Of a DNA stretch of 64,000 nucleotides, positions 1 through 64,000 are shown piece by piece (the first letter of the stretch is position 1; every line of letters starts with the position of its first letter). The translations under genes and the position numbers were made by a program. Location of the stretch: positions 19,372,446 through 19,436,445 of the forward strand of contig OZ014411.1 in NCBI GenBank assembly GCA_963965975.1. Reading direction: 5' to 3'. The DNA comes from Xestospongia bergquistia (taxonomy: Eukaryota > Porifera > Demospongiae > Haplosclerida > Petrosiidae). The notes below the pieces were generated by a model. That model searched no databases and was not told the origin of the DNA. It saw only the letters and a list, made by a program, of their open reading frames with translations.

Positions 1-48
1 AGTAATACAATTCTCAGAAAAGTCAACAATGTTCGTTCAAAAGTCTTC

Positions 49-50
<2 letters not shown>

Positions 51-97
<47 letters not shown>
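51..97. repeat. (TA)n microsatellite
   Basis: An uninterrupted run of alternating T and A of about 47 bp. No gene is seen between it and position 930; the stretch 98-930 is AT-rich with only short ORFs. Confidence 0.95.
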
Positions 98-100
<3 letters not shown>

Positions 101-933
101 ACATATTGAGATTTATAGCCTTGTATGTAATGCCTTATTGATGGCCTAGCGGCAGGTTTACAGTCAACTGTAAGTGGAATGGTTGGTAGGTGGATAGCAC
201 AAACACAATGTGCACGAAACAGAGCCCAAGTTTCAGCTATCTATTATCATAAACGTGTGAACATTAATTTTATTATTGTTTCCATCTTTGTGGATGTGTA
301 CATGATATGGTGGATTAAGTTAGCAAATGTTGAAGTGCTCACAAACAGTCTACAGGCAATCATTTGTTGCAGTGAGTAATGAGTTATTGTTCTAAAAATA
401 AGCCCATTATAGATGATTAAGATGAATATAATAGACATTATTATTTTGAAGCAGTTACATTATTATAACTATATTTTTATAGAAAACAATAAACAGAAAG
501 TGGTATCTTCAGTGGTCTTAAATAGCTTCGTAAGTTATAATTGGTATCACATAGTCTAAGCAAGGCTAGGTATATTGCCATAGCAACAATATGGTAAAAT
601 TAGACTCTATGAAACTGATTTCTCTAATACAGACCATTGTCAGAATGGACTTTAGTAATTTTGACTTTATTGCTGAATTTGCTCATGTTAGATGTTTTAA
701 AATTCCACAATACCAAGGGCGAGACACAAAGTAATTATTAAGATTTGTACACATTGTTTGGTTTGTTCAATGTAGATAAATTAGTACATGTTGATCTAGT
801 ATTGATAGTATGTATGATACAAAGATAGTGCTTATAATAAATGTAGCCTTGTTGTTTGTTGAGTGTTATGTGAAAAATTATGTATGAGAAAATATAAGTG
901 ATACATTTGATAATTGATACTATATTTTTATAA

Positions 934-1545
934 CAGTTCCATAGCTTTTGATGACAGTAATGGTTCATTTACTGTCATTACAATCCCTGACATATCTATA
1001 TGGTAAAGAAGAGTATACTGCCTCTTAATTCTGGGTATCATGCACTTTATATTAGCTGTATGATGGTAGCTGGATACTTTATATAGAAGAAAAAGACATT
1101 TCATTATCAGGGTACCATCCATACAGCCAATATAAAGTGAATGATATATGAGAAAGAGTACTGCTTTATTTGTGGAATAAAAAATGACAAATTTGAACAT
1201 GGACAGCAAGCCAAAGTAACAGTAAACATACTGCACTTATTTTTTTTACATACTATAGGGTTTTGACAATCATGTACAAAAGATCACAACATATGGAACT
1301 ATATCTATTTTGCTCTCCATTTGGACATTAACCTCTTGATGATCACAATGCTATGTGTATGAGAATGTAAGCATGCATTTGTTTTCCTATTTTATTTGCA
1401 TTGCAATTCTGTATAGCTGAAAAAAAAACAAATGCTTCTTTCCATTGTGTATGGCTAAAGTATTTGGAGGAAAGATCTCTGAAGATCATAGTCAATCTGC
1501 ACCACAAGAGAACCAAGATATGGTGAAACTTAAAATGTTGTAAGG
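934..1545 (+). pseudogene. Broken 3' part of an IP3-receptor-like channel gene
   Basis: Plus-strand translation gives pieces that match the C-terminal exons of the channel gene found on the minus strand further right. In order: about 934-1090, a luminal loop and helix (FDDSNGSFTVI, then LGIMHFILAV with an in-frame stop); about 1141-1215, the zinc-finger exon (EYCFICGIKNDKFEHGQQAK); about 1258-1370, a decayed copy of the next exon (GFDNHV, with stops); and about 1437-1545, the last exon (PLCMAKVFGGKIS). The pore exons that should lie between the first two pieces are missing. Stops and frameshifts make it a pseudogene. Around 1044-1138 the same coding segment occurs in both orientations, forming an imperfect inverted repeat. 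It lies in opposite orientation to the other family members in the window. Confidence 0.75.
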
Positions 1546-1935
1546 GTCTCTGGAAACTAAACTGATCTGAACTTAAATAATTAAGTAACTAATTCTACAG
1601 TTAAACATTGTAACTTAAGAGTAACATTATTGAAGCTGCATTATTTTTAGATTTATGGATAAGAGATTAGAACATATATTATCTATTACTACTTTCACAT
1701 ATATTTTTCCTGATATTAAGTAAAAGCTTGTTATATTCTTCAGTTGTCACATCATGTACACCGCATAAATAAATGGTGTAAGACCACTTACAGTACATCT
1801 AATTAAGACAGCATATTATAAAGGGGACTGCATTAACTGAACTGTAGCAAAGGGTATTGATGATCTAGCTGTTAATTTTAAGAATCCAGATATTATTATT
1901 TGATGGAATTAAATTGATAAACAAAGATAATATTG

Positions 1936-4900
1936 TTAGTATCCTAGTGATCTAAGGAAAGACATAGTAAGTGTTTTATAGTTGCCATGAATATGAATAT
2001 GCCCAGTTAATTCATCTACACGAGTCAATAAATTAGGGACAGCTATATGCTTCCTTAGCATCTGCTCCAGGACCTACATAAGATGAAAAACATTATTCAG
2101 TAGTAAATAGTAGACTTTGTCCATATTGATGTCATAAAATGAATATGGTAATAAAATGATTTTGTATCAATCAAATAAAAAGATTATGACTGAAAAAAAT
2201 CATCCTATGAATGTCTTGCAAGATACTGACTTCACAGTGAACCAAATACTAGAGCTACAAAGATTTAGAGCAGTGTTTGTAGAAGACTATAGCTATAGAA
2301 CACTATATATGCCAGATAGTAAAAATAACATAAAAGCAATCATAATCATGTCGTTTATCTCAGTGTGTAAACTAACATGCTACAGTGTAGCTATAATAAG
2401 ACATAGGGGTAGCTCTATATAAATGTAGTAATAAAAATAAAATGGCAACAATGGCATTAATATATAATAGCACACTAGTATTAATAAGCATATATGTGCA
2501 CACACCTTGATATCTTCAATTTATATTGTAAATATTGAATATTATACTATGATAGAGACTATGTCATCTTATTGGTGTCCTTGATAGAAAATTTACATTT
2601 TACAGAGTTAAAAACTATCTTTATTAGTTTTTATAGCATAAATTCAGAGTGTCAGACAGCCTTATAAATGTTTGGGACCATGTGTTAACTCTATAGGTAT
2701 GTTTGTTTTATATTATTGTTGTATGTATACAACAGCAAAGGCAATGAAAATCCACAAAAGCCCCCAGGTTATAAAAGCTGATATCTCTGACTTACCTCAG
2801 TGAAAAAGATTATTAACTAAATTGCTGACTAACTGATGCAATATACATCACCAATATAAGGTATATGAGACATATCCTGTCAATTTCTTTTAGATTACTA
2901 ATTTATTTTTAAGACGAAATAACTTTTTATGTATCTTATCTGGCAAAAAGATAATGTGAAATTCTTTCTGATTGAGTCCTATTTGTCATGTTTGATACTG
3001 TGATATGTCATGTAAGAGATAAAATGGTCACATGGCAAGGTGAGGCTGAAAGAGGCCAAACAAAAATATTTTTACATTTTATGCCAATTTGAGATTTATT
3101 TGTACGTGACTGTCTTAATATTGCTAATACATGTAGCCATAATTTATCTTAACTGTGAATTTTGTGATGTCAATTTTGCAATTTTGTTTTTCACTTTGCA
3201 GATTCTACAAACAACAAAATAACCTTTGTTTATGATATTACATATTTGTCATTAGTACTATCAACATAACATTAATTACGTGAACTATATTTCTATATTG
3301 TGATATTAGAAAAGAATGGCATTTGTGCTCAACTTTATAGTATATTTGAAAAGACAGATGCAAAGACTCACATGAATGTCTCCTTCTATTTTTCTGACTA
3401 TAGTGACAACTCTAGTACGTCCATTCTTATAATCCTGATAAACAGGTAAGTTATTTGTATGACTTCTTCGAACAACAAAGGGCACTGCAATAGAGAAACC
3501 AGGTATATGAACATTAGAAGTAAATACCTGTATAATTTATTGACAGATATATTTAGGTAGGTTTTAGGAATAGTTGATTTCTGATTGTTATTAGGACTAT
3601 CGTTATCATAAGAAGACTTTTATATGGCATTACACATTTGACTAAAACTAAAGAAGTATCTTAAGCCTACTATTAACAAAGATAGCTCACAGGAGGTCAA
3701 GGCATATAGGATATGGTTCAATGAATTAGGTTGTGAAGTATTACATTAATTTCCTTAACAATTTCACACTTCAGTATTACAGTTTAATGTCAATTTTAGT
3801 ACAAGAGTCATAATCAACATTTATCCTAGCAACTATTGATAACTCAAAAACTGTTTAAATAGTAACCTCACCTCTTATGCTGACCAAGATTGAAATATAC
3901 ATGCCATAGCTTTTAATCAAACAATCTATTATAAATTCATTTCCCATTACCACAGACCACTTGCAGCCAAGCCCATTCATACACACACACTATGAAAATA
4001 CATACTGTCTACATTGTATCCTTTCTGAACAAACTGCTGGCATTTCTAGTTATAGAATATTCTATAGTTATCATTAATTCTATTATCCTTAATTCAAACA
4101 TCTGATTAAGATTATAATGGTAAAAATCAACTTAAGATTATTGTGATGGTTCATTTCTTGAAAGTTCTTTGTGAACATTATTGAAATGTTTTGAAGTTGT
4201 TTGCCTGATTAGTTGTTATTTTGCTTTGGATACATTTCAACTGTTTCCAAATGTTCAGTTGTACTTACAGAGTACACACAGTCACCACACAATAATGTCT
4301 GTGATGTCAAGTAACTTTTGAATGAAAAGAATGTTATTTAATTTATATGGGATTTCTGTTACACTATACTTTCCTGTGAAGGTAACTAAGCAGTATTTAC
4401 TGACCTAATCTTTGGTTGTTTAATCATATCAAAATTATTCTGGGAATTCTCAAAAAGTCCTTGTAATATAATGTTAAGCTGATTTGATGAGCAGAGTATA
4501 TACAAATAGTATGTGGTCAGGCAGGAAGATTCAAAAATACTAATTCGTTAATTCAGATTAGCTATCCTCTGCTATGTGTAGACTGCCAACTGCAAAGCAG
4601 CACAAAGGACCAATCCTTCATTGCTTGAGAAACCATACCCATGACCATTCATTAACAATAGACAATGGTTACCATGAATTTGTGATATCACTACTTAACA
4701 AAAGTTACAGATTTGTGACACAGACTTTATGGTAAGTATTTCTACCTGTACCTCTTAAATTTTTTGTCTATATTTTGTTTGTATTGAGTTTGAAGGACAG
4801 TTTGTGGTATTTCATAAATAATAACATCATCAATGAAACATTAGTGTAGCTTCATTTCTTGAAAGTTCATTGTAAAGATTGTCAAAACATTTTGAAGTTG

Positions 4901-5794
4901 TTTGTCTGATTAGTTGTTATTTTTACCTTCTAAAACATTTCAATAATTTCAAATATTTCTTTGTAGTTACAAGTGCACACAGTTGCACATGACTAATATA
5001 TCCCTTATGTCATGGAACTGAGTCAAGGTTCAAATGGAACCTGAACAAATAATTATACTAAACTTTAACTTATCAGCCTATTATTGACCTCATCTTTAGC
5101 TATCTAACTATATCAAAATTATTATATAATAAATAGCAATTCTATAAAAGTCATCATGATATTAAAGTGATTTGATGATTGTCTATACATTTGTGTTATA
5201 AAGAAATACCTCAAGGTTTGAAAAAACAAGCCTTCCAGATTTTACAAGGTATTCTTAATCCTATACAAAATGGATCAGATTACTATGAGAGCCAAATAAC
5301 CCTCAAAACTGAAGTCATTTTGATGACTAGTTTAATTAAAGTGGGCCTATCTGTTAATGTTAGTTTTTGAAACTTACTGGGAAAGAGGTATCAATTGGAA
5401 ATTATAACATTAAAGGATTTTTAAAGAAGAGTATACTGTCAGAATGTATGTCAAAGATATATTAAGCATATTCATATAGAATTTAGGTTGAGGACACACC
5501 CCAAATCATCAATAACATGTGGGCACTATTAACTTGTTCATAAACTAAATGTTTTGTCAAAAATCAACTTCACACTCTAATAATTTACTAATTACTAGTA
5601 TATGACTTACATGTGGTAGTTGATGAGTCTTGAGTGAGATCTTGACTCATTGAACAAAATCTGTTATTAAGACCAAGTACCACCTCCAGTGTAAAGGTCA
5701 CATTAATGAAATAAAGTACAAGAACATGATAAAACAGCTAACTAGCGGTTTCTCTTACAGTTCTTCTGAGAGCAAAGCAAAATTTTACAGCCAT
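1936..5794 (-). CDS. MRPL49: Mitochondrial large-subunit ribosomal protein mL49 (MRPL49/IMG2 family)
   Basis: Minus-strand gene modelled with three phase-0 exons: 5794-5759 (MAVKFCFALRRT, then a GTAAGA donor), 3527-3372 and 2073-1936 (ending SFLRSLGY and TAA). This gives 109 residues. The second and third exons carry the family core, with FVVRRS, NLPVYQDYKNGRTR, IVRKIEGDIH and then TRVDELTGHIHIHGNY, which parallel the human protein (FVRRS, NIPVY, VIRKVEGDI, VNEVTGTLRIKGY). The product is expected in the mitochondrial ribosome; the basic, hydrophobic start looks like a targeting peptide. The protein is shorter than the human one (about 166 residues), because the Pro/Trp-rich segment before the core was not found. 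The first exon is the least certain part. The gene is divergent from the ABCA gene and probably shares its promoter. Confidence 0.68.
4147..5190. repeat. Diverged tandem duplication inside the large mL49 intron
   Basis: About 4147-4520 and 4850-5190 share the same order of landmarks: TTCATTTCTTGAAAGTTC, then TTTTGAAGTTGTTTG, CTGATTAGTTGTTATTTT, a cacacagt stretch, TATCAAAATTATT and finally GTGATTTGATGA or a close variant. The copies are roughly 75-80% alike by eye, in direct orientation. No coding potential is seen in either. Confidence 0.7.
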
Positions 5795-5911
5795 CCTGTG
5801 GATGTGGCAGTTAGGGTGTGTCTTCAATGATTGGGAATTCCCTATACGCCCACTCTGGCACTCTCATAACTGCAACGAGCCTGTGTACGAGGCTAAACTG
5901 CCACTAGAAGA
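5795..5911. promoter_or_regulatory. Candidate bidirectional promoter between mL49 and ABCA
   Basis: Only 117 bp separate the mL49 start codon (minus) from the ABCA start codon (plus). The block from about 5740 to 6060 is visibly richer in CpG than its surroundings, which are CpG-poor. It contains AGCCTGTGTACGAGGCTA near 5878-5895, close to one arm of the perfect palindrome at 56185-56226. No TATA box is evident. The promoter assignment is inferred from spacing and base composition. Confidence 0.5.
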
Positions 5912-8900
5912 ATGTCTGCTAATCGCTGTTTCTTGGGCTGCACGTTATTATTCAGACAGTTTCTACTGTTATTGTGGAAGAATTTTCTTCTTCAAGTGAG
6001 TGACTTTGTTACTGTTCGTATAATTTACGATTTAGTCTCGCCGAGGCCTTCCTCAAATCAAAGGGGTGGTATCTCTAGACTAAAAGCAACCTTTGTTTCA
6101 CAAGTTCAATCATTGCATGATATATGAGAGGCCAGGTATATTTCAGTAGTTGATTGAATGACCAGTTGGTTATGCATATATATGTTAAACATAGTTCAAG
6201 TTATAGCTTAGGATGAGGTCTAGGTATAAGTGTATACACAGCTAGAAAGGATGATTATTGTTAACTTCATATAAAAAATCACTCATAGCTGCTAATCGTA
6301 ACACGTGCTAATTTTGTGAAAATTTTAACACAGTCTACAAGGCAACAATATATTACACTGAAGAACAGCTCTATGATTTAAAGTATTGAAATTTCAGTGA
6401 CTACATGACTTACTTAGTATGATCATTTTGATGTCATGTGAATGTAGTTATAATAGCTGTTTTTATAGTAAGTTGTTATTAATTGTATATCTCATCAAAT
6501 ATTTATCTCATTGTGATTTGTTATATGTATCTTGGATTAGATTCGTCGTCCCATTGGAACTTTGTTTGAAATAGCAATTCCTCTAATTGGTATAGCCCTT
6601 CTTGTTGGTTTAAGGTGAGCCCATATAAAGGGAAAGCTCATTATATTAATATGAATTGTTTGTGCTTCTATGTTTACTAAAATTTATAATGTTATGGTTA
6701 CATAATCATTTGAGTAGTTAATTTAGCTGTATTTGAGAAATTTTATAATTTATAAATCGACTTAATTTTTTATAAAACATGTACAGGTAGCATGATGAAA
6801 ATAACAAAGAACATTAGTTATGGTATTACTGATAAGAATAATTTTATAGTAGTTAAACTCTCTTTTCTATTAAAGCTTGACCATAGGCTTGATGTTGACT
6901 ATGAAATCTAGATAATCTAGCTATAGTATACCAATTAAATTGCTTACACAAATTGTTTACTGAATAAAAATGTTAAAGTTGACTAGCAAATGTTGCCTCT
7001 ATTAGTCTATTGACTATAAAATTATAAACAGTATAGTGTATAAGTTAATAGCGGACAAAATTTTCATTTGGCTAATGTATACCTGCAAAATGATAAGATA
7101 ATGTGTCCACTAAATAGATGCGACTACATTTCAAATAAAACAAGATTGTAGTTATTAAAAGATTATAATAAATTGTTACTTTGATGGTACTGTTGTTGCT
7201 ATATTGTGCATATAAGGGACTACAGTTTGTTACAAATGAAGATTGGAAAGTTAGGAAAGCTTTGGTGCCTCTCAAAGACATTTCTTGTTATAAGTAGTTG
7301 TTAGTATATGTATACAATTATATGAATGTAACCTGATTTACAAAAAGGGATTACTTCTGTGAGATTATTTTGGCCTGATTATGAAAAGGGACCACTGTTA
7401 AGACATCTCAATAAATTGTTTTGTATACATACAATTACCATGAATAGTTTTGCATATATAGCAACTGTATGTATACAAAATTGTATTTTTAAGATGTTTT
7501 AACAGTGGTCTTTTTTAATAATCTGGTCACAAATGTTCTACCAGATGTGGTCCGTTATTGCAAATCAGTTCGCATATAAATTATAGTACACACAAGAAAA
7601 TTTATTTATAGGAGTGATTGTCTTGCTTTGCCAAAAAACAAGACAATCATATTAATCATATTAATGTATAATTATTTGTTTTTACTAAATTAGGCAAGCC
7701 TTTAACAGTGCAGACACTAGTAGTGAATACTGTTTTACAACATTTGGTTCAGACTCATTAGCAATTCCAAATCAGATTCATGACAATATAAATGTTTACT
7801 ATGCTCCCAATACTTCAGAATATGGTAAGATGGTTACATAGTTTATTTCATATTATTATAAGTATGTTTATGATTTTGTGATGTTGTGTTATTGACAGTA
7901 ATAAGTATGAGCAAACTATGGTAGCACTAGATGGTCAAAAAACAATGCTATAGAATGTGTATATAGGTCCTAGAAGTTAATGGGTGTGGCTAACTTTGAT
8001 TCTAAGTCAGACATTTTCAACATATTTTTGTATTTATAAATTAAAAAATAAATACAAAATCTTAGTGGTTTGTCTGAAGAAAATATCATCACACGACTCA
8101 CATATTATTTTATAAGTTAACCTCACAAAGCCAATTGACTAAGTCAATTAGTCAAGAGTCCACACTTTGTGAATATCCTAATAAAATTATGACCATACTT
8201 AGAATTACTAATAACATTTCATAGTAAGTTCTACAGCACCGAGGAATCCCTTGTTCTATTAGTTATTTTTTATGTAAACAAGTTGTATAGAAAATGTATA
8301 CTTCATTATAACATGAGTTGTTCAGTATGTAATTTTTGTAGAAATCTTTAATGTGTATTTAAGTAAAACGATTTTTGACTTTTGTCTAATGGTATCTCTT
8401 TCCTATAGCACAAAACTTGTCACTGAATTACATTGCACCAGTATTATTAAAGAGTGGTATAAATTTAGTGGGAGTGGCTACACAAGATGACTTTAATTCG
8501 TCTGGTTGGTATTCCAGCTACTGTTTCCATAATGGTGCAGGTTTGTAGGGTTAATTTAGCTAATAAATGTGTTTATTAAAGAGTAATAGATGTTTTAGAA
8601 ACAACATTTACATTTCTTGCATATTACAATAATATGGCGTAATTTGCTTATAATGATAACAATTTATTTACTACCAAAAACAATAATGTAATTTTAACCT
8701 TAAACTTCATTAATATGAAGTACTGGAATTTTTTTAGGGATATTCTTTGAGAATCTTGACAATGATGATGTTAGATACAGTATACGATTGTCAAGTACCT
8801 TTACTGAGTGGCATACATCACAAGTAATAGATCCATTTCAACTACTTGGACCAAGAACTGAGAAGTATATTATCATATTATATATAATTATATTATGTAA

Positions 8901-11900
8901 ATGTTTTGTTATTATAGTCCATATATAACTATGGGATTTATGCAATTAGAGAAGATTATTAATGAGGCAATAATTGAATGGAAAACTGGACAAGACTTTA
9001 ACATTGAAGTTGCTGTCAGGGTAAGAATTGTTCTGATTTATTATTTATTTTAACATGTAACAAATGTATTTTATTTGATAGCAATTTCCATATCCAAAAT
9101 ATAAAGATGACATTTTCTTTTTGGTTACTGAATTTATTCTCCCTGTTCTAATTGTTGTCTCATTTCTTTATTCTGCTGGAGTCTTTGTTAAGGTAACTCA
9201 TTTATAAGGGATGATAGAATTGTATTGCTTAATTGTAAGTGAGTACCAAAAAGAAATTTGATATGATATTAATATTAACATTTTATTGGTTTTAAATATT
9301 TGTATTGGGATAACATTTATAAATAGGAATTTTTTATATTAATTATAGGATAATACTTATTATGAGAAGTGAGGACAAAAGCTTTAGTTTAAATTTTGTT
9401 TTAGAAAGTCTAATTGCCCTACTCCTCTGTTATATGACTACTTTAACATGATCACTGTAGTCATAGCAATTATTATTATTATTATTAATGACAGGAGCTG
9501 GTTTTAGAGAAGGAGACTCGTATTCGTGAGACAATGAAAATGATGGGACTTAGTAACTGGATTCTTTGGACATCATGGTTTACAAAACAGTTACTGTTTT
9601 ATCTTTTACCTATTATCATTAATACAATATTACTTAAAGTAAGTGTTAATATGTCTAGACTACTATGTACTATATTATGTAGTATTACATATATTATAAT
9701 TTATATGTTGTGTTATGTATAGTATAATATAGTGTCTAGTATAGTGTAGTATATTACATGATATGATATATGGTATAATATAATTTATATGTTGTGTTAT
9801 ATATAGTATATATGTGCTATATTGTGTTGTATATTATAATTATGTCACATTATATAATTATGGAAATATGTTCTGTCAGGAATCCATAGGCTCACGAAGA
9901 TGGCTATGGGTTCCTGGCTACATATATATTATTATTTCATCTATACATATTAGTGATAGTAATAGTATTAACAGGAGTAGGCAATAGAAAGTAACAGATA
10001 GTCTTCTCTTCCATGTTACTATAGTGTAAACATAAAAAGGAAATAAACTACATCGTGCATACATATAAAGGTTGCTATTGAGATGTGAAATAGAATCTCA
10101 TAACTCTGATTATCAACTACATGTACATGATTACTCATTAGTACATTAGTAATAAGAACAGAATTGTGTTTGTTGGTAAATAAGCAAATCTATTTTTAAT
10201 GTGTGTAATAAATACTGCTGCTATCTACTTTCAATTTAGTATGGTGGTATATTTCCAAAGAGCAATGTCTTCCTTATTTTTATCTTTTTGATAATGTTTA
10301 TGATTTCTGGGATTGCTTTTTGTTTCTTCATCAGGTGAGATAATAATAATGTGTTGTATTAACTTTGTATTGTATATTCTAGTGTTCTTGATGTTCATAA
10401 TAATGATTTTCTTATTGTTTTCTAGTGTTTGGTTCAATTCAGCCAGGATTGGTCTGATGGCTGGTTTGGTTACGTGGTTCTTGACAATTATACCATATTT
10501 CCCGTTTATTAATAATAGTCTCTATCAGAAATTACTGCTGTAAGTAAATCATACTGTTAGTAGTTTTAACTTTTATAACATTAACAACAACCAATTTGTA
10601 GCTCACATTACTATTGACTCTATAGTTCATGTGAATTACTTATAATATAATTTGTTGGTATGTTAATATTATTACAAGGAATCAAATTGTTATATTTTAC
10701 ATGAATTTTGAATTCCATAGTGTTCCATTTAATCTACAAATTAGTTGGTTAAAGTAATATATTTTTCAACGATCTTTGTTTGATATTTTTATGTTGCATT
10801 GCACTAATGATAGAGATTGTCATGTAACATTGATTTTAAATCTATTATTGCCATGGTTAACATTCTCATTAACATATAAAATCATATGTTGTTTAATTTT
10901 CTCTTACAGAGGAGGTAAACTTGGTATCTGTTTATTTCCAAACTCCTGTGTTGGGTTTGGAATTAGAGTCTTGTCAAGGTTAGAATATCGTCAAGAGGGA
11001 CTTATATTTTCAAACTTTGCCAAACCACTCTCTCTTGATGACCCACTGTCAATGGGATGGGTTGTTTTTATGTTAATTGTTGATACAGTCCTATTCATGA
11101 TACTATATTGGTAAGTTAACATCGCTTTTATTATTACAATGGAATGAGTAAGTAGAACATGTATGCCTGTGGCCCACACCCACACCTACACACACACACA
11201 CACACAGAATTTAACATATGAATATCCTTTTATATATATTTCATAACAGGTACATTGATGCAGTCAAACCTGGAACTTATGGTGTACCAAAACCCTTGTA
11301 TTTTGTTTTCCTACCTTCTTACTGGTGTAATAGTATTGCAAGGAGACCTATAAAGGTATATAATAGATAATATTAATTTATTATTATATACTTTGTTGTT
11401 AAAGCTTGAAGAGTTAGAGGAGATATCAGATCCGTATTATAATCCTGATGCTCATGAAGAAGAACCCACTGATTTACCTGTTGGAATTGTCATTACTGAT
11501 CTTACTAAAATTTATGACAGACATGTGAGTTGTTTATTGTTTTAGATATAGACTTTAGACTTTAGACATCAACTTACTTGACTACAATACAGTACCCAGT
11601 TTATCTTCAATAAAACTGATACATGCTCTTGCATATACTTGTGGTTCTGGATTCTTGTAAAGTAATTATTACATTTCTAAGGCTGACCTAACCACATGCA
11701 TGTATATACAGAAAAAGTTAGCTAACGTTTTGCTACACCGTTCACATTAGTTTGCTCATACTAAGACTCTTGGCAGTTAACCCCATTAATTTCAGCTATT
11801 ATTAACTGGATATTTTTGTGAGCAATGACTTGATATTATTTGTAATAAACACATAACAATAAACCTGTTTATTAATCATTACATGTTATTACTAATCCAA

Positions 11901-14900
11901 TATCAATAATACTGGTGTTAATTTGTGTAGAGTTTAAAGAAGAGAAAGTTGGCAGTTGATCGTTTATCATTAAAAATGTATGAAGGTCACATTACTGCTC
12001 TTATTGGTCATAATGGAGCTGGTAAAACAACAACTATGTCAATTTTAACAGGACTCTTTCCACCAACATTTGGTACTGCATATATTAATGGACAAAGTGT
12101 AGTCAATGACATGGATTTGATTCGACATAACTTGGGTATGTGCCCTCAGCATAATATATTATTTGATCGACTGACTGTCAGAGAACATCTCAATTTTTTT
12201 GGTAAACTTAAGGTATGATTATTATATTACTTTGTATGTTATGGATTTAAGAAATTGGGGACAAATTATTCACCCACAATTTATAAGTTTCTATTATAGT
12301 AAATAAACTAGTATGTTTTAAGATGTGTAGTATAAATTTTAGAATTGACTGTAAAATATGTTTAGGTTATTATTATTGTATTTTAATGTCTTGTGAAAGT
12401 ACTTAGAAATTAGAATGGTGTAGGACCGACATGTTTTCTTTCCATTAATGTACATAATAAGCTACTGTTGTGCTTAGGTTATTTATATTTGTATATGTAT
12501 GACATATCTTATTTAGGGATGTCCTGGTCATAGAATCAAAGGAGAAATAAACACTTTGTTAAATGATTTACTTTTAGCTGACAAAGGGAGCACCAAAGTC
12601 TGTCATTTATCAGGTGGCATGAAGAGAAAGCTCAGTGTTGGTATAGCTCTAATTGGTGGTTCAGAGGTTGTGATATTAGATGAACCAACTAGTGGTATGG
12701 ATCCTTATGCTAGACGAGCTACATGGGATTTGTTAATAAAATATAAAGAAGGGAGGACTATTTTACTGACAACACATTTCATGTGAGTGTTATTAGTGTG
12801 TATATTTATATGCAAGAGGACTATCGCATTGCAAAATGAATGGTGTTAGTGACAGTATTGTGACTCATAACAGTAAAGGGAGCTTTTGAGTGACATAGCA
12901 CTCACTCTAAAATTTATTAGTTTTGTTGTATATCAGTGAGTAACATGTAGCATTATTTATAGTTGTATAGTTAATTCCCATAATAATTGCCATATAGTCC
13001 AGAACAATCTTAGGACCAACTGTCTCTGGCTGAAAAAATATAATTTTGTTGACATCTAAATATTATTAAATGGAAATTATAACTACTTCATTATACTTAT
13101 GATGCACTATAGGGATGAAGCTGACTTTTTGGGTGATCGGATTGCTATAATGTCTGAAGGAAAACTTCGGTGTAGTGGTACTTCATTATTTCTCAAGAGC
13201 AGGTAGCCCATTTATTAATGACAATTCACTTGTTTCTATAACATGTATCATCAGTCTCCATTTTTTCAATTGATGTAATAACATTGAATGTGATCAGATA
13301 TAGAGAAGTCTTTACATAAACAATTTTTTGTCCAGATATGGTGTAGGTTATCATATGACAATTGTTAAGGAACCTCACTGTAATCCTGCTGCTGTGGCAT
13401 CATTAGTTCAACAACATGTGACAGGATCAGAACAGGACAGCCATTCTGGCACTGAACTGTCCTTTGTATTACCATCTCAATCAAGCCATCAATTTCCTGA
13501 ATTCTTTGACCTTCTAGATGGTAACTTGACAAGCAATTAATACTTGTTAGATACTAACTTGCAACTAGTTAACTATTTTTTGTAGTAAAACGTGTTATAA
13601 TACACAACTAATTTACATTATGATATAGTTTGTTAATTCTATATAGAGCGAAAAGAACAACTTGGTATATCAAGTTTTGGTATTTCTGTGACTACAATGG
13701 AGGAAGTATTTATGAGAGTATCCTCAGGAACAGATGATATGTTACTGCAAGTACAAAAATCAAGGTAACTATAAAATATACATCAAGTCATCACTGTTCT
13801 GTTGTGTGGCTATACTTATGACTAATTGTTAAATTCATTTGTTATCTTATAATGACAACTCTTACCAGTGTTTTATGTGAATTCTTTTAGACCTCAAAGG
13901 CAATCATCACAACTAGATGATGAATTACTTGTTAATGATAAACCTATTGAACAACAAGAACTTATTAACAGTGAAATTATTAATGAAAGTAAGAGTGAAA
14001 CAATGGCTTGAATTTTAATCGTAATGATTGACAATAAAGTTTGCATTTTGTGTACATATTAACTATTATCGTATCATTGTTAGATGCTGTTAAAACTGTT
14101 TCCCACGACACTCCATTAATAGAATCTGCTACTTCTCCAGTATCTGTTCTGCCAATTACTGAGACTGTTTTGATAAAAGGTAACAGATTAAGTAATATAT
14201 ATAATATATTGTCTGGTGACATCAATTAATAATAGAATTTTAACAATTATTTATAGCAACAATATTACAGATTGGATACTAAATTAAAAAATCAAGAGCC
14301 TTTTTTCATAGTTAACAACTATCTTAAAATTCACTTGTTGCTAAGAACAGTCAACTATCTTGTATGGTTGCATTTTGTTAATACTTGGTTCTAAATTTGT
14401 TATCATTTTAAATAATATGGAAGTCTGACTAAACTCCATTTGCTTTCACTCTGATATATAAATAGTTAATTTTTAAAGTATTAGATTTCTCTTTTTTGTG
14501 GCTATTTTGATAATATTCATGAAATGATTGACATAAATAAGTATTCTATTGACTATACTCAATTAAAAATTCATGTGTATTATCTCCCATAAAAAATTAC
14601 TTTGTCAAAACAAACAGAATATATACACAAATGTATGATGTTTTATATAATTATTATAACATTACAGGTGTCAATATTGGTGTGAAATTATGGTTCCAAC
14701 AATTTGTGGCTATGTTCATGAAACGTTTTTACAACGCATTCCGATATTGGATGGCCATTTTATGGCAGATAATTATTCCCATTTTGTTTGTGGTTTTAGC
14801 TCTTGTTGTTGCAAAGTTAATGTCACAGTCTGGTTTGAATGACTCTAATGAACCCAGTCGAGTTTTGACTATTAAAAATTCTGCTCCATCTCATGATATC

Positions 14901-17900
14901 TCCTTCTTTTGGGCTGACTTTGCTTCATTGGAAAACAAATTTAAAATTGAGGTATTTTTACATTTTCTAGCTGTTAATCTGTTCAAACCTGTAGTTGTAT
15001 GACTGAGATATTGTACGTTACATTAAATTATGAGAAATAAGTAATAACTACAGTGTCATTTAGTGTTAATTTTCAAGTGTATTTCAGGTAGAAATTTACA
15101 TACATTAGGAATGTAAAGTTACAATTGGTGTTAGAGGTAATATAAATAATGCTTTTGTTTCTTTTTCAGCCACATGATGTTAATGTCTTAGGTTTTACAG
15201 ACTATATCAATTATACTGATAATATTATTGATATAGTTGATTCAGTGACTAATGATACTAGCGTTAGTCAATGTTGTAATTATAACATTCAATTATTGGA
15301 CAAATATTGTGTCTCCAGGACAACAGTATGTTAACACATGTACATAATATTTGCATAAGCTATATAATATATAATCTAGTGTTGTATTTACTATGATACT
15401 ATTTATAGAATGAATTGCAAAGTACTTGTTCAATGTATGAGAGTTTTGGTTATAAGGATTGTACTGAGTGTTTAAGGTGAGTAATGGTTAAATTTTTATG
15501 TACATATAATTGACTAATTGTTGAATGCAAAAACCAATAAAAAATGTGATACAATAAGAACTATTTGAAATGGATTACTAAAATAATTGTACCACTACAT
15601 GAAATTTAAAAAAAAATTAGACTGAATACTATTACTCACATAGAGGGATACAGCAAGAGATGATATTAATATTCTCTGATTCACAAGGTTAAATTTTGGT
15701 AAACTTATTCACAGTAGTCTTTCTGTCTGTGAATATTTAGCTTCATTAGACTGTATTTGATTTGTACCATAGTTCCTAATTTAAGAATCATTGTGACCTT
15801 TTATTTGACAATTCATATAATATACTTTTAGTATATTAAAGTCATAATAAAGTGTAATAATATTGACTGATCTGTGTAATTACAGTTTACTATCTAATTT
15901 ACTTCTATTTCTTTAGTTGTTGTGAAGCTAAAGGCAATCAGTACATGTACAGCTCATGCACTTCTCAAACTTTCTATGATTATTATGATAACATATGTCC
16001 CTATCCATCAGCTGTATCTATCACTGATCAAATAAATGATGTTCCTAATGGTTCTCTGGACAATATGAATGTATATGTTGCTGAACTGTTATTAAAACAT
16101 AGTATTCAGACTGAAACTTATAACTTCTTTTTACGATATCAGGTATGTTCATTATAACAATATCTTACTGCCTTTTTTACATTATTGATTATATTGTTTA
16201 TATTTAAATTATAACAAGTTTTTTGCTCTTAAAATATATTACACTACAAAAAACATTCTAGTATTTTTCAATTAACTAAAGCTTGTGAGTGTTCAGATTT
16301 TTTTTAACAATTAACCTCAGTTTGTTATTTAACTTGTAAATTATTGCATGGTACAGTGTACTTAGTACACTTTAATGTATGAAATGAGATGTTGAGAATT
16401 CTCACTGTAAATTAATCTATTTACTTTCTCTCTTAGCTGCTATCACAACAGTTAGATTGATATGATATTTTGTCCTTATAGGCAGGTGTTGTTCTCCAGT
16501 CTTCAGAGCCTGCATACTCAGTTTGTAGTTGTAATGGCAGCTTATCAAATACCACTTCATGTGATTCATCAGGTGAATGTCAATGCAGCAATTCAACTCA
16601 GTGTCAGGTTGGAAAAACCTCAGGACCAATTACTTCAGGAAAATTGCTTGCTACTGTGTGGTACAATAATCAAGTGAGATAATACATCTATTGATAATGT
16701 ATTATAGTAGTAAGTATATCATATACAGCATATAAAATTGTGCTTTAAGTATAGTACTGATGAGACCAATGATCATAGAACATGAATAGATACACTTTCT
16801 CTTTTAGCCCTATCACATGGCTCCATCAGTATTGAACAGTTTCTACAACTTATACTTAAAATCAAAGAACAGTGCTGTCACTATCACAGTTACCAATAAC
16901 CCATTGCCACAAGACAATAATAACCAGGTAGAATAAGATTGTTAATAATTTTGTGGCATAGCCCTATAAAATAAATATTTTATAGTTAATGTTAACTTAG
17001 ATTGTGTTTAGGACTTAGTGTTACTAATTATGTGTATTACCACATACCTAATTATGTTTGCACAGTATATATTTTGAAGTTAGGTTGCTATTATGCCAAA
17101 TTTTTTTGTGTTAAACTGTGTTTGGCCAAATTTTAGTAACCACAATGTAGGAGTGGTATTTTGTTTTATAATTATATATTAAGAAAAGTTTGTCAGATCA
17201 GATAAAGTTTAGTTCGAAAAAAGTGTGAAGTATTCAATACTTTAATAATATCAGTGACTACACTAACAGCCTATAAGTTTATATAAACTAAAAATTTATG
17301 CATCAACAAAATTATATTAGTGGTTATAGTACAGCTTAAAACATCACTGAATTAAATAAGTAAATACCAAATCTGAGCAGTTTAAAAAATTAATGGAGAT
17401 AATTGATAGTAGTTATCATGTATCATGATGAACACTTTCTATAGTGTATGGCTGCTGGACTGACTTACACAATTAGATTGTAACATTCTTTAGCATTCCC
17501 TTATTTTATTTGTGTCTTGTTTAGTATATTTATACAGATCAAACTGTGGATGGTTTCTCGACAGCATCTATTGCAATGTTTGGACTCAGTTTTCTATTTG
17601 CCAGTTTTATTGTTTCACCTGTTCAAGAGAATAAGTCAAAGGTTAATTTTATCATCACTTTAGAAATACAATATAGAAACGCAAGAAATATTGAATGATA
17701 AATCAACCATATAATAACAGTTGGACATGTCATGCTATAGCTCTCTTGGTTTAAGAGCATACATGACTTCAATATATCAACATAGAATTAATATCTATGT
17801 AACATGTTATTTTTAATGATATAACTTTATCTCTTGTTCTATAGACGAAACATTTACAATTTGTTAGTGGTGTACAATCCAGTTCCTACTGGCTAGCTCA

Positions 17901-20900
17901 CTATGCTTGGGACATTATTAATGCTTTTATTCCTTCGATAATAGCAGTGATAGTGTTTGCCTCATTCCGTATTGATATCTTTAAAGGAAACAATATGGCT
18001 GCTATATTTCTATTATTGGTAAATAAGATTCAATGTTTTGTGGTAGCATCATTTTTAATGTTACCCCCCTCTCTCTCTAGATAATAGGTTGTTGGGCTGC
18101 AATTCCTGTAAACTATATATTTTCTTATCTGTTTTCTAATTCTCTCATTGCCTTTATTTTAATGTTTATTTTCTTCTACTTTGGCTTTTTAGTAAGTATT
18201 AAAATAAGATACAATGAATAATACCAAAGGAATTCATAAATGGATTATTAATAGAATCTCTATTTTTTAGTTATTGAAGGTTATTATTGTTATTATTCAA
18301 GCGACTAATCATGAAAGTTTCGCCCAGAAGTTTCACTATATATTACTATTACACCCATCTTATGCGTAAGACAGTCTTGTCCATATTAATTTTCATTTTT
18401 AAATGCTTTATGTATATTTCTTTAGAGTTGGTATTGGTTTGACTAAAATCATTGATAATGCTGGTACTAAGAAAAACTGCGAACAAGATAAACCATTGTG
18501 AGTCTGTTATTATATTATCATTGTTTGAGGTAATATATTGTATATTCAATAGTGGCTGCAGTAACTATGCTAATAATGTCTTTCAGTTTTCTGATCCAGG
18601 AATTGGTAATATTTTCCTGTTTGTGATATTAGAGAGTGTATTGTTCATCAGTTTGACAATTTTAATTGAAGTAAGTTCAGTCAACTATTAGCCATAAACA
18701 AAGTCATTATTTTAATATTGTAAATGTGCTGTATTTAAATGCTTGTATCATGTACTCATTATAAACAAGTGCAACTTGAGATCCAATCATTTAACAAGAG
18801 CTATGTGAACAAAACATCAAGCGTATTGTAGTTATACTGTCCTTGAATATTAGTAAAACTATTTTTAAAGTTAGTGTACAATGTAGGACAATAATAAAGA
18901 TGTAATACAGTTATTCAAGTTACTATTATATTTATCATTATTGTTAGTAGTAATAGTAGTTAGTGATGCCTTTTATTCATACATATAGAGACAGTTTTTT
19001 GTTCCTGAAATCAAAAGAATGATTCGTCACTCTAAACAAATATCAGTCAATGACTCAGAAAATGATACAATAACTTACCCTGGGGTAAAAAACTATATTA
19101 TATACTTACAAATCTATTTATAACATTGCATTAGTGCATGATTCTAACTATTACATAACTTACATCTTTTATATACTATTACTTCTTATAAAGTCATAGT
19201 TATAAATGTGAATATAACTTCATAATCTTTGTTTTTACATAGTCAATTTTTTATTAATGCTGTATTTATTAATACAGGAGGATAGTGATGTAGCTGCTGA
19301 AAGAAGAAGAGTTAACTCTATGACTGCATTCTCTCAGTCAGATGCTGTTGTTATTAAGAATTTAGTCAAAGTGATAGATAGTCATGCATAATTATTTCTA
19401 CTCTGTTTTTTTATTCATTAGCTTATTGACTTTGTAATAAAGTTATATATATATTTCCTTGTTCTAATAGGAGTATAAACCAATTACAGATGTCATGTGT
19501 CCCTGTTGTCCTTGTTGTCATAACAGATGTAAACTAGCAGTCAATTCAGTCAATCTAATTATTCCAAATGGAGAATGTTTTGGTTTACTTGGTGTCAATG
19601 GAGCTGGTAAGACCACCATCTTCAAGATATTAACTGGAGACATTACCTCTACTTCTGGAACATCTGTATTAGCTGGCTATGATATTAGGTACTTTACATT
19701 GGATAAAAGACTGATTCAATAACATTATACTTTATTAATAGTGGGTAGCTATTTATGATGTGTAGCTATTATTATTTGGTGTATTTGACTAATACATCTG
19801 TGATATAAATCTGTATTGATTGTAATAATAATGAGAGCCCTAGTCTCTAACCTATGTTACTGACCACAAATGATGTGATCTATTGAACCAATTATACTCT
19901 ATTTTTTGTTAACATATTCTATTATTATAGTACTGCATTACTTCAAGCACAACAATGTATTGGATATTGTCCTCAGTTTGACGCACTAATTGAGAGACTA
20001 ACTGGCCGCGAACTATTGACAATATTTGCTCGACTAAGAGGAGTTCCTGAAGCAGCCATCAAAGAAACAGTGCAATTTCAGATTGATCGTTTGGGCTTAA
20101 GTAAATATGCCAACAAGTTATGTGGAAAATATAGGTCAGTGATTTTTTTAAAACACACAAATAAGAAAAATAAGATGAACACTTGGTCCTAAACATCACA
20201 AAATTAATACACAACTCTAAAGTCATAACTAACATGGAATATTACTAAAAGTAAATAAAATATTTTCTGAGAAAATGAAGTAAATGTAGGGATGGCTAGT
20301 ATAAGTCTAATACAAAGAAAAGAATAAGATTCTAGGAATGGCAATTGCACCAACCATACATAATAGAATAGGCACAAAATTCAAAAATATATCACTAATA
20401 TAGTTTAGATAATTGGTGAGCATCCTTAATTGTTTGTTGCAAATGTAGGAACGATGTAATTGCCATCCCTACTATCTTGTTTTCATTAGTTGTGTTGGAT
20501 TGATATTATCCATTCCTATACTTACCTCATTTTTTGGAAATATTATATTTATTTATTTACTTAATTTTTTTTCAAACTTTTGATGCTCAATAGTGAAAAC
20601 TAGCATGCTGGAAGGGAATGTAGTTCCATGTTTAACCAGAAAAATATTTTTTTACACATGGTGATAAATATATTATGATTAATTACTAATTAAATATAGC
20701 AATAACAGGAAAGTAGCTGGAAACTTGGAAATATTCCATCATGAGTTCTGGACAAAAAGGATATTTATTTTTTACTGTCAGTATGCATTTCAATTTATGA
20801 TCCAGACATCCTTACATAGGTACTGCTATCTTATGCCTGATAACCTTTACCTTAAACAATATGATTTAAGCTATTTTTTGAACTAACCATAATGCAATGA

Positions 20901-22300
20901 CCTACAACTAAATGTAGGAAACTCAATTTATTATGGGATTGTTCTTGTAGTGGTGGTAACAAGAGAAAACTCAGTGTTGCCATTGCCCTTGTTGGCAATC
21001 CACCTATTTTGCTTCTTGATGAACCAACTACTGGTATGGATCCAGCAACACGACGATTGTTATGGGATGTTCTCATTGGTGTTATTAGAGAAGGCAGGAG
21101 TGTAATATTGACCTCTCATAGGTAAGAAGGATTTCAATAATGACATACTAATGTCATGTTCTGTTTACAGTATGGAAGAATGTGAAGTATTGTGTACTAG
21201 ACTGGCTATCATGGTCAATGGTGTCTTTAAATGTTTAGGAAGTTTGCAACATCTTAAGAGCAAGTTGGTTATTTTGTTTGTTATTGTAGTACATTGCTGA
21301 GTGATAGATACATTAGGTCTTGTTTAATATTATAAGATATGTATAGTATGGTGGTAACTTTGAGTAGCATAGATATTTGTTTAGATATTAGTATTATGAT
21401 GTTTTAATGACAAATCAAAGTTCAATATTTTATTTTACCAGATTTGGGTCAGGGTATACTCTTCAAATTAAAATTCAACCCCAAATGAAAATAACTGAAA
21501 GAAATGTTACTGATCCTCACACTTTACATGAATCTCAGCCTCTTTTAAGAACCAAAACAACAGTCTTTGAAAGTCGAAATACTTATGATGCTACAGAGTT
21601 GAAACAATTTGTTGCCAATCAGTTCTCAGGATCGGTTCTGGTGAAAGAACATCAGGTATAATAAATAATAACAATATGAAAATATTGGTACTATGACTTG
21701 ACTTAATAGATATCATTTAGTTTGAATGCAATTGCACTATTTTTATTTAATATACACAAGTATTATCATGTATAGAAAAGTTCTGTAGCTTTGACTTCAC
21801 TGACTTCTTAATTGTTAACAGTTTAATTTTTCTCTATATATCTTATTTTATAGGGGTCTGTGACATACCAGATACCAGCTGAAGGAATGACTTGGTCATA
21901 TTTGTTTCGTTCTATTGAACAGAGTAAGGAACAGTTGCATATAATTGACTACAGTATCAGTCAGACTACACTAGAGCAGGTATGTTTCTCTCGACCATGT
22001 GTAAATATATGAATATCAGTAGAGTTTTAAAGGCTGGAATATAATGATACTGTTTGCTTACTTAACATTAGATAATCATTTTTATTATAATATATAAAAT
22101 TGTTATTTCTTGACATCAAATTTCAAGAACTCAGTAAGAATTTTTAGTTTCACCAGTTTAGTGTACATCTACATGCATTATAATGTTAGACATCTATGTG
22201 GACAATAACAATAGTTTAATTTTGAAAATTATACTTTATATTATTTTTTTAGGTTTTTATCAATTTTGCTCAAGAACAAGAAGAGGCACAAAAAATGTAA
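5912..22300 (+). CDS. ABCA-subfamily full ABC transporter, ABCA3-like
   Basis: A full-size membrane lipid transporter (two transmembrane halves, two ATPase domains). I modelled 41 exons with GT/AG junctions that keep phase throughout, totalling 5673 nt (1890 residues plus stop). Exon 1 is 5912-5995, exon 2 6541-6614, exon 3 7694-7824; the last is 22253-22300. The start is the first ATG after an in-frame TAA, and the N-terminus [20 protein letters not shown] is the typical ABCA opening. Residues 1-510 hold TMD1, with the [11 protein letters not shown] motif. NBD1 lies near residues 515-730 and NBD2 near 1530-1790. Between them are a second first-helix (about 900-950), a Cys-rich exoplasmic loop (about 990-1200) and TMD2. 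[14 protein letters not shown] after NBD1 is close to human ABCA3, so I favour that group; the substrate (phospholipid or sterol) is not readable from sequence. No breaks were found. Confidence 0.95.
7327..7576. mobile_element. MITE-like foldback element in ABCA intron 2
   Basis: About 250 bp without coding capacity. The ends are imperfect inverted repeats: the left end reads acctgatttacaaaaaggga and the right end is a decayed reverse complement of it. Internal AAGACATCTCAATAA and TTAAGATGTTTTAACAGTGG are also inverted. The same element, better preserved, lies at 54799-55041. Confidence 0.7.
9700..9850. repeat. Low-complexity TAT/ATAGT repeat in ABCA intron 8
   Basis: Irregular repetition of tatagtataata, tagtgtagtatatta and ttatatgttgtgttat units. 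No coding potential and no clear single period. Confidence 0.7.
11174..11206. repeat. (CA)n microsatellite in ABCA intron 11
   Basis: Interrupted CA dinucleotide run just before the exon 12 acceptor region. Confidence 0.85.
11931..13202 (+). other. ABCA nucleotide-binding domain 1 (exons 14-16)
   Basis: The first ATPase domain has all key motifs: Walker [11 protein letters not shown] (exon 14), Q-loop in GMCPQHN, signature [12 protein letters not shown] (exon 15), Walker [14 protein letters not shown], and the H-loop histidine in LTTHFM at the exon 15/16 junction. The exon boundaries are 11931-12212, 12517-12782 and 13113-13202. Nothing catalytic is missing. Confidence 0.95.
20286..20472. 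mobile_element. MITE-like element in ABCA intron 36
   Basis: Bounded by 11-bp inverted ends, GTAGGGATGGC on the left and GCCATCCCTAC on the right, about 187 bp in all with no ORF. Related sequence (aatggttaattgca, tacaaagaatgcaaac, catccctacataatagcata) recurs near 47041-47140. Confidence 0.55.
20593..20775. repeat. Dispersed repeat, copies at 41075-41240 and 50690-50760
   Basis: Shared landmarks with 41075-41240 are CTAGCATGCTGGAAGG (or a variant), TTCCATGTTTAACCAG, a taatt-rich stretch, AACAGGAAAGTAGCT and GGAACTTGGAA, ending with a tggacaaaaagg-type sequence. The 50690 copy keeps the last third (GCTGGGAACTTGGAATTG, CATGAGTTCTGAACAACAAGG). Non-coding. It lies just left of the ABCA sequence that reappears in the pseudogene at 30385. 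Confidence 0.6.
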
Positions 22301-22559
22301 ATACATGAAGTGTTGAAACACTACTTGTTATGTGTGTTATTTTACTTTACATATTTAGCTAACTATTTGTAATAATTTTTAAGTTTTGAACAACAATTAA
22401 AACTCATTGGAAATATTTATATTGACTACTACCATTAAAACAAATAATATAAAAGAATAACTCCTGTAGCATGCAGTTTATAATTTAAAGAAACAATGGT
22501 GATAGATTCCATTAATGTAATATGATTATAGGAATTAGAAGAGATATGCATTATGTAAG

Positions 22560-24513
22560 TCTAGTATTTATATTTGAATTTCAGCTTTCAAGTTTTCAAT
22601 AAAGTCATCATAGTCATTGTCAGAGATCCTTCCTCCCAGTACTCAACCATTTGAAGTGGAAAGAAGTAACTGTTTTAATTTTTAACAGTTATTTATATTT
22701 GTGGAATTTATAAGCTGTGAAAATAAAACATACTTTATCATCCACATGCTTCTCCAGAGCATTTTGATAGAGACAATGCATATATCCAAATTTAGGGTAA
22801 AATAGACATAGTTCCACACAGTGCGATCATTTTTAATATGATGATCAAAACCCTACAATGTGGAATGCAATAAATAAAAAGGTAGTGTCCATATAATTGT
22901 TTAGCAATAGTTACTTTAGTATGCTTGTGTTGTTCAAATGTATATCATTGTGAATGCCACTAATAAAGCAATAGTTTCATCCTTTTTAACATTGTTCTGG
23001 AGATTAATTGGACTAAAAGTTATATGTACCCACTACCATTCACTTGTGAGATACACACACACACAATAATACATATACATACACATACATACATACATAC
23101 ATACATTAAAAAATTAAAAACACAGTATATTAAAGACTAACGCAAAAGTATGTATGCATTATTTGACTTACTTCAAAAGCTATGACATAATATTTAATAT
23201 TTATGTTGTTATACTACCTCCTACTTCTAGTGTGTCTACCAATGCCATTTTAATAAAAAAGAAATAACACTATTTAAATGTTACAAAATAGTCCTGTGAA
23301 TAGCCAGTCCAAGTATTCTCACAGAGATCAATTAAATAGCTGAAATTAAATAGATATACTCACTTTATGAAAAATTAAAGATATTGAATATGAACATACT
23401 TGGGTAACAAAACTGAGTAAATGTTTCTCCTTTGTCTCTTTAACATAAGGTTTGTTAGAATCATACTTGAAATTATTCTGAAAATTGAGTCTAAACAATG
23501 AAATCAACATTAAGTGTATCATAATTACAGGTATCAAATACCACAGTAGCAGTGGTACATCGAATATCTTTTGTAATTGCAATGAGGTTATTTTTATTGT
23601 TGTTGCATTCTCTATATTTTCTTGTAGTGGCATACACTGGTGGACCTAGTTTTACATGCATTATGATAAAGATTTTGGCGGTTCATCATTTTGTATGTCA
23701 CAAACACTTATAATCAGAGCAAACCTCTTTCCCATACAACTTAAATAAAGGTGTTGACATAGTCCTTGATAGTCTGTTAATTTTGGATTACAACTCACAA
23801 TTTTGCTATAAGTTTTGGATATCTTAGTAATATGTTTGGCTTCTCTAGTAAGAAGTATTCAGCTACCTTCCATACAATCAATATAAAGTGGATGATACTC
23901 AGAATATAGAGAAGACACATAAATACTATACAGGTATGTCAAGGATTGTAATGACAGTAAATGAATCATTTCTGTCGTTAAAAGCTGTGGAAATATGAAT
24001 TAAGATAAAGAGTTACATAATTATGTGATTGCTTTTTATGCTTTTGTTTATCATAATTATAACAGTTATAGGATAACAATGTTAGTGTTTAATAGTTCAA
24101 TGACTATTGAAAAATAATTAGTTCCAACTATCCTACTTTACTTTAAAAACAAAATACTCATTTAAAAATAACAATTTGTTATGTGCTGTATTGTACAGAA
24201 AAATACAACTTACAAAAGCAAAAGTACATTCTATTTTTCTTGTATAATATATACAAGTCCAAAATTTTACTATAACTGATCAAGAAGTATAGTCTGCACA
24301 TTTTACTTAAAAGCTGAGAAATGAAAATTAAACAGAAGGCTAGTAATGAGAAATCCAGTGTATTTTTAAAAAGATACATTTCATTTTATTAACTGTGGCT
24401 TGTTTCTATTCCAATGCAGATATGTACACAGCAAGTTCCTTGCTTTTGTTGTCAGTCTCTTTTAACATTACTTCCAGTAACTCAATAGCTGATATATGAA
24501 CATATGTTAGTCG
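22560..24513 (-). pseudogene. IP3-receptor-like pseudogene, 3' part (block 1)
   Basis: Minus-strand copy of the C-terminal exons of the gene at 32065-53270, in the same order. It has the last exon (about 22575-22670), the CFICG zinc-finger exons (about 22740-23010), pore-region exons (about 23215-23340), a transmembrane exon (about 23400-23640), the loop exon (about 23780-24000) and a piece matching about 36010-36110 (24412-24513). The last exon has a one-base deletion near 22650, turning the FPLRMAKVLGG-type frame into FPLQMVEYWE. The exon with the first pore helix has lost its middle. Several intermediate exons are absent. It begins only about 260 bp after the ABCA stop codon, tail to tail with that gene. 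Confidence 0.85.
23051..23105. repeat. (AC)n/(CATA)n microsatellite
   Basis: A run of ac dinucleotides followed by catacatac tetranucleotide repeats, within a pseudogene intron. Confidence 0.85.
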
Positions 24514-24589
24514 ATCAATAATGAAGTAGGTCCTATTATTATCTTGTTCATAAATGAAACTTTTTTCGAAAACTAATCTCATAATTGCT

Positions 24590-27500
24590 AGAGTGATTGT
24601 TTAAGGTGAGTAATGTCAACTTTTGATATACAAATAATTGATTGATTGTTGAATGCCAAAACACAACCAAAAATCTGATATAATAACAACTGTTTGAAGT
24701 ATTTTATTAATGAAATTAGTGGTACCCTATAGACTGTTTTCTGTCTGGCCACTTTACATCATTCCAGAAGGAAATTACCTAGTATAATAAAGATTTACAA
24801 GAAGCCTAACTTAAATTTTCATACTTGCAAGAAGAAGGCATGAGTATCTACAGCAGAAGATGAGAAAGATCCTCTGTCTGTATACTTGACAATAGTGTCT
24901 AATTCAATGGCTTTTAACAGCCTGTCTTTAGCTTTATTCTGTGCAAGATGTATCCACTTTGAATGAAAAGGTTTAAACCAAAGATGATAGGAAATAACTG
25001 TAAGGTCCACAACTTGCATTTTTCCTAAAAAACTATAGCTATATAAATAAATGAATAAAAGATATATGAATACAGAAATGTTAGAGTATATACATGTATA
25101 TTAATGACTAAAAAAGTCCAAATTTACTCAGAATCAACATTGTTAGCAAACACAGACAGTTCTTCAAAAATTTTATAAATTTCATATGTAACAAGAATAA
25201 TATCTGGATTGTCTTCTTCAAATCCAAATTGACTCTTAACCCGTACTCATTTATAAACATATTTGAATTAAACACTATAACTCACATGGAGGGATACAAG
25301 AAGGGTTGCTATTGATATTCTCTGATTCATAAGGTTAAAGTTTGATAAACTTACTCATAGTAATGTTAACCTTTTTTATCTGTATGAATGTTTGGCTACA
25401 ATAAATATTTTTGATTTGTATTTAGTTCCTAATGTAATAACCATTGTGATTTTTTATTTGACAATACATATAATTTATATTTAATATTTTTAAATCATAA
25501 TAAATCTAATAATATTAATTGTTCTGTGTAATTACAATTTACTATCTAATATACTTCTATTTCTCTAGTTGTTGTGCTTCTCAAATTATATTGGTTATTA
25601 TGGTAATGTATGTCCCTATCCATCAGCTGTATCTATCGCTGATCAAATAAATGGTGTTCCTAATTAATGGTTCTCTGAACAATATGAATGTATATGTTGC
25701 TGAACTGTTATTAAAACATAGTATTCAGACTGAAACTTATAACTTCTCTTTTTACAATATCAGGTATGTTCATTATAATAATATATTACTACCTTTTTTT
25801 ACATTATTGTTTCTATTAAATTTATAACAAGTTTTTTTGCTCTGAAGATATATTTCCCTCCAAAAAAAGACTAGTATGTTTGATTGACTGAAGCTTGTGA
25901 GTGTTCAACATTTTTTTCACAATTACCTTCATTTTTATATTTAACTTGTAGATTATTGCATGGTACAATGTATTCAGTACACTTTAATGCATGAAATGAG
26001 ACATTGAAAATTTTCACTGCAAATTAATGTATTTATTATCTCTCTTAACTGCTATCACAACAGTTAGATTGATATTATTTTTGTCCTTATAGGCAGGTGT
26101 TGTTCTCCAGTCTTCAGAGCCTACATACTCAGTTTGTAGTTGTAAAGGCAACTTATCAAATACCACTTCATGTGGTTCATTTGGTGAATGTCAACGCAGA
26201 AATTCAAATCAGTGTCAGGTTGAAAAAACCTCAGGACCAATTACTTCAGGAAAATTGCTTGCTACTGTGTGGTACAATAATCAAGTGAGATAATACATCT
26301 ATTGATAATGTATTATAGTAGTAAGTATATCATATACAGCATATAAAATTGTGCTTTAAGTATAGTACTGATGAGACCAATGATCATAGAACATGAATAG
26401 ATACACTTTCTCTTTTAGCCCTATCACATGGCTCCATCAGTATTGAACAGTTTCTACAACTTATACTTAAAATCAAAGAACAGTGCTGTTACTAATAACC
26501 CACTGGCACAGGATACTAATAACCAGGTAGTGATATAATAATGCTATACAATAAATGCATTATAGTTAATGTTAACTTACAATGTGTTTGGGACTTAGTA
26601 GTTAGTACTACTAAATGTGTGTATAACTGCATACATAATTTTTATATATATTAAAAAGAGGTTCCTTTTATGCTAAACTTTTTTCAGATTATTTTTAATG
26701 TTTGGCCAAATATTATTTGGCACATTGTAGGTATGGTATTTAGGTGTTTGTATAATATTTATGTATTAAGGACATTGTTAAGATCAGATCAGTTTTTAAA
26801 AGCTATTCCAAAAAGTGTATTTCATCACTGCAAATATTCATTATTTTAGTGATATCCCATATACTTATACATATGAAAAATTTATACATCAATGATATTA
26901 TATTAGTGGGTTGAGTATGGCTTAATAATCATTAAATTAATACATTTAAATCTGAAGAGTTTAGAAAATTAATTGATATAAGTGATAATAGTCATCATGT
27001 ATCATGGTACATACTTTCTATAGTACATGGTTGCTAGACTGTTGTATTAGATTCTAATGTTCTTTAGTGTTCTAATATTTCATTTGTGTCTTGGTTAGTA
27101 TATTTATACAGACCAGACTGTGGATGGTTTCTTAATAGCATCTATTGCAATGTTTGGACTCAGTTTTCTATTTGCCAGTTTTATTGTTTCACCTGTTCAA
27201 GAGAATATGTCAAAGGTTATTTTTGTAATCACTCTAGAAATATAATATAGAAACACAAAAAATATTGAATGATAAATGAACCATATAATAGCAGTTGGAC
27301 ATGACATACTATAGCTCTACTAGTTTAAGAGCATGCATGCGCATGCCTCAATATGTCAACATGGAATTCATATCTATCTAACAAATTATTTTTAATAATT
27401 TTACTCTTATCTCTTGTTCTATAGACCAAACATTTACAATTTGTTAGTGGTGTACAATGCTGTTCTTACTGGTTAGCTCACTATGCTTGGGACATTATTA

Positions 27501-28370
27501 ATGCTTTTGTTCCATTGATAATAGCAGTGATAGTATTTACCTCATTCAGTATTGATATCTTTAAAGGAAACAATATGGCTGCTATATTTGTATTATTGGT
27601 AATAAGATTCAATGTTTAGTGGTAGCATCACCCTTAATGTTTTCTTATTCTATCTCTTTCTCTCTTTTTCTCTAGATAATAGGTTGTTGGGATACAATTC
27701 CTGTAAACTATATATTTTCTTTTCTTGTTTCTAATTCTCTCATTGCCTTTATTTTAATGTTTATTTTCTTCTAATTTGGCTTTTTTGTAGGAGTTGATAT
27801 ATAATATAATACAAAATACCAAAAGAATTCATAAATACATTATTGATGGAATCTCTATTTTTTAGTTATTGAAGGTTATTGTTGTTATTATTCAAGCAAC
27901 TAATCATGAAAGTTTTGCCCAGAAGTTTCACTACATATTACTATTACACCCATCTTATGTGTAAGAGAGTCTTGTCCATTTTAATTTTCATTATTAAATA
28001 TGTATTTTTCTTAAGAGTTGGTATTGGTTTGACTAAAATCATTGATAATGCTGGTACTAAGAAAAACTGTGAACAAGATAATTAGTGAGTCTGTTATTAT
28101 ATTTTCATTTATCTTGATGGATGTATTGTATATTCAATAGTGGCTGTGATAAATATGCTAATAATGTCTTTCAGTTTTCTGATCCAGGAGTTGGTAATAT
28201 TTTCCTGTTTGTGATATTAGAGAGTGTATTGTTCATCAGTTCGACAATTTTAATTGAAGTAAGTTCAGTTAATTCATTAGCTATAAATAGTATAAAATAA
28301 AGTCATTATTTCAATATTGTACATCTACTGCATTCAAGTGTTTGTATCAGGTACTCTATATAAACAACTA
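24590..28370 (+). pseudogene. ABCA pseudogene block 1 (exons 23-32)
   Basis: Plus-strand sequence collinear with the live gene from the end of exon 23 (15470) through exon 32 and into intron 32 (about 18765), introns included, so it is a DNA-level duplicate. Exon 24 equivalent (25569-25764) has a 4-bp insertion making GTTCCTAATTAATGG, which shifts frame and adds a stop. The exon 29 equivalent has TAA in FIFF*FGFF (near 27773). The exon 31 equivalent ends in TAG. Exons 25-28, 30 and 32 are still almost clean. A foreign minus-strand fragment (24722-25260) splits the intron 23 equivalent. Past about 28370 the sequence switches abruptly to IP3-receptor-like sequence. Confidence 0.93.
24722..25260 (-). 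pseudogene. Captured Munc13-type MUN-domain fragment (BAIAP3/UNC13D-like)
   Basis: Three minus-strand pieces read in order: about 25255-25130 (PDIILVTYEIYKIFEELSVF), 25019-24830 (ISYHLWFKPFHSKWIHLAQN, later SSSAVDTHAFFLQV) and about 24770-24725 (SFWNDVKWPDRKQ). The series of an aromatic-rich WF.PF..KW segment, SSAVDT..FFLQ and FW..V.WPD is what I know from the MUN domain of the Munc13/BAIAP3 family, which acts in vesicle priming. An acceptor-like TTTTTTAG precedes the second piece, so introns were copied too. No start, stop or remainder of the gene is here. The insert interrupts an ABCA pseudo-intron that is continuous in the live gene. The family call is from memory of motifs. Confidence 0.65.
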
Positions 28371-28374
28371 TAAC

Positions 28375-30375
28375 TTTTGTATAAGTTGAAAGATGTCTTC
28401 ATTTAAATCATCAGTCAATGTTTGTAGAAGTTAAATTATTTCAACAAAAGATTGATGTTCTATTGATAGATATAAAGTGTTTATCATTATAGTTTATTTT
28501 GTCAAACTAACAGCAAAATTTTGATCTTGTTTCTAAAGAGATCTTGCATTTCCATGTTTTGTCCATCACACATTGATGCAACAACGTCAAGAATTACACT
28601 GGCCCTCTTTTTAGCTTCATCCTTAAGTAGTTTCTTATATCAGTAACAATATAAAGGTTTAACAAAAGTAAAGGTAGTCAGCATAGTAGTTGACCAGCAA
28701 CTTCAACTTCACATGGTCTGTTTGTTGAAAATCTATTGAAAATGAAAATTAATGATAAGCATTACAAAAACAAGTGATGGCAAACATTCAGCAAGTCCAA
28801 TATCAGTAAATTCTTCTGGATCAGCATGTCTATATGTTCACGTCCATCAGTCATGTCTATGTTGAAGTCATTAGTGATGTCTTTTGTAACTACAATGTCT
28901 ACATCTTCAGTAGGTAAAAAAACTAGGTTGTGATTTCCATATAACAACATCTTGTGTAGGGTCTAATAGTTAATTATAATAGAACTACAAAAGTAACTGC
29001 ATTTCCTTAATAAAGTCATATATGGTCCAGCATCTTCTAAGCCATCATTTGATTCTGTTATCATCTAAATGTAAACATGATACTAATGCTAACAGTAGAC
29101 AAATGTCATTTATATATACAATGTCAGGTCTATCTGTTGGTGGAGGTGCCTCATGAGATGAATGCTCCTTCCTAGGGAAAGTATGGCTAAGTCATAAATT
29201 TGCCATATGTGTAATAATATACCAGAGCCATGCGTGCAATCTGTGCAATTTCTCACCAAGGTTGAGATTTGCTAAAAACTGGAAACAACACTTTCTAATA
29301 ACTTGCTTATACGTTTGAATTGAAAAAGGCAACATCTTTGCTACTGTTTACACTTCTTCCTACACACAATACAAAATATATTTAGAGTATAAACAATAAA
29401 TGGAATCCAACTAACCTTTATTTTCATGAACATCCCTATTACCTTGATACAGGAGAACATCCCCAATACTTGTAAAGCTATATCATCATTAGGATGAGCA
29501 AGGTGAAGTAAAACCTGCGATAGAAATTTCAAATTTCAAATATTATATTCTTTATAATTTCTTAATGTAAAATGAAGTATGGAAATGCAATACCAGAGTC
29601 TAGTCCAAAATATTTAAATTAATAATTTGTACTACCCAATATATCTAGATAGATATAATCTCCTATATGTCAATATAGTTGCTATTTTTCAATTAATACC
29701 TGCTCAAGTGATTGTGCATCAACTAGTGCATTTTGTAATGGGTCACCAATTGTCTCCATGTATAGCCTGAGTTTGAAGATGAATGTAGTATTAAATCAGG
29801 CTTATAACTTACTGCAAAAAGGTTTCTGGTTTGTCTCTTTTAAGGCCTGGGTTAATATTAACAATATCAGCAATACAACTCCTGAAATGACTTGTAGTGT
29901 AGTTTGTAGAAGACAGTCTAAATCTGCTCTCTCTTTACTTGTAATTGCTTGTTGTAGATGTTTTCTAAAGACTGGACTATTATAGTGATACAATATATTT
30001 AACTTACTTCACTAATGTCAAAAGTTGTCTGACATTGCCAACTATACCATATCTTGATACCTCATCAGACATTGGTCCACTATATTTGGTTCGTATGTTC
30101 CATATATTTACCTTCTCAACATCAGTTCTTACTTATAATTGATAGCCTTAACAAAGTAATGTACCATTACTATAAAGCTATAACTCCAGTTGATAATACG
30201 TTATTCACATTATGTACAGGGTTATAGAAATATAAAAAAGAATAATTGTTGTAGATTCAAGTCATTCTGAGTACACCTCTTCAATACAGAGCATCTAGCT
30301 GTGCCAATTATGTAACTACAGTCATCTGTCATCCTTTGATTAGCTTTTTTTCGTATGTAATTTTAAAATTTAAAA
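28375..30375 (-). pseudogene. IP3-receptor-like pseudogene, middle part (block 2)
   Basis: Minus-strand copy of the segment of the live gene from about 36335 to 38310, including introns. Matching landmarks are AAGTTGAAAGATGTCTTCATT, GATCTTGCATTTCC, GGTGGAGGTGCCTCATGAGA, the repeated ACAGGAGAACATC exon and the TCATCTGTCATCCTTTGATTAGC exon at its right end. Several exons carry small deletions and stops (for example around 28610-28640 and 30020-30120). It continues block 1 (22560-24513) in exon order but is separated from it by an ABCA block. The junction with ABCA intron sequence is near 30375-30385. Confidence 0.87.
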
Positions 30376-30384
30376 TTACATAGA

Positions 30385-31800
30385 CATTGCTATCTTATGC
30401 CTGATAACCTTTACCTTAAACAATGATTTAAGCTATTTTTCAAACTAATAACGTAATAATCTACAACTAAATGAAGGAAAGTCAATTTAATTATGGCATT
30501 GTTCTTGTAGTGGTGATAACAAGAGAAAACTCAGTGTTGCCATTGCCCTTGTTGGTGATCCACCTATTTTGCTTCTTGATGAACCAACTACTGGTATGGA
30601 TCCAGCAACATGACGATTGTTATGGGATGTTCTCATTGGTGTTATTAGAGAAGGCAGGAGTGTGATATTGACCTCTCATAGGTAAGAAGGATTTCAATAA
30701 TGACATGTTAATGTGATATTCTGTTTACAGTATGGAAGAATGTAAAGTATTATGTACTAGACTGGCTATCATGGTTAGTGGTGTATTTAAATGTTTTAGA
30801 AGTTTATGACATTTTAAGAGCAAGTTAGTCATTTTGTTTGTTAATGCTGTATATTTTTAAGTGATGGATAATGTTATAATAACATATGCTCTAGTAAAAG
30901 GTCAATATTGTTTTATTTCATTTTATTTTACCAGATTTGGGTCAGAGTATACTCTTCAAATAAAAATCTAACCCAAAATGACAATAACATGCAGGAAATG
31001 ACCCTGACAAATTATACAAATCTCAGCCTATTTTAATGACAGAAACAACAGCATTTGCAAGTCTAGTTCGCCACAGAATTATAATAATTTGTTGCCAATT
31101 GATTCCCAGGATCAGTTCTGGTGAAAGAACATCAGATATAATAATAATATGGAAATATTGGTACTACCTTGATTGTGACTTGACTTGATAGGAATTATTT
31201 ACTTTCAATGTCATTGCAACATTCTATATAATATTTTATTACTAAATATACACAAGTATTGTCATGTTACAGAAAAAGTCTGTAGCTAATACTTAACTTA
31301 GCTCTCAGTTATTTGTTAAAAGTTTTTTTTCTCTCTCTGCCTTAGAAGTCTGTGACGTACCAGATACCAGCTAAAAGAATGACTTGATCATATTAATTTT
31401 GTTCTATTGAACAGAGTAAGGAACAGTTGCATATAATTAACTACAGTATCAGTCAGACTACACTGAAGCAGGTAAGTTTCTCTCTACATTGTGTAATATA
31501 CAATAATAAATGGAATTATAGGGACTGGTATATAATGATACTACTTATTTAATTAACTTCAAATATTCTATTTTTATTGTAATACATAAAAATGTTATTT
31601 CTCGATATCAAATTATAGGAACTCAGTGAGAATTTTTAGTTTATCAGTATATTGTTCATATGAATGAATTATATATATATACATGTATGTGGATACTAGC
31701 AACAGTTTAATTATGACAATTATATTTTATATTTTTTTGTTAAGTTTTTATAAATTTTGCTCAAAAACAAGAAGAGGCACAACAAATATAAATACATTAA
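30385..31800 (+). pseudogene. ABCA pseudogene block 2 (exons 37-41)
   Basis: Collinear with live-gene 20820-22300. The exon 37 equivalent (30513-30681) keeps signature and Walker B but has CGA to TGA at 30610-30612 in PAT*RLLW. The exon 39 equivalent (from about 30934) has TAA in KI*PKMT and many changes. The exon 40 equivalent has TGA and TAA stops (MT*SY*F). The last exon (about 31745-31792) still reads FINFAQKQEEAQQI. Exons 33-36 are missing between block 1 and this block. Confidence 0.93.
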
Positions 31801-32064
31801 GTGTTGAAACGCTACTCAGTATGTTTATTGTATTTTACATATTTTGCTGACTGTTTGTAAATTTTCTTTAAGTGTAGGGACAATAATTAAAACTCATTGG
31901 AAATATTAGCACATATTAATATTGGTTGTAAAGACCAAAACAAATAAAATAAGAAAATAAGTCCTACAGCATGCAGTTTATACTTTGCAGAAAACAAATG
32001 TAATACATACCATTAACATACATGATAATAGGAATTAGAGGTATGCATTATGCAAGTCTAGTAT

Positions 32065-32503
32065 TTATTTTTGAAGTTCAGCTTTCAGATTCTTAATAAG
32101 GTCTCCATAGTCATTGTGAGAGACCCTTCCTCCAAGTACTTTTGCCATTCGAAGTGGAAAAAAGCAATTGTCTCGACGTTTCAGCTGTTGTTCATATTTA
32201 TATAATTTACAAGCTGTGATGAAATGAAACTTACTTTAACATCTACATACTTTTCCAGAGCATTGTGATCAAGATGATGTACATTGTCCAAATGTAGAGC
32301 AAAATAGACATAGTTCCACATGTTGTGATCATTTTTAATATGATGATCAAAACCCTACAATGAGGAATATGTAAATAAAAGATAATGTCTATATAATTGT
32401 TTAACAATAGCTACTTTAGCTTGCTGGTGTCGTTCAAATGTATCATTGTCAATACCACAAATAAAGCAATAGTTTCTTTCATCCTTTTTAACATTGTCCT
32501 GGA
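32065..32503 (-). other. C-terminal zinc finger and tail of the IP3-receptor-like gene
   Basis: Exon about 32503-32411 carries YCFICGIDNDTFERHQQAK, and exon about 32352-32233 carries GFDHHIKNDHNMWNYVYF; together they supply the CxxC and HxxxxH ligands of the zinc finger shared by IP3 and ryanodine receptors. The last exon, 32184-32065, encodes FFPLRMAKVLGG and a short helical tail. Ligand residues are all present. Confidence 0.87.
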
Positions 32504-35500
32504 GATTCATTAAATTAAAAGTTATATATATATAGTTTATGTACCGATTCACTTCTCAGTTCAGAAAATCGATCCAATAAAATGGCTATAACAATGTTGA
32601 GACCCAATGTAGTCACAATGATAAAGAAAGTAATATCAAAAAGTGTCCTTGTCCAAAACACTGTAAATGATGGACCAGATTGACCAACATAAGTCAATGA
32701 AATAGCCTATCAGAACAGAGAAAAGAATTTAACATTATTATTTTACTATAACTGTTTAGAATATACTTAAACAACTTATTAAAGGCTAATATGAAAGTAC
32801 ATGCACATTATTTGACTCACATCAAAAAACATAAATATTTATTTATACTGTTATACTTACTCCTAGTGTTTCTAACAATCCCATTCTAATAACAGAGAAA
32901 TAACACTCTATTAAAGTGTTACAAAATAGGCCTGCATTACGATCATAAAAGTTGTGTAGAAAAACAAATGAGAAGACTGCATAAAGAAATAGAACAGCTA
33001 GTCCAAGTACTCCCACAGAGATCAATTGAATAGCTGAAATTAAATTGAAATGGTCACTTTATTGAAAAAAAGATGATGAATGTGAACATACCACTTCGTC
33101 GTAATGCAGTTAAAATTAGGTCCAGTGTACGCCACTTCAAGAAAATATAGAAAATACAACAGCAATAGAAAACACCAGATGTTCCCAAAGCCAATAGTGA
33201 AAAAATCACAAAAGATATTCGATATAGAGGGGCAAAACTGAGCAAATAGAACTCAAAGCATTGCTTTTCCTTTATCTTTTTAACATAAGGTTTGTCAGGA
33301 TCATGCATGGAATTATTCCGAAAATTGAGTCTAAACAATGAAATCAATATTATCATAATTACAGATATCAAGTACACAGTAGCAGTGGTACATGTATAGT
33401 GGAAACTTTTTGAGGATAATGATTTTGGAAGTTCATCATTTGTATGTCACAAACACATATAATCAAAGCAAATCATAATAGACAAAAACTTGGGTTATAG
33501 CCTCTTTTCCATGCAACTTAAAGAAATGTGTTGACATAGTCCTCAATAGTCTTGCATGGCCATGTCTAAGACTACATCCTAGAACTGTTATTAGTTTGTA
33601 AGACCTGTGCTATTGGGCACCATTTGTATCAAAATTGGAAAAGTCATTATTTATTAAATAACTTTTGATGCACTTCTTATTTATTTAATAAATTATGCTT
33701 TATTAAGTAAATAATACATTATTAAATAATTTAAGCATAGTAGTAAATCACAAGTTATAATTATTTAAAAATATTGAGCACTAAAAAGTAAATCATAACT
33801 GTACCATTGATTGCAATCAATTTTGATACAAATGGCACCTATGGAAGTCTATAAGCAGCCATCTAGACCACGATTAAAAACTTTTGCTTGTATGTAATGA
33901 AACACAACTTATTGCATTGAAATTTTTCAGTATACAATATGTGAATCTGAATAGAGATTGCCCAAGTAAAAAACAATAACACATTATCATATATAAATAA
34001 ACATTTTTTCTCGATGTAAATCCATTTCTTTCTTATAGTTCTTTGATTTTTTTTAAAAGCGTAAATACAATAGATAGCAGTTTCAGTCATTATTTGTGGA
34101 GTAAAAAAGGATGCATTTTATCCAGTTATACTTTTATTCAAAAACCTTAATTCATCCTTTATAGGCTAACATTAATTATGTACCATCATGGAAAAGGTGT
34201 TTGTATAAATCCTTATGAAATGTTGTAAGAATTTATTAATTTTTTCTTACCAGGTCATTTATATTATTTATTTCAGGAAACAAAAAGGTAACAGCGAGTA
34301 AAATCAGTTTGTTGCATATTAATAAGTAATTATTAATTAGATTTAATGTTTATAGAGAAAGTCACAATACAATTATATGATTCTAAATTTAATTTTACCT
34401 TACAACTCACAATTTTGCTACAACTTTCGGAGATCTTGGTATTATGTTTGGCTTCTCCAGTATGAAGTATTCAGCTACCATCCATACAGCCAATATAAAG
34501 TGGATGATACCCAGAATATAGAGGAGACCATATGAAAACCATATAGGTATGTCAGGAAATATGATAACAGTAAATGAAGCATTACTATCATCAAAAGCTG
34601 TGGAACTATAAAATAAGATAGAGTTGCATAATTATGTAATTGCTTTATATGGTCTTGTGTATTGTTATTATGTAACAGCTATATAATAACAACAGAAGCA
34701 TTAGTGTTTGATAGTTTCAAGGCACTGTTAAATATATTAAGTTCTAACTACTACCACTTTACTGAAATGATAATACTACATTGTTCATTAAAAATAACAA
34801 TTTGTTATGTACTCAGAAAGATACAACTTGCAAATCAAAGGTATTGGTACATTCTATTCTCCTTATATAATAGAAATCTGAAATTTACAATAACCTTATC
34901 AGTAGTTTGTACATAATGATTTTACTCAAAATGAGAATTAAATGGAATGCTAGTAATGAGAATTTTAGATTAATTTCCTTTATAAAACCATTTTTTCCTG
35001 TTATTAACTGTTAGTGGTTTCTTTTTTGTTGCAGGTAATGTACATAAGCTTGATGGTTAATTCAAATGTGAAATAGATTACTTTGTGTCTCTGTTTTGCT
35101 CCCTAGGGATCTTGAAAAGAACCAAAATGAACAAATTCAGAAGTAATGTCAAAATGATAAGTGCACATCTACGTGGTTGCCTAACAGGAATAAACAAAAT
35201 CATAATATTTATGTGCATCAGGATTTATAAATAAATATATGTAATAACATATAATCAGATCAATAACTTACGAAGCTACTTGAGACCACTGAAAATACCA
35301 CTTGTCATTTATTTTTCTCTGTATGTGTGAATAATTATTATACTTAACTGTAGATCTCATTTAATAGCAACCTTGTGTTTCTTATTCTTTCTAATTGAAA
35401 GTATCCACTCCATGAAATCATTGACTTTATCCTCTGGTGAATCACGTTTGATTTTCTTCCTTAATGTCTGTTTTTCTTCCTCAATAAGCTCTTCCTATGA

Positions 35501-38500
35501 AACATAAAGAATGTTAACAATATAATGACATTAATGACTACACACAGATGAGTCATATTGGAAGTAAACTCTCGTTAATATCTCCTTCTTGTCCTTCACA
35601 TAGTTGATCTCAATACTGTGAGAAAATTTATGAACATGATTCCACACTGTTTTCATTTCTGTCCCTTCATATTTTTCTTCAAACTTAACTGCCACATAAA
35701 TATTTCATTATATAGCATTATTTAAATGAAATTGAATGTACCATAATCATTGACTGTAGTTCCAAGATAATCAGCAATTTTTTGCAAGACATGGAAAGCT
35801 CTTTGAAAAGAGAAAGGTGTGTAATTAACAATATTGTTATAATTTATTTACCTAAACATTCCCTTTCCTGCCTCAGTACTACCAGATGTTTTCTAAACAC
35901 AAAAAATTATTAAATTATTCCTTATTTATGGTTATGAAACACTAATATTCTTACATATAAATCATATAAATTTTTCATAGTTGTCATGAGAGCATCAATG
36001 TCAAGATCTCTAGATATGTTCACAGCAAGTTCCTTGCTTTTGGTGTCAGTCTCTTCTAACATTACTTCCAACAACTCAATAGCTGATATATGGACACTTG
36101 TTAGTTCACCAGACTATATATAGACGTTACATATTTCTTAAGCTAATATACTTTATGTAATACCTCAAAATTAATATTTCTCCTTAAAATATTATTAACT
36201 GAATCCACTACCTGACCTCTAAAGGCAATTGCTTGGTTGCTGTAGTTACCAGCACAAATCTCTATTAGAGCCTGATATTAAAATGAATTATTCATATTAT
36301 AAGAGAACAATTTGTTCACCTGGATGTTCTTTTGTATAAGTTGAAAGATGTCTTGATTTAAATCATCAGTCAATGTTTGTAGAAGTGAAATTATTTCAAC
36401 AAGAAGATTGATGTTCTATTGGTAGATATAAAATGTTTATCATTATAGTTTCTTTTGTTACACTAACAGCAAAATTTTGATCTTGTTTTCTAAAAAGATC
36501 TTGCATTTCCTTGTTCTGTCCATCACACATTGATGCAACAACCTCAAGAACTACACTGGCCCTCTTTTTAGCTTCATCCTTACTAGTTTCCTATATCGTT
36601 AAAAATATAAAAATTTATTAAATAGCAAATAAAATCGACACACTAGTTGACCAGCAACTTCAACTTCATATGGCCTAACAGTTTGACGTTGATAAGCTAT
36701 TGAAAATTAAAAGATTAGTACTACAAAAAAATAATGGCTAACATTCAGTAAGAGCAACATCTGTCATGTCTATATTGAGACCATTACTGAAGATTGTGAA
36801 GTTTCCAATATCTACATCTTCAGGAGATAAGGGCATTTCAGCTTGTGATCGCCATAAAACAGCCTCTTGTATAGGGTTCTTGAATTATTTATAAAAGGAA
36901 TAAAATAGTAACTATGTTTCCTTACTAAAACTGTATATGCTCCAGCATCTTCTAAACCATCATTTGGATCTTTCATCAACTAAATGTAAAATATGACATT
37001 AAATGCTTACAGTAGAATAGTAGAGAAATGACATCTATACATACAATCTCAGGTCTGTCCATTGGTGGAGGTGCCTCATGAGATGGACGCTTTGCAATCT
37101 CCTTCCTAGGGAAAGTTTGGTTATGTTATAAGCCTGCTATGTGTAATGATATAATAGAGCCATGTATATACACTCACTTAGGTTGAGATATACCAAAACT
37201 GGAAACAGCACTTTCTAATAATTTGCTTATACGTTTGAAAAAAGCAACATCTTTGCTACTAGTTACACTTCTTCCTGCACAAAATTAAAATTGCTTTTAG
37301 AGTGTAACCGTGAATGGATTCCAACTAACCTATTTCTTTCTGAGCATCCCTATTACCTTGATACAGGAGAACATCAAGAAAACCCAATACTTGTAAAGCT
37401 ATCTCATCTTTAGGATGAGCAAGGTGCAGTAAGACCTGTGATAGAGATTTCAAAACTCAAATATTATATTTCTTTATAATATATCAATGTAAAATTAAGT
37501 ACAAATTGTATCTAAAATGAAATAATCGAGTCTAGTCCAAAATCTTCAAATAAATATTTTATACTACCCTATATATCTAGATAGATAAAATCTCTTATTT
37601 CTCAATGTAGTTGCTATTCTTCTATTAATACCTGCTCATGTGATTGTGCCTCAACCAGTGCTTTTTGTAATGGCTCAGCAGTCTCCATGTATAGCCTGAG
37701 TTTGAAGATGAATGTAGTATTAAATCTTGTTTACAACTTACCGCATAAGGGTTTCTGGTTTGTCTCTTCTGAGGTCTGGGTTAATGTTAACTTCATCAAT
37801 TTTTTTATATACAACTCCTGAAGTGACTTGTAGTGTAGTTTGTAAAAGACCATCTAAATCTGCTCTTTCTTTACTTGTAATTGGTTGTTGTAGACGTTGA
37901 TAAATAATTCTAAAGACTGGACTATTATAGTAATACAACATACATCACTTACTTTACTAATATCAGAAGTTGGCTGACATTGCCAAGTTTGCAATTTGTT
38001 GATACCTCATCAGAAATTGGTTCACTATAATTGTTTCATATACTCGATATTAACATTGTCGATATCGGTTCTTACCTATCCTTAGCAAACCAATCTACCA
38101 TTGCTATAAAGCTAGCGCCAGTTGGTAGTATGTTATTCACATTATGTACAGGATTATAAAAAGGGAATAAAGGGAATAATTGTTGTAGATTCAAGTCATT
38201 CCGAGTACATCTCTTCAATGCAGAACAGCCAACTGTCTTAGTTATGTCACTACAATCATCTGTCATCCTTTGATTAGCTCTTCCTTCGTATGTAATTTTA
38301 AAATTTGTAACAAAGCATTGAAATTGTTTGTTAAGCTCTTGTTCATTCCTCCAAGTCTCTTCATACTGTCTTAATGCATGATTGACAAAATAGTCATGAC
38401 TGTTTAGTCTCCTGATTAGTCTCCTTGAATTCCTAAACTGATAAACAAAATATTAAGTGTGAATGAGTATTTCCCATGTTGTGATAGTACATAATTGTAA

Positions 38501-41500
38501 AGATGAGAGCAACTATTGCTGTTCATATATAGAAACAAACTTTTAAGTTGATAACAATAACTCATTTTTACATCCATTACCTCATTTGGTGATGTCTCTA
38601 CATCAACAGGCAATTTAAAATTAAGCATCTTAAAAAAGATATTCCAGATATGCATTTGTTCCTTTGTTGTCTTAAAAACTGCAAGATGTGTATGAACTAG
38701 TTTCTACACAAAATACAAAATATAGTAATGGATAGGTGCATGATGGATCAATGGATGGGCAGATAGATTTGTGAAAGGTTAAATTTTAGAGGATAAAGCC
38801 ATTTTTGTATGTCCATTTGGACACTTGTATCACTTGTATCAATAACTGCCATTGTTTGCCTTCCATACCCTATACCCCAGTGTTGGTTGATCTTGAGTGG
38901 TATTTGATTTAAGCTTATTATTATCAAATGTGTCTACTAAATTGAGTAATTTGAAATAACTTCAGATTCAGTATGTATTAATTTTAACAATTTAATTTAA
39001 TTTTATTTGTGAAATATAACTTTTAAAAAGTACTAAATTAGTAGCAGTTGTTACATTACTCACTAAATATGATAAAATTAGTACACACAATTGACAGTAG
39101 GCTAAGGTACAATGAAGTCAACCCATATTTACAAAAAAATTAAAGTCATTAAGAGGCTGTAGCATGCAAAGAGTACCAGAATTTAACTTGCTGCATCCTG
39201 ACATTTACAATGTTGGTTGTTCTTTTGCTATTCCAACATTCTGCTAAGACTAGTCTCAGTTTTGGTTTTTTACCAACTCAAAATCATGGGAATGCTTTTT
39301 GTAACCAGGAAAGAAAATGCAATGGTGTCTTCTCATGTAAACAAATTCCACAATTTATGTCAATACTGTAAGATGAAATCCTTTAAAAACTGTATGGATA
39401 AAATTTTAATTTTAAATTATAGACATTATTAAGTTTAAGATTTGTGGTTATTATTTATATAAATTAATTAATGATCATTTAAGAGTAGTTAATTTTATAG
39501 GAATTGATTTAATTGGATGTCATGATACCAAATCAGTACAATGGGTCAAAGTATCATATGTATATGACATTAGTCCTCTAAGAATTAATGATCTTGGTTT
39601 GACAACCCTATCTCATCCATCCAGACTTAATCTAAACATACAACAATCAAGTTCACTTACAGCTGCAGCATCATTAATAGACTTTAAGACCGATACTACT
39701 TGAGGTGTAAGTAAACTTGAATAAGACTCAGTAGTTAGATTAGAACTACGTAATTGAGTAAAGAAAGCAATTACTAATGGTATTATGCCATCAACTAAAT
39801 AGAAGAGAAAGGAATTCAGAGGTACTCCATCATCATCTTCATTAGACTTCAGTAAAATATTCAAATCACTTGTCTCCGGATCCTTTTTCCAGGCCTAAAG
39901 AGCAAGAGATATTATAAATGATAATAATAACATCTCATGTAGGTGTACAACATGTATACTTACAGTATTTGTCACATGATAGGAAAAAAAGAATCTTAGT
40001 TTTTGTTTAACCTTCTCCTGCTTTTTCTTATCAACCACTGACAAAGTAGTAGTTAATGATGTTATCAACAATGAGCATTGCTCCATGTGAGTCCAGAATA
40101 ATCTGAATTAGTATATATAAATATTACAGCATTGATAGTATATGATGACTTACTCATTCCTACATATATCAGCAATGAAAACAAGAGAATCATGTTCAGT
40201 GTTTAAATAAGCTTGAGCAAGCATTCTAGTAAATGATTTCTTCCTCTCAAATGACACAACTGGATCACTGATAATACTGTAGTTGATATAGATATAGATA
40301 GTATAAAAATGAATTGTAGACTAACCTCACTAGTTCCCCTAAAGTAAATATCCTCTGACAAATATTTACAGCATCTTCAATTTGTTCTTCAGCACATGTA
40401 CTTAACATATCTGTAACACTAAGTAATTGTAGTAGTTCAAATGAGTCATCTTGTGACTGCAACGAGGATGAAAGGAAGGAGAAAATTCATATTAGACATT
40501 GATTGTTTTAGAATACTTTTTGCAAAATATTCAGTCTTTCTTGGTAGCTTGTGGTCAACATCAGCTCAATGACATGTTTCTTGCTTCCCTGATTAAACAT
40601 TAAGCAAAAGTTCATAAAGAGCTTAAGAGTATTTTCCATATTGTGACAGTACATATTTATAAAGAAATGACAACATGTATTGCTGTTCATTAAAGTATAT
40701 AATAAAAAGGACTTTTGAGTGATAACAACAATACCATTTGTTTGCCCATTACCTCATATGGTGTAGTGTCCACATTAACAGGCAATATAAAATTAAGCAT
40801 CTCAAAGAAGACATTCCAGAGGTGCATTTGTTCCTTTGTTGTCTTAAATACTGCAAGATGTGTTTGAACCAGTTCCTATAAAATGCAAATATATGACAGA
40901 TTGGTACAAAGTAAGGATAGATAGAAGGATTTGTGACAAGATATTAAATAAAGTTATAAACTTTGGAGGATGAAGCCACTTTTGCATATACACTTGGACA
41001 TGTTTATCATTAATATTAGTTGTGCCTATTAAATTTAGCAATTTTAATACATTATGATTTAACTTGTGAAAAAATTAGCATTCTGGAAGGCAATGATTTT
41101 CCATGTTTAACCAGCTCACAAAAGAGTACTTACATATATTGATAAAAATATTACTATTAATAACTAATTAAAGTGATAACAGGTAAGTAGCTTGGAACTT
41201 GGAATTATTCCATTGTAAATTATGGACAACAAGGAATCCAATGCATTGTAACTAGGGTTATAGTTGCTGACTTATTAGTCATACAATAGTGATCCTCTAA
41301 GCTGAACATTAAAGCAGGAAATAGTCTATATACTTACTCCCAAATGTAAGAGACTATGCTTCAGTTTAGTTACAATATTCTCTTTTCTCATTTGTTTCTT
41401 TCTGTTCATATTTATTAATCATAAAATGGTTTACTAAATGTAGCTCTTGAAAGTAAAATGCTGAAATTACTAGTTTCGTTTCTGAAGTGCTCAAAATGAG

Positions 41501-44500
41501 ACCTACAAAACACCATACTTCAAATTCAAATTGTTTTGGGTTATTGAGTTATCATGAACTATAAAGCAGCAGTGGCGGGAGAAATATGAACAGATTTAAC
41601 ATTTGACCAATTATGTCTGTAATGCTTAGAAACATTGTCTTAACCTATAGCTAACTTATAATGAACTGATTATTATAAAGAAATACTGTAAAGAATTAAA
41701 ATATTTTGATTAATTTTGAGTGATATATTGAATGTTTTCTGCCAAAATATTTCAATGGACAATCTGAGCCATCCCTACATCTCTATATGACACCCATCCT
41801 CTAAGGATTAAAGATGAATGATCCTTCAGCTTGACCACCCTATCTTCATCCAACCATCTGACGTTAATCTAATCATACACTAATCATATCCACTTACAGC
41901 TGCAGCATAATTAATAGACTTTAAGACTATTACTACTTGAGATATAAGTAAGCTTGAATAAGACTCAGTAGTAAGGCTAGAAGTATGATCACGTAATTGA
42001 GTACAGAATGCAGTTAGTAATGGTACTATGCCATCAACTAAATAGAAGAGAAATGAACTCAGAGGGACTCCATCATCATCTTCACTAGACTTTAGTAAAA
42101 TATTCAAGTTAGTAGTATTCTTTACCCAGGCCTGAAGAGTAAGAGATATTACAAATAAAAACCTCATGTAGGTGTGCCACACAATTATACTTACAGTAAT
42201 GGTCATGTGATGGGAAAATAAAAATCTTAGCTTTTGTTCAACCTCCTCCTTATTAATCCCATGCAAAGCAGTAGTTAATGATGTTATCAACAATGAGCAG
42301 TGCTTCATGTGAGTCCAGAATAAACTGAATTAGTAGTATATACAAAATATTACAATTGTGATAGTATACGATGACTTACTCATTGCCACATAAATCAGAA
42401 ATAGAGACAAGAGAATCACGTTCAGTGTTTAAATAAGCTCGAGTAAGCAATCTACTAAATGGTTTCTTCCTCTCAAACGACACAACTGGGTTACTGATAA
42501 TACTGTAGTTGATACAGATAGACCCTGTACAAAAATTTTAGTAAACTGACCTCACCAGTTCTTCTAAAGTGAATATCTTCTGACATATATTTACAGCATA
42601 TTTATAATGTCCTTCAGCACATGTACTTAACATATCTGTAACACTAAGTAATTGTAACAGTTCGACTGATTTATCTTGTGACTGTAGACGGGACAAAAAG
42701 TGGGAGGGAATTTATTTAGAATTTGTATGTTTTAGAGTACCCTTTGTAAAATATTCAGTCTTTTTTGGAAAGTTGTAGTTAACATCAACTCATTGACATG
42801 TTCATTAAACATGTGAGCAATACATTCTTGATGTTTCTTCAAGAAAACCGGTTCATCATGAGGTGACTTGTAAGGCTAACAATATGTACTTATCATTAAA
42901 TACAATAACACATTATACTAATACCTTCATAATAGTTTGTAGGGTAGAGTAGAAATCACAGTATTCTAAATTAGTATCAGTTGTAGCTAGTGAGTAGATC
43001 TGTCTAATGTCACCTTCTGAGAGATTACGACAAAGGTCGGGATTATCACAAAGTGCCTGAAGTGAAACAACAATATTATGATAAAGGTCACAAGCTCTAA
43101 ACAACTGACAAGAATCACAACTTAAGTGTTAAAATTCACCTCAGTCAAGACATAGGCCACTGACGAAATAGCAAGTCTGACATCTAAGAAATCCACAAAG
43201 TTGTCAAATATCCTTCTCTGTGCCTGTGAAATATGTATTGATGTGATGGTATTTATGGCATAAATTTCATTACTTGATCATTTTTACAAATAATTCGTTG
43301 TAATGTCTGACAAGTCTTATTTAGCAATTCCTCTTGCTCCACATGATCATTGACACAATACTTTAGTACATAAGTCACTAAAGCGTTGAATACTCCTAAT
43401 GAATAAAGTGCCCATTGTTATAAATTGTATATGTACTGTACTTAATATATGAACTGTATGAATAATTACGAAAATGAAATAATAATTTATTTGCTGTGTA
43501 TGATTGTCAGTTGTCAGTTGATATAGCATACATGTCTCATATATGGTAGAACATTCTTTGATCATGTAAGGGACTAACATCATTTTGTGTGTACTGATAT
43601 GTAATAACTAATATTTACTTACCTGAAGAAATAGCAATCATTTGATGACAATAATGAGGCTGAGTTTCATCATTATCAAGAGTGCATACCTCACTAACGT
43701 AATTTAAGAACCATACTGCCACTCTACCAATGTTACCTAAAGTAAATCAGATTAGTTTTAGAAATAAAAATAGATGCTTTACAACCATACTGTCTGTCTA
43801 TAATGGTCACATAATGAAGATAATCTAAGTGCATGCATTGCATAAATAAATGTAGAGAATCGTAATAAATTATATGCATTGCATGTATGAAATCTGATTG
43901 TTTGTATATTCTTAAGATCTATATAAAACTTATGTACTCATCATAATCAACCTGAAATAGCTGTCCCCTGAATCATACGAAGCAAACATTTGTCCGAGTT
44001 CTTGGAGAAACATCCAAATGTGATCATCATTCCATAGACATCTTTAGAAGGTTCTGTCACCAGATATGATATGCTAGCTTCATGAAAAATCAGGTTTTCT
44101 TCCTATAAATTGCATTAATAATTGCAATGAAGACAAAAGTCAACTTACATTAAAGATATCAAAAAGTAGCAATGCACTACTAATTCTTAGTTCATCATTG
44201 TCATATTTCATCAAATCAACAAGGATCTTTATCAAATCTTGACCCTTCTGTTTAGTTCTGTCAAAGCATTCATATGCTGATTCAGCAAGAAGACTCCGAA
44301 GTTGATCACGAGCTAATTTAATGATCCTATAAGATTTACAAATATGGCTGCTACTGCTTAATTCAATTAAACTATGTACTTACTGAGTGGACTGATCATT
44401 TAAGTGATAGCCTTCTTGTAGTAGCACTCTAAGAGAGTCATTAATTGGTGTGTAGTCATCAGGTACATCCTCACCACTGATATTAAGATACATGTACTTA

Positions 44501-47500
44501 AAGTCATAAATCAATTTCTAAGGTAGGTTCATAATAAAATACTCTAAAATTTAAAATACTAACCATCATACACATGTTACATAGCTGTTTAAGAAAGAAG
44601 TGAAGAACACGTATGGCCCTAAACAATGATATATATAGCATGCCATTATTAAACATGTACTTGCTTAATTTTGATTTTGAAGATCTGATTGTTTCCAGGG
44701 ACATTTTTATCATACCGACCTTCTTGTTTGTATTGTTTATTTTGCTGTAAATTATGGTAACTGATATCTATATGATATAATATTCATTACTAAATTACTT
44801 AAAATCTTAGACCAACTTTGTTCAAGTTTGTCAGTTTCACCATTTAAAATGTATATCATAACTCCAATAATTTCTCTGACATCTTCATCTTTACAGTAGA
44901 AACCATATGACACTAGTGGTTCCATTACAGAAAACATTTGTGCCATCAATTCATTATGACCTTCAACTTCTTCTTGTGCACATAATACCTTCAAAGAAAA
45001 TGAAACCACATATTTACCACAACATGAGTAACAATAACATTACCTTATTTTTTTGAAGAAACTCTCTGATAGATTTTTGCAAGTCTCGCATTTGTTCAGC
45101 ATCAATTTCAGGAACAATTTTAAAATTATCTTCTTGGTTCATTGCCTTTATTGGATTAGGGCATATGTCACTCCATTGCTATAAACAATAATGTATTCAA
45201 CATATGAGACATGTACATATTCTATTTACTTACATAACAATGCCAGACATTATCAATATCTGTTCCACTTTCTTCCACATTCAGATCAACGTAAGCTGAA
45301 ACAATATAGTCAAAGTATGCAGATTTAAGAAGAGGATGAATTTCAGGGTCCTTAATGCAAATCAGTGCCTCTTCAAAACTAATAAAATCCCACATTTCGC
45401 AAAATAATGCAATGGCAAGTGTATTTACTCCCTATAGAAATATTAGTATATGTCATATATTAAATTATACATCATAATACACAATATACAACTAAAGTGC
45501 TATAAATTTAAGTAATCAAAATTATATGAGTGTGTCGTGATATATATACCTTGCAGACTCCACTAAAGAGTTTAAGTTGAGCAATAAAGAATTTGAATTT
45601 TCCTTCCACCTTTGCATTCTTTATTAATGAAAAACATAGAAATAACAAGTATATTAATATTTATTACATGCATACTTTGGAACAGTATTTAGTGACAGGT
45701 CCTTTGATTTCATCTGGAGATGAAAAACATAATTGGCCATTTTCATTTATTTCAGTCTGAACAAAAATATCCTACAGCAAAAGACAAGCAAAGTCAATCT
45801 GAAACCAATTCTGTGCATAGATGTACACTAAATATTTTAGCCAGGTTTTTATAATTTAATTCATTTAGTATCCAGCAGCGATAGCATTAATTTTACAGTA
45901 ATCAAATATACTTACTTCTCCCACATCACGGATAATTTCAAGAATGAGCACTAAATACAAAAGTATTACACAATACAGTGACATTTTTTTCTTACATTGA
46001 AGATGTCTGGATGGTTTACCAGCAGTGAAGCACAAAGTGCTTAAAAAATCAAGTGTGGATGGTACAGTCTGTAATCAATAACAAACAATGATTAAATGTC
46101 TCAATTAAAAACTGCTAATCTTACAAATTTTGACATAATGTGTTCTCCATATTTAGAGTTACTTAAAATTTTTTGGGTGATAGCACTAGTTTATAGAAGC
46201 AACAAAACATAAAAAATACTCTTTGTTAGCAAATGTATTAGTTAATATAAGTGAATGATACCAGTAGCAATGTAGCCATACCTTTCATCTCTTACTAATG
46301 TACTCAGAATTTGTTCTACATCAATATCATCACCAACCTAAAAACCAATAACAAACATGTTACTACAACTAAGTATCATATACATATAATTAAAAAAATA
46401 CCAACCATGATGTAAAATTGTAAATACCCTTATAACTTACTTTATTAACCAAAACATCTAAAAATCTGTCATGAGCAAGATAGAGTTGAGACTTCTTATT
46501 TGCAGAGTCAATATAACCCTGAAGTACTTTTGATACTTTTCTACATAGAGACCTATACATAATAATAAAAAATTGAGGATATAACACAGTACAATATTGT
46601 GATAAACTTACTGATCAATATTGAGAAGTAGATATGCAACAAGAATATCAACTCCCTATAATGTATGAATCAAAATTGTGAATGACATTATTAGTGAAAT
46701 GATTAGGTCAAATGAGTACAATATATTTTATGTTACCTGAGCAATTCTCAACATATTAGCTCTATTTCTCTTCTGAATTATCCACTCATAAAGATCTTGA
46801 AGAAGATTATCAAGTTCTTGAAGCATAACAGAAGATGGTGATTGCTTGCATTTCTCTGTCAACTATAAGTATTGTTCAAGAGTATTTGTGTAATACAAGG
46901 TAAAGTATAATCAACAAATATAACTTATAAAATAGTAAAACAATAGACTATAATATAATATCTTTGGAATTATAAAAATATGGCATTAACTGTATAAATA
47001 GTATATATACAAGTAGGTAAAACATTTCTAAAAAAGGAAGTAAACTTAGGAATGGTTAATTGCAGTCCTATACAAAGAATGCAAACAAGATAGTAGGGAT
47101 AGTAATTACATCATCCCTACATAATAGCATAGGAACAGAATTGAATAATATTACAGATATTATTAAGTTCATTTTTGGATATTATTTTTAAACATCTTTT
47201 GATTGTTTGTGTGACCTGGGAAAGGGATGATAGAAGGAGGCTGAGAGAAGAAAGAGAGAGAGTGTATTGAAAGAAAGAAAGTGCCACTTGTTGTGTGGTT
47301 GCAATAGTGTTTACACTTAAAGTGAGCCTCAAAGAAAAGAGACAGTGTAGCAGGTGATAGAGGACAATGTCTGCCATATATGAGGGACCCTTCAGGATTG
47401 CACATGCTTTCAGTTGCTATTAACCTCATCTAAGGCTACATCCTAAATTCCATTATCTAAGCATAACTTTAAACAATTGTAATTCTCATATTTATTTGTA

Positions 47501-50500
47501 CGTCACATATAAATTGGTAACTAATGTGTTTGGCTTTGTAGTCATCATGCAATAGAAAGATGTGATAGTGGCTATTAATGCAGCATAGAAAGTACATACT
47601 CTAAACAAAATTAACACAGTTAGGTTCTAATGTTTAGGGTTAAGGGTCTAGGGTATAGTTTTATTTTTGCATTGAAGTACATGCACATCCTGTGCCATAC
47701 AAATTGTCACTGCCTATATAAATAAATGATATTCCTTTGAACTACAATGTTTACCTTCTTCAAGTGTTCACTTAATATAGTTGTTACACCAGAGATATAA
47801 TAATAATCATGTACTAAGTCTACATTAACCTATACAATAATTAATACATATCTGTCAACTAAATTAATAGCTATAGTACCTCATCAATACGAAAATAGTG
47901 TAGTGAACTGCCATCAGTGGATTCAATTCCAAGCTAAAAAACGAATAAATGTAATTACAAATACTTCACTTTCTATTTTATTAAGTGTGTCAATTACATA
48001 AAGTTATTTTTATCAATACTTACAGTGAACCACTTATTCTCTGATGAAGGATCAACTTTAACATTTGACAGTGCTTTGGGTACAAATGATGACCCTAACA
48101 TAGATTATAGTTGTAGTCTATATTAAAGATGGACAACTACCTTGGACAGATAAATTTTTAACAGAATTAACATGTCGTAGTTGAACATATGATCCCTTTG
48201 CTATTACTTTATTTTCCTATAATAGATTAGACAGATACATACATGTTTCCTATTATTTTTACTACACAAATAAATATATACTTTTATGTTTGCTGCCTGT
48301 TCAATTGATACAAGACTGAATGTTATTTGAGGATCAGAAGGTTGTCCAGGCTCTAACTTCTTTAACACAATCTAAACAGCAAAATTGTTGATGATACTAA
48401 ATTTATAGCAAGCTACTAACCAAAGATTGTTGTCCTTCCTCTCCTGGTATCACAGCCAAGTATTGCTGACTTGGCAAATGTTTAATGCGACATTTTTCAT
48501 CCATTTTAAAATGATCACCTACAATAAAATGAAAATAAAATAGATTTATATAGTCAAACTAGTGATTACATTATGATAACATGTACAGTTGAACACAAAC
48601 CTAAGAATGGTGTTAGCACTTTTTCAAGCTGCCAAAAACAGTCTCCTGAAAAAGGAGGAGCCTTTTGAATTCCATGGAAACTCCCTCTGTGCCGAGCACC
48701 CACTAAATTAATTTTAAAAGATTGTAATTCGTACACATAAGATAATTAATTTCAATGGTTCATGAGCATTAGAAGTCAGTTAAGAATGGTAGAGCAAGGA
48801 AATAAATTCAAGGTGCACCAGAACATTGGTATGTGTAATTATTTGTATGGTTAATAATTATGCATTGAAATAAAGCAGTGAATTACAAGACTTTTGTAAC
48901 TTTAAAGATGGAAAGTTGTCTGAGGATTTTATATGTTTAACCATGTCACCAAGAATACTATTTGAGTCATTGCAATAACACTTGCAAAGGTATTGCAGGC
49001 AATCATTGTAACCAATTATTAATTTCCGAAATTAGTACTTGCCATATTGCTCCTGATGCCTATTGCTGTTATTGCTGCCTATAGCTATGTTTATGAAATG
49101 ACAAATAGACATACCAACACACACATATATGCATACATATGTGGTCAAACATCTTAGGCCTGCCTGGTACGTTGCACACGAGGAAATAAATGCAACTAAA
49201 TATCAAAATTAAGATGCATACATAGGTTAATAAGTCTTAGAATAGATAAGTTAGTAGATAGATACATAGTTACATAGATAGATACATAGATAGACATATT
49301 GATAGATAGATAGATACATAGATAGAGAGATAGGTAGATAGATAGGTAGATAGATGGATGGATGGATATATATATATATGTTTTGGTAAATAAATAAATT
49401 AATTATGTAATGTGCTTGATTAGAAACTTGCTATCCTCATTTGCAATCTGAGAAATAGTTCTACTAAATGCATAAAGACTTCTATAGATTTACTGCCACT
49501 AAACTATGTGATGACTTGCTTATGAATATTGAATCTAATATTAGATGATGATTCTGTAGCTACTATCACCTTCATTAATTGATTCATCTTCCTTTACAGG
49601 ATCAGGTACATGTTCCATTGAAGCACATCCAGCAAGATATGCTTCACGCTTCATATCAAATAACATAACCACACCACATCCCTATTAGTGTAAATATATG
49701 ATATCAAAAACAAATTTTGTAAATTCACTTACTCTAAGTGCCTTGTGGTTGATCTTAGATGCCCTTGCCTGATGGTAGATAGCAAAGGTTGAATCAGTAA
49801 CAGCCATCTTCAATTCATACCTAAATAATGACATAGAGAAATATTAAATTGTTGAATTAATTTTAATAAAAATAACAACATTATAATTATCTTTCAGAAA
49901 ATATTATACATGTTAAAAAAGAAAGATGTAGTAGACCTGTCTGTGAGAGAATTCTTGACAAACAATGCATGATGCTCTTTCTTTGAAACAGAAGCTAACT
50001 TTACTTTGTCTTTTGGTAATATCTAGAGGAAATACATGAAAATTGACTGCTCAGCTTTAAAATATCTTACTTCATCTCCTTTTTGTTTTTCTGGTTGAGC
50101 AGGTAAAATTCTAAAGACACAAGTTTCTTTATCAAATTTATCAACTGGTACCAGTGTAGCCTAAACAAGGAGAGAAGTTCAAAGTTATTTGAAAAATGTA
50201 ATAAGCAACACATTAAATTGTAGAAGTCAACCAAACCTTATCAATGGTTGAGATATTAATGCAAACAATAATGCTAATGGTAAATTTATTGTAAAAGTAA
50301 AAAATAACTTACAGTGGGATTAAGGAATCCTTTTTCACTGATTGATGGTAGTGACAAATACTTGCTGGATGAAACATGTAGAAGCTAGAATTATTAACAT
50401 ATTTACATTTACAGTGAGAGTATCATTAAAAAAGTACCTTAATCTTACGTCCATAGACTAGATCACGATTAAGAGCTTGAACCTGACACAACAGAATCAA

Positions 50501-53270
50501 TCATCATTATACTTTTTCATGCACATATATCACTATTAAAATATATTTGGTCAGTTTAACCAATATAATTGGCTATATAGATTGCATGCATATATTTGAT
50601 GAAAACTGAAAGCAAAAAATTTGTATTATACTGTGTTTATTGACTATCTGAGAGTACGCTAGAAATAAATCCAGTATGATGATTTTTTTTCAGCTGGGAA
50701 CTTGGAATTGTTATGTCATGAGTTCTGAACAACAAGGAAGTCCTCCAGAACATAATAAAAAAGTTGTAATGATATTTAAATCTGTTAGAATTCACAACAA
50801 TTGATAGCACTGTACTAACAAGTCACAAATTCAGAAAAGTTAGCCAGCATGGTTAATATACCAAAATCCTCTTTCAAGAAGCAGGAAATTAGTCTGGATA
50901 CAATTGCAAATCAGTATACAAGTATGGATATTATGCAACCAATCCCAATACTCTTACTTCTTGTTCGTGTACTATATATTTGAAATACTCAAAGTTAAAC
51001 CATCATAGTTGCAGCTACTGTGTGTCTGATATTGGTTAAATGAACCGATCAATTTTTACAGTGACATATATTTATATATGTGTGTGTATACAGTGACAGA
51101 TTAGAGTTTTGAGGGATATAGCTAAAATTATTTTGAGAATGATAATAATACTGCAGATAAATCAATTATTTACGTATACAGGATGAAGCAATGAAACTTA
51201 AACCAATTATTATTAATTGTCAAGTGGATACACAGAGTGAATTGAAATACATCAAAACAGATTTTTGTGTAAGTATACATTTTTATTAAAACATAACATT
51301 ATATAATACATCATTTCTAGGAATGCAAATTACTATTGTCTTTAAGTCATAGTTTACCTTTGGAATTTCCAATGGAGACGTTGACCTGCAAAGAATAAGT
51401 AAACTAAAAGCTGACACTCATCAACATAATGCACTATAAGCATGTAAAGCAAAATGCTAGATACTCAATGAACCAGTAGTAAGAATTTGAACAATTTTAA
51501 TACCTTACATGTAAGTTAAATTACTTTAATTTGTGGGATGAAGTTCAAAGTGTTGATAAAACATTATAAAGTTAATGATATCATACCACAAACATGTCAT
51601 AGTCCAGCTTACATACTTGCATGATGATGTAAGTCACAAATAGTGTAATGTAGCATGTTATAAAATGCACTAAAGTCGCTGCGGTCTTCCTCAAATGACG
51701 TTACTCACGTGATGCGCAAGATGATTATCGATGACTCAGCATTTCTCTTCGATCAAAGGGAAAAAGCTTTGCTTTTTAGTGCGTCTACTGGGTACTTGGC
51801 ACTCTAATTGACAAAAAAATTAATGACAGCTGACAGCTATGGTGCTAGTATTTTTAGTTCGCGCTCAATGTATCGACAAAGATAACTGCCAAAAGTTAGT
51901 AAAACTGTCATAACTTTAGTGTTTTGGCAAAAACTCTCACTTTAAAAAATTGGAAAATGTCATAAGCTGTATGCAGGAGATTTTTATTGAATTTTCGAGT
52001 CTTCACTGAAAGCTGTGCTTTTTTTCAAAGGTTTTTCAGACTTTTAAAGCTTTTTGTTCTTTTGACGCTAAGAAGTACAGAAGTTTTGCTACCGTCCACT
52101 ATAGTTTGGTAGCTACCAGTGCCTTCTTTGCCGACTTAAAGCAGTTCAAAGCCATTTGCCGGGTAACAGACACGATGTCATGCCATTTCGTTTAATCCCA
52201 TTTTGTTTATATGGCTATAAACCACAGACACACACACACACACAGAGACTACAGTAACCCTCGCTATGCGCCCACGCACGGCGAGGTTAATTATTCAGCA
52301 TTTTGGTTTCACTATACAGTAGCTCAGAATGTTAGCATGTTTTTGTAAGGATTCCTATGTATAAACCTAAGATATTGAATATGCTTTGATGTAGACTGTA
52401 TGTAGACTGAGATTTGTAAAGTCCCACTGGGCCAGGTCCAAAACTTTGGTTTTACCACTATGTCACAGTACACTGTATACGTATCTGTAATACAGTTAGC
52501 CCTTGCAGTTGTACCATATGAACAACTTATATCAGTTGGCATGTACAATTATAATGACACACAATAATTATAATATAATTATATTGAGTACTTCACATGA
52601 GTTTTGGATTCCACAGTAATCCACTGATGTAAACTACAAATCAGTTGGTTAATGTAACTTTTCAGTTTATAAACTGATTTAATTCATAATTATTGTACAC
52701 TTACATTGTATCAGCATTGTCTGGTAAAACTTGAAAGCAAGCAACTGAAGAGATTAAGAAAAAATTAAACAATATAATTACAAAGTATGTTCAAAATATT
52801 AAATTTATATGTTTTAAAGTCTTTCAGTGCTTATAGCATCAGCAACAATTAACATTACTGGCTAAGTCTGTCTTGATCACTTAAAAGTCAACATCAATGC
52901 ACAATATGAAATCAATTCTTTTTGGTTATGTGCACATGGTAGGTGTTCATGCAGAGTTTACTCATTCAGTATTGGCCCTTATGCCACTTTCAGTAATATA
53001 GTAGCAGTAGCACCGGACTCAAACATAATTAAGTATAGAATTTCTAACTTACAATGTACATTTGGAAACACAGGATCATTCCACACCACTAGTTCAGGAT
53101 TATTTGCAGGAAAAAGAGTAACAAGTCTATTAATCAAGAGAGAGTATAAATTTATATATAAAATAAGTATACGCAACTATTTACCTGGAATGCTGTGAAA
53201 AAACATATCCTCCTGCTTCAGTACAGTACAAAAGAATAGTGTCACCTTCTGAAATGTGTTCACTATCCAT
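32065..53270 (-). CDS. IP3-receptor-like intracellular calcium-release channel, divergent
   Basis: A very large minus-strand gene of some 50 short exons; I read most but did not resolve every junction. The start ATG is at 53270 (MDSEHISEGDTILLYCTEAG, matching the IP3-receptor opening SFLHIGDIVSLYAEG) and the stop at 32067-32065 (LKAELQK*). In order: N-terminal trefoil and MIR-like region (53270-47755), RIH domain (about 46866-44750, with QLKLFSGVCKG and LDFLSTLCF), a helical region with a duplicated exon cassette (42870-38580), a coupling region (38450-35270), six transmembrane helices (35181-32545), and a C-terminal zinc finger and coiled tail. The family works as tetramers in the endoplasmic reticulum. 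It is an IP3 receptor rather than a ryanodine receptor by size and domain set (no SPRY or RyR repeats seen). The selectivity filter is atypical. Whether it binds IP3 is open. Confidence 0.88.
32545..35181 (-). other. Transmembrane and pore exons of the IP3-receptor-like gene
   Basis: Reading 5' to 3': helix 1 exon (about 35181-35080, ALIILTLLLNLFILVLF), loop and next helix (about 34612-34404, YGLLYILGIIHFILAVW), two further helices (about 33420-33091, ISFVIFSLLALGTSG and YCCCIFYIFLKW), exon 33033-32861 (VLGLAVLFLYAVFSFVFLH and the pore helix CNTLIECYFSVIRM) and exon 32706-32545 (last helix TFFIIVTTLGLNIVIAILLD, then RFSELRSE). The pore segment across the last junction reads GLLETLG/AISLTYVG. 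The segment DRFSELRSE matches IDTFADLRSE of known IP3 receptors, fixing the register. Confidence 0.85.
33616..33839. mobile_element. MITE-like element in a pore-region intron
   Basis: Perfect 18-bp inverted arms, CCATTTGTATCAAAATTG at 33620-33637 and its complement at 33818-33835, enclosing about 180 bp of AT-rich non-coding DNA. The paralogous pseudogene intron (about 23700-23790) has neither the element nor the flanking insert, so it arrived after the duplication. Confidence 0.72.
38580..40590 (-). other. Exon cassette, copy 2, in the IP3-receptor-like gene
   Basis: The same six-exon order as copy 1: about 40588-40520 (ELMLTTSYQERLNILQK, first exon shortened at its 5' side), 40460-40325 (ELLQLLSVTDMLSTCAEE), about 40260-40155, about 40100-39962 (QCSLLITSLTTTLSVVDK), 39896-39660 (DDDGVPLNSFLFYLVDGIIP) and 38707-38581 (LVHTHLAVFKTTKEQMHIW). 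All read open. The long intron before the last exon also matches its partner in copy 1 (gataaagccatttttgtatg versus gatgaagccacttttgcata), so this is a segmental tandem duplication. Confidence 0.82.
40753..42870 (-). other. Exon cassette, copy 1, in the IP3-receptor-like gene
   Basis: Six exons in gene order: about 42870-42735 (ELMLTTTFQKRLNILQR), 42685-42550 (ELLQLLSVTDMLSTCAEG), about 42510-42382, 42330-42193 (HCSLLITSLTTALHGINK), 42132-41900 (DDDGVPLSSFLFYLVDGIVP) and, after a 1-kb intron, 40875-40753 (LVQTHLAVFKTTKEQMHLW). All are open with usable splice sites. An equivalent set follows at 40590-38580. Confidence 0.82.
47041..47200. repeat. Copy of the intron-36 MITE-like repeat
   Basis: Shares ggaatggttaattgca, ctatacaaagaatgc and catccctacataatagca with 20286-20400, but in a rearranged order, and holds its own inverted pair GTAGGGAT and ATCCCTAC at about 47092-47120. 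It lies in the 0.9-kb intron between the exons at 47755 and 46866, where no coding sequence is seen. Confidence 0.5.
49255..49380. repeat. (GATA)n microsatellite
   Basis: Imperfect gata/gatacata repeats turning to ggat and then to a short (TA)n run. It lies in the intron between exons at 49574 and 48703. Confidence 0.9.
51670..52290. other. CpG-dense block in a 5' intron of the IP3-receptor-like gene
   Basis: By eye some two dozen CpG dinucleotides occur here, against very few in the surrounding kilobases. Examples are gtcgctgcggtc, tgacgttactcacgtgatgcg, gttcgcgctc and ctatgcgcccacgcacggcg. There is no convincing ORF. In a genome depleted of CpG by methylation such a block often marks an unmethylated promoter; it could also be a young mobile insertion. 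It also holds an (AC)n run at about 52222-52244. Confidence 0.5.
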
Positions 53271-53323
53271 TCTGAAATAAAATGTACATGCAGTTATAGT
53301 GAAGAATGAAAAGATGTTCTTAC

Positions 53324-53372
53324 CTATGAGCCTTATATAAACAAAGCTTCCTATTTCCTCTTTAGCAGGCAT
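53324..53372 (-). other. Possible 5' noncoding exon of the IP3-receptor-like gene
   Basis: On the minus strand a GTAAGA donor follows 53324, and a good acceptor (TTTATTTCAG) lies directly before the start codon at 53270. An ATG at about 53372 would be out of frame with the channel after splicing, so I treat this as untranslated or not used. Weak evidence. Confidence 0.3.
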
Positions 53373-54056
53373 GCAATTAAGGCTTTATAGTAAGAGTAGG
53401 TAATTCCCATTTCCTCTGTAGTTTTGTAAATTCTATCTGAAATTCAAAAATTACCAAATGGAATAATTCAGAAATAAGATGCTTGTAACACCACATGGTA
53501 CATATACAATGTAGAAAGCAATACTAAGAGATCATAAACCTTCAGCCTAACATTGTAGTCAGGAAGTCACAAACAACTTGTTTTATTTTTATTGGATCCC
53601 TACTTTTAAAAGTGTCTGATGCTAAGTCCTTTTAATTGGTGTTAAGCAATATACCTATATATATACCACATCATTGCTCCTCATGTTTCAATATAAATAC
53701 TGATAATACCAAAGCATTGGCTTAGTCTATTGAGCATTCTTTTGATGGTCTGCATGACAGGGTCTAGAAAGGAGTAGGTCACAGTCCCACTTGAATTTTG
53801 GATAGTACCACTACATTCAGTAAAACAGCTGGATTCTCTGGACTATCAAAGCAGTTGCACTACATTTAACATAATTATGTCATAGTGAAGGTGAAGCACG
53901 ATTGCAATAGATAGAGCAGACAGATATGCATGTAAGGCTAACGATTGAACTTTATCCATCATCATCTTTCACTGTTATGATATATAGTTTCCCTATTATA
54001 CACGTGGAGTAAAATGATGCCATCACATTGTAATTATATTGTATAAACATTTATAG

Positions 54057-54086
54057 ACACACACACACACGTATATATATATATTT
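54057..54086. repeat. (AC)n/(TA)n microsatellite
   Basis: acacacacac followed by gtatatatatatat. The wider stretch 53400-54780 shows no gene. Confidence 0.85.
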
Positions 54087-54798
54087 ATAAGCTATACATA
54101 TTACATAAAAATAGGATTCTTAGTGCTAGAAATCCATGTACTATAATAGCTATTAATTTATCTTTAAGGTCCACACTGCATTGCATGCATGTACACATAT
54201 ACACATGTATATGTACATGTACATAATTATGGATAATGCACATACTTATAGACTGCATATTAAAGTGTTGCTCCAGTATGATTAACTGTTTACTAGTACT
54301 TATCACATATATTTCTAGCACTACTGATATTGACAATGATATTACTATATAGTAAAGTGCTTATGTATCTGGTGATCATTTTACATAAATCTCTCCTTAT
54401 CTTGCAAGGGACATAAAGACATTGTCCTACACTGGAATCAAACTTGTCTGTTTTAAGCTCATAGCTACTTGAAGAGTTATTATACATATGAATTTATATG
54501 AAGTTGTGAATTATGAATATACTACCATCTATAGTACTTCTCAGTTGATATTACCATTAAGTTAGACAGATGTACTTGAGAAAAATCTTCACTGCTTACC
54601 ATTATGCAATAGCTATTACTTTTTACACACAATTTGATTGTATATCATATACTATTAGAGTGGTAAGTTAGGAATGTAGTTTGTATAGAATAGTTAGATA
54701 GATTACCACCTCCTATTATTAATTACTTAAGTACAAACTGATTTGTACATTTCTTATTTCTGAATTATTGGCTAGCATCTGTGATTATCTCCTCTATA

Positions 54799-55041
54799 TA
54801 TGACCTGATTTTGCAAAAAGGGACCACTTCTGTCACAACATTTGTGACCTGATTTGTGAAAAAAAACACTTAAAACATAACAATAAACAGTTTTGCATAC
54901 ATGTAGAATAGTTATGCATATGTACCAACTGTATGTATACAAAACTGAGATGTTTGAGATGTTTTAACAGTAGTTTGTTCAAAAGTCAGGTCACAAATGT
55001 TTTGACAGAAGTGGTCCCTTTTTGCAAATCAGGTCACATAT
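54799..55041. mobile_element. MITE-like foldback element, well preserved copy
   Basis: About 240 bp made of two long inverted arms. The left end is TGACCTGATTTTGCAAAAAG, followed by GGACCACTTCTGTCA; the right end is its near-perfect reverse complement, ending GCAAATCAGGTCA. The inversion extends further inward (TTTGTGACCTGA, then GTTTTGCATACATGTA against TGTATGTATACAAAAC). TA-rich flanks are possible target duplications. The copy at 7327-7576 is more decayed. Confidence 0.8.
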
Positions 55042-56159
55042 GTGTATACTGTGGTATCTTACAAACTTATCTTCCCTGATTTCAGAATCAATGACAATTA
55101 TACTTATAATAACAGATTATAGTATGTTTCTTCGTTTGATAAAATTAAAAATTAGTACCTGTACTAGTGTCAGTAAAGTAAATAATGTGTTAGCACAAAT
55201 CATTTAAATTGGATGGAGCAGCAGGATTATCAGAAAAGTGAATATATGCCAAGATGCAAATTGCTGGGAGGAGGAAGGTATTCCCCATGTCACTGTTGGC
55301 TGAGTAAAACATCATCACATGTTTCATTAAATTAATATGTAAGTCTAGATAGATATATATGAAGAAAGGGAGTATACCATGTTCACTTCCTTCATTTCTG
55401 ATGGTGCAGTAGACATAATTATATGCTTCATTAAATTACGGTAATGTAGTTAGTGTTGAATAATATGAGGAAAGGGGTTATACCATCTTCATTTCCTTCA
55501 TTCTATTATAGTGATCTAACATTTGTACTAGTAAATATTTGATATGTATAATGTAAGATTATTATTGACTACTACATATATACACTGACAGTACTTCCCC
55601 TCATTCCAATGACCAACAAGTTCTCTCCTCAATTAATCCTTCTCTGTGGCTGTAAACTTGTCAAAGGGGACCTAGACCAGGAGAAGAAACATATATTTCA
55701 TATAATATGTTGCATATGTCCAATGTAGGTGTAGGTATGCAGTATGTATAGCATGTCCATTCCTTGTCCTTCTGAATTAACATGTATTCATTTGCCAATT
55801 TATTTAATGGTCATGAGGCTAATAGTTCATTAAAAATAAAAGGTTAAATTAAATAGAAGTTAGGATGTTGTTTTGTGAAAGTACTCACTAAATAGTAAAA
55901 TATAGCATCTTCAATATAAACATGATTGTGTGGTACTTCAGTGCGGCTACTACATGTAAAGATGTCCATATACCTGTTTCTTGACTGATAGAAGATATGA
56001 CAAACATAGGAAACAAGATCAATTGCTACTAAGAAGGAATTCAAATCAACTACAGACCTTATAGTTGAATAGCATAAATAGAATACTGTCTAACTAATTT
56101 CTGTTTATTTGAATAGCTCTATAAAATTAATATACAATTTTAATTGAAAGGGTGGGGCA

Positions 56160-56400
56160 ATCAGTGGGCGGTACACTCAAGAACAGCCTCGTACCCAGGC
56201 TTTCGAGATAGCCTGGGTACGAGGCTAGAACAGACCCAGTCGTTTGTCCTAACCATTGCGTGGGTGGACTAGCTTAAGAACATTGCACTTTTTTCGTGAT
56301 ATCTGCAAACTTCTTAACGTGTACAGCGAGATACAGAGAGTTGTGTACCTCAACCACGTGTTTTTTTCGTTTTGTCCGACTTTAACACGTATCACAAGGG
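56160..56400. other. CpG-dense block with a perfect 17-bp palindrome
   Basis: The arms AGCCTCGTACCCAGGCT (56185-56201) and AGCCTGGGTACGAGGCT (56210-56226) are exact reverse complements around an 8-nt loop. The following 170 bp hold many CpGs (tttttcgtgat, taacgtgtacagcgag, aaccacgtg, ttcgttttgtccgac, acacgtatcac). This could be a promoter or a mobile-element remnant. Confidence 0.6.
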
Positions 56401-56734
56401 AGTTGTTTCATCTCAAGTGGTATAGTCCATCATTGTAATCTCAGCAATAGAATTTGTTAGCCTGACTTTCTTTATAATGTTACAGCTGTAATAAATACAC
56501 AATGTAGCAGACATAATTATGTATCGTCCTGTTGTAGTAGTATTGTAACTGTCCAGCACTTTACTTAAAAGTTACAGATATTTTGACATAACTAGAAATA
56601 ATTGATACAATCTCTTATACAATAAAATTTAAGAAAGAACTGTATGAATGCATGACAGAAGTGTAAATGAGTGCAAAGTGTATTTGCAGTATACAGTATG
56701 AATGAAGTGATAGTAAATAATATGTATTATATTT

Positions 56735-58080
56735 ACACTTAAATGACAGACTCTATGCCAAGGAAGAAGAAAATTAATCCTGGATGAAATTGTGGACCCT
56801 GTTGTTTTGTGTGATCAGACCATCCAATCTGATAGCTTAAGAGTGAACTTTCTTGCTCTTGAGGATATTGATGTAAATAGTTGTATACATGTTAGAATTG
56901 CAAAAAGGACATTAAAAATGATATTAACAATCCATCATATTTGCCATGCTGGAAAAAAGTTTCTATCAAGAAGATATGTACAGTTCCAACATGTTCTTGT
57001 ATGTCTAACAGTACAACAACAAATATTTGTACAGCTTTCGAGGTAGCTACTATGTTAGGCTTCATGACTGATAACCTTATATGTTAGTGTTAATGACTGA
57101 TAACCATATATGTTTGAGTTAATGACTGATAACCTTATATGTTTGAGTTAATGACTGATAACCTTATTTGTTAGGTTTCATGACTGAAACCTTATATGTT
57201 AGGCTTCATGACTGATAAGCTTATTTGTTAGGTTTCATGACTGATAACCTTATATATTAGAGTTCATGACTAATAATCTTGATGGCACTCGGACAGTGAT
57301 GCTTTGTAAGTTACACTACAGGCAGGTCCATTGCTTATTATATAGCAATGATGTGACATGTATTTAAGCATTAAGTCCATAAAGTGCTATACATGTGATG
57401 TTAATATAAAGCTCACTATTAGTATAGCGATTTAAGCTTTATACCAGATCATAGAGTAGTAAAAGTTGCTGTAACACTTGCTCAATTATTTTGAAGAGCT
57501 TTCAATCTCTAGCTCAGGTGAGGAACCTCTCAAATAATGTGCTTCTACTACCTGAAGGAGAAGAGTATGGACATTATTTAAAATGTTTCTTTGCAAGACT
57601 CATTACGCAAAAGGATTGTACAACAATGTACAATGCATAACATGGGATCAAATCTGCTTTGAAGATCAATTATCACAATCAAAGCTTTAGAATGTCACTG
57701 TTTAGATTTATTTGGGTCAATCACTACTGGAAACAATCCTGCTATGATACTATCAGTCTTCTTGACACATGGACAAGACTGGATGTGGGACAGCCAGATG
57801 TAAATGTGTGAAGTCAGGATATCATTGTGGAACATGATGCTCATTCAGTAAACATATATATAACCTGTATTAATGGAGGAGTAGCAACTCAAGGTAACTT
57901 TCTGATTGATACAATGTCTTAGTTATGCAAATTATATTTATATATATTAGAAACGATTGTTCACATAAAAATTGGTGATAATACAGAATTAGACAGTTCA
58001 TATGATGAGCTTACAGGTAAGAAAAGAAAGATATTGTTTCTCACATTATGTCTGTGTTTAACAGATGACTTATATGGTGA
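56735..58080 (+). other. Unrecognised possible exons, probably decayed
   Basis: A plus-strand open stretch runs from about 56752 to 57046 (containing LILDEIVDPVVLCDQTIQSD), followed by the minisatellite. Exon-like pieces with GT/AG edges lie at about 57830-57893, 57951-58017 and 58065-58079. I recognise no family. Stops interrupt the intervening sequence, so this may be a degenerate mobile-element gene. Confidence 0.2.
57064..57290. repeat. 29-bp minisatellite, eight units
   Basis: Units start at ATGACTGATAACC, at 57064, 57093, 57122, 57151, 57180, 57208, 57237 and 57266; seven have a spacing of 29 bp and one of 28. Each continues ttatatgttaggtttc or a close variant. No open frame runs through it. 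Confidence 0.92.
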
Positions 58081-59399
58081 GTAAATTGAAATTATGATCA
58101 CCTCATTCATTATTCAAGTCACTTAATTGCAGGAAGTCTTGTTAGCTACACTTACTTTATTCCACCACATCATTTACTGTATATAGTACATACATAGAAG
58201 TAACACAAGTATAAAAATGGTGACTGTTCTATACATTGTGTTACACTTACACTCAACCAAAGATGATACTAAGATTAATGCAAGGCTGACACATACAGAC
58301 AAAATACCTCAAAAAAACAGAGTCAATCTATGACAAAATTTATAAGCATTGACGAAAACGAATACATTTTAAAAGACAGCAGAATGATGAAGTACCTGTT
58401 GAAGGCAACAGATTCGAGAACAGCTAAAACCTCTCTATGGTTCAGAGATAACAGAATCGTCAAATCTCCATCATTTTGGCAAAACGTCACTTCAGTTTGC
58501 TATCGTGACACGTACTTTATATTATCTTTGACATTTCTAAACAGTCAGTAAAGTACAAACAGACAGCAGACAGAGAGGCAACTACTAAGCTGTAAAACGA
58601 CCACTTGATTTAATTATTAAATGGCTCGATTCTGAAAGTACGTTGATACCTAATAAAAAATGCTATGACTTTGTTTAAATAAAAACTTAAAAGTCTTATT
58701 ATTTTAAAAGAGTGTAAGAAGAAAGCTCACTGTGTACCACACATAGACATTACTGCCTGATAAGCTATAGTTCTATTGTTTGTGTTTCTTCCTTAGACAA
58801 CTCAATGAGTTCTAAAGAATGAAAAAGAAAACCCACACAAGCAGACAGACATTTCAATAGATATATTAAAACTATACATTTGACTGATTAATAAATAGAA
58901 ATATAGGAACAAACAATACTTGAACATGAAACAATCTACATGTATACTACTGTGTTTTTATGATACTATTTTAAATATAGATCTACTTTTTTTGTTTGTA
59001 AAATACGATTGTTTAGTTTACAGGCAAACAAGTAAATAATTCAGTTATCAGTAAATGAAATTAATATGTAACTAGAAGCTACTTGTGCTAGTGTAGCTAG
59101 AATTGTTATTAAATTGGTACAATAGAGGTGCCTATATAAATGTCAAATTGATCTGATCACAAGGTTGTTGTATTTTTTTCTATAATTTGTGCATTATATT
59201 AAAAGTCTGACAGTGTTCTTGTATGTTAAATATTAACTGTTGTAATATTGAGTTAAAATTGATATTAAAATTTCACATCAATTGATATTAATTAATTTCT
59301 CAAATTTTAAATCTTTGGAATTTACTTAATATGTGCAGTTGGTCACTTAAATGATAGAGAAATCACAAATAGTTAGGTCTAGGCTAATTCAAATTAAAC

Positions 59400-62300
59400 T
59401 TATTTATTGTTAACATTTGCCTTTAAAAATAGAGAATGTAGAACTTTCATTGAATTGATGATCTCTAAGTGTTCACTTTTGAGTTCAGCATACAATTCTT
59501 TAATAAGATCTACATTGCTGTTGTCACAGACTCTTCCTCCAAGTACTTTTGCCATTCGAAGTGGAAAGAAACAATTCTGGTGATTTTCTAGCTGTGATTA
59601 CAAGAATTAGCCTTTTTAAATTTAAAGAACTAAATTTTCTTACATTATCATACACATATTTCTCCAGGGCATTGTGATCATTAGGATGTATAGTGTCTAA
59701 ATGCAGGGCAAAATACATATAGCTCCACATGTTATGATCATATCTAATATGATTATCAAAGCCCTATACAATAATTTATAAAATCATTAATATTCCTTAA
59801 TATCATTACTTTAGCTTGCCAATGTTGTTCAAAAGTGTCATTTTCTATGCCACAAATAAAACAATAGTTGTTCTCATTCTTTTTAATGTTGTCCTGTTAA
59901 TAAATTAATTGAAAGTTATATAGCAAATCTACATACCTCTTCACTTCTCAGTTCGGAAAATCGATCCACTAAGATAGCAATTATAATATTAAGACCCAAT
60001 GTTGTTATAATGATAAAAAAGGTAACATCAAAAATGGTTCGTGTCCAGAACACTGTAAATGTTGGACTACCTTCACCCAAAGTCATTGGGAGAGCCTGGA
60101 TAAAATCAGAGACCAAATTTACTAAACTAATTTATCATTGCTTATTTATAAAACAGTACGAAGGCTTAATTTCTGCCTAAATTTAAATATGTACACATAA
60201 TTAGAAGTGTCATTCTTAGCTACTAACTTTTATATGTTAACATTAGTTACAATTTAGTGGTTTTAAAAGCACTACTTACCCTCACAGTAAATATCCTTTG
60301 ACTTATATATGTCAAATGTAAATATCTCTTAACTATTACATATTTGAATATAAATATCCATATGGGTACTAATAATTTAGGGCTCAAAGTAAAGTAATAA
60401 GCTACTAGTCAATAACTGAAAGGTAATTAAGTGGCATATCTGTATAACATTTTCTTAATAACTTACAGTGCCTAGTGTGTCCAACAATCCTACTCTAATA
60501 ACAGAGATATAACACTCTAATAGAGTCTTACAAAATAGGTTTGTATTGGAATCATAAAAGTTGTGTAGAAAAACAAATGAGAAGACTGCATAGATAAATA
60601 GAACAGCCAGTCCAAGTAGACCCACAGAAATCAATTGAAATGCTAGGATAAATTAGTTAATAAACAAAACTACAATTATATTTCTACATACCACTTCGTC
60701 GTAATGCAGTTAAAATCAGATCCAGTGTAGGCCACTTCAAAAAAATATAGAGAATACAACAGCAATAGAAATAACCTGATGTTCCCAAAGCCAATAGTGA
60801 AAAAATCACAAAACATATCCGATACAGAGGGGCAAAACTGAGCAAATAGATCTCAAAGTATTGCCTTAATTCAACATTACATTCATTGATATCTTGGTTG
60901 AAAGGATTCTGATTCTTTAGGAAATTGGAACTATTAAAAGTAACAAAATTGTATGTAGAAATTTCCATGTACATATGTAGTATATCAACATGTAAACACA
61001 AGCTCTATCATATATTGTAATATATTTTGTGAACAAAACAACCTTTACTTTTACAGCACATTGGAATAGACATTTTTGATTCTCTTAGTACAGAACAATT
61101 ATATTATATACTTAAAAAATGCAAAATAGAAATTGTCCTGATTATTCTGAAATACTGCAACAAGATATTAAAGGTAAAGTTGGCAAAGACAGTTGAACAT
61201 ATACAAAGTTTCAGAGATAAATGTTTGTTGTTTAAGTTATGTTTAGCTTAGTTTCATTTTAATTTTCACTTTGTATAATAACAATAGAATATTATTTCAT
61301 AAAGGGGTATATACCCATGTAGTCATAAAACAATCTTTAAGATTGCATATGACATGTGTTCTGAAACTATGGCATAGTTGCATGTAGAACTTCAACAAGT
61401 ATGTATTCATCTAGGTTACTATGTAACTTACAATTTTTTTTTCACTTCTGCTAACTCTAAGTCTATTCTTGGCAATAAAATGTTTGGTTTTTTCAATATG
61501 AAGTATTCAGCTACCATCCATACAGCCAATATAAAGTGAATGATACCCAGAATGTAGAGGAGACCATATGAATACCATATAGGTATATTAGGAAATATGA
61601 TAACAGTAAATGAAGTATTATTGTCATCAGCAAGTGTGGAACTATAATATAAAAAAGAAAACATTCACTGATAATTATGTGGCAGTCAAGAGTGTCAACA
61701 AGACTACTTAACTGTATCAAGACTATGACATTGTTCTTTAAAAAGGAATTTAGGATGCAACATTGTCATGTTTAAAATTTAGCATATTTAATTAAATTTC
61801 ACGCTATTGACAAATGACTCTACAACAAACAGTGAAGCTGTTGTGAACAATATATTGTCCTCTAGAGCTGCTTTTAAAAATTAGTCAGAAACCTAATAAT
61901 GCTATAGGTGTACTTGTCTACTATATTGCTACTAATTGTTAAATAATTGTAAGAATATTTATTTATTCACATAAAACAATCTAAAAAAAGATTACTTTGT
62001 GCCTTTGTTTTCCTTTTGGGGGATTTTAAAAAGAGTCAAAACAAACAAATTCAGTAGTAATGTCAAAATCATAAGTGCCCACTTTCGTGGTCTCCTAAAC
62101 AAAATAATTGTATTATAATTACAAAATGCACAACTTATATATTCATAATTAACAATGTATCACGTAGTCTGACTATAAACAATCAACATCAATACAATAA
62201 CTACAATTACACTTTTATTCAAACGTAACTTACGAAGCTATTTGAGACCATTGGAAATACCACTTGTCATATATCATCCTCTGTATGTGTGTAAATATTT

Positions 62301-64000
62301 AAATACATGTAAGGTGAAGTTCATTTAATAACCTTATGCTCTTTATTCTTTCTAATTGAAAATATCCACTTAATTAAGTCATTGACATTGTCCTCTGGTG
62401 AGTAACGTTTGATGTTTTTCCTCAAAGTTTGCTTTTCTTCATCAAGAAGCTGTTCCTATGAATATCAAAGATGTTACACAGTACAAAATAGACAGTGACA
62501 TTCACTTTGTACCAGTGAACACTGTGGCAGTTACTATAGCATTGGCCAGTGTTCATTCAGTGTTACAAAGAGAATGTAATTACCCTTTTTTGCAGGGTAA
62601 AGATTGTAATTAACAAAGAACGTACTGAGGAATCAAAACGGAAATAGACTCTTGTTAGCATCTCTTTCTCATCCTTGACATATCTAACTTCAATACTGCG
62701 AGTCAACTCATACACATAATTCCACATGTCTTTGTCATTTTCTTCAAATTTGACTGCCAAACAATTATAAAATCCTTAGTTAATTGAAAATGAATGTTAC
62801 CATAATCATTTACTGTTGTGTTATAATAGTCAGCTATCATCCGTAGCACATGGTAAGCTCTGTTTTTAATATATAAGTATAATGGTGTTACATTATATTA
62901 TGGCTTTCAAAATTTCATTTACTTGAACAATCCTTTCTCTGCTTTAGTATTATCAGATTTTTTCTAAACAAAAGAATCACTAAATATTCTTTCTTTTTAA
63001 TTTTTGTACTTACATTGTATAAATCTTTCATAGTTGTCACAAGAGCAATAACATCAAGATCATTAGATATACCCACAGCAAGGTCTTTGCTTTTGTCATC
63101 AGTCTCCTCTAACATTACTTCTAGCAACTCAATAGCTGATATGCAAACACTTGTTAGTTCATCAGACTATATATAGACATTACAAGTTTCTTAAGCTAAT
63201 AGACTTTATGAAATACCTCAAAATTAGCATTTCTCCTTAAAATTATATTTATTGAATCCACTACCTGACCCTTAAAGGCAATCTCTTGGTTGCTGTAGTT
63301 ACCAGCACAGATCTCTATTAGAGCCTATGTTATTTAAATGAAATTTCATATACTAGATAAAATAATGTTAACCTGAATGTTCTTTTGTATGAGTTGACAA
63401 GTACTCTCATTCAAATCATCAGCCAATATTTGTAGAAGTGTAATTATGTCAACAAGAAGATTGATGTTCTATTAATAAATAACAAACAGAGTACTATAAA
63501 CTTCAGTTTTGTTAAACTAACAGCAAAACTTTGATCTTGTTTTCTAAAGAGATCTTGCATTTCTCTGTTCTGTCCATCACACATTGATGCAACAACTTCA
63601 AGAACCACACTGGCTATCTTCTTAGCCTCATCCTTACTAGTTAACTACATCAGTTCAATTATAATTCTTTATCAGACAGTATAAACAATAAACTCACAAG
63701 GTCTCCAGTAACTTCAACTTTGTATGGTTTAGCAATTTGATAAATATCTATTGAAAATAATATAATTGACACTACAAGTAAAAGTATTATCTAACATTTG
63801 GCAAAGTCTTCTCCATCTGGACTATGTTCGAAATCTTTTTCAACAGCTATGTCTTCATCTTCAGGAAAGGATGATACTTGATGTGAAACCTCAAGAGATA
63901 ACTGCTTTGATATTCTCTTCCTAAAGAGAAATGGTTTTGTTAAGTGTATTGAACATGTTGTAAATTGTCTTACCAAATTTGAGGTTTCCCAAAACTAGAA
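59400..64000 (-). CDS. Second IP3-receptor-like channel gene, C-terminal half (5' end beyond window)
   Basis: A paralogue of the 32065-53270 gene with the same exon order, running out of the window at 64000. The stop is at 59402-59400; the tail is longer than in the paralogue (adds SEHLEIINSMKVLHSLF and KANVNNK). Present are the zinc finger (YCFICGIENDTFE, GFDNHIRYDHNMWSY), last pore helix exon 60095-59940 (TFFIIITTLGLNIIIAILVD), the exon ending at 60477 (FVFLHNFYD, then GLLDTLGT), the transmembrane exon about 60905-60693, the loop exon 61640-61430, helix 1 exon (about 62097-62010, ALMILTLLLNLFVLTLF) and coupling-region exons to 63976. No stops interrupt the exons I read. Its filter is divergent in the same way as that of its neighbour. 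It looks functional, but the N-terminal half cannot be judged. Confidence 0.87.

Follow-up and report, generated by a model that had tools for sequence, protein, structure and literature searches.

The window, by which we mean the whole stretch of 64,000 bases analyzed, carries on its minus strand a focal gene of about 21 kb, running from a likely start at 53270 to a stop at 32065, and the C-terminal half of the next member of the same family (locus L022; 59477..64000, minus strand), which was recognized by spliced alignment and has the filter GLLDTLGT/ALPM (the slash marks the exon junction) and no stop across model positions 1-297. All exons of the focal gene given below lie on the minus strand. 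The likely first coding exon (53184..53270; MDSEHISEGDTILLYCTEAGGYVFSQHS...) was picked out by eye, its end not being fixed, and the protein is likely to begin at 53270 with MDSEHISEGDTILLYC..., again as read by eye. The open reading frame (ORF) in this interval is matched by an ORF of the paralogue L036 (62.5% over 24 residues; E value of 9e-5); the spliced N-terminal model used another frame here, and its small exons between 53270 and 50384 are doubtful. Beta-trefoil/MIR-type exons of that model occupy 48163..50384, and RIH-like exons, which correspond to the alpha portion of the IP3-binding core, were placed at 45983..46862 by profile spliced alignment. Central exons covering an RIH_assoc-like and linker region (35272..37435) are indicated by paralogue conservation and a spliced model, with a weak RIH_assoc match (19.9 bits, below the cut-off) at 36429-36566. 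The query for this central model was built from the ORFs of the focal gene, so its openness is partly by construction; L022 aligns to the spliced model over all 438 positions with zero stops. Together, the exon models cover the gene except for the region from about 37.4 to 46 kb. An internal tandem duplication was also observed within the focal gene.

The channel region begins with a probable S1 exon (35079..35181; QPRRCALIILTLLLNLFILVLFKIPREQ), read by eye, followed by exons for the S2-S3 region (34411..34605; spliced model, with paralogue conservation at an E value of 9e-31) and the S4-S5 region (33092..33329; spliced alignment, with a best paralogue match at 4e-31). Six hydrophobic segments are found by eye at the expected places in the protein. 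Beyond the pore, spliced alignment places two exons of the C-terminal domain, of which one carries the CFIC of a Cys2His2 finger (32415..32498) and the other both finger His residues (32235..32354; GFDHHIKNDHNMWNY), and the last coding exon with the stop (32065..32184).

The pore itself is split between two exons, both defined by spliced alignment. The first (32861..33033) encodes S5, the pore helix, and the first half of the selectivity filter (AIQLISV...CNTLIECYFSVIRMGLLETLG), and a gtaagt donor stands at its 3' end directly after CNTLIECYFSVIRMGLLETLG. A phase-0 intron of 154 bases (32707..32860, gtaagt...gatag, as read from the sequence) separates it from the second exon (32545..32706), which is preceded by the acceptor ...gatag, opens with the residues AISLTYVGQ, and encodes the second half of the filter, the luminal turn, and S6 (AISLTYVGQ...FSELRSES). 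Read across the splice on the minus strand, the filter is GLLETLG/AIS and contains no GGGxGD. The initial annotation had placed GLLETLGAISLTYVG at the position where GGGVGD is expected in this pore (33033-32545), across an in-phase exon junction and with no GGG or GD pair, and the splice reading bears out each of these points. It had also named the case that would overturn this picture, namely, an exon inside the intron supplying GGGxGD. However, the intron has stops in all three frames and encodes a filter motif in none of them, and a six-frame scan of the full 64,000-base window found zero matches to GGGxGx or GGx[VILA][GA][DE]. We therefore reject an alternative GGGxGD exon, save for a motif split across a junction.

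In a MAFFT alignment, ETLG of the focal gene is set against SGGG of the canonical receptors, and the remainder of GGGVGD faces a gap and AI. The register is kept on either side by the pore-helix Cys, the Gly preceding the filter, and the Arg, Asp, and Phe of S6, and S6 aligns without gaps to ITPR1 and RyR2; the pore helix and last helix are thus alignable to those of IP3 receptors (IP3Rs), as had been claimed. The C-terminal 296 residues of the focal protein reach the Pfam Ion_trans model at 37.1 bits (cut-off of 25), and in a phmmer search of the PDB they match RyR2 (8e-30), ITPR2 and ITPR3 (about 2e-29), and ITPR1 (4e-24). A pore profile built from six family members recovers ITPR2 (1e-38) and the ryanodine receptors (RyRs; 4e-36), with bacterial ion transport proteins appearing only from 2e-4 among the best 60 of 104 rows. 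A polycystin/TRPP pore, suggested by the LGA-like filter, was rejected, since only ITPRs and RyRs precede those bacterial matches among the best 60 of 104 rows. Judged from these matches, the pore and C-terminal domain of the family are homologous to those of IP3Rs and RyRs. The original assignment as an IP3R can be refined in that the focal pore is about equally close to RyR and to ITPR2/ITPR3.

At the N terminus, the composite of the focal gene matches Ins145_P3_rec (32.7 bits; cut-off of 23), falls just short for MIR (25.3 bits; cut-off of 25.6), does not reach Pfam RIH, and retrieves ITPR2 from the PDB at 1e-4; because an IP3R profile guided the underlying exon model, these domain and PDB matches are not fully independent of it. 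A hand-joined composite from one C15 gene of the family has Ins145_P3_rec, MIR, and RIH all above the cut-off. The predicted proteins retain the pore helix and S6 together with the Cys2His2 finger, and their N terminus is probably of the IP3R type. The paralogue L032 extends, by eye, into a coiled-coil-like tail, a further resemblance to animal IP3Rs.

The focal gene is one member of a large family. When the assembly from which the window comes (146.46 Mb in 21 contigs) was searched, 137 exon matches turned up; these were sorted by eye into 41 clusters, of which 40 were fetched and a weak one at C5:4359889 was left out; only the best search candidates were scored, and the family counts are lower bounds. 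Spliced alignment assigned 38 of the 40 fetched loci to the same family as the focal gene, the other two being the C9 and C7 genes. In 29 of the 38, including the focal gene, the filter is covered and the modeled pore has no stop; L031 and L040 have one stop each, L023, L029, L046, L051, L055, and L056 have stops and in part also gaps, and L024 is a fragment. GGGxGD, which takes the form GGG[V/I]GD in the IP3R/RyR superfamily, is found in 0/29 of the stop-free copies. Across all 40 loci, GGG occurs in the filter only in the C9 gene (L054; GGGIGD) and the C7 gene (L053; GGGIAD per the splice model). The former is a canonical IP3R whose 563-residue N-terminal composite matches ITPR1 at 1e-180, and the latter is RyR-like. 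When the assembly was searched with the C9 pore, 27 matches were obtained, with none better than 3e-5 after C9 and C7, the family loci coming next.

A scan of loci L021 to L062 for the filter motif found both canonical filters and, outside the family pore, matches at three further loci: those in L023 and L025 are antisense to the gene, and those in L027 comprise an opposite-strand run of Gly codons and one gene-strand stretch that lies upstream of the pore and is followed by a stop. Neighboring copies on C2 are spaced at about 9.65 kb. Pattern searches gave 23 matches in viral contigs and 27 in prokaryote genome contigs, with no relative of the family confirmed in either set. The view of a single divergent gene is to be replaced by that of a family, with 38 loci and 29 stop-free pores, that forms a separate clade (see below); what stands of the initial reading is that the architecture is recognizable and the filter replaced, and what does not is the implied lone IP3R that has lost its filter. 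Neither chance nor a sequencing error can account for one type of motif recurring in 29 stop-free copies, among them the focal gene.

The shared signature is R-x-G-L-L-[D/N/G/E]-[T/S/G]-[L/F]-G, followed by [I/L]-P, with [D/N]-[T/S]-[L/F]-G as the commonest core. Counting the family loci that have each site, we found the pore-helix Arg in 34/34, the two pore Cys residues in 33/34 and 35/35, and the Gly that starts the filter and the Leu after it in 33/34 each. The next variable site, which we call the ring position, has D in 13, N in 13, G in 5, E in 1, and P in 1 (n = 33; the P is that of L039, which bears an extra residue). The position after the ring has T in 14, S in 8, G in 5, N in 4, and I in 1 (n = 32), and the second position after it has F in 16, L in 13, I in 2, and S in 1 (n = 32). 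At the third-Gly position, the last Gly of the filter, G is found in 28 of 33 loci; Lys replaces it in L030, L031, and L032 and Arg in L034 and L035. Four of these five are stop-free, and they group in one subclade of the pore tree. No locus has Asp at the filter-Asp column, which holds I or L in 30/33 loci, or Pro in 25/33 if taken one residue on, the choice of column hinging on the alignment of copies with one extra residue. Downstream, the S6 Asp and S6 Phe are each found in 34/34, each Cys of the Cys2His2 finger in 34/34, and its His residues in 35/37 and 35/36.

The position of the filter intron is identical in 33 family loci, and its length ranges from 43 to 371 bases, with 18 of the 33 below 52 bases, which leaves no room there for an alternative exon; the canonical C9 gene has a coding exon that continues beyond the filter.

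Nei-Gojobori Ka/Ks ratios range from 0.14 to 0.49 in 24 chosen pairs, including 0.38 (Ks of 0.48) between the focal gene and its neighbor L022, which suggests selection on the family proteins. Four of these pairs contain a broken copy (L023, L029, L031, or L051) and also give 0.25 to 0.40, so that Ka/Ks alone is no proof that both copies of a pair work. The focal C terminus comprises 298 codons with zero stops; in neutral simulations (1,000 each), these 298 codons stayed stop-free in 14.4% of the runs at 0.05 changes per site, 1.2% at 0.1, and 0.3% at 0.15. The 29 stop-free copies and the Ka/Ks ratios together lead us to reject a lone mutated IP3R or a pseudogene. What the sequences show directly is a retained pore architecture, a motif of the branch's own in place of GGGxGD, and protein-level conservation among the copies.

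The pore tree sets the family apart from both known receptors. In a first tree of 37 rows, for which five of the 38 family loci were set aside because of short length or gaps, the remaining 33 form one side of a branch with support of 100/99, C9 pairs with ITPR1 (98/93), C7 pairs with RyR2 (100/97), and the family falls in neither pair. A second tree of 31 rows, with six broken, partial, or near-duplicate rows dropped and the filter columns (63-91) removed, gave the same picture (family, 100/98; C9 and ITPR1, 99/94; C7 and RyR2, 100/96). Constraining the family to group with C9 cost 7.8 log units (AU p of 0.049, borderline) and with C7 cost 11.5 log units (AU p of 0.017), both groupings having been chosen after the first tree and the tree program having warned of long branches. 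Descent of the family by copying of the genome's own IP3R is thus disfavored, at a borderline AU p and under the same long-branch warning. The tree is unrooted and accommodates both an ancient third branch and a fast-evolving derivative of one receptor, as well as a family that is sister to all IP3Rs or to all RyRs; the first split inside the family separates four C15 genes. We tentatively propose, as a conjecture that we hold to be somewhat unlikely, that the family could be an old third branch of the age of the IP3R/RyR split that was lost from the usually studied animals. Such a branch would have its own filter and would have multiplied in this lineage to some 30 channels that differ in their filters, some of them still IP3 binding, so that its permeation would have diversified as well as its gating.

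The IP3 pocket was compared at 11 sites that we take to be the IP3 contacts (R265, T266, T267, G268, and R269; R504, K508, and R511; Y567, R568, and K569), numbered by counting on the ITPR1 alignment. The C9 pocket is identical at 9 of 11, differing by T266Q and T267S. Since the N-terminal models are fitted to the IP3R profile (focal gene) or hand-joined (C15), the family comparison is only as good as the alignments: the C15 model is identical at 6 of 11 (R265, R269, K508, R511, R568, and K569) and has R504K in addition, and the focal model is identical at 4 of 11 (G268, R504, R511, and K569) and has R568K, with the replacements R265I, T266N, T267E, R269S, K508N, and Y567N. Of the seven basic contacts, the focal model keeps three plus one R-to-K change, and the C15 model keeps six plus one R-to-K change, the C15 gene being the N terminus of L061 and the pore of L058 taken as one, with 6.5 kb unread between them. 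Since both Arg residues of the beta part and one Lys of the alpha part are replaced, it is doubtful that IP3 gates the focal protein in the ordinary way, although some IP3 binding may persist. In C15 members, IP3 gating of the altered filter appears plausible from the one modeled gene.

Taking these findings together, we consider it most likely that the family comprises either tetrameric channels of intracellular membranes whose filter has been rebuilt or subunits that tune the ordinary receptor; it probably passes ions by rules other than those of the known animal calcium-release channels. The more specific reading that we favor, to which we would give a little less than an even chance, is that the focal gene encodes a large channel-type protein of an expanded third IP3R/RyR branch, forming a tetramer with a rebuilt, cation-passing filter. 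Four subunits would assemble in an intracellular membrane as in IP3Rs and RyRs, and the pore lining that the GGG carbonyls and the Asp ring provide there would instead come from backbone and hydroxyl groups of the T/S-L/F-G segment, immediately preceded by a ring of acidic or amide residues (D/N/E). Cations would still pass, with a weaker preference for Ca2+ and a lower conductance, and the paralogues would differ among themselves by having D, N, G, or E at the ring and, in five loci, Lys or Arg at the third-Gly position. The focal channel might be opened by Ca2+ or another ligand, as in RyR, instead of or besides IP3.

Conservation of the copies does not in itself imply conduction, since a regulatory or scaffold subunit would likewise be conserved. 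Family members could accordingly be regulatory or dominant-negative subunits that coassemble with the canonical C9 IP3R or the RyR-like C7 protein and set its conductance, Ca2+ preference, or location, an explanation that we judge rather unlikely and yet the leading alternative. Modifier subunits act comparably in other tetrameric channels, and the family retains S6 and the finger domain at the C terminus, the parts through which subunits are coupled in IP3Rs and RyRs, as would befit such a role. The loss of the filter Asp and the finding of one canonical IP3R and one RyR-like gene versus at least 29 stop-free noncanonical loci point in the same direction; against this, a common motif conserved in its position suggests that the family shapes its own pore.

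The motif bears likewise on the possibility that the proteins are nonconducting, the altered filter collapsing the pore and the proteins serving as endoplasmic reticulum scaffolds or ligand sensors. The absence of GGGxGD from all 29 stop-free copies and the Lys or Arg at the third-Gly position in 5/33 loci would suit this view. However, the pore helix, S6, and the common filter motif are conserved together, which argues against simple loss of function, and a scaffold needs no such motif; we regard it as quite unlikely. Less probable still, in our estimate, is that the permeant ion has changed, with the variable ring and the Lys/Arg copies making up a series from cation-permeable to poorly permeable or anion-permeable pores and the expansion serving to diversify permeation. 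The spread of residues at the ring and third-Gly positions fits such a series, as does the grouping of the Lys and Arg loci as part of one subclade. These five loci seem poorly suited to a Ca2+ pore, which favors the modifier or altered-ion explanations for that subclade. The argument from residue types is nonetheless one from sequence, substitutions confined to a single tandem cluster may be close to neutral, and one of the Lys loci, L031, contains a stop. An artefact, whether pseudogenes, a misjoined exon, or an alternative exon restoring GGGxGD, is hardly credible: 9 of the 38 loci are indeed damaged or incomplete, and the focal gene has an internal tandem duplication and a stretch skipped by the exon models, but no frame of the window holds a filter motif, more than half of the filter introns are too short for an exon, and all 24 pairs have Ka/Ks below 0.5.

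Set beside the known members of the superfamily, the family shows both parallels and differences. Animal ITPR1-3 have in common with the family a probable Ins145_P3_rec/MIR-type N terminus, the channel domain with its pore helix and S6, and the Cys2His2 C-terminal domain, and they differ in that GGGVGD is replaced, only 4 of 11 IP3-contact residues are found in the focal model, and the family forms a separate clade. Earlier work on the IP3Rs of Capsaspora reportedly exists. The focal pore and C-terminal finger align to RyR about as well as to ITPR2/ITPR3; here too, the filter (GGGIGD) is replaced and the clade separate, and the spacing of about 9.65 kb between C2 copies falls short of the 15 kb of coding sequence needed for a RyR chain of 5,000 residues. 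GGG[V/I]GD is described as conserved in metazoan IP3Rs and RyRs (PMC3213138, PMC7399828). Given the range of RyRs (PMC7399828), the presence of both IP3R and RyR-like genes indicates only an animal or a close relative of animals.

Replaced filters are not unheard of in the superfamily, as the noncanonical filters of Paramecium and oomycetes show. The Ca2+-release channels CRC-I to CRC-VI of Paramecium, encoded by 34 genes, belong to the same superfamily; three have the full filter, others have GG[V/I]G or variants of it, and CRC-VI has practically no similarity in the filter (PMC3213138). In contrast to that ciliate expansion, which arose by whole-genome duplication, the present family forms tandem clusters with its own common motif beside a canonical IP3R and a RyR-like gene. 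Some oomycete ITPRs have the variant filters GGGLG(G/S), and the filters of PKD2 and PKDRR-A are LGD and LGA (PMC7399828). The ITPR variants retain GGG, whereas the family does not, and LGD and LGA resemble the (L/F)GA of the family, but PKDRR pores are polycystin-type and the family pore is IP3R/RyR-type. Among the literature matches listed, which cover few subscription journals, none described an animal clade of this kind, large, expanded in tandem, and united by a motif, next to ordinary IP3R and RyR-like genes.

With the family, about 30 naturally occurring variants of the filter are available on a common scaffold, in a genome that also has ordinary members of the superfamily, and these variants would make the role of the filter in large-conductance channels testable. 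If the genome is that of a sponge, it raises the question of why an animal without nerves keeps one ordinary IP3R alongside many altered relatives.

Four genes of the family with the replaced filter lie at 3917-3982 kb on contig C15, and their exons match the Ins145 and RIH domains in all four cases and the MIR domain in three of the four, with some of these matches falling below the cut-off. We propose, on sequence grounds, that these genes are the best candidates for IP3-gated channels with an altered filter, because the one that was modelled, as a composite joined by hand, scores above the Pfam cut-offs for Ins145, MIR, and RIH and retains 6 of the 11 IP3-contact residues.

Elsewhere in the family, the otherwise conserved last glycine of the filter is replaced by lysine or arginine in loci L030, L031, L032, L034, and L035, which form one chromosomal cluster (C2:10.14-10.36 Mb); a stop is present in L031. 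The S6 helix of the canonical IP3 receptor (C9:3366591-3366773) is one residue longer (VILIIFQNLIFG versus VIIIVLNLIFG), and the extra residue falls within a single exon. In the RyR-like gene (C7:7905.2 kb), a phase-1 intron splits the filter, which the splice model gives as GGGIAD rather than GGGIGD.

Within the window, the focal gene carries, in its central part, an internal tandem duplication (40119-40490 and 42345-42715), whose copies share 81-85% identity at a spacing of about 2.2 kb. A further tandem duplication (16271-21226 and 25883-30786; spacing of about 9.6 kb) shows 87-97% identity in the listed blocks, and near it, at 22.5-24.5 kb and 28.3-30 kb, are family fragments that look like broken copies. 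A degenerate family copy on the plus strand at 400-1650, opposite in orientation to the focal gene, has broken frames and includes CFICGIKNDKFE and TKDHNIWNYIYFALHLD. A run of imperfect repeats with a unit of 28-29 bases occupies 57015-57309, in the interval that separates the focal gene from the next family copy.
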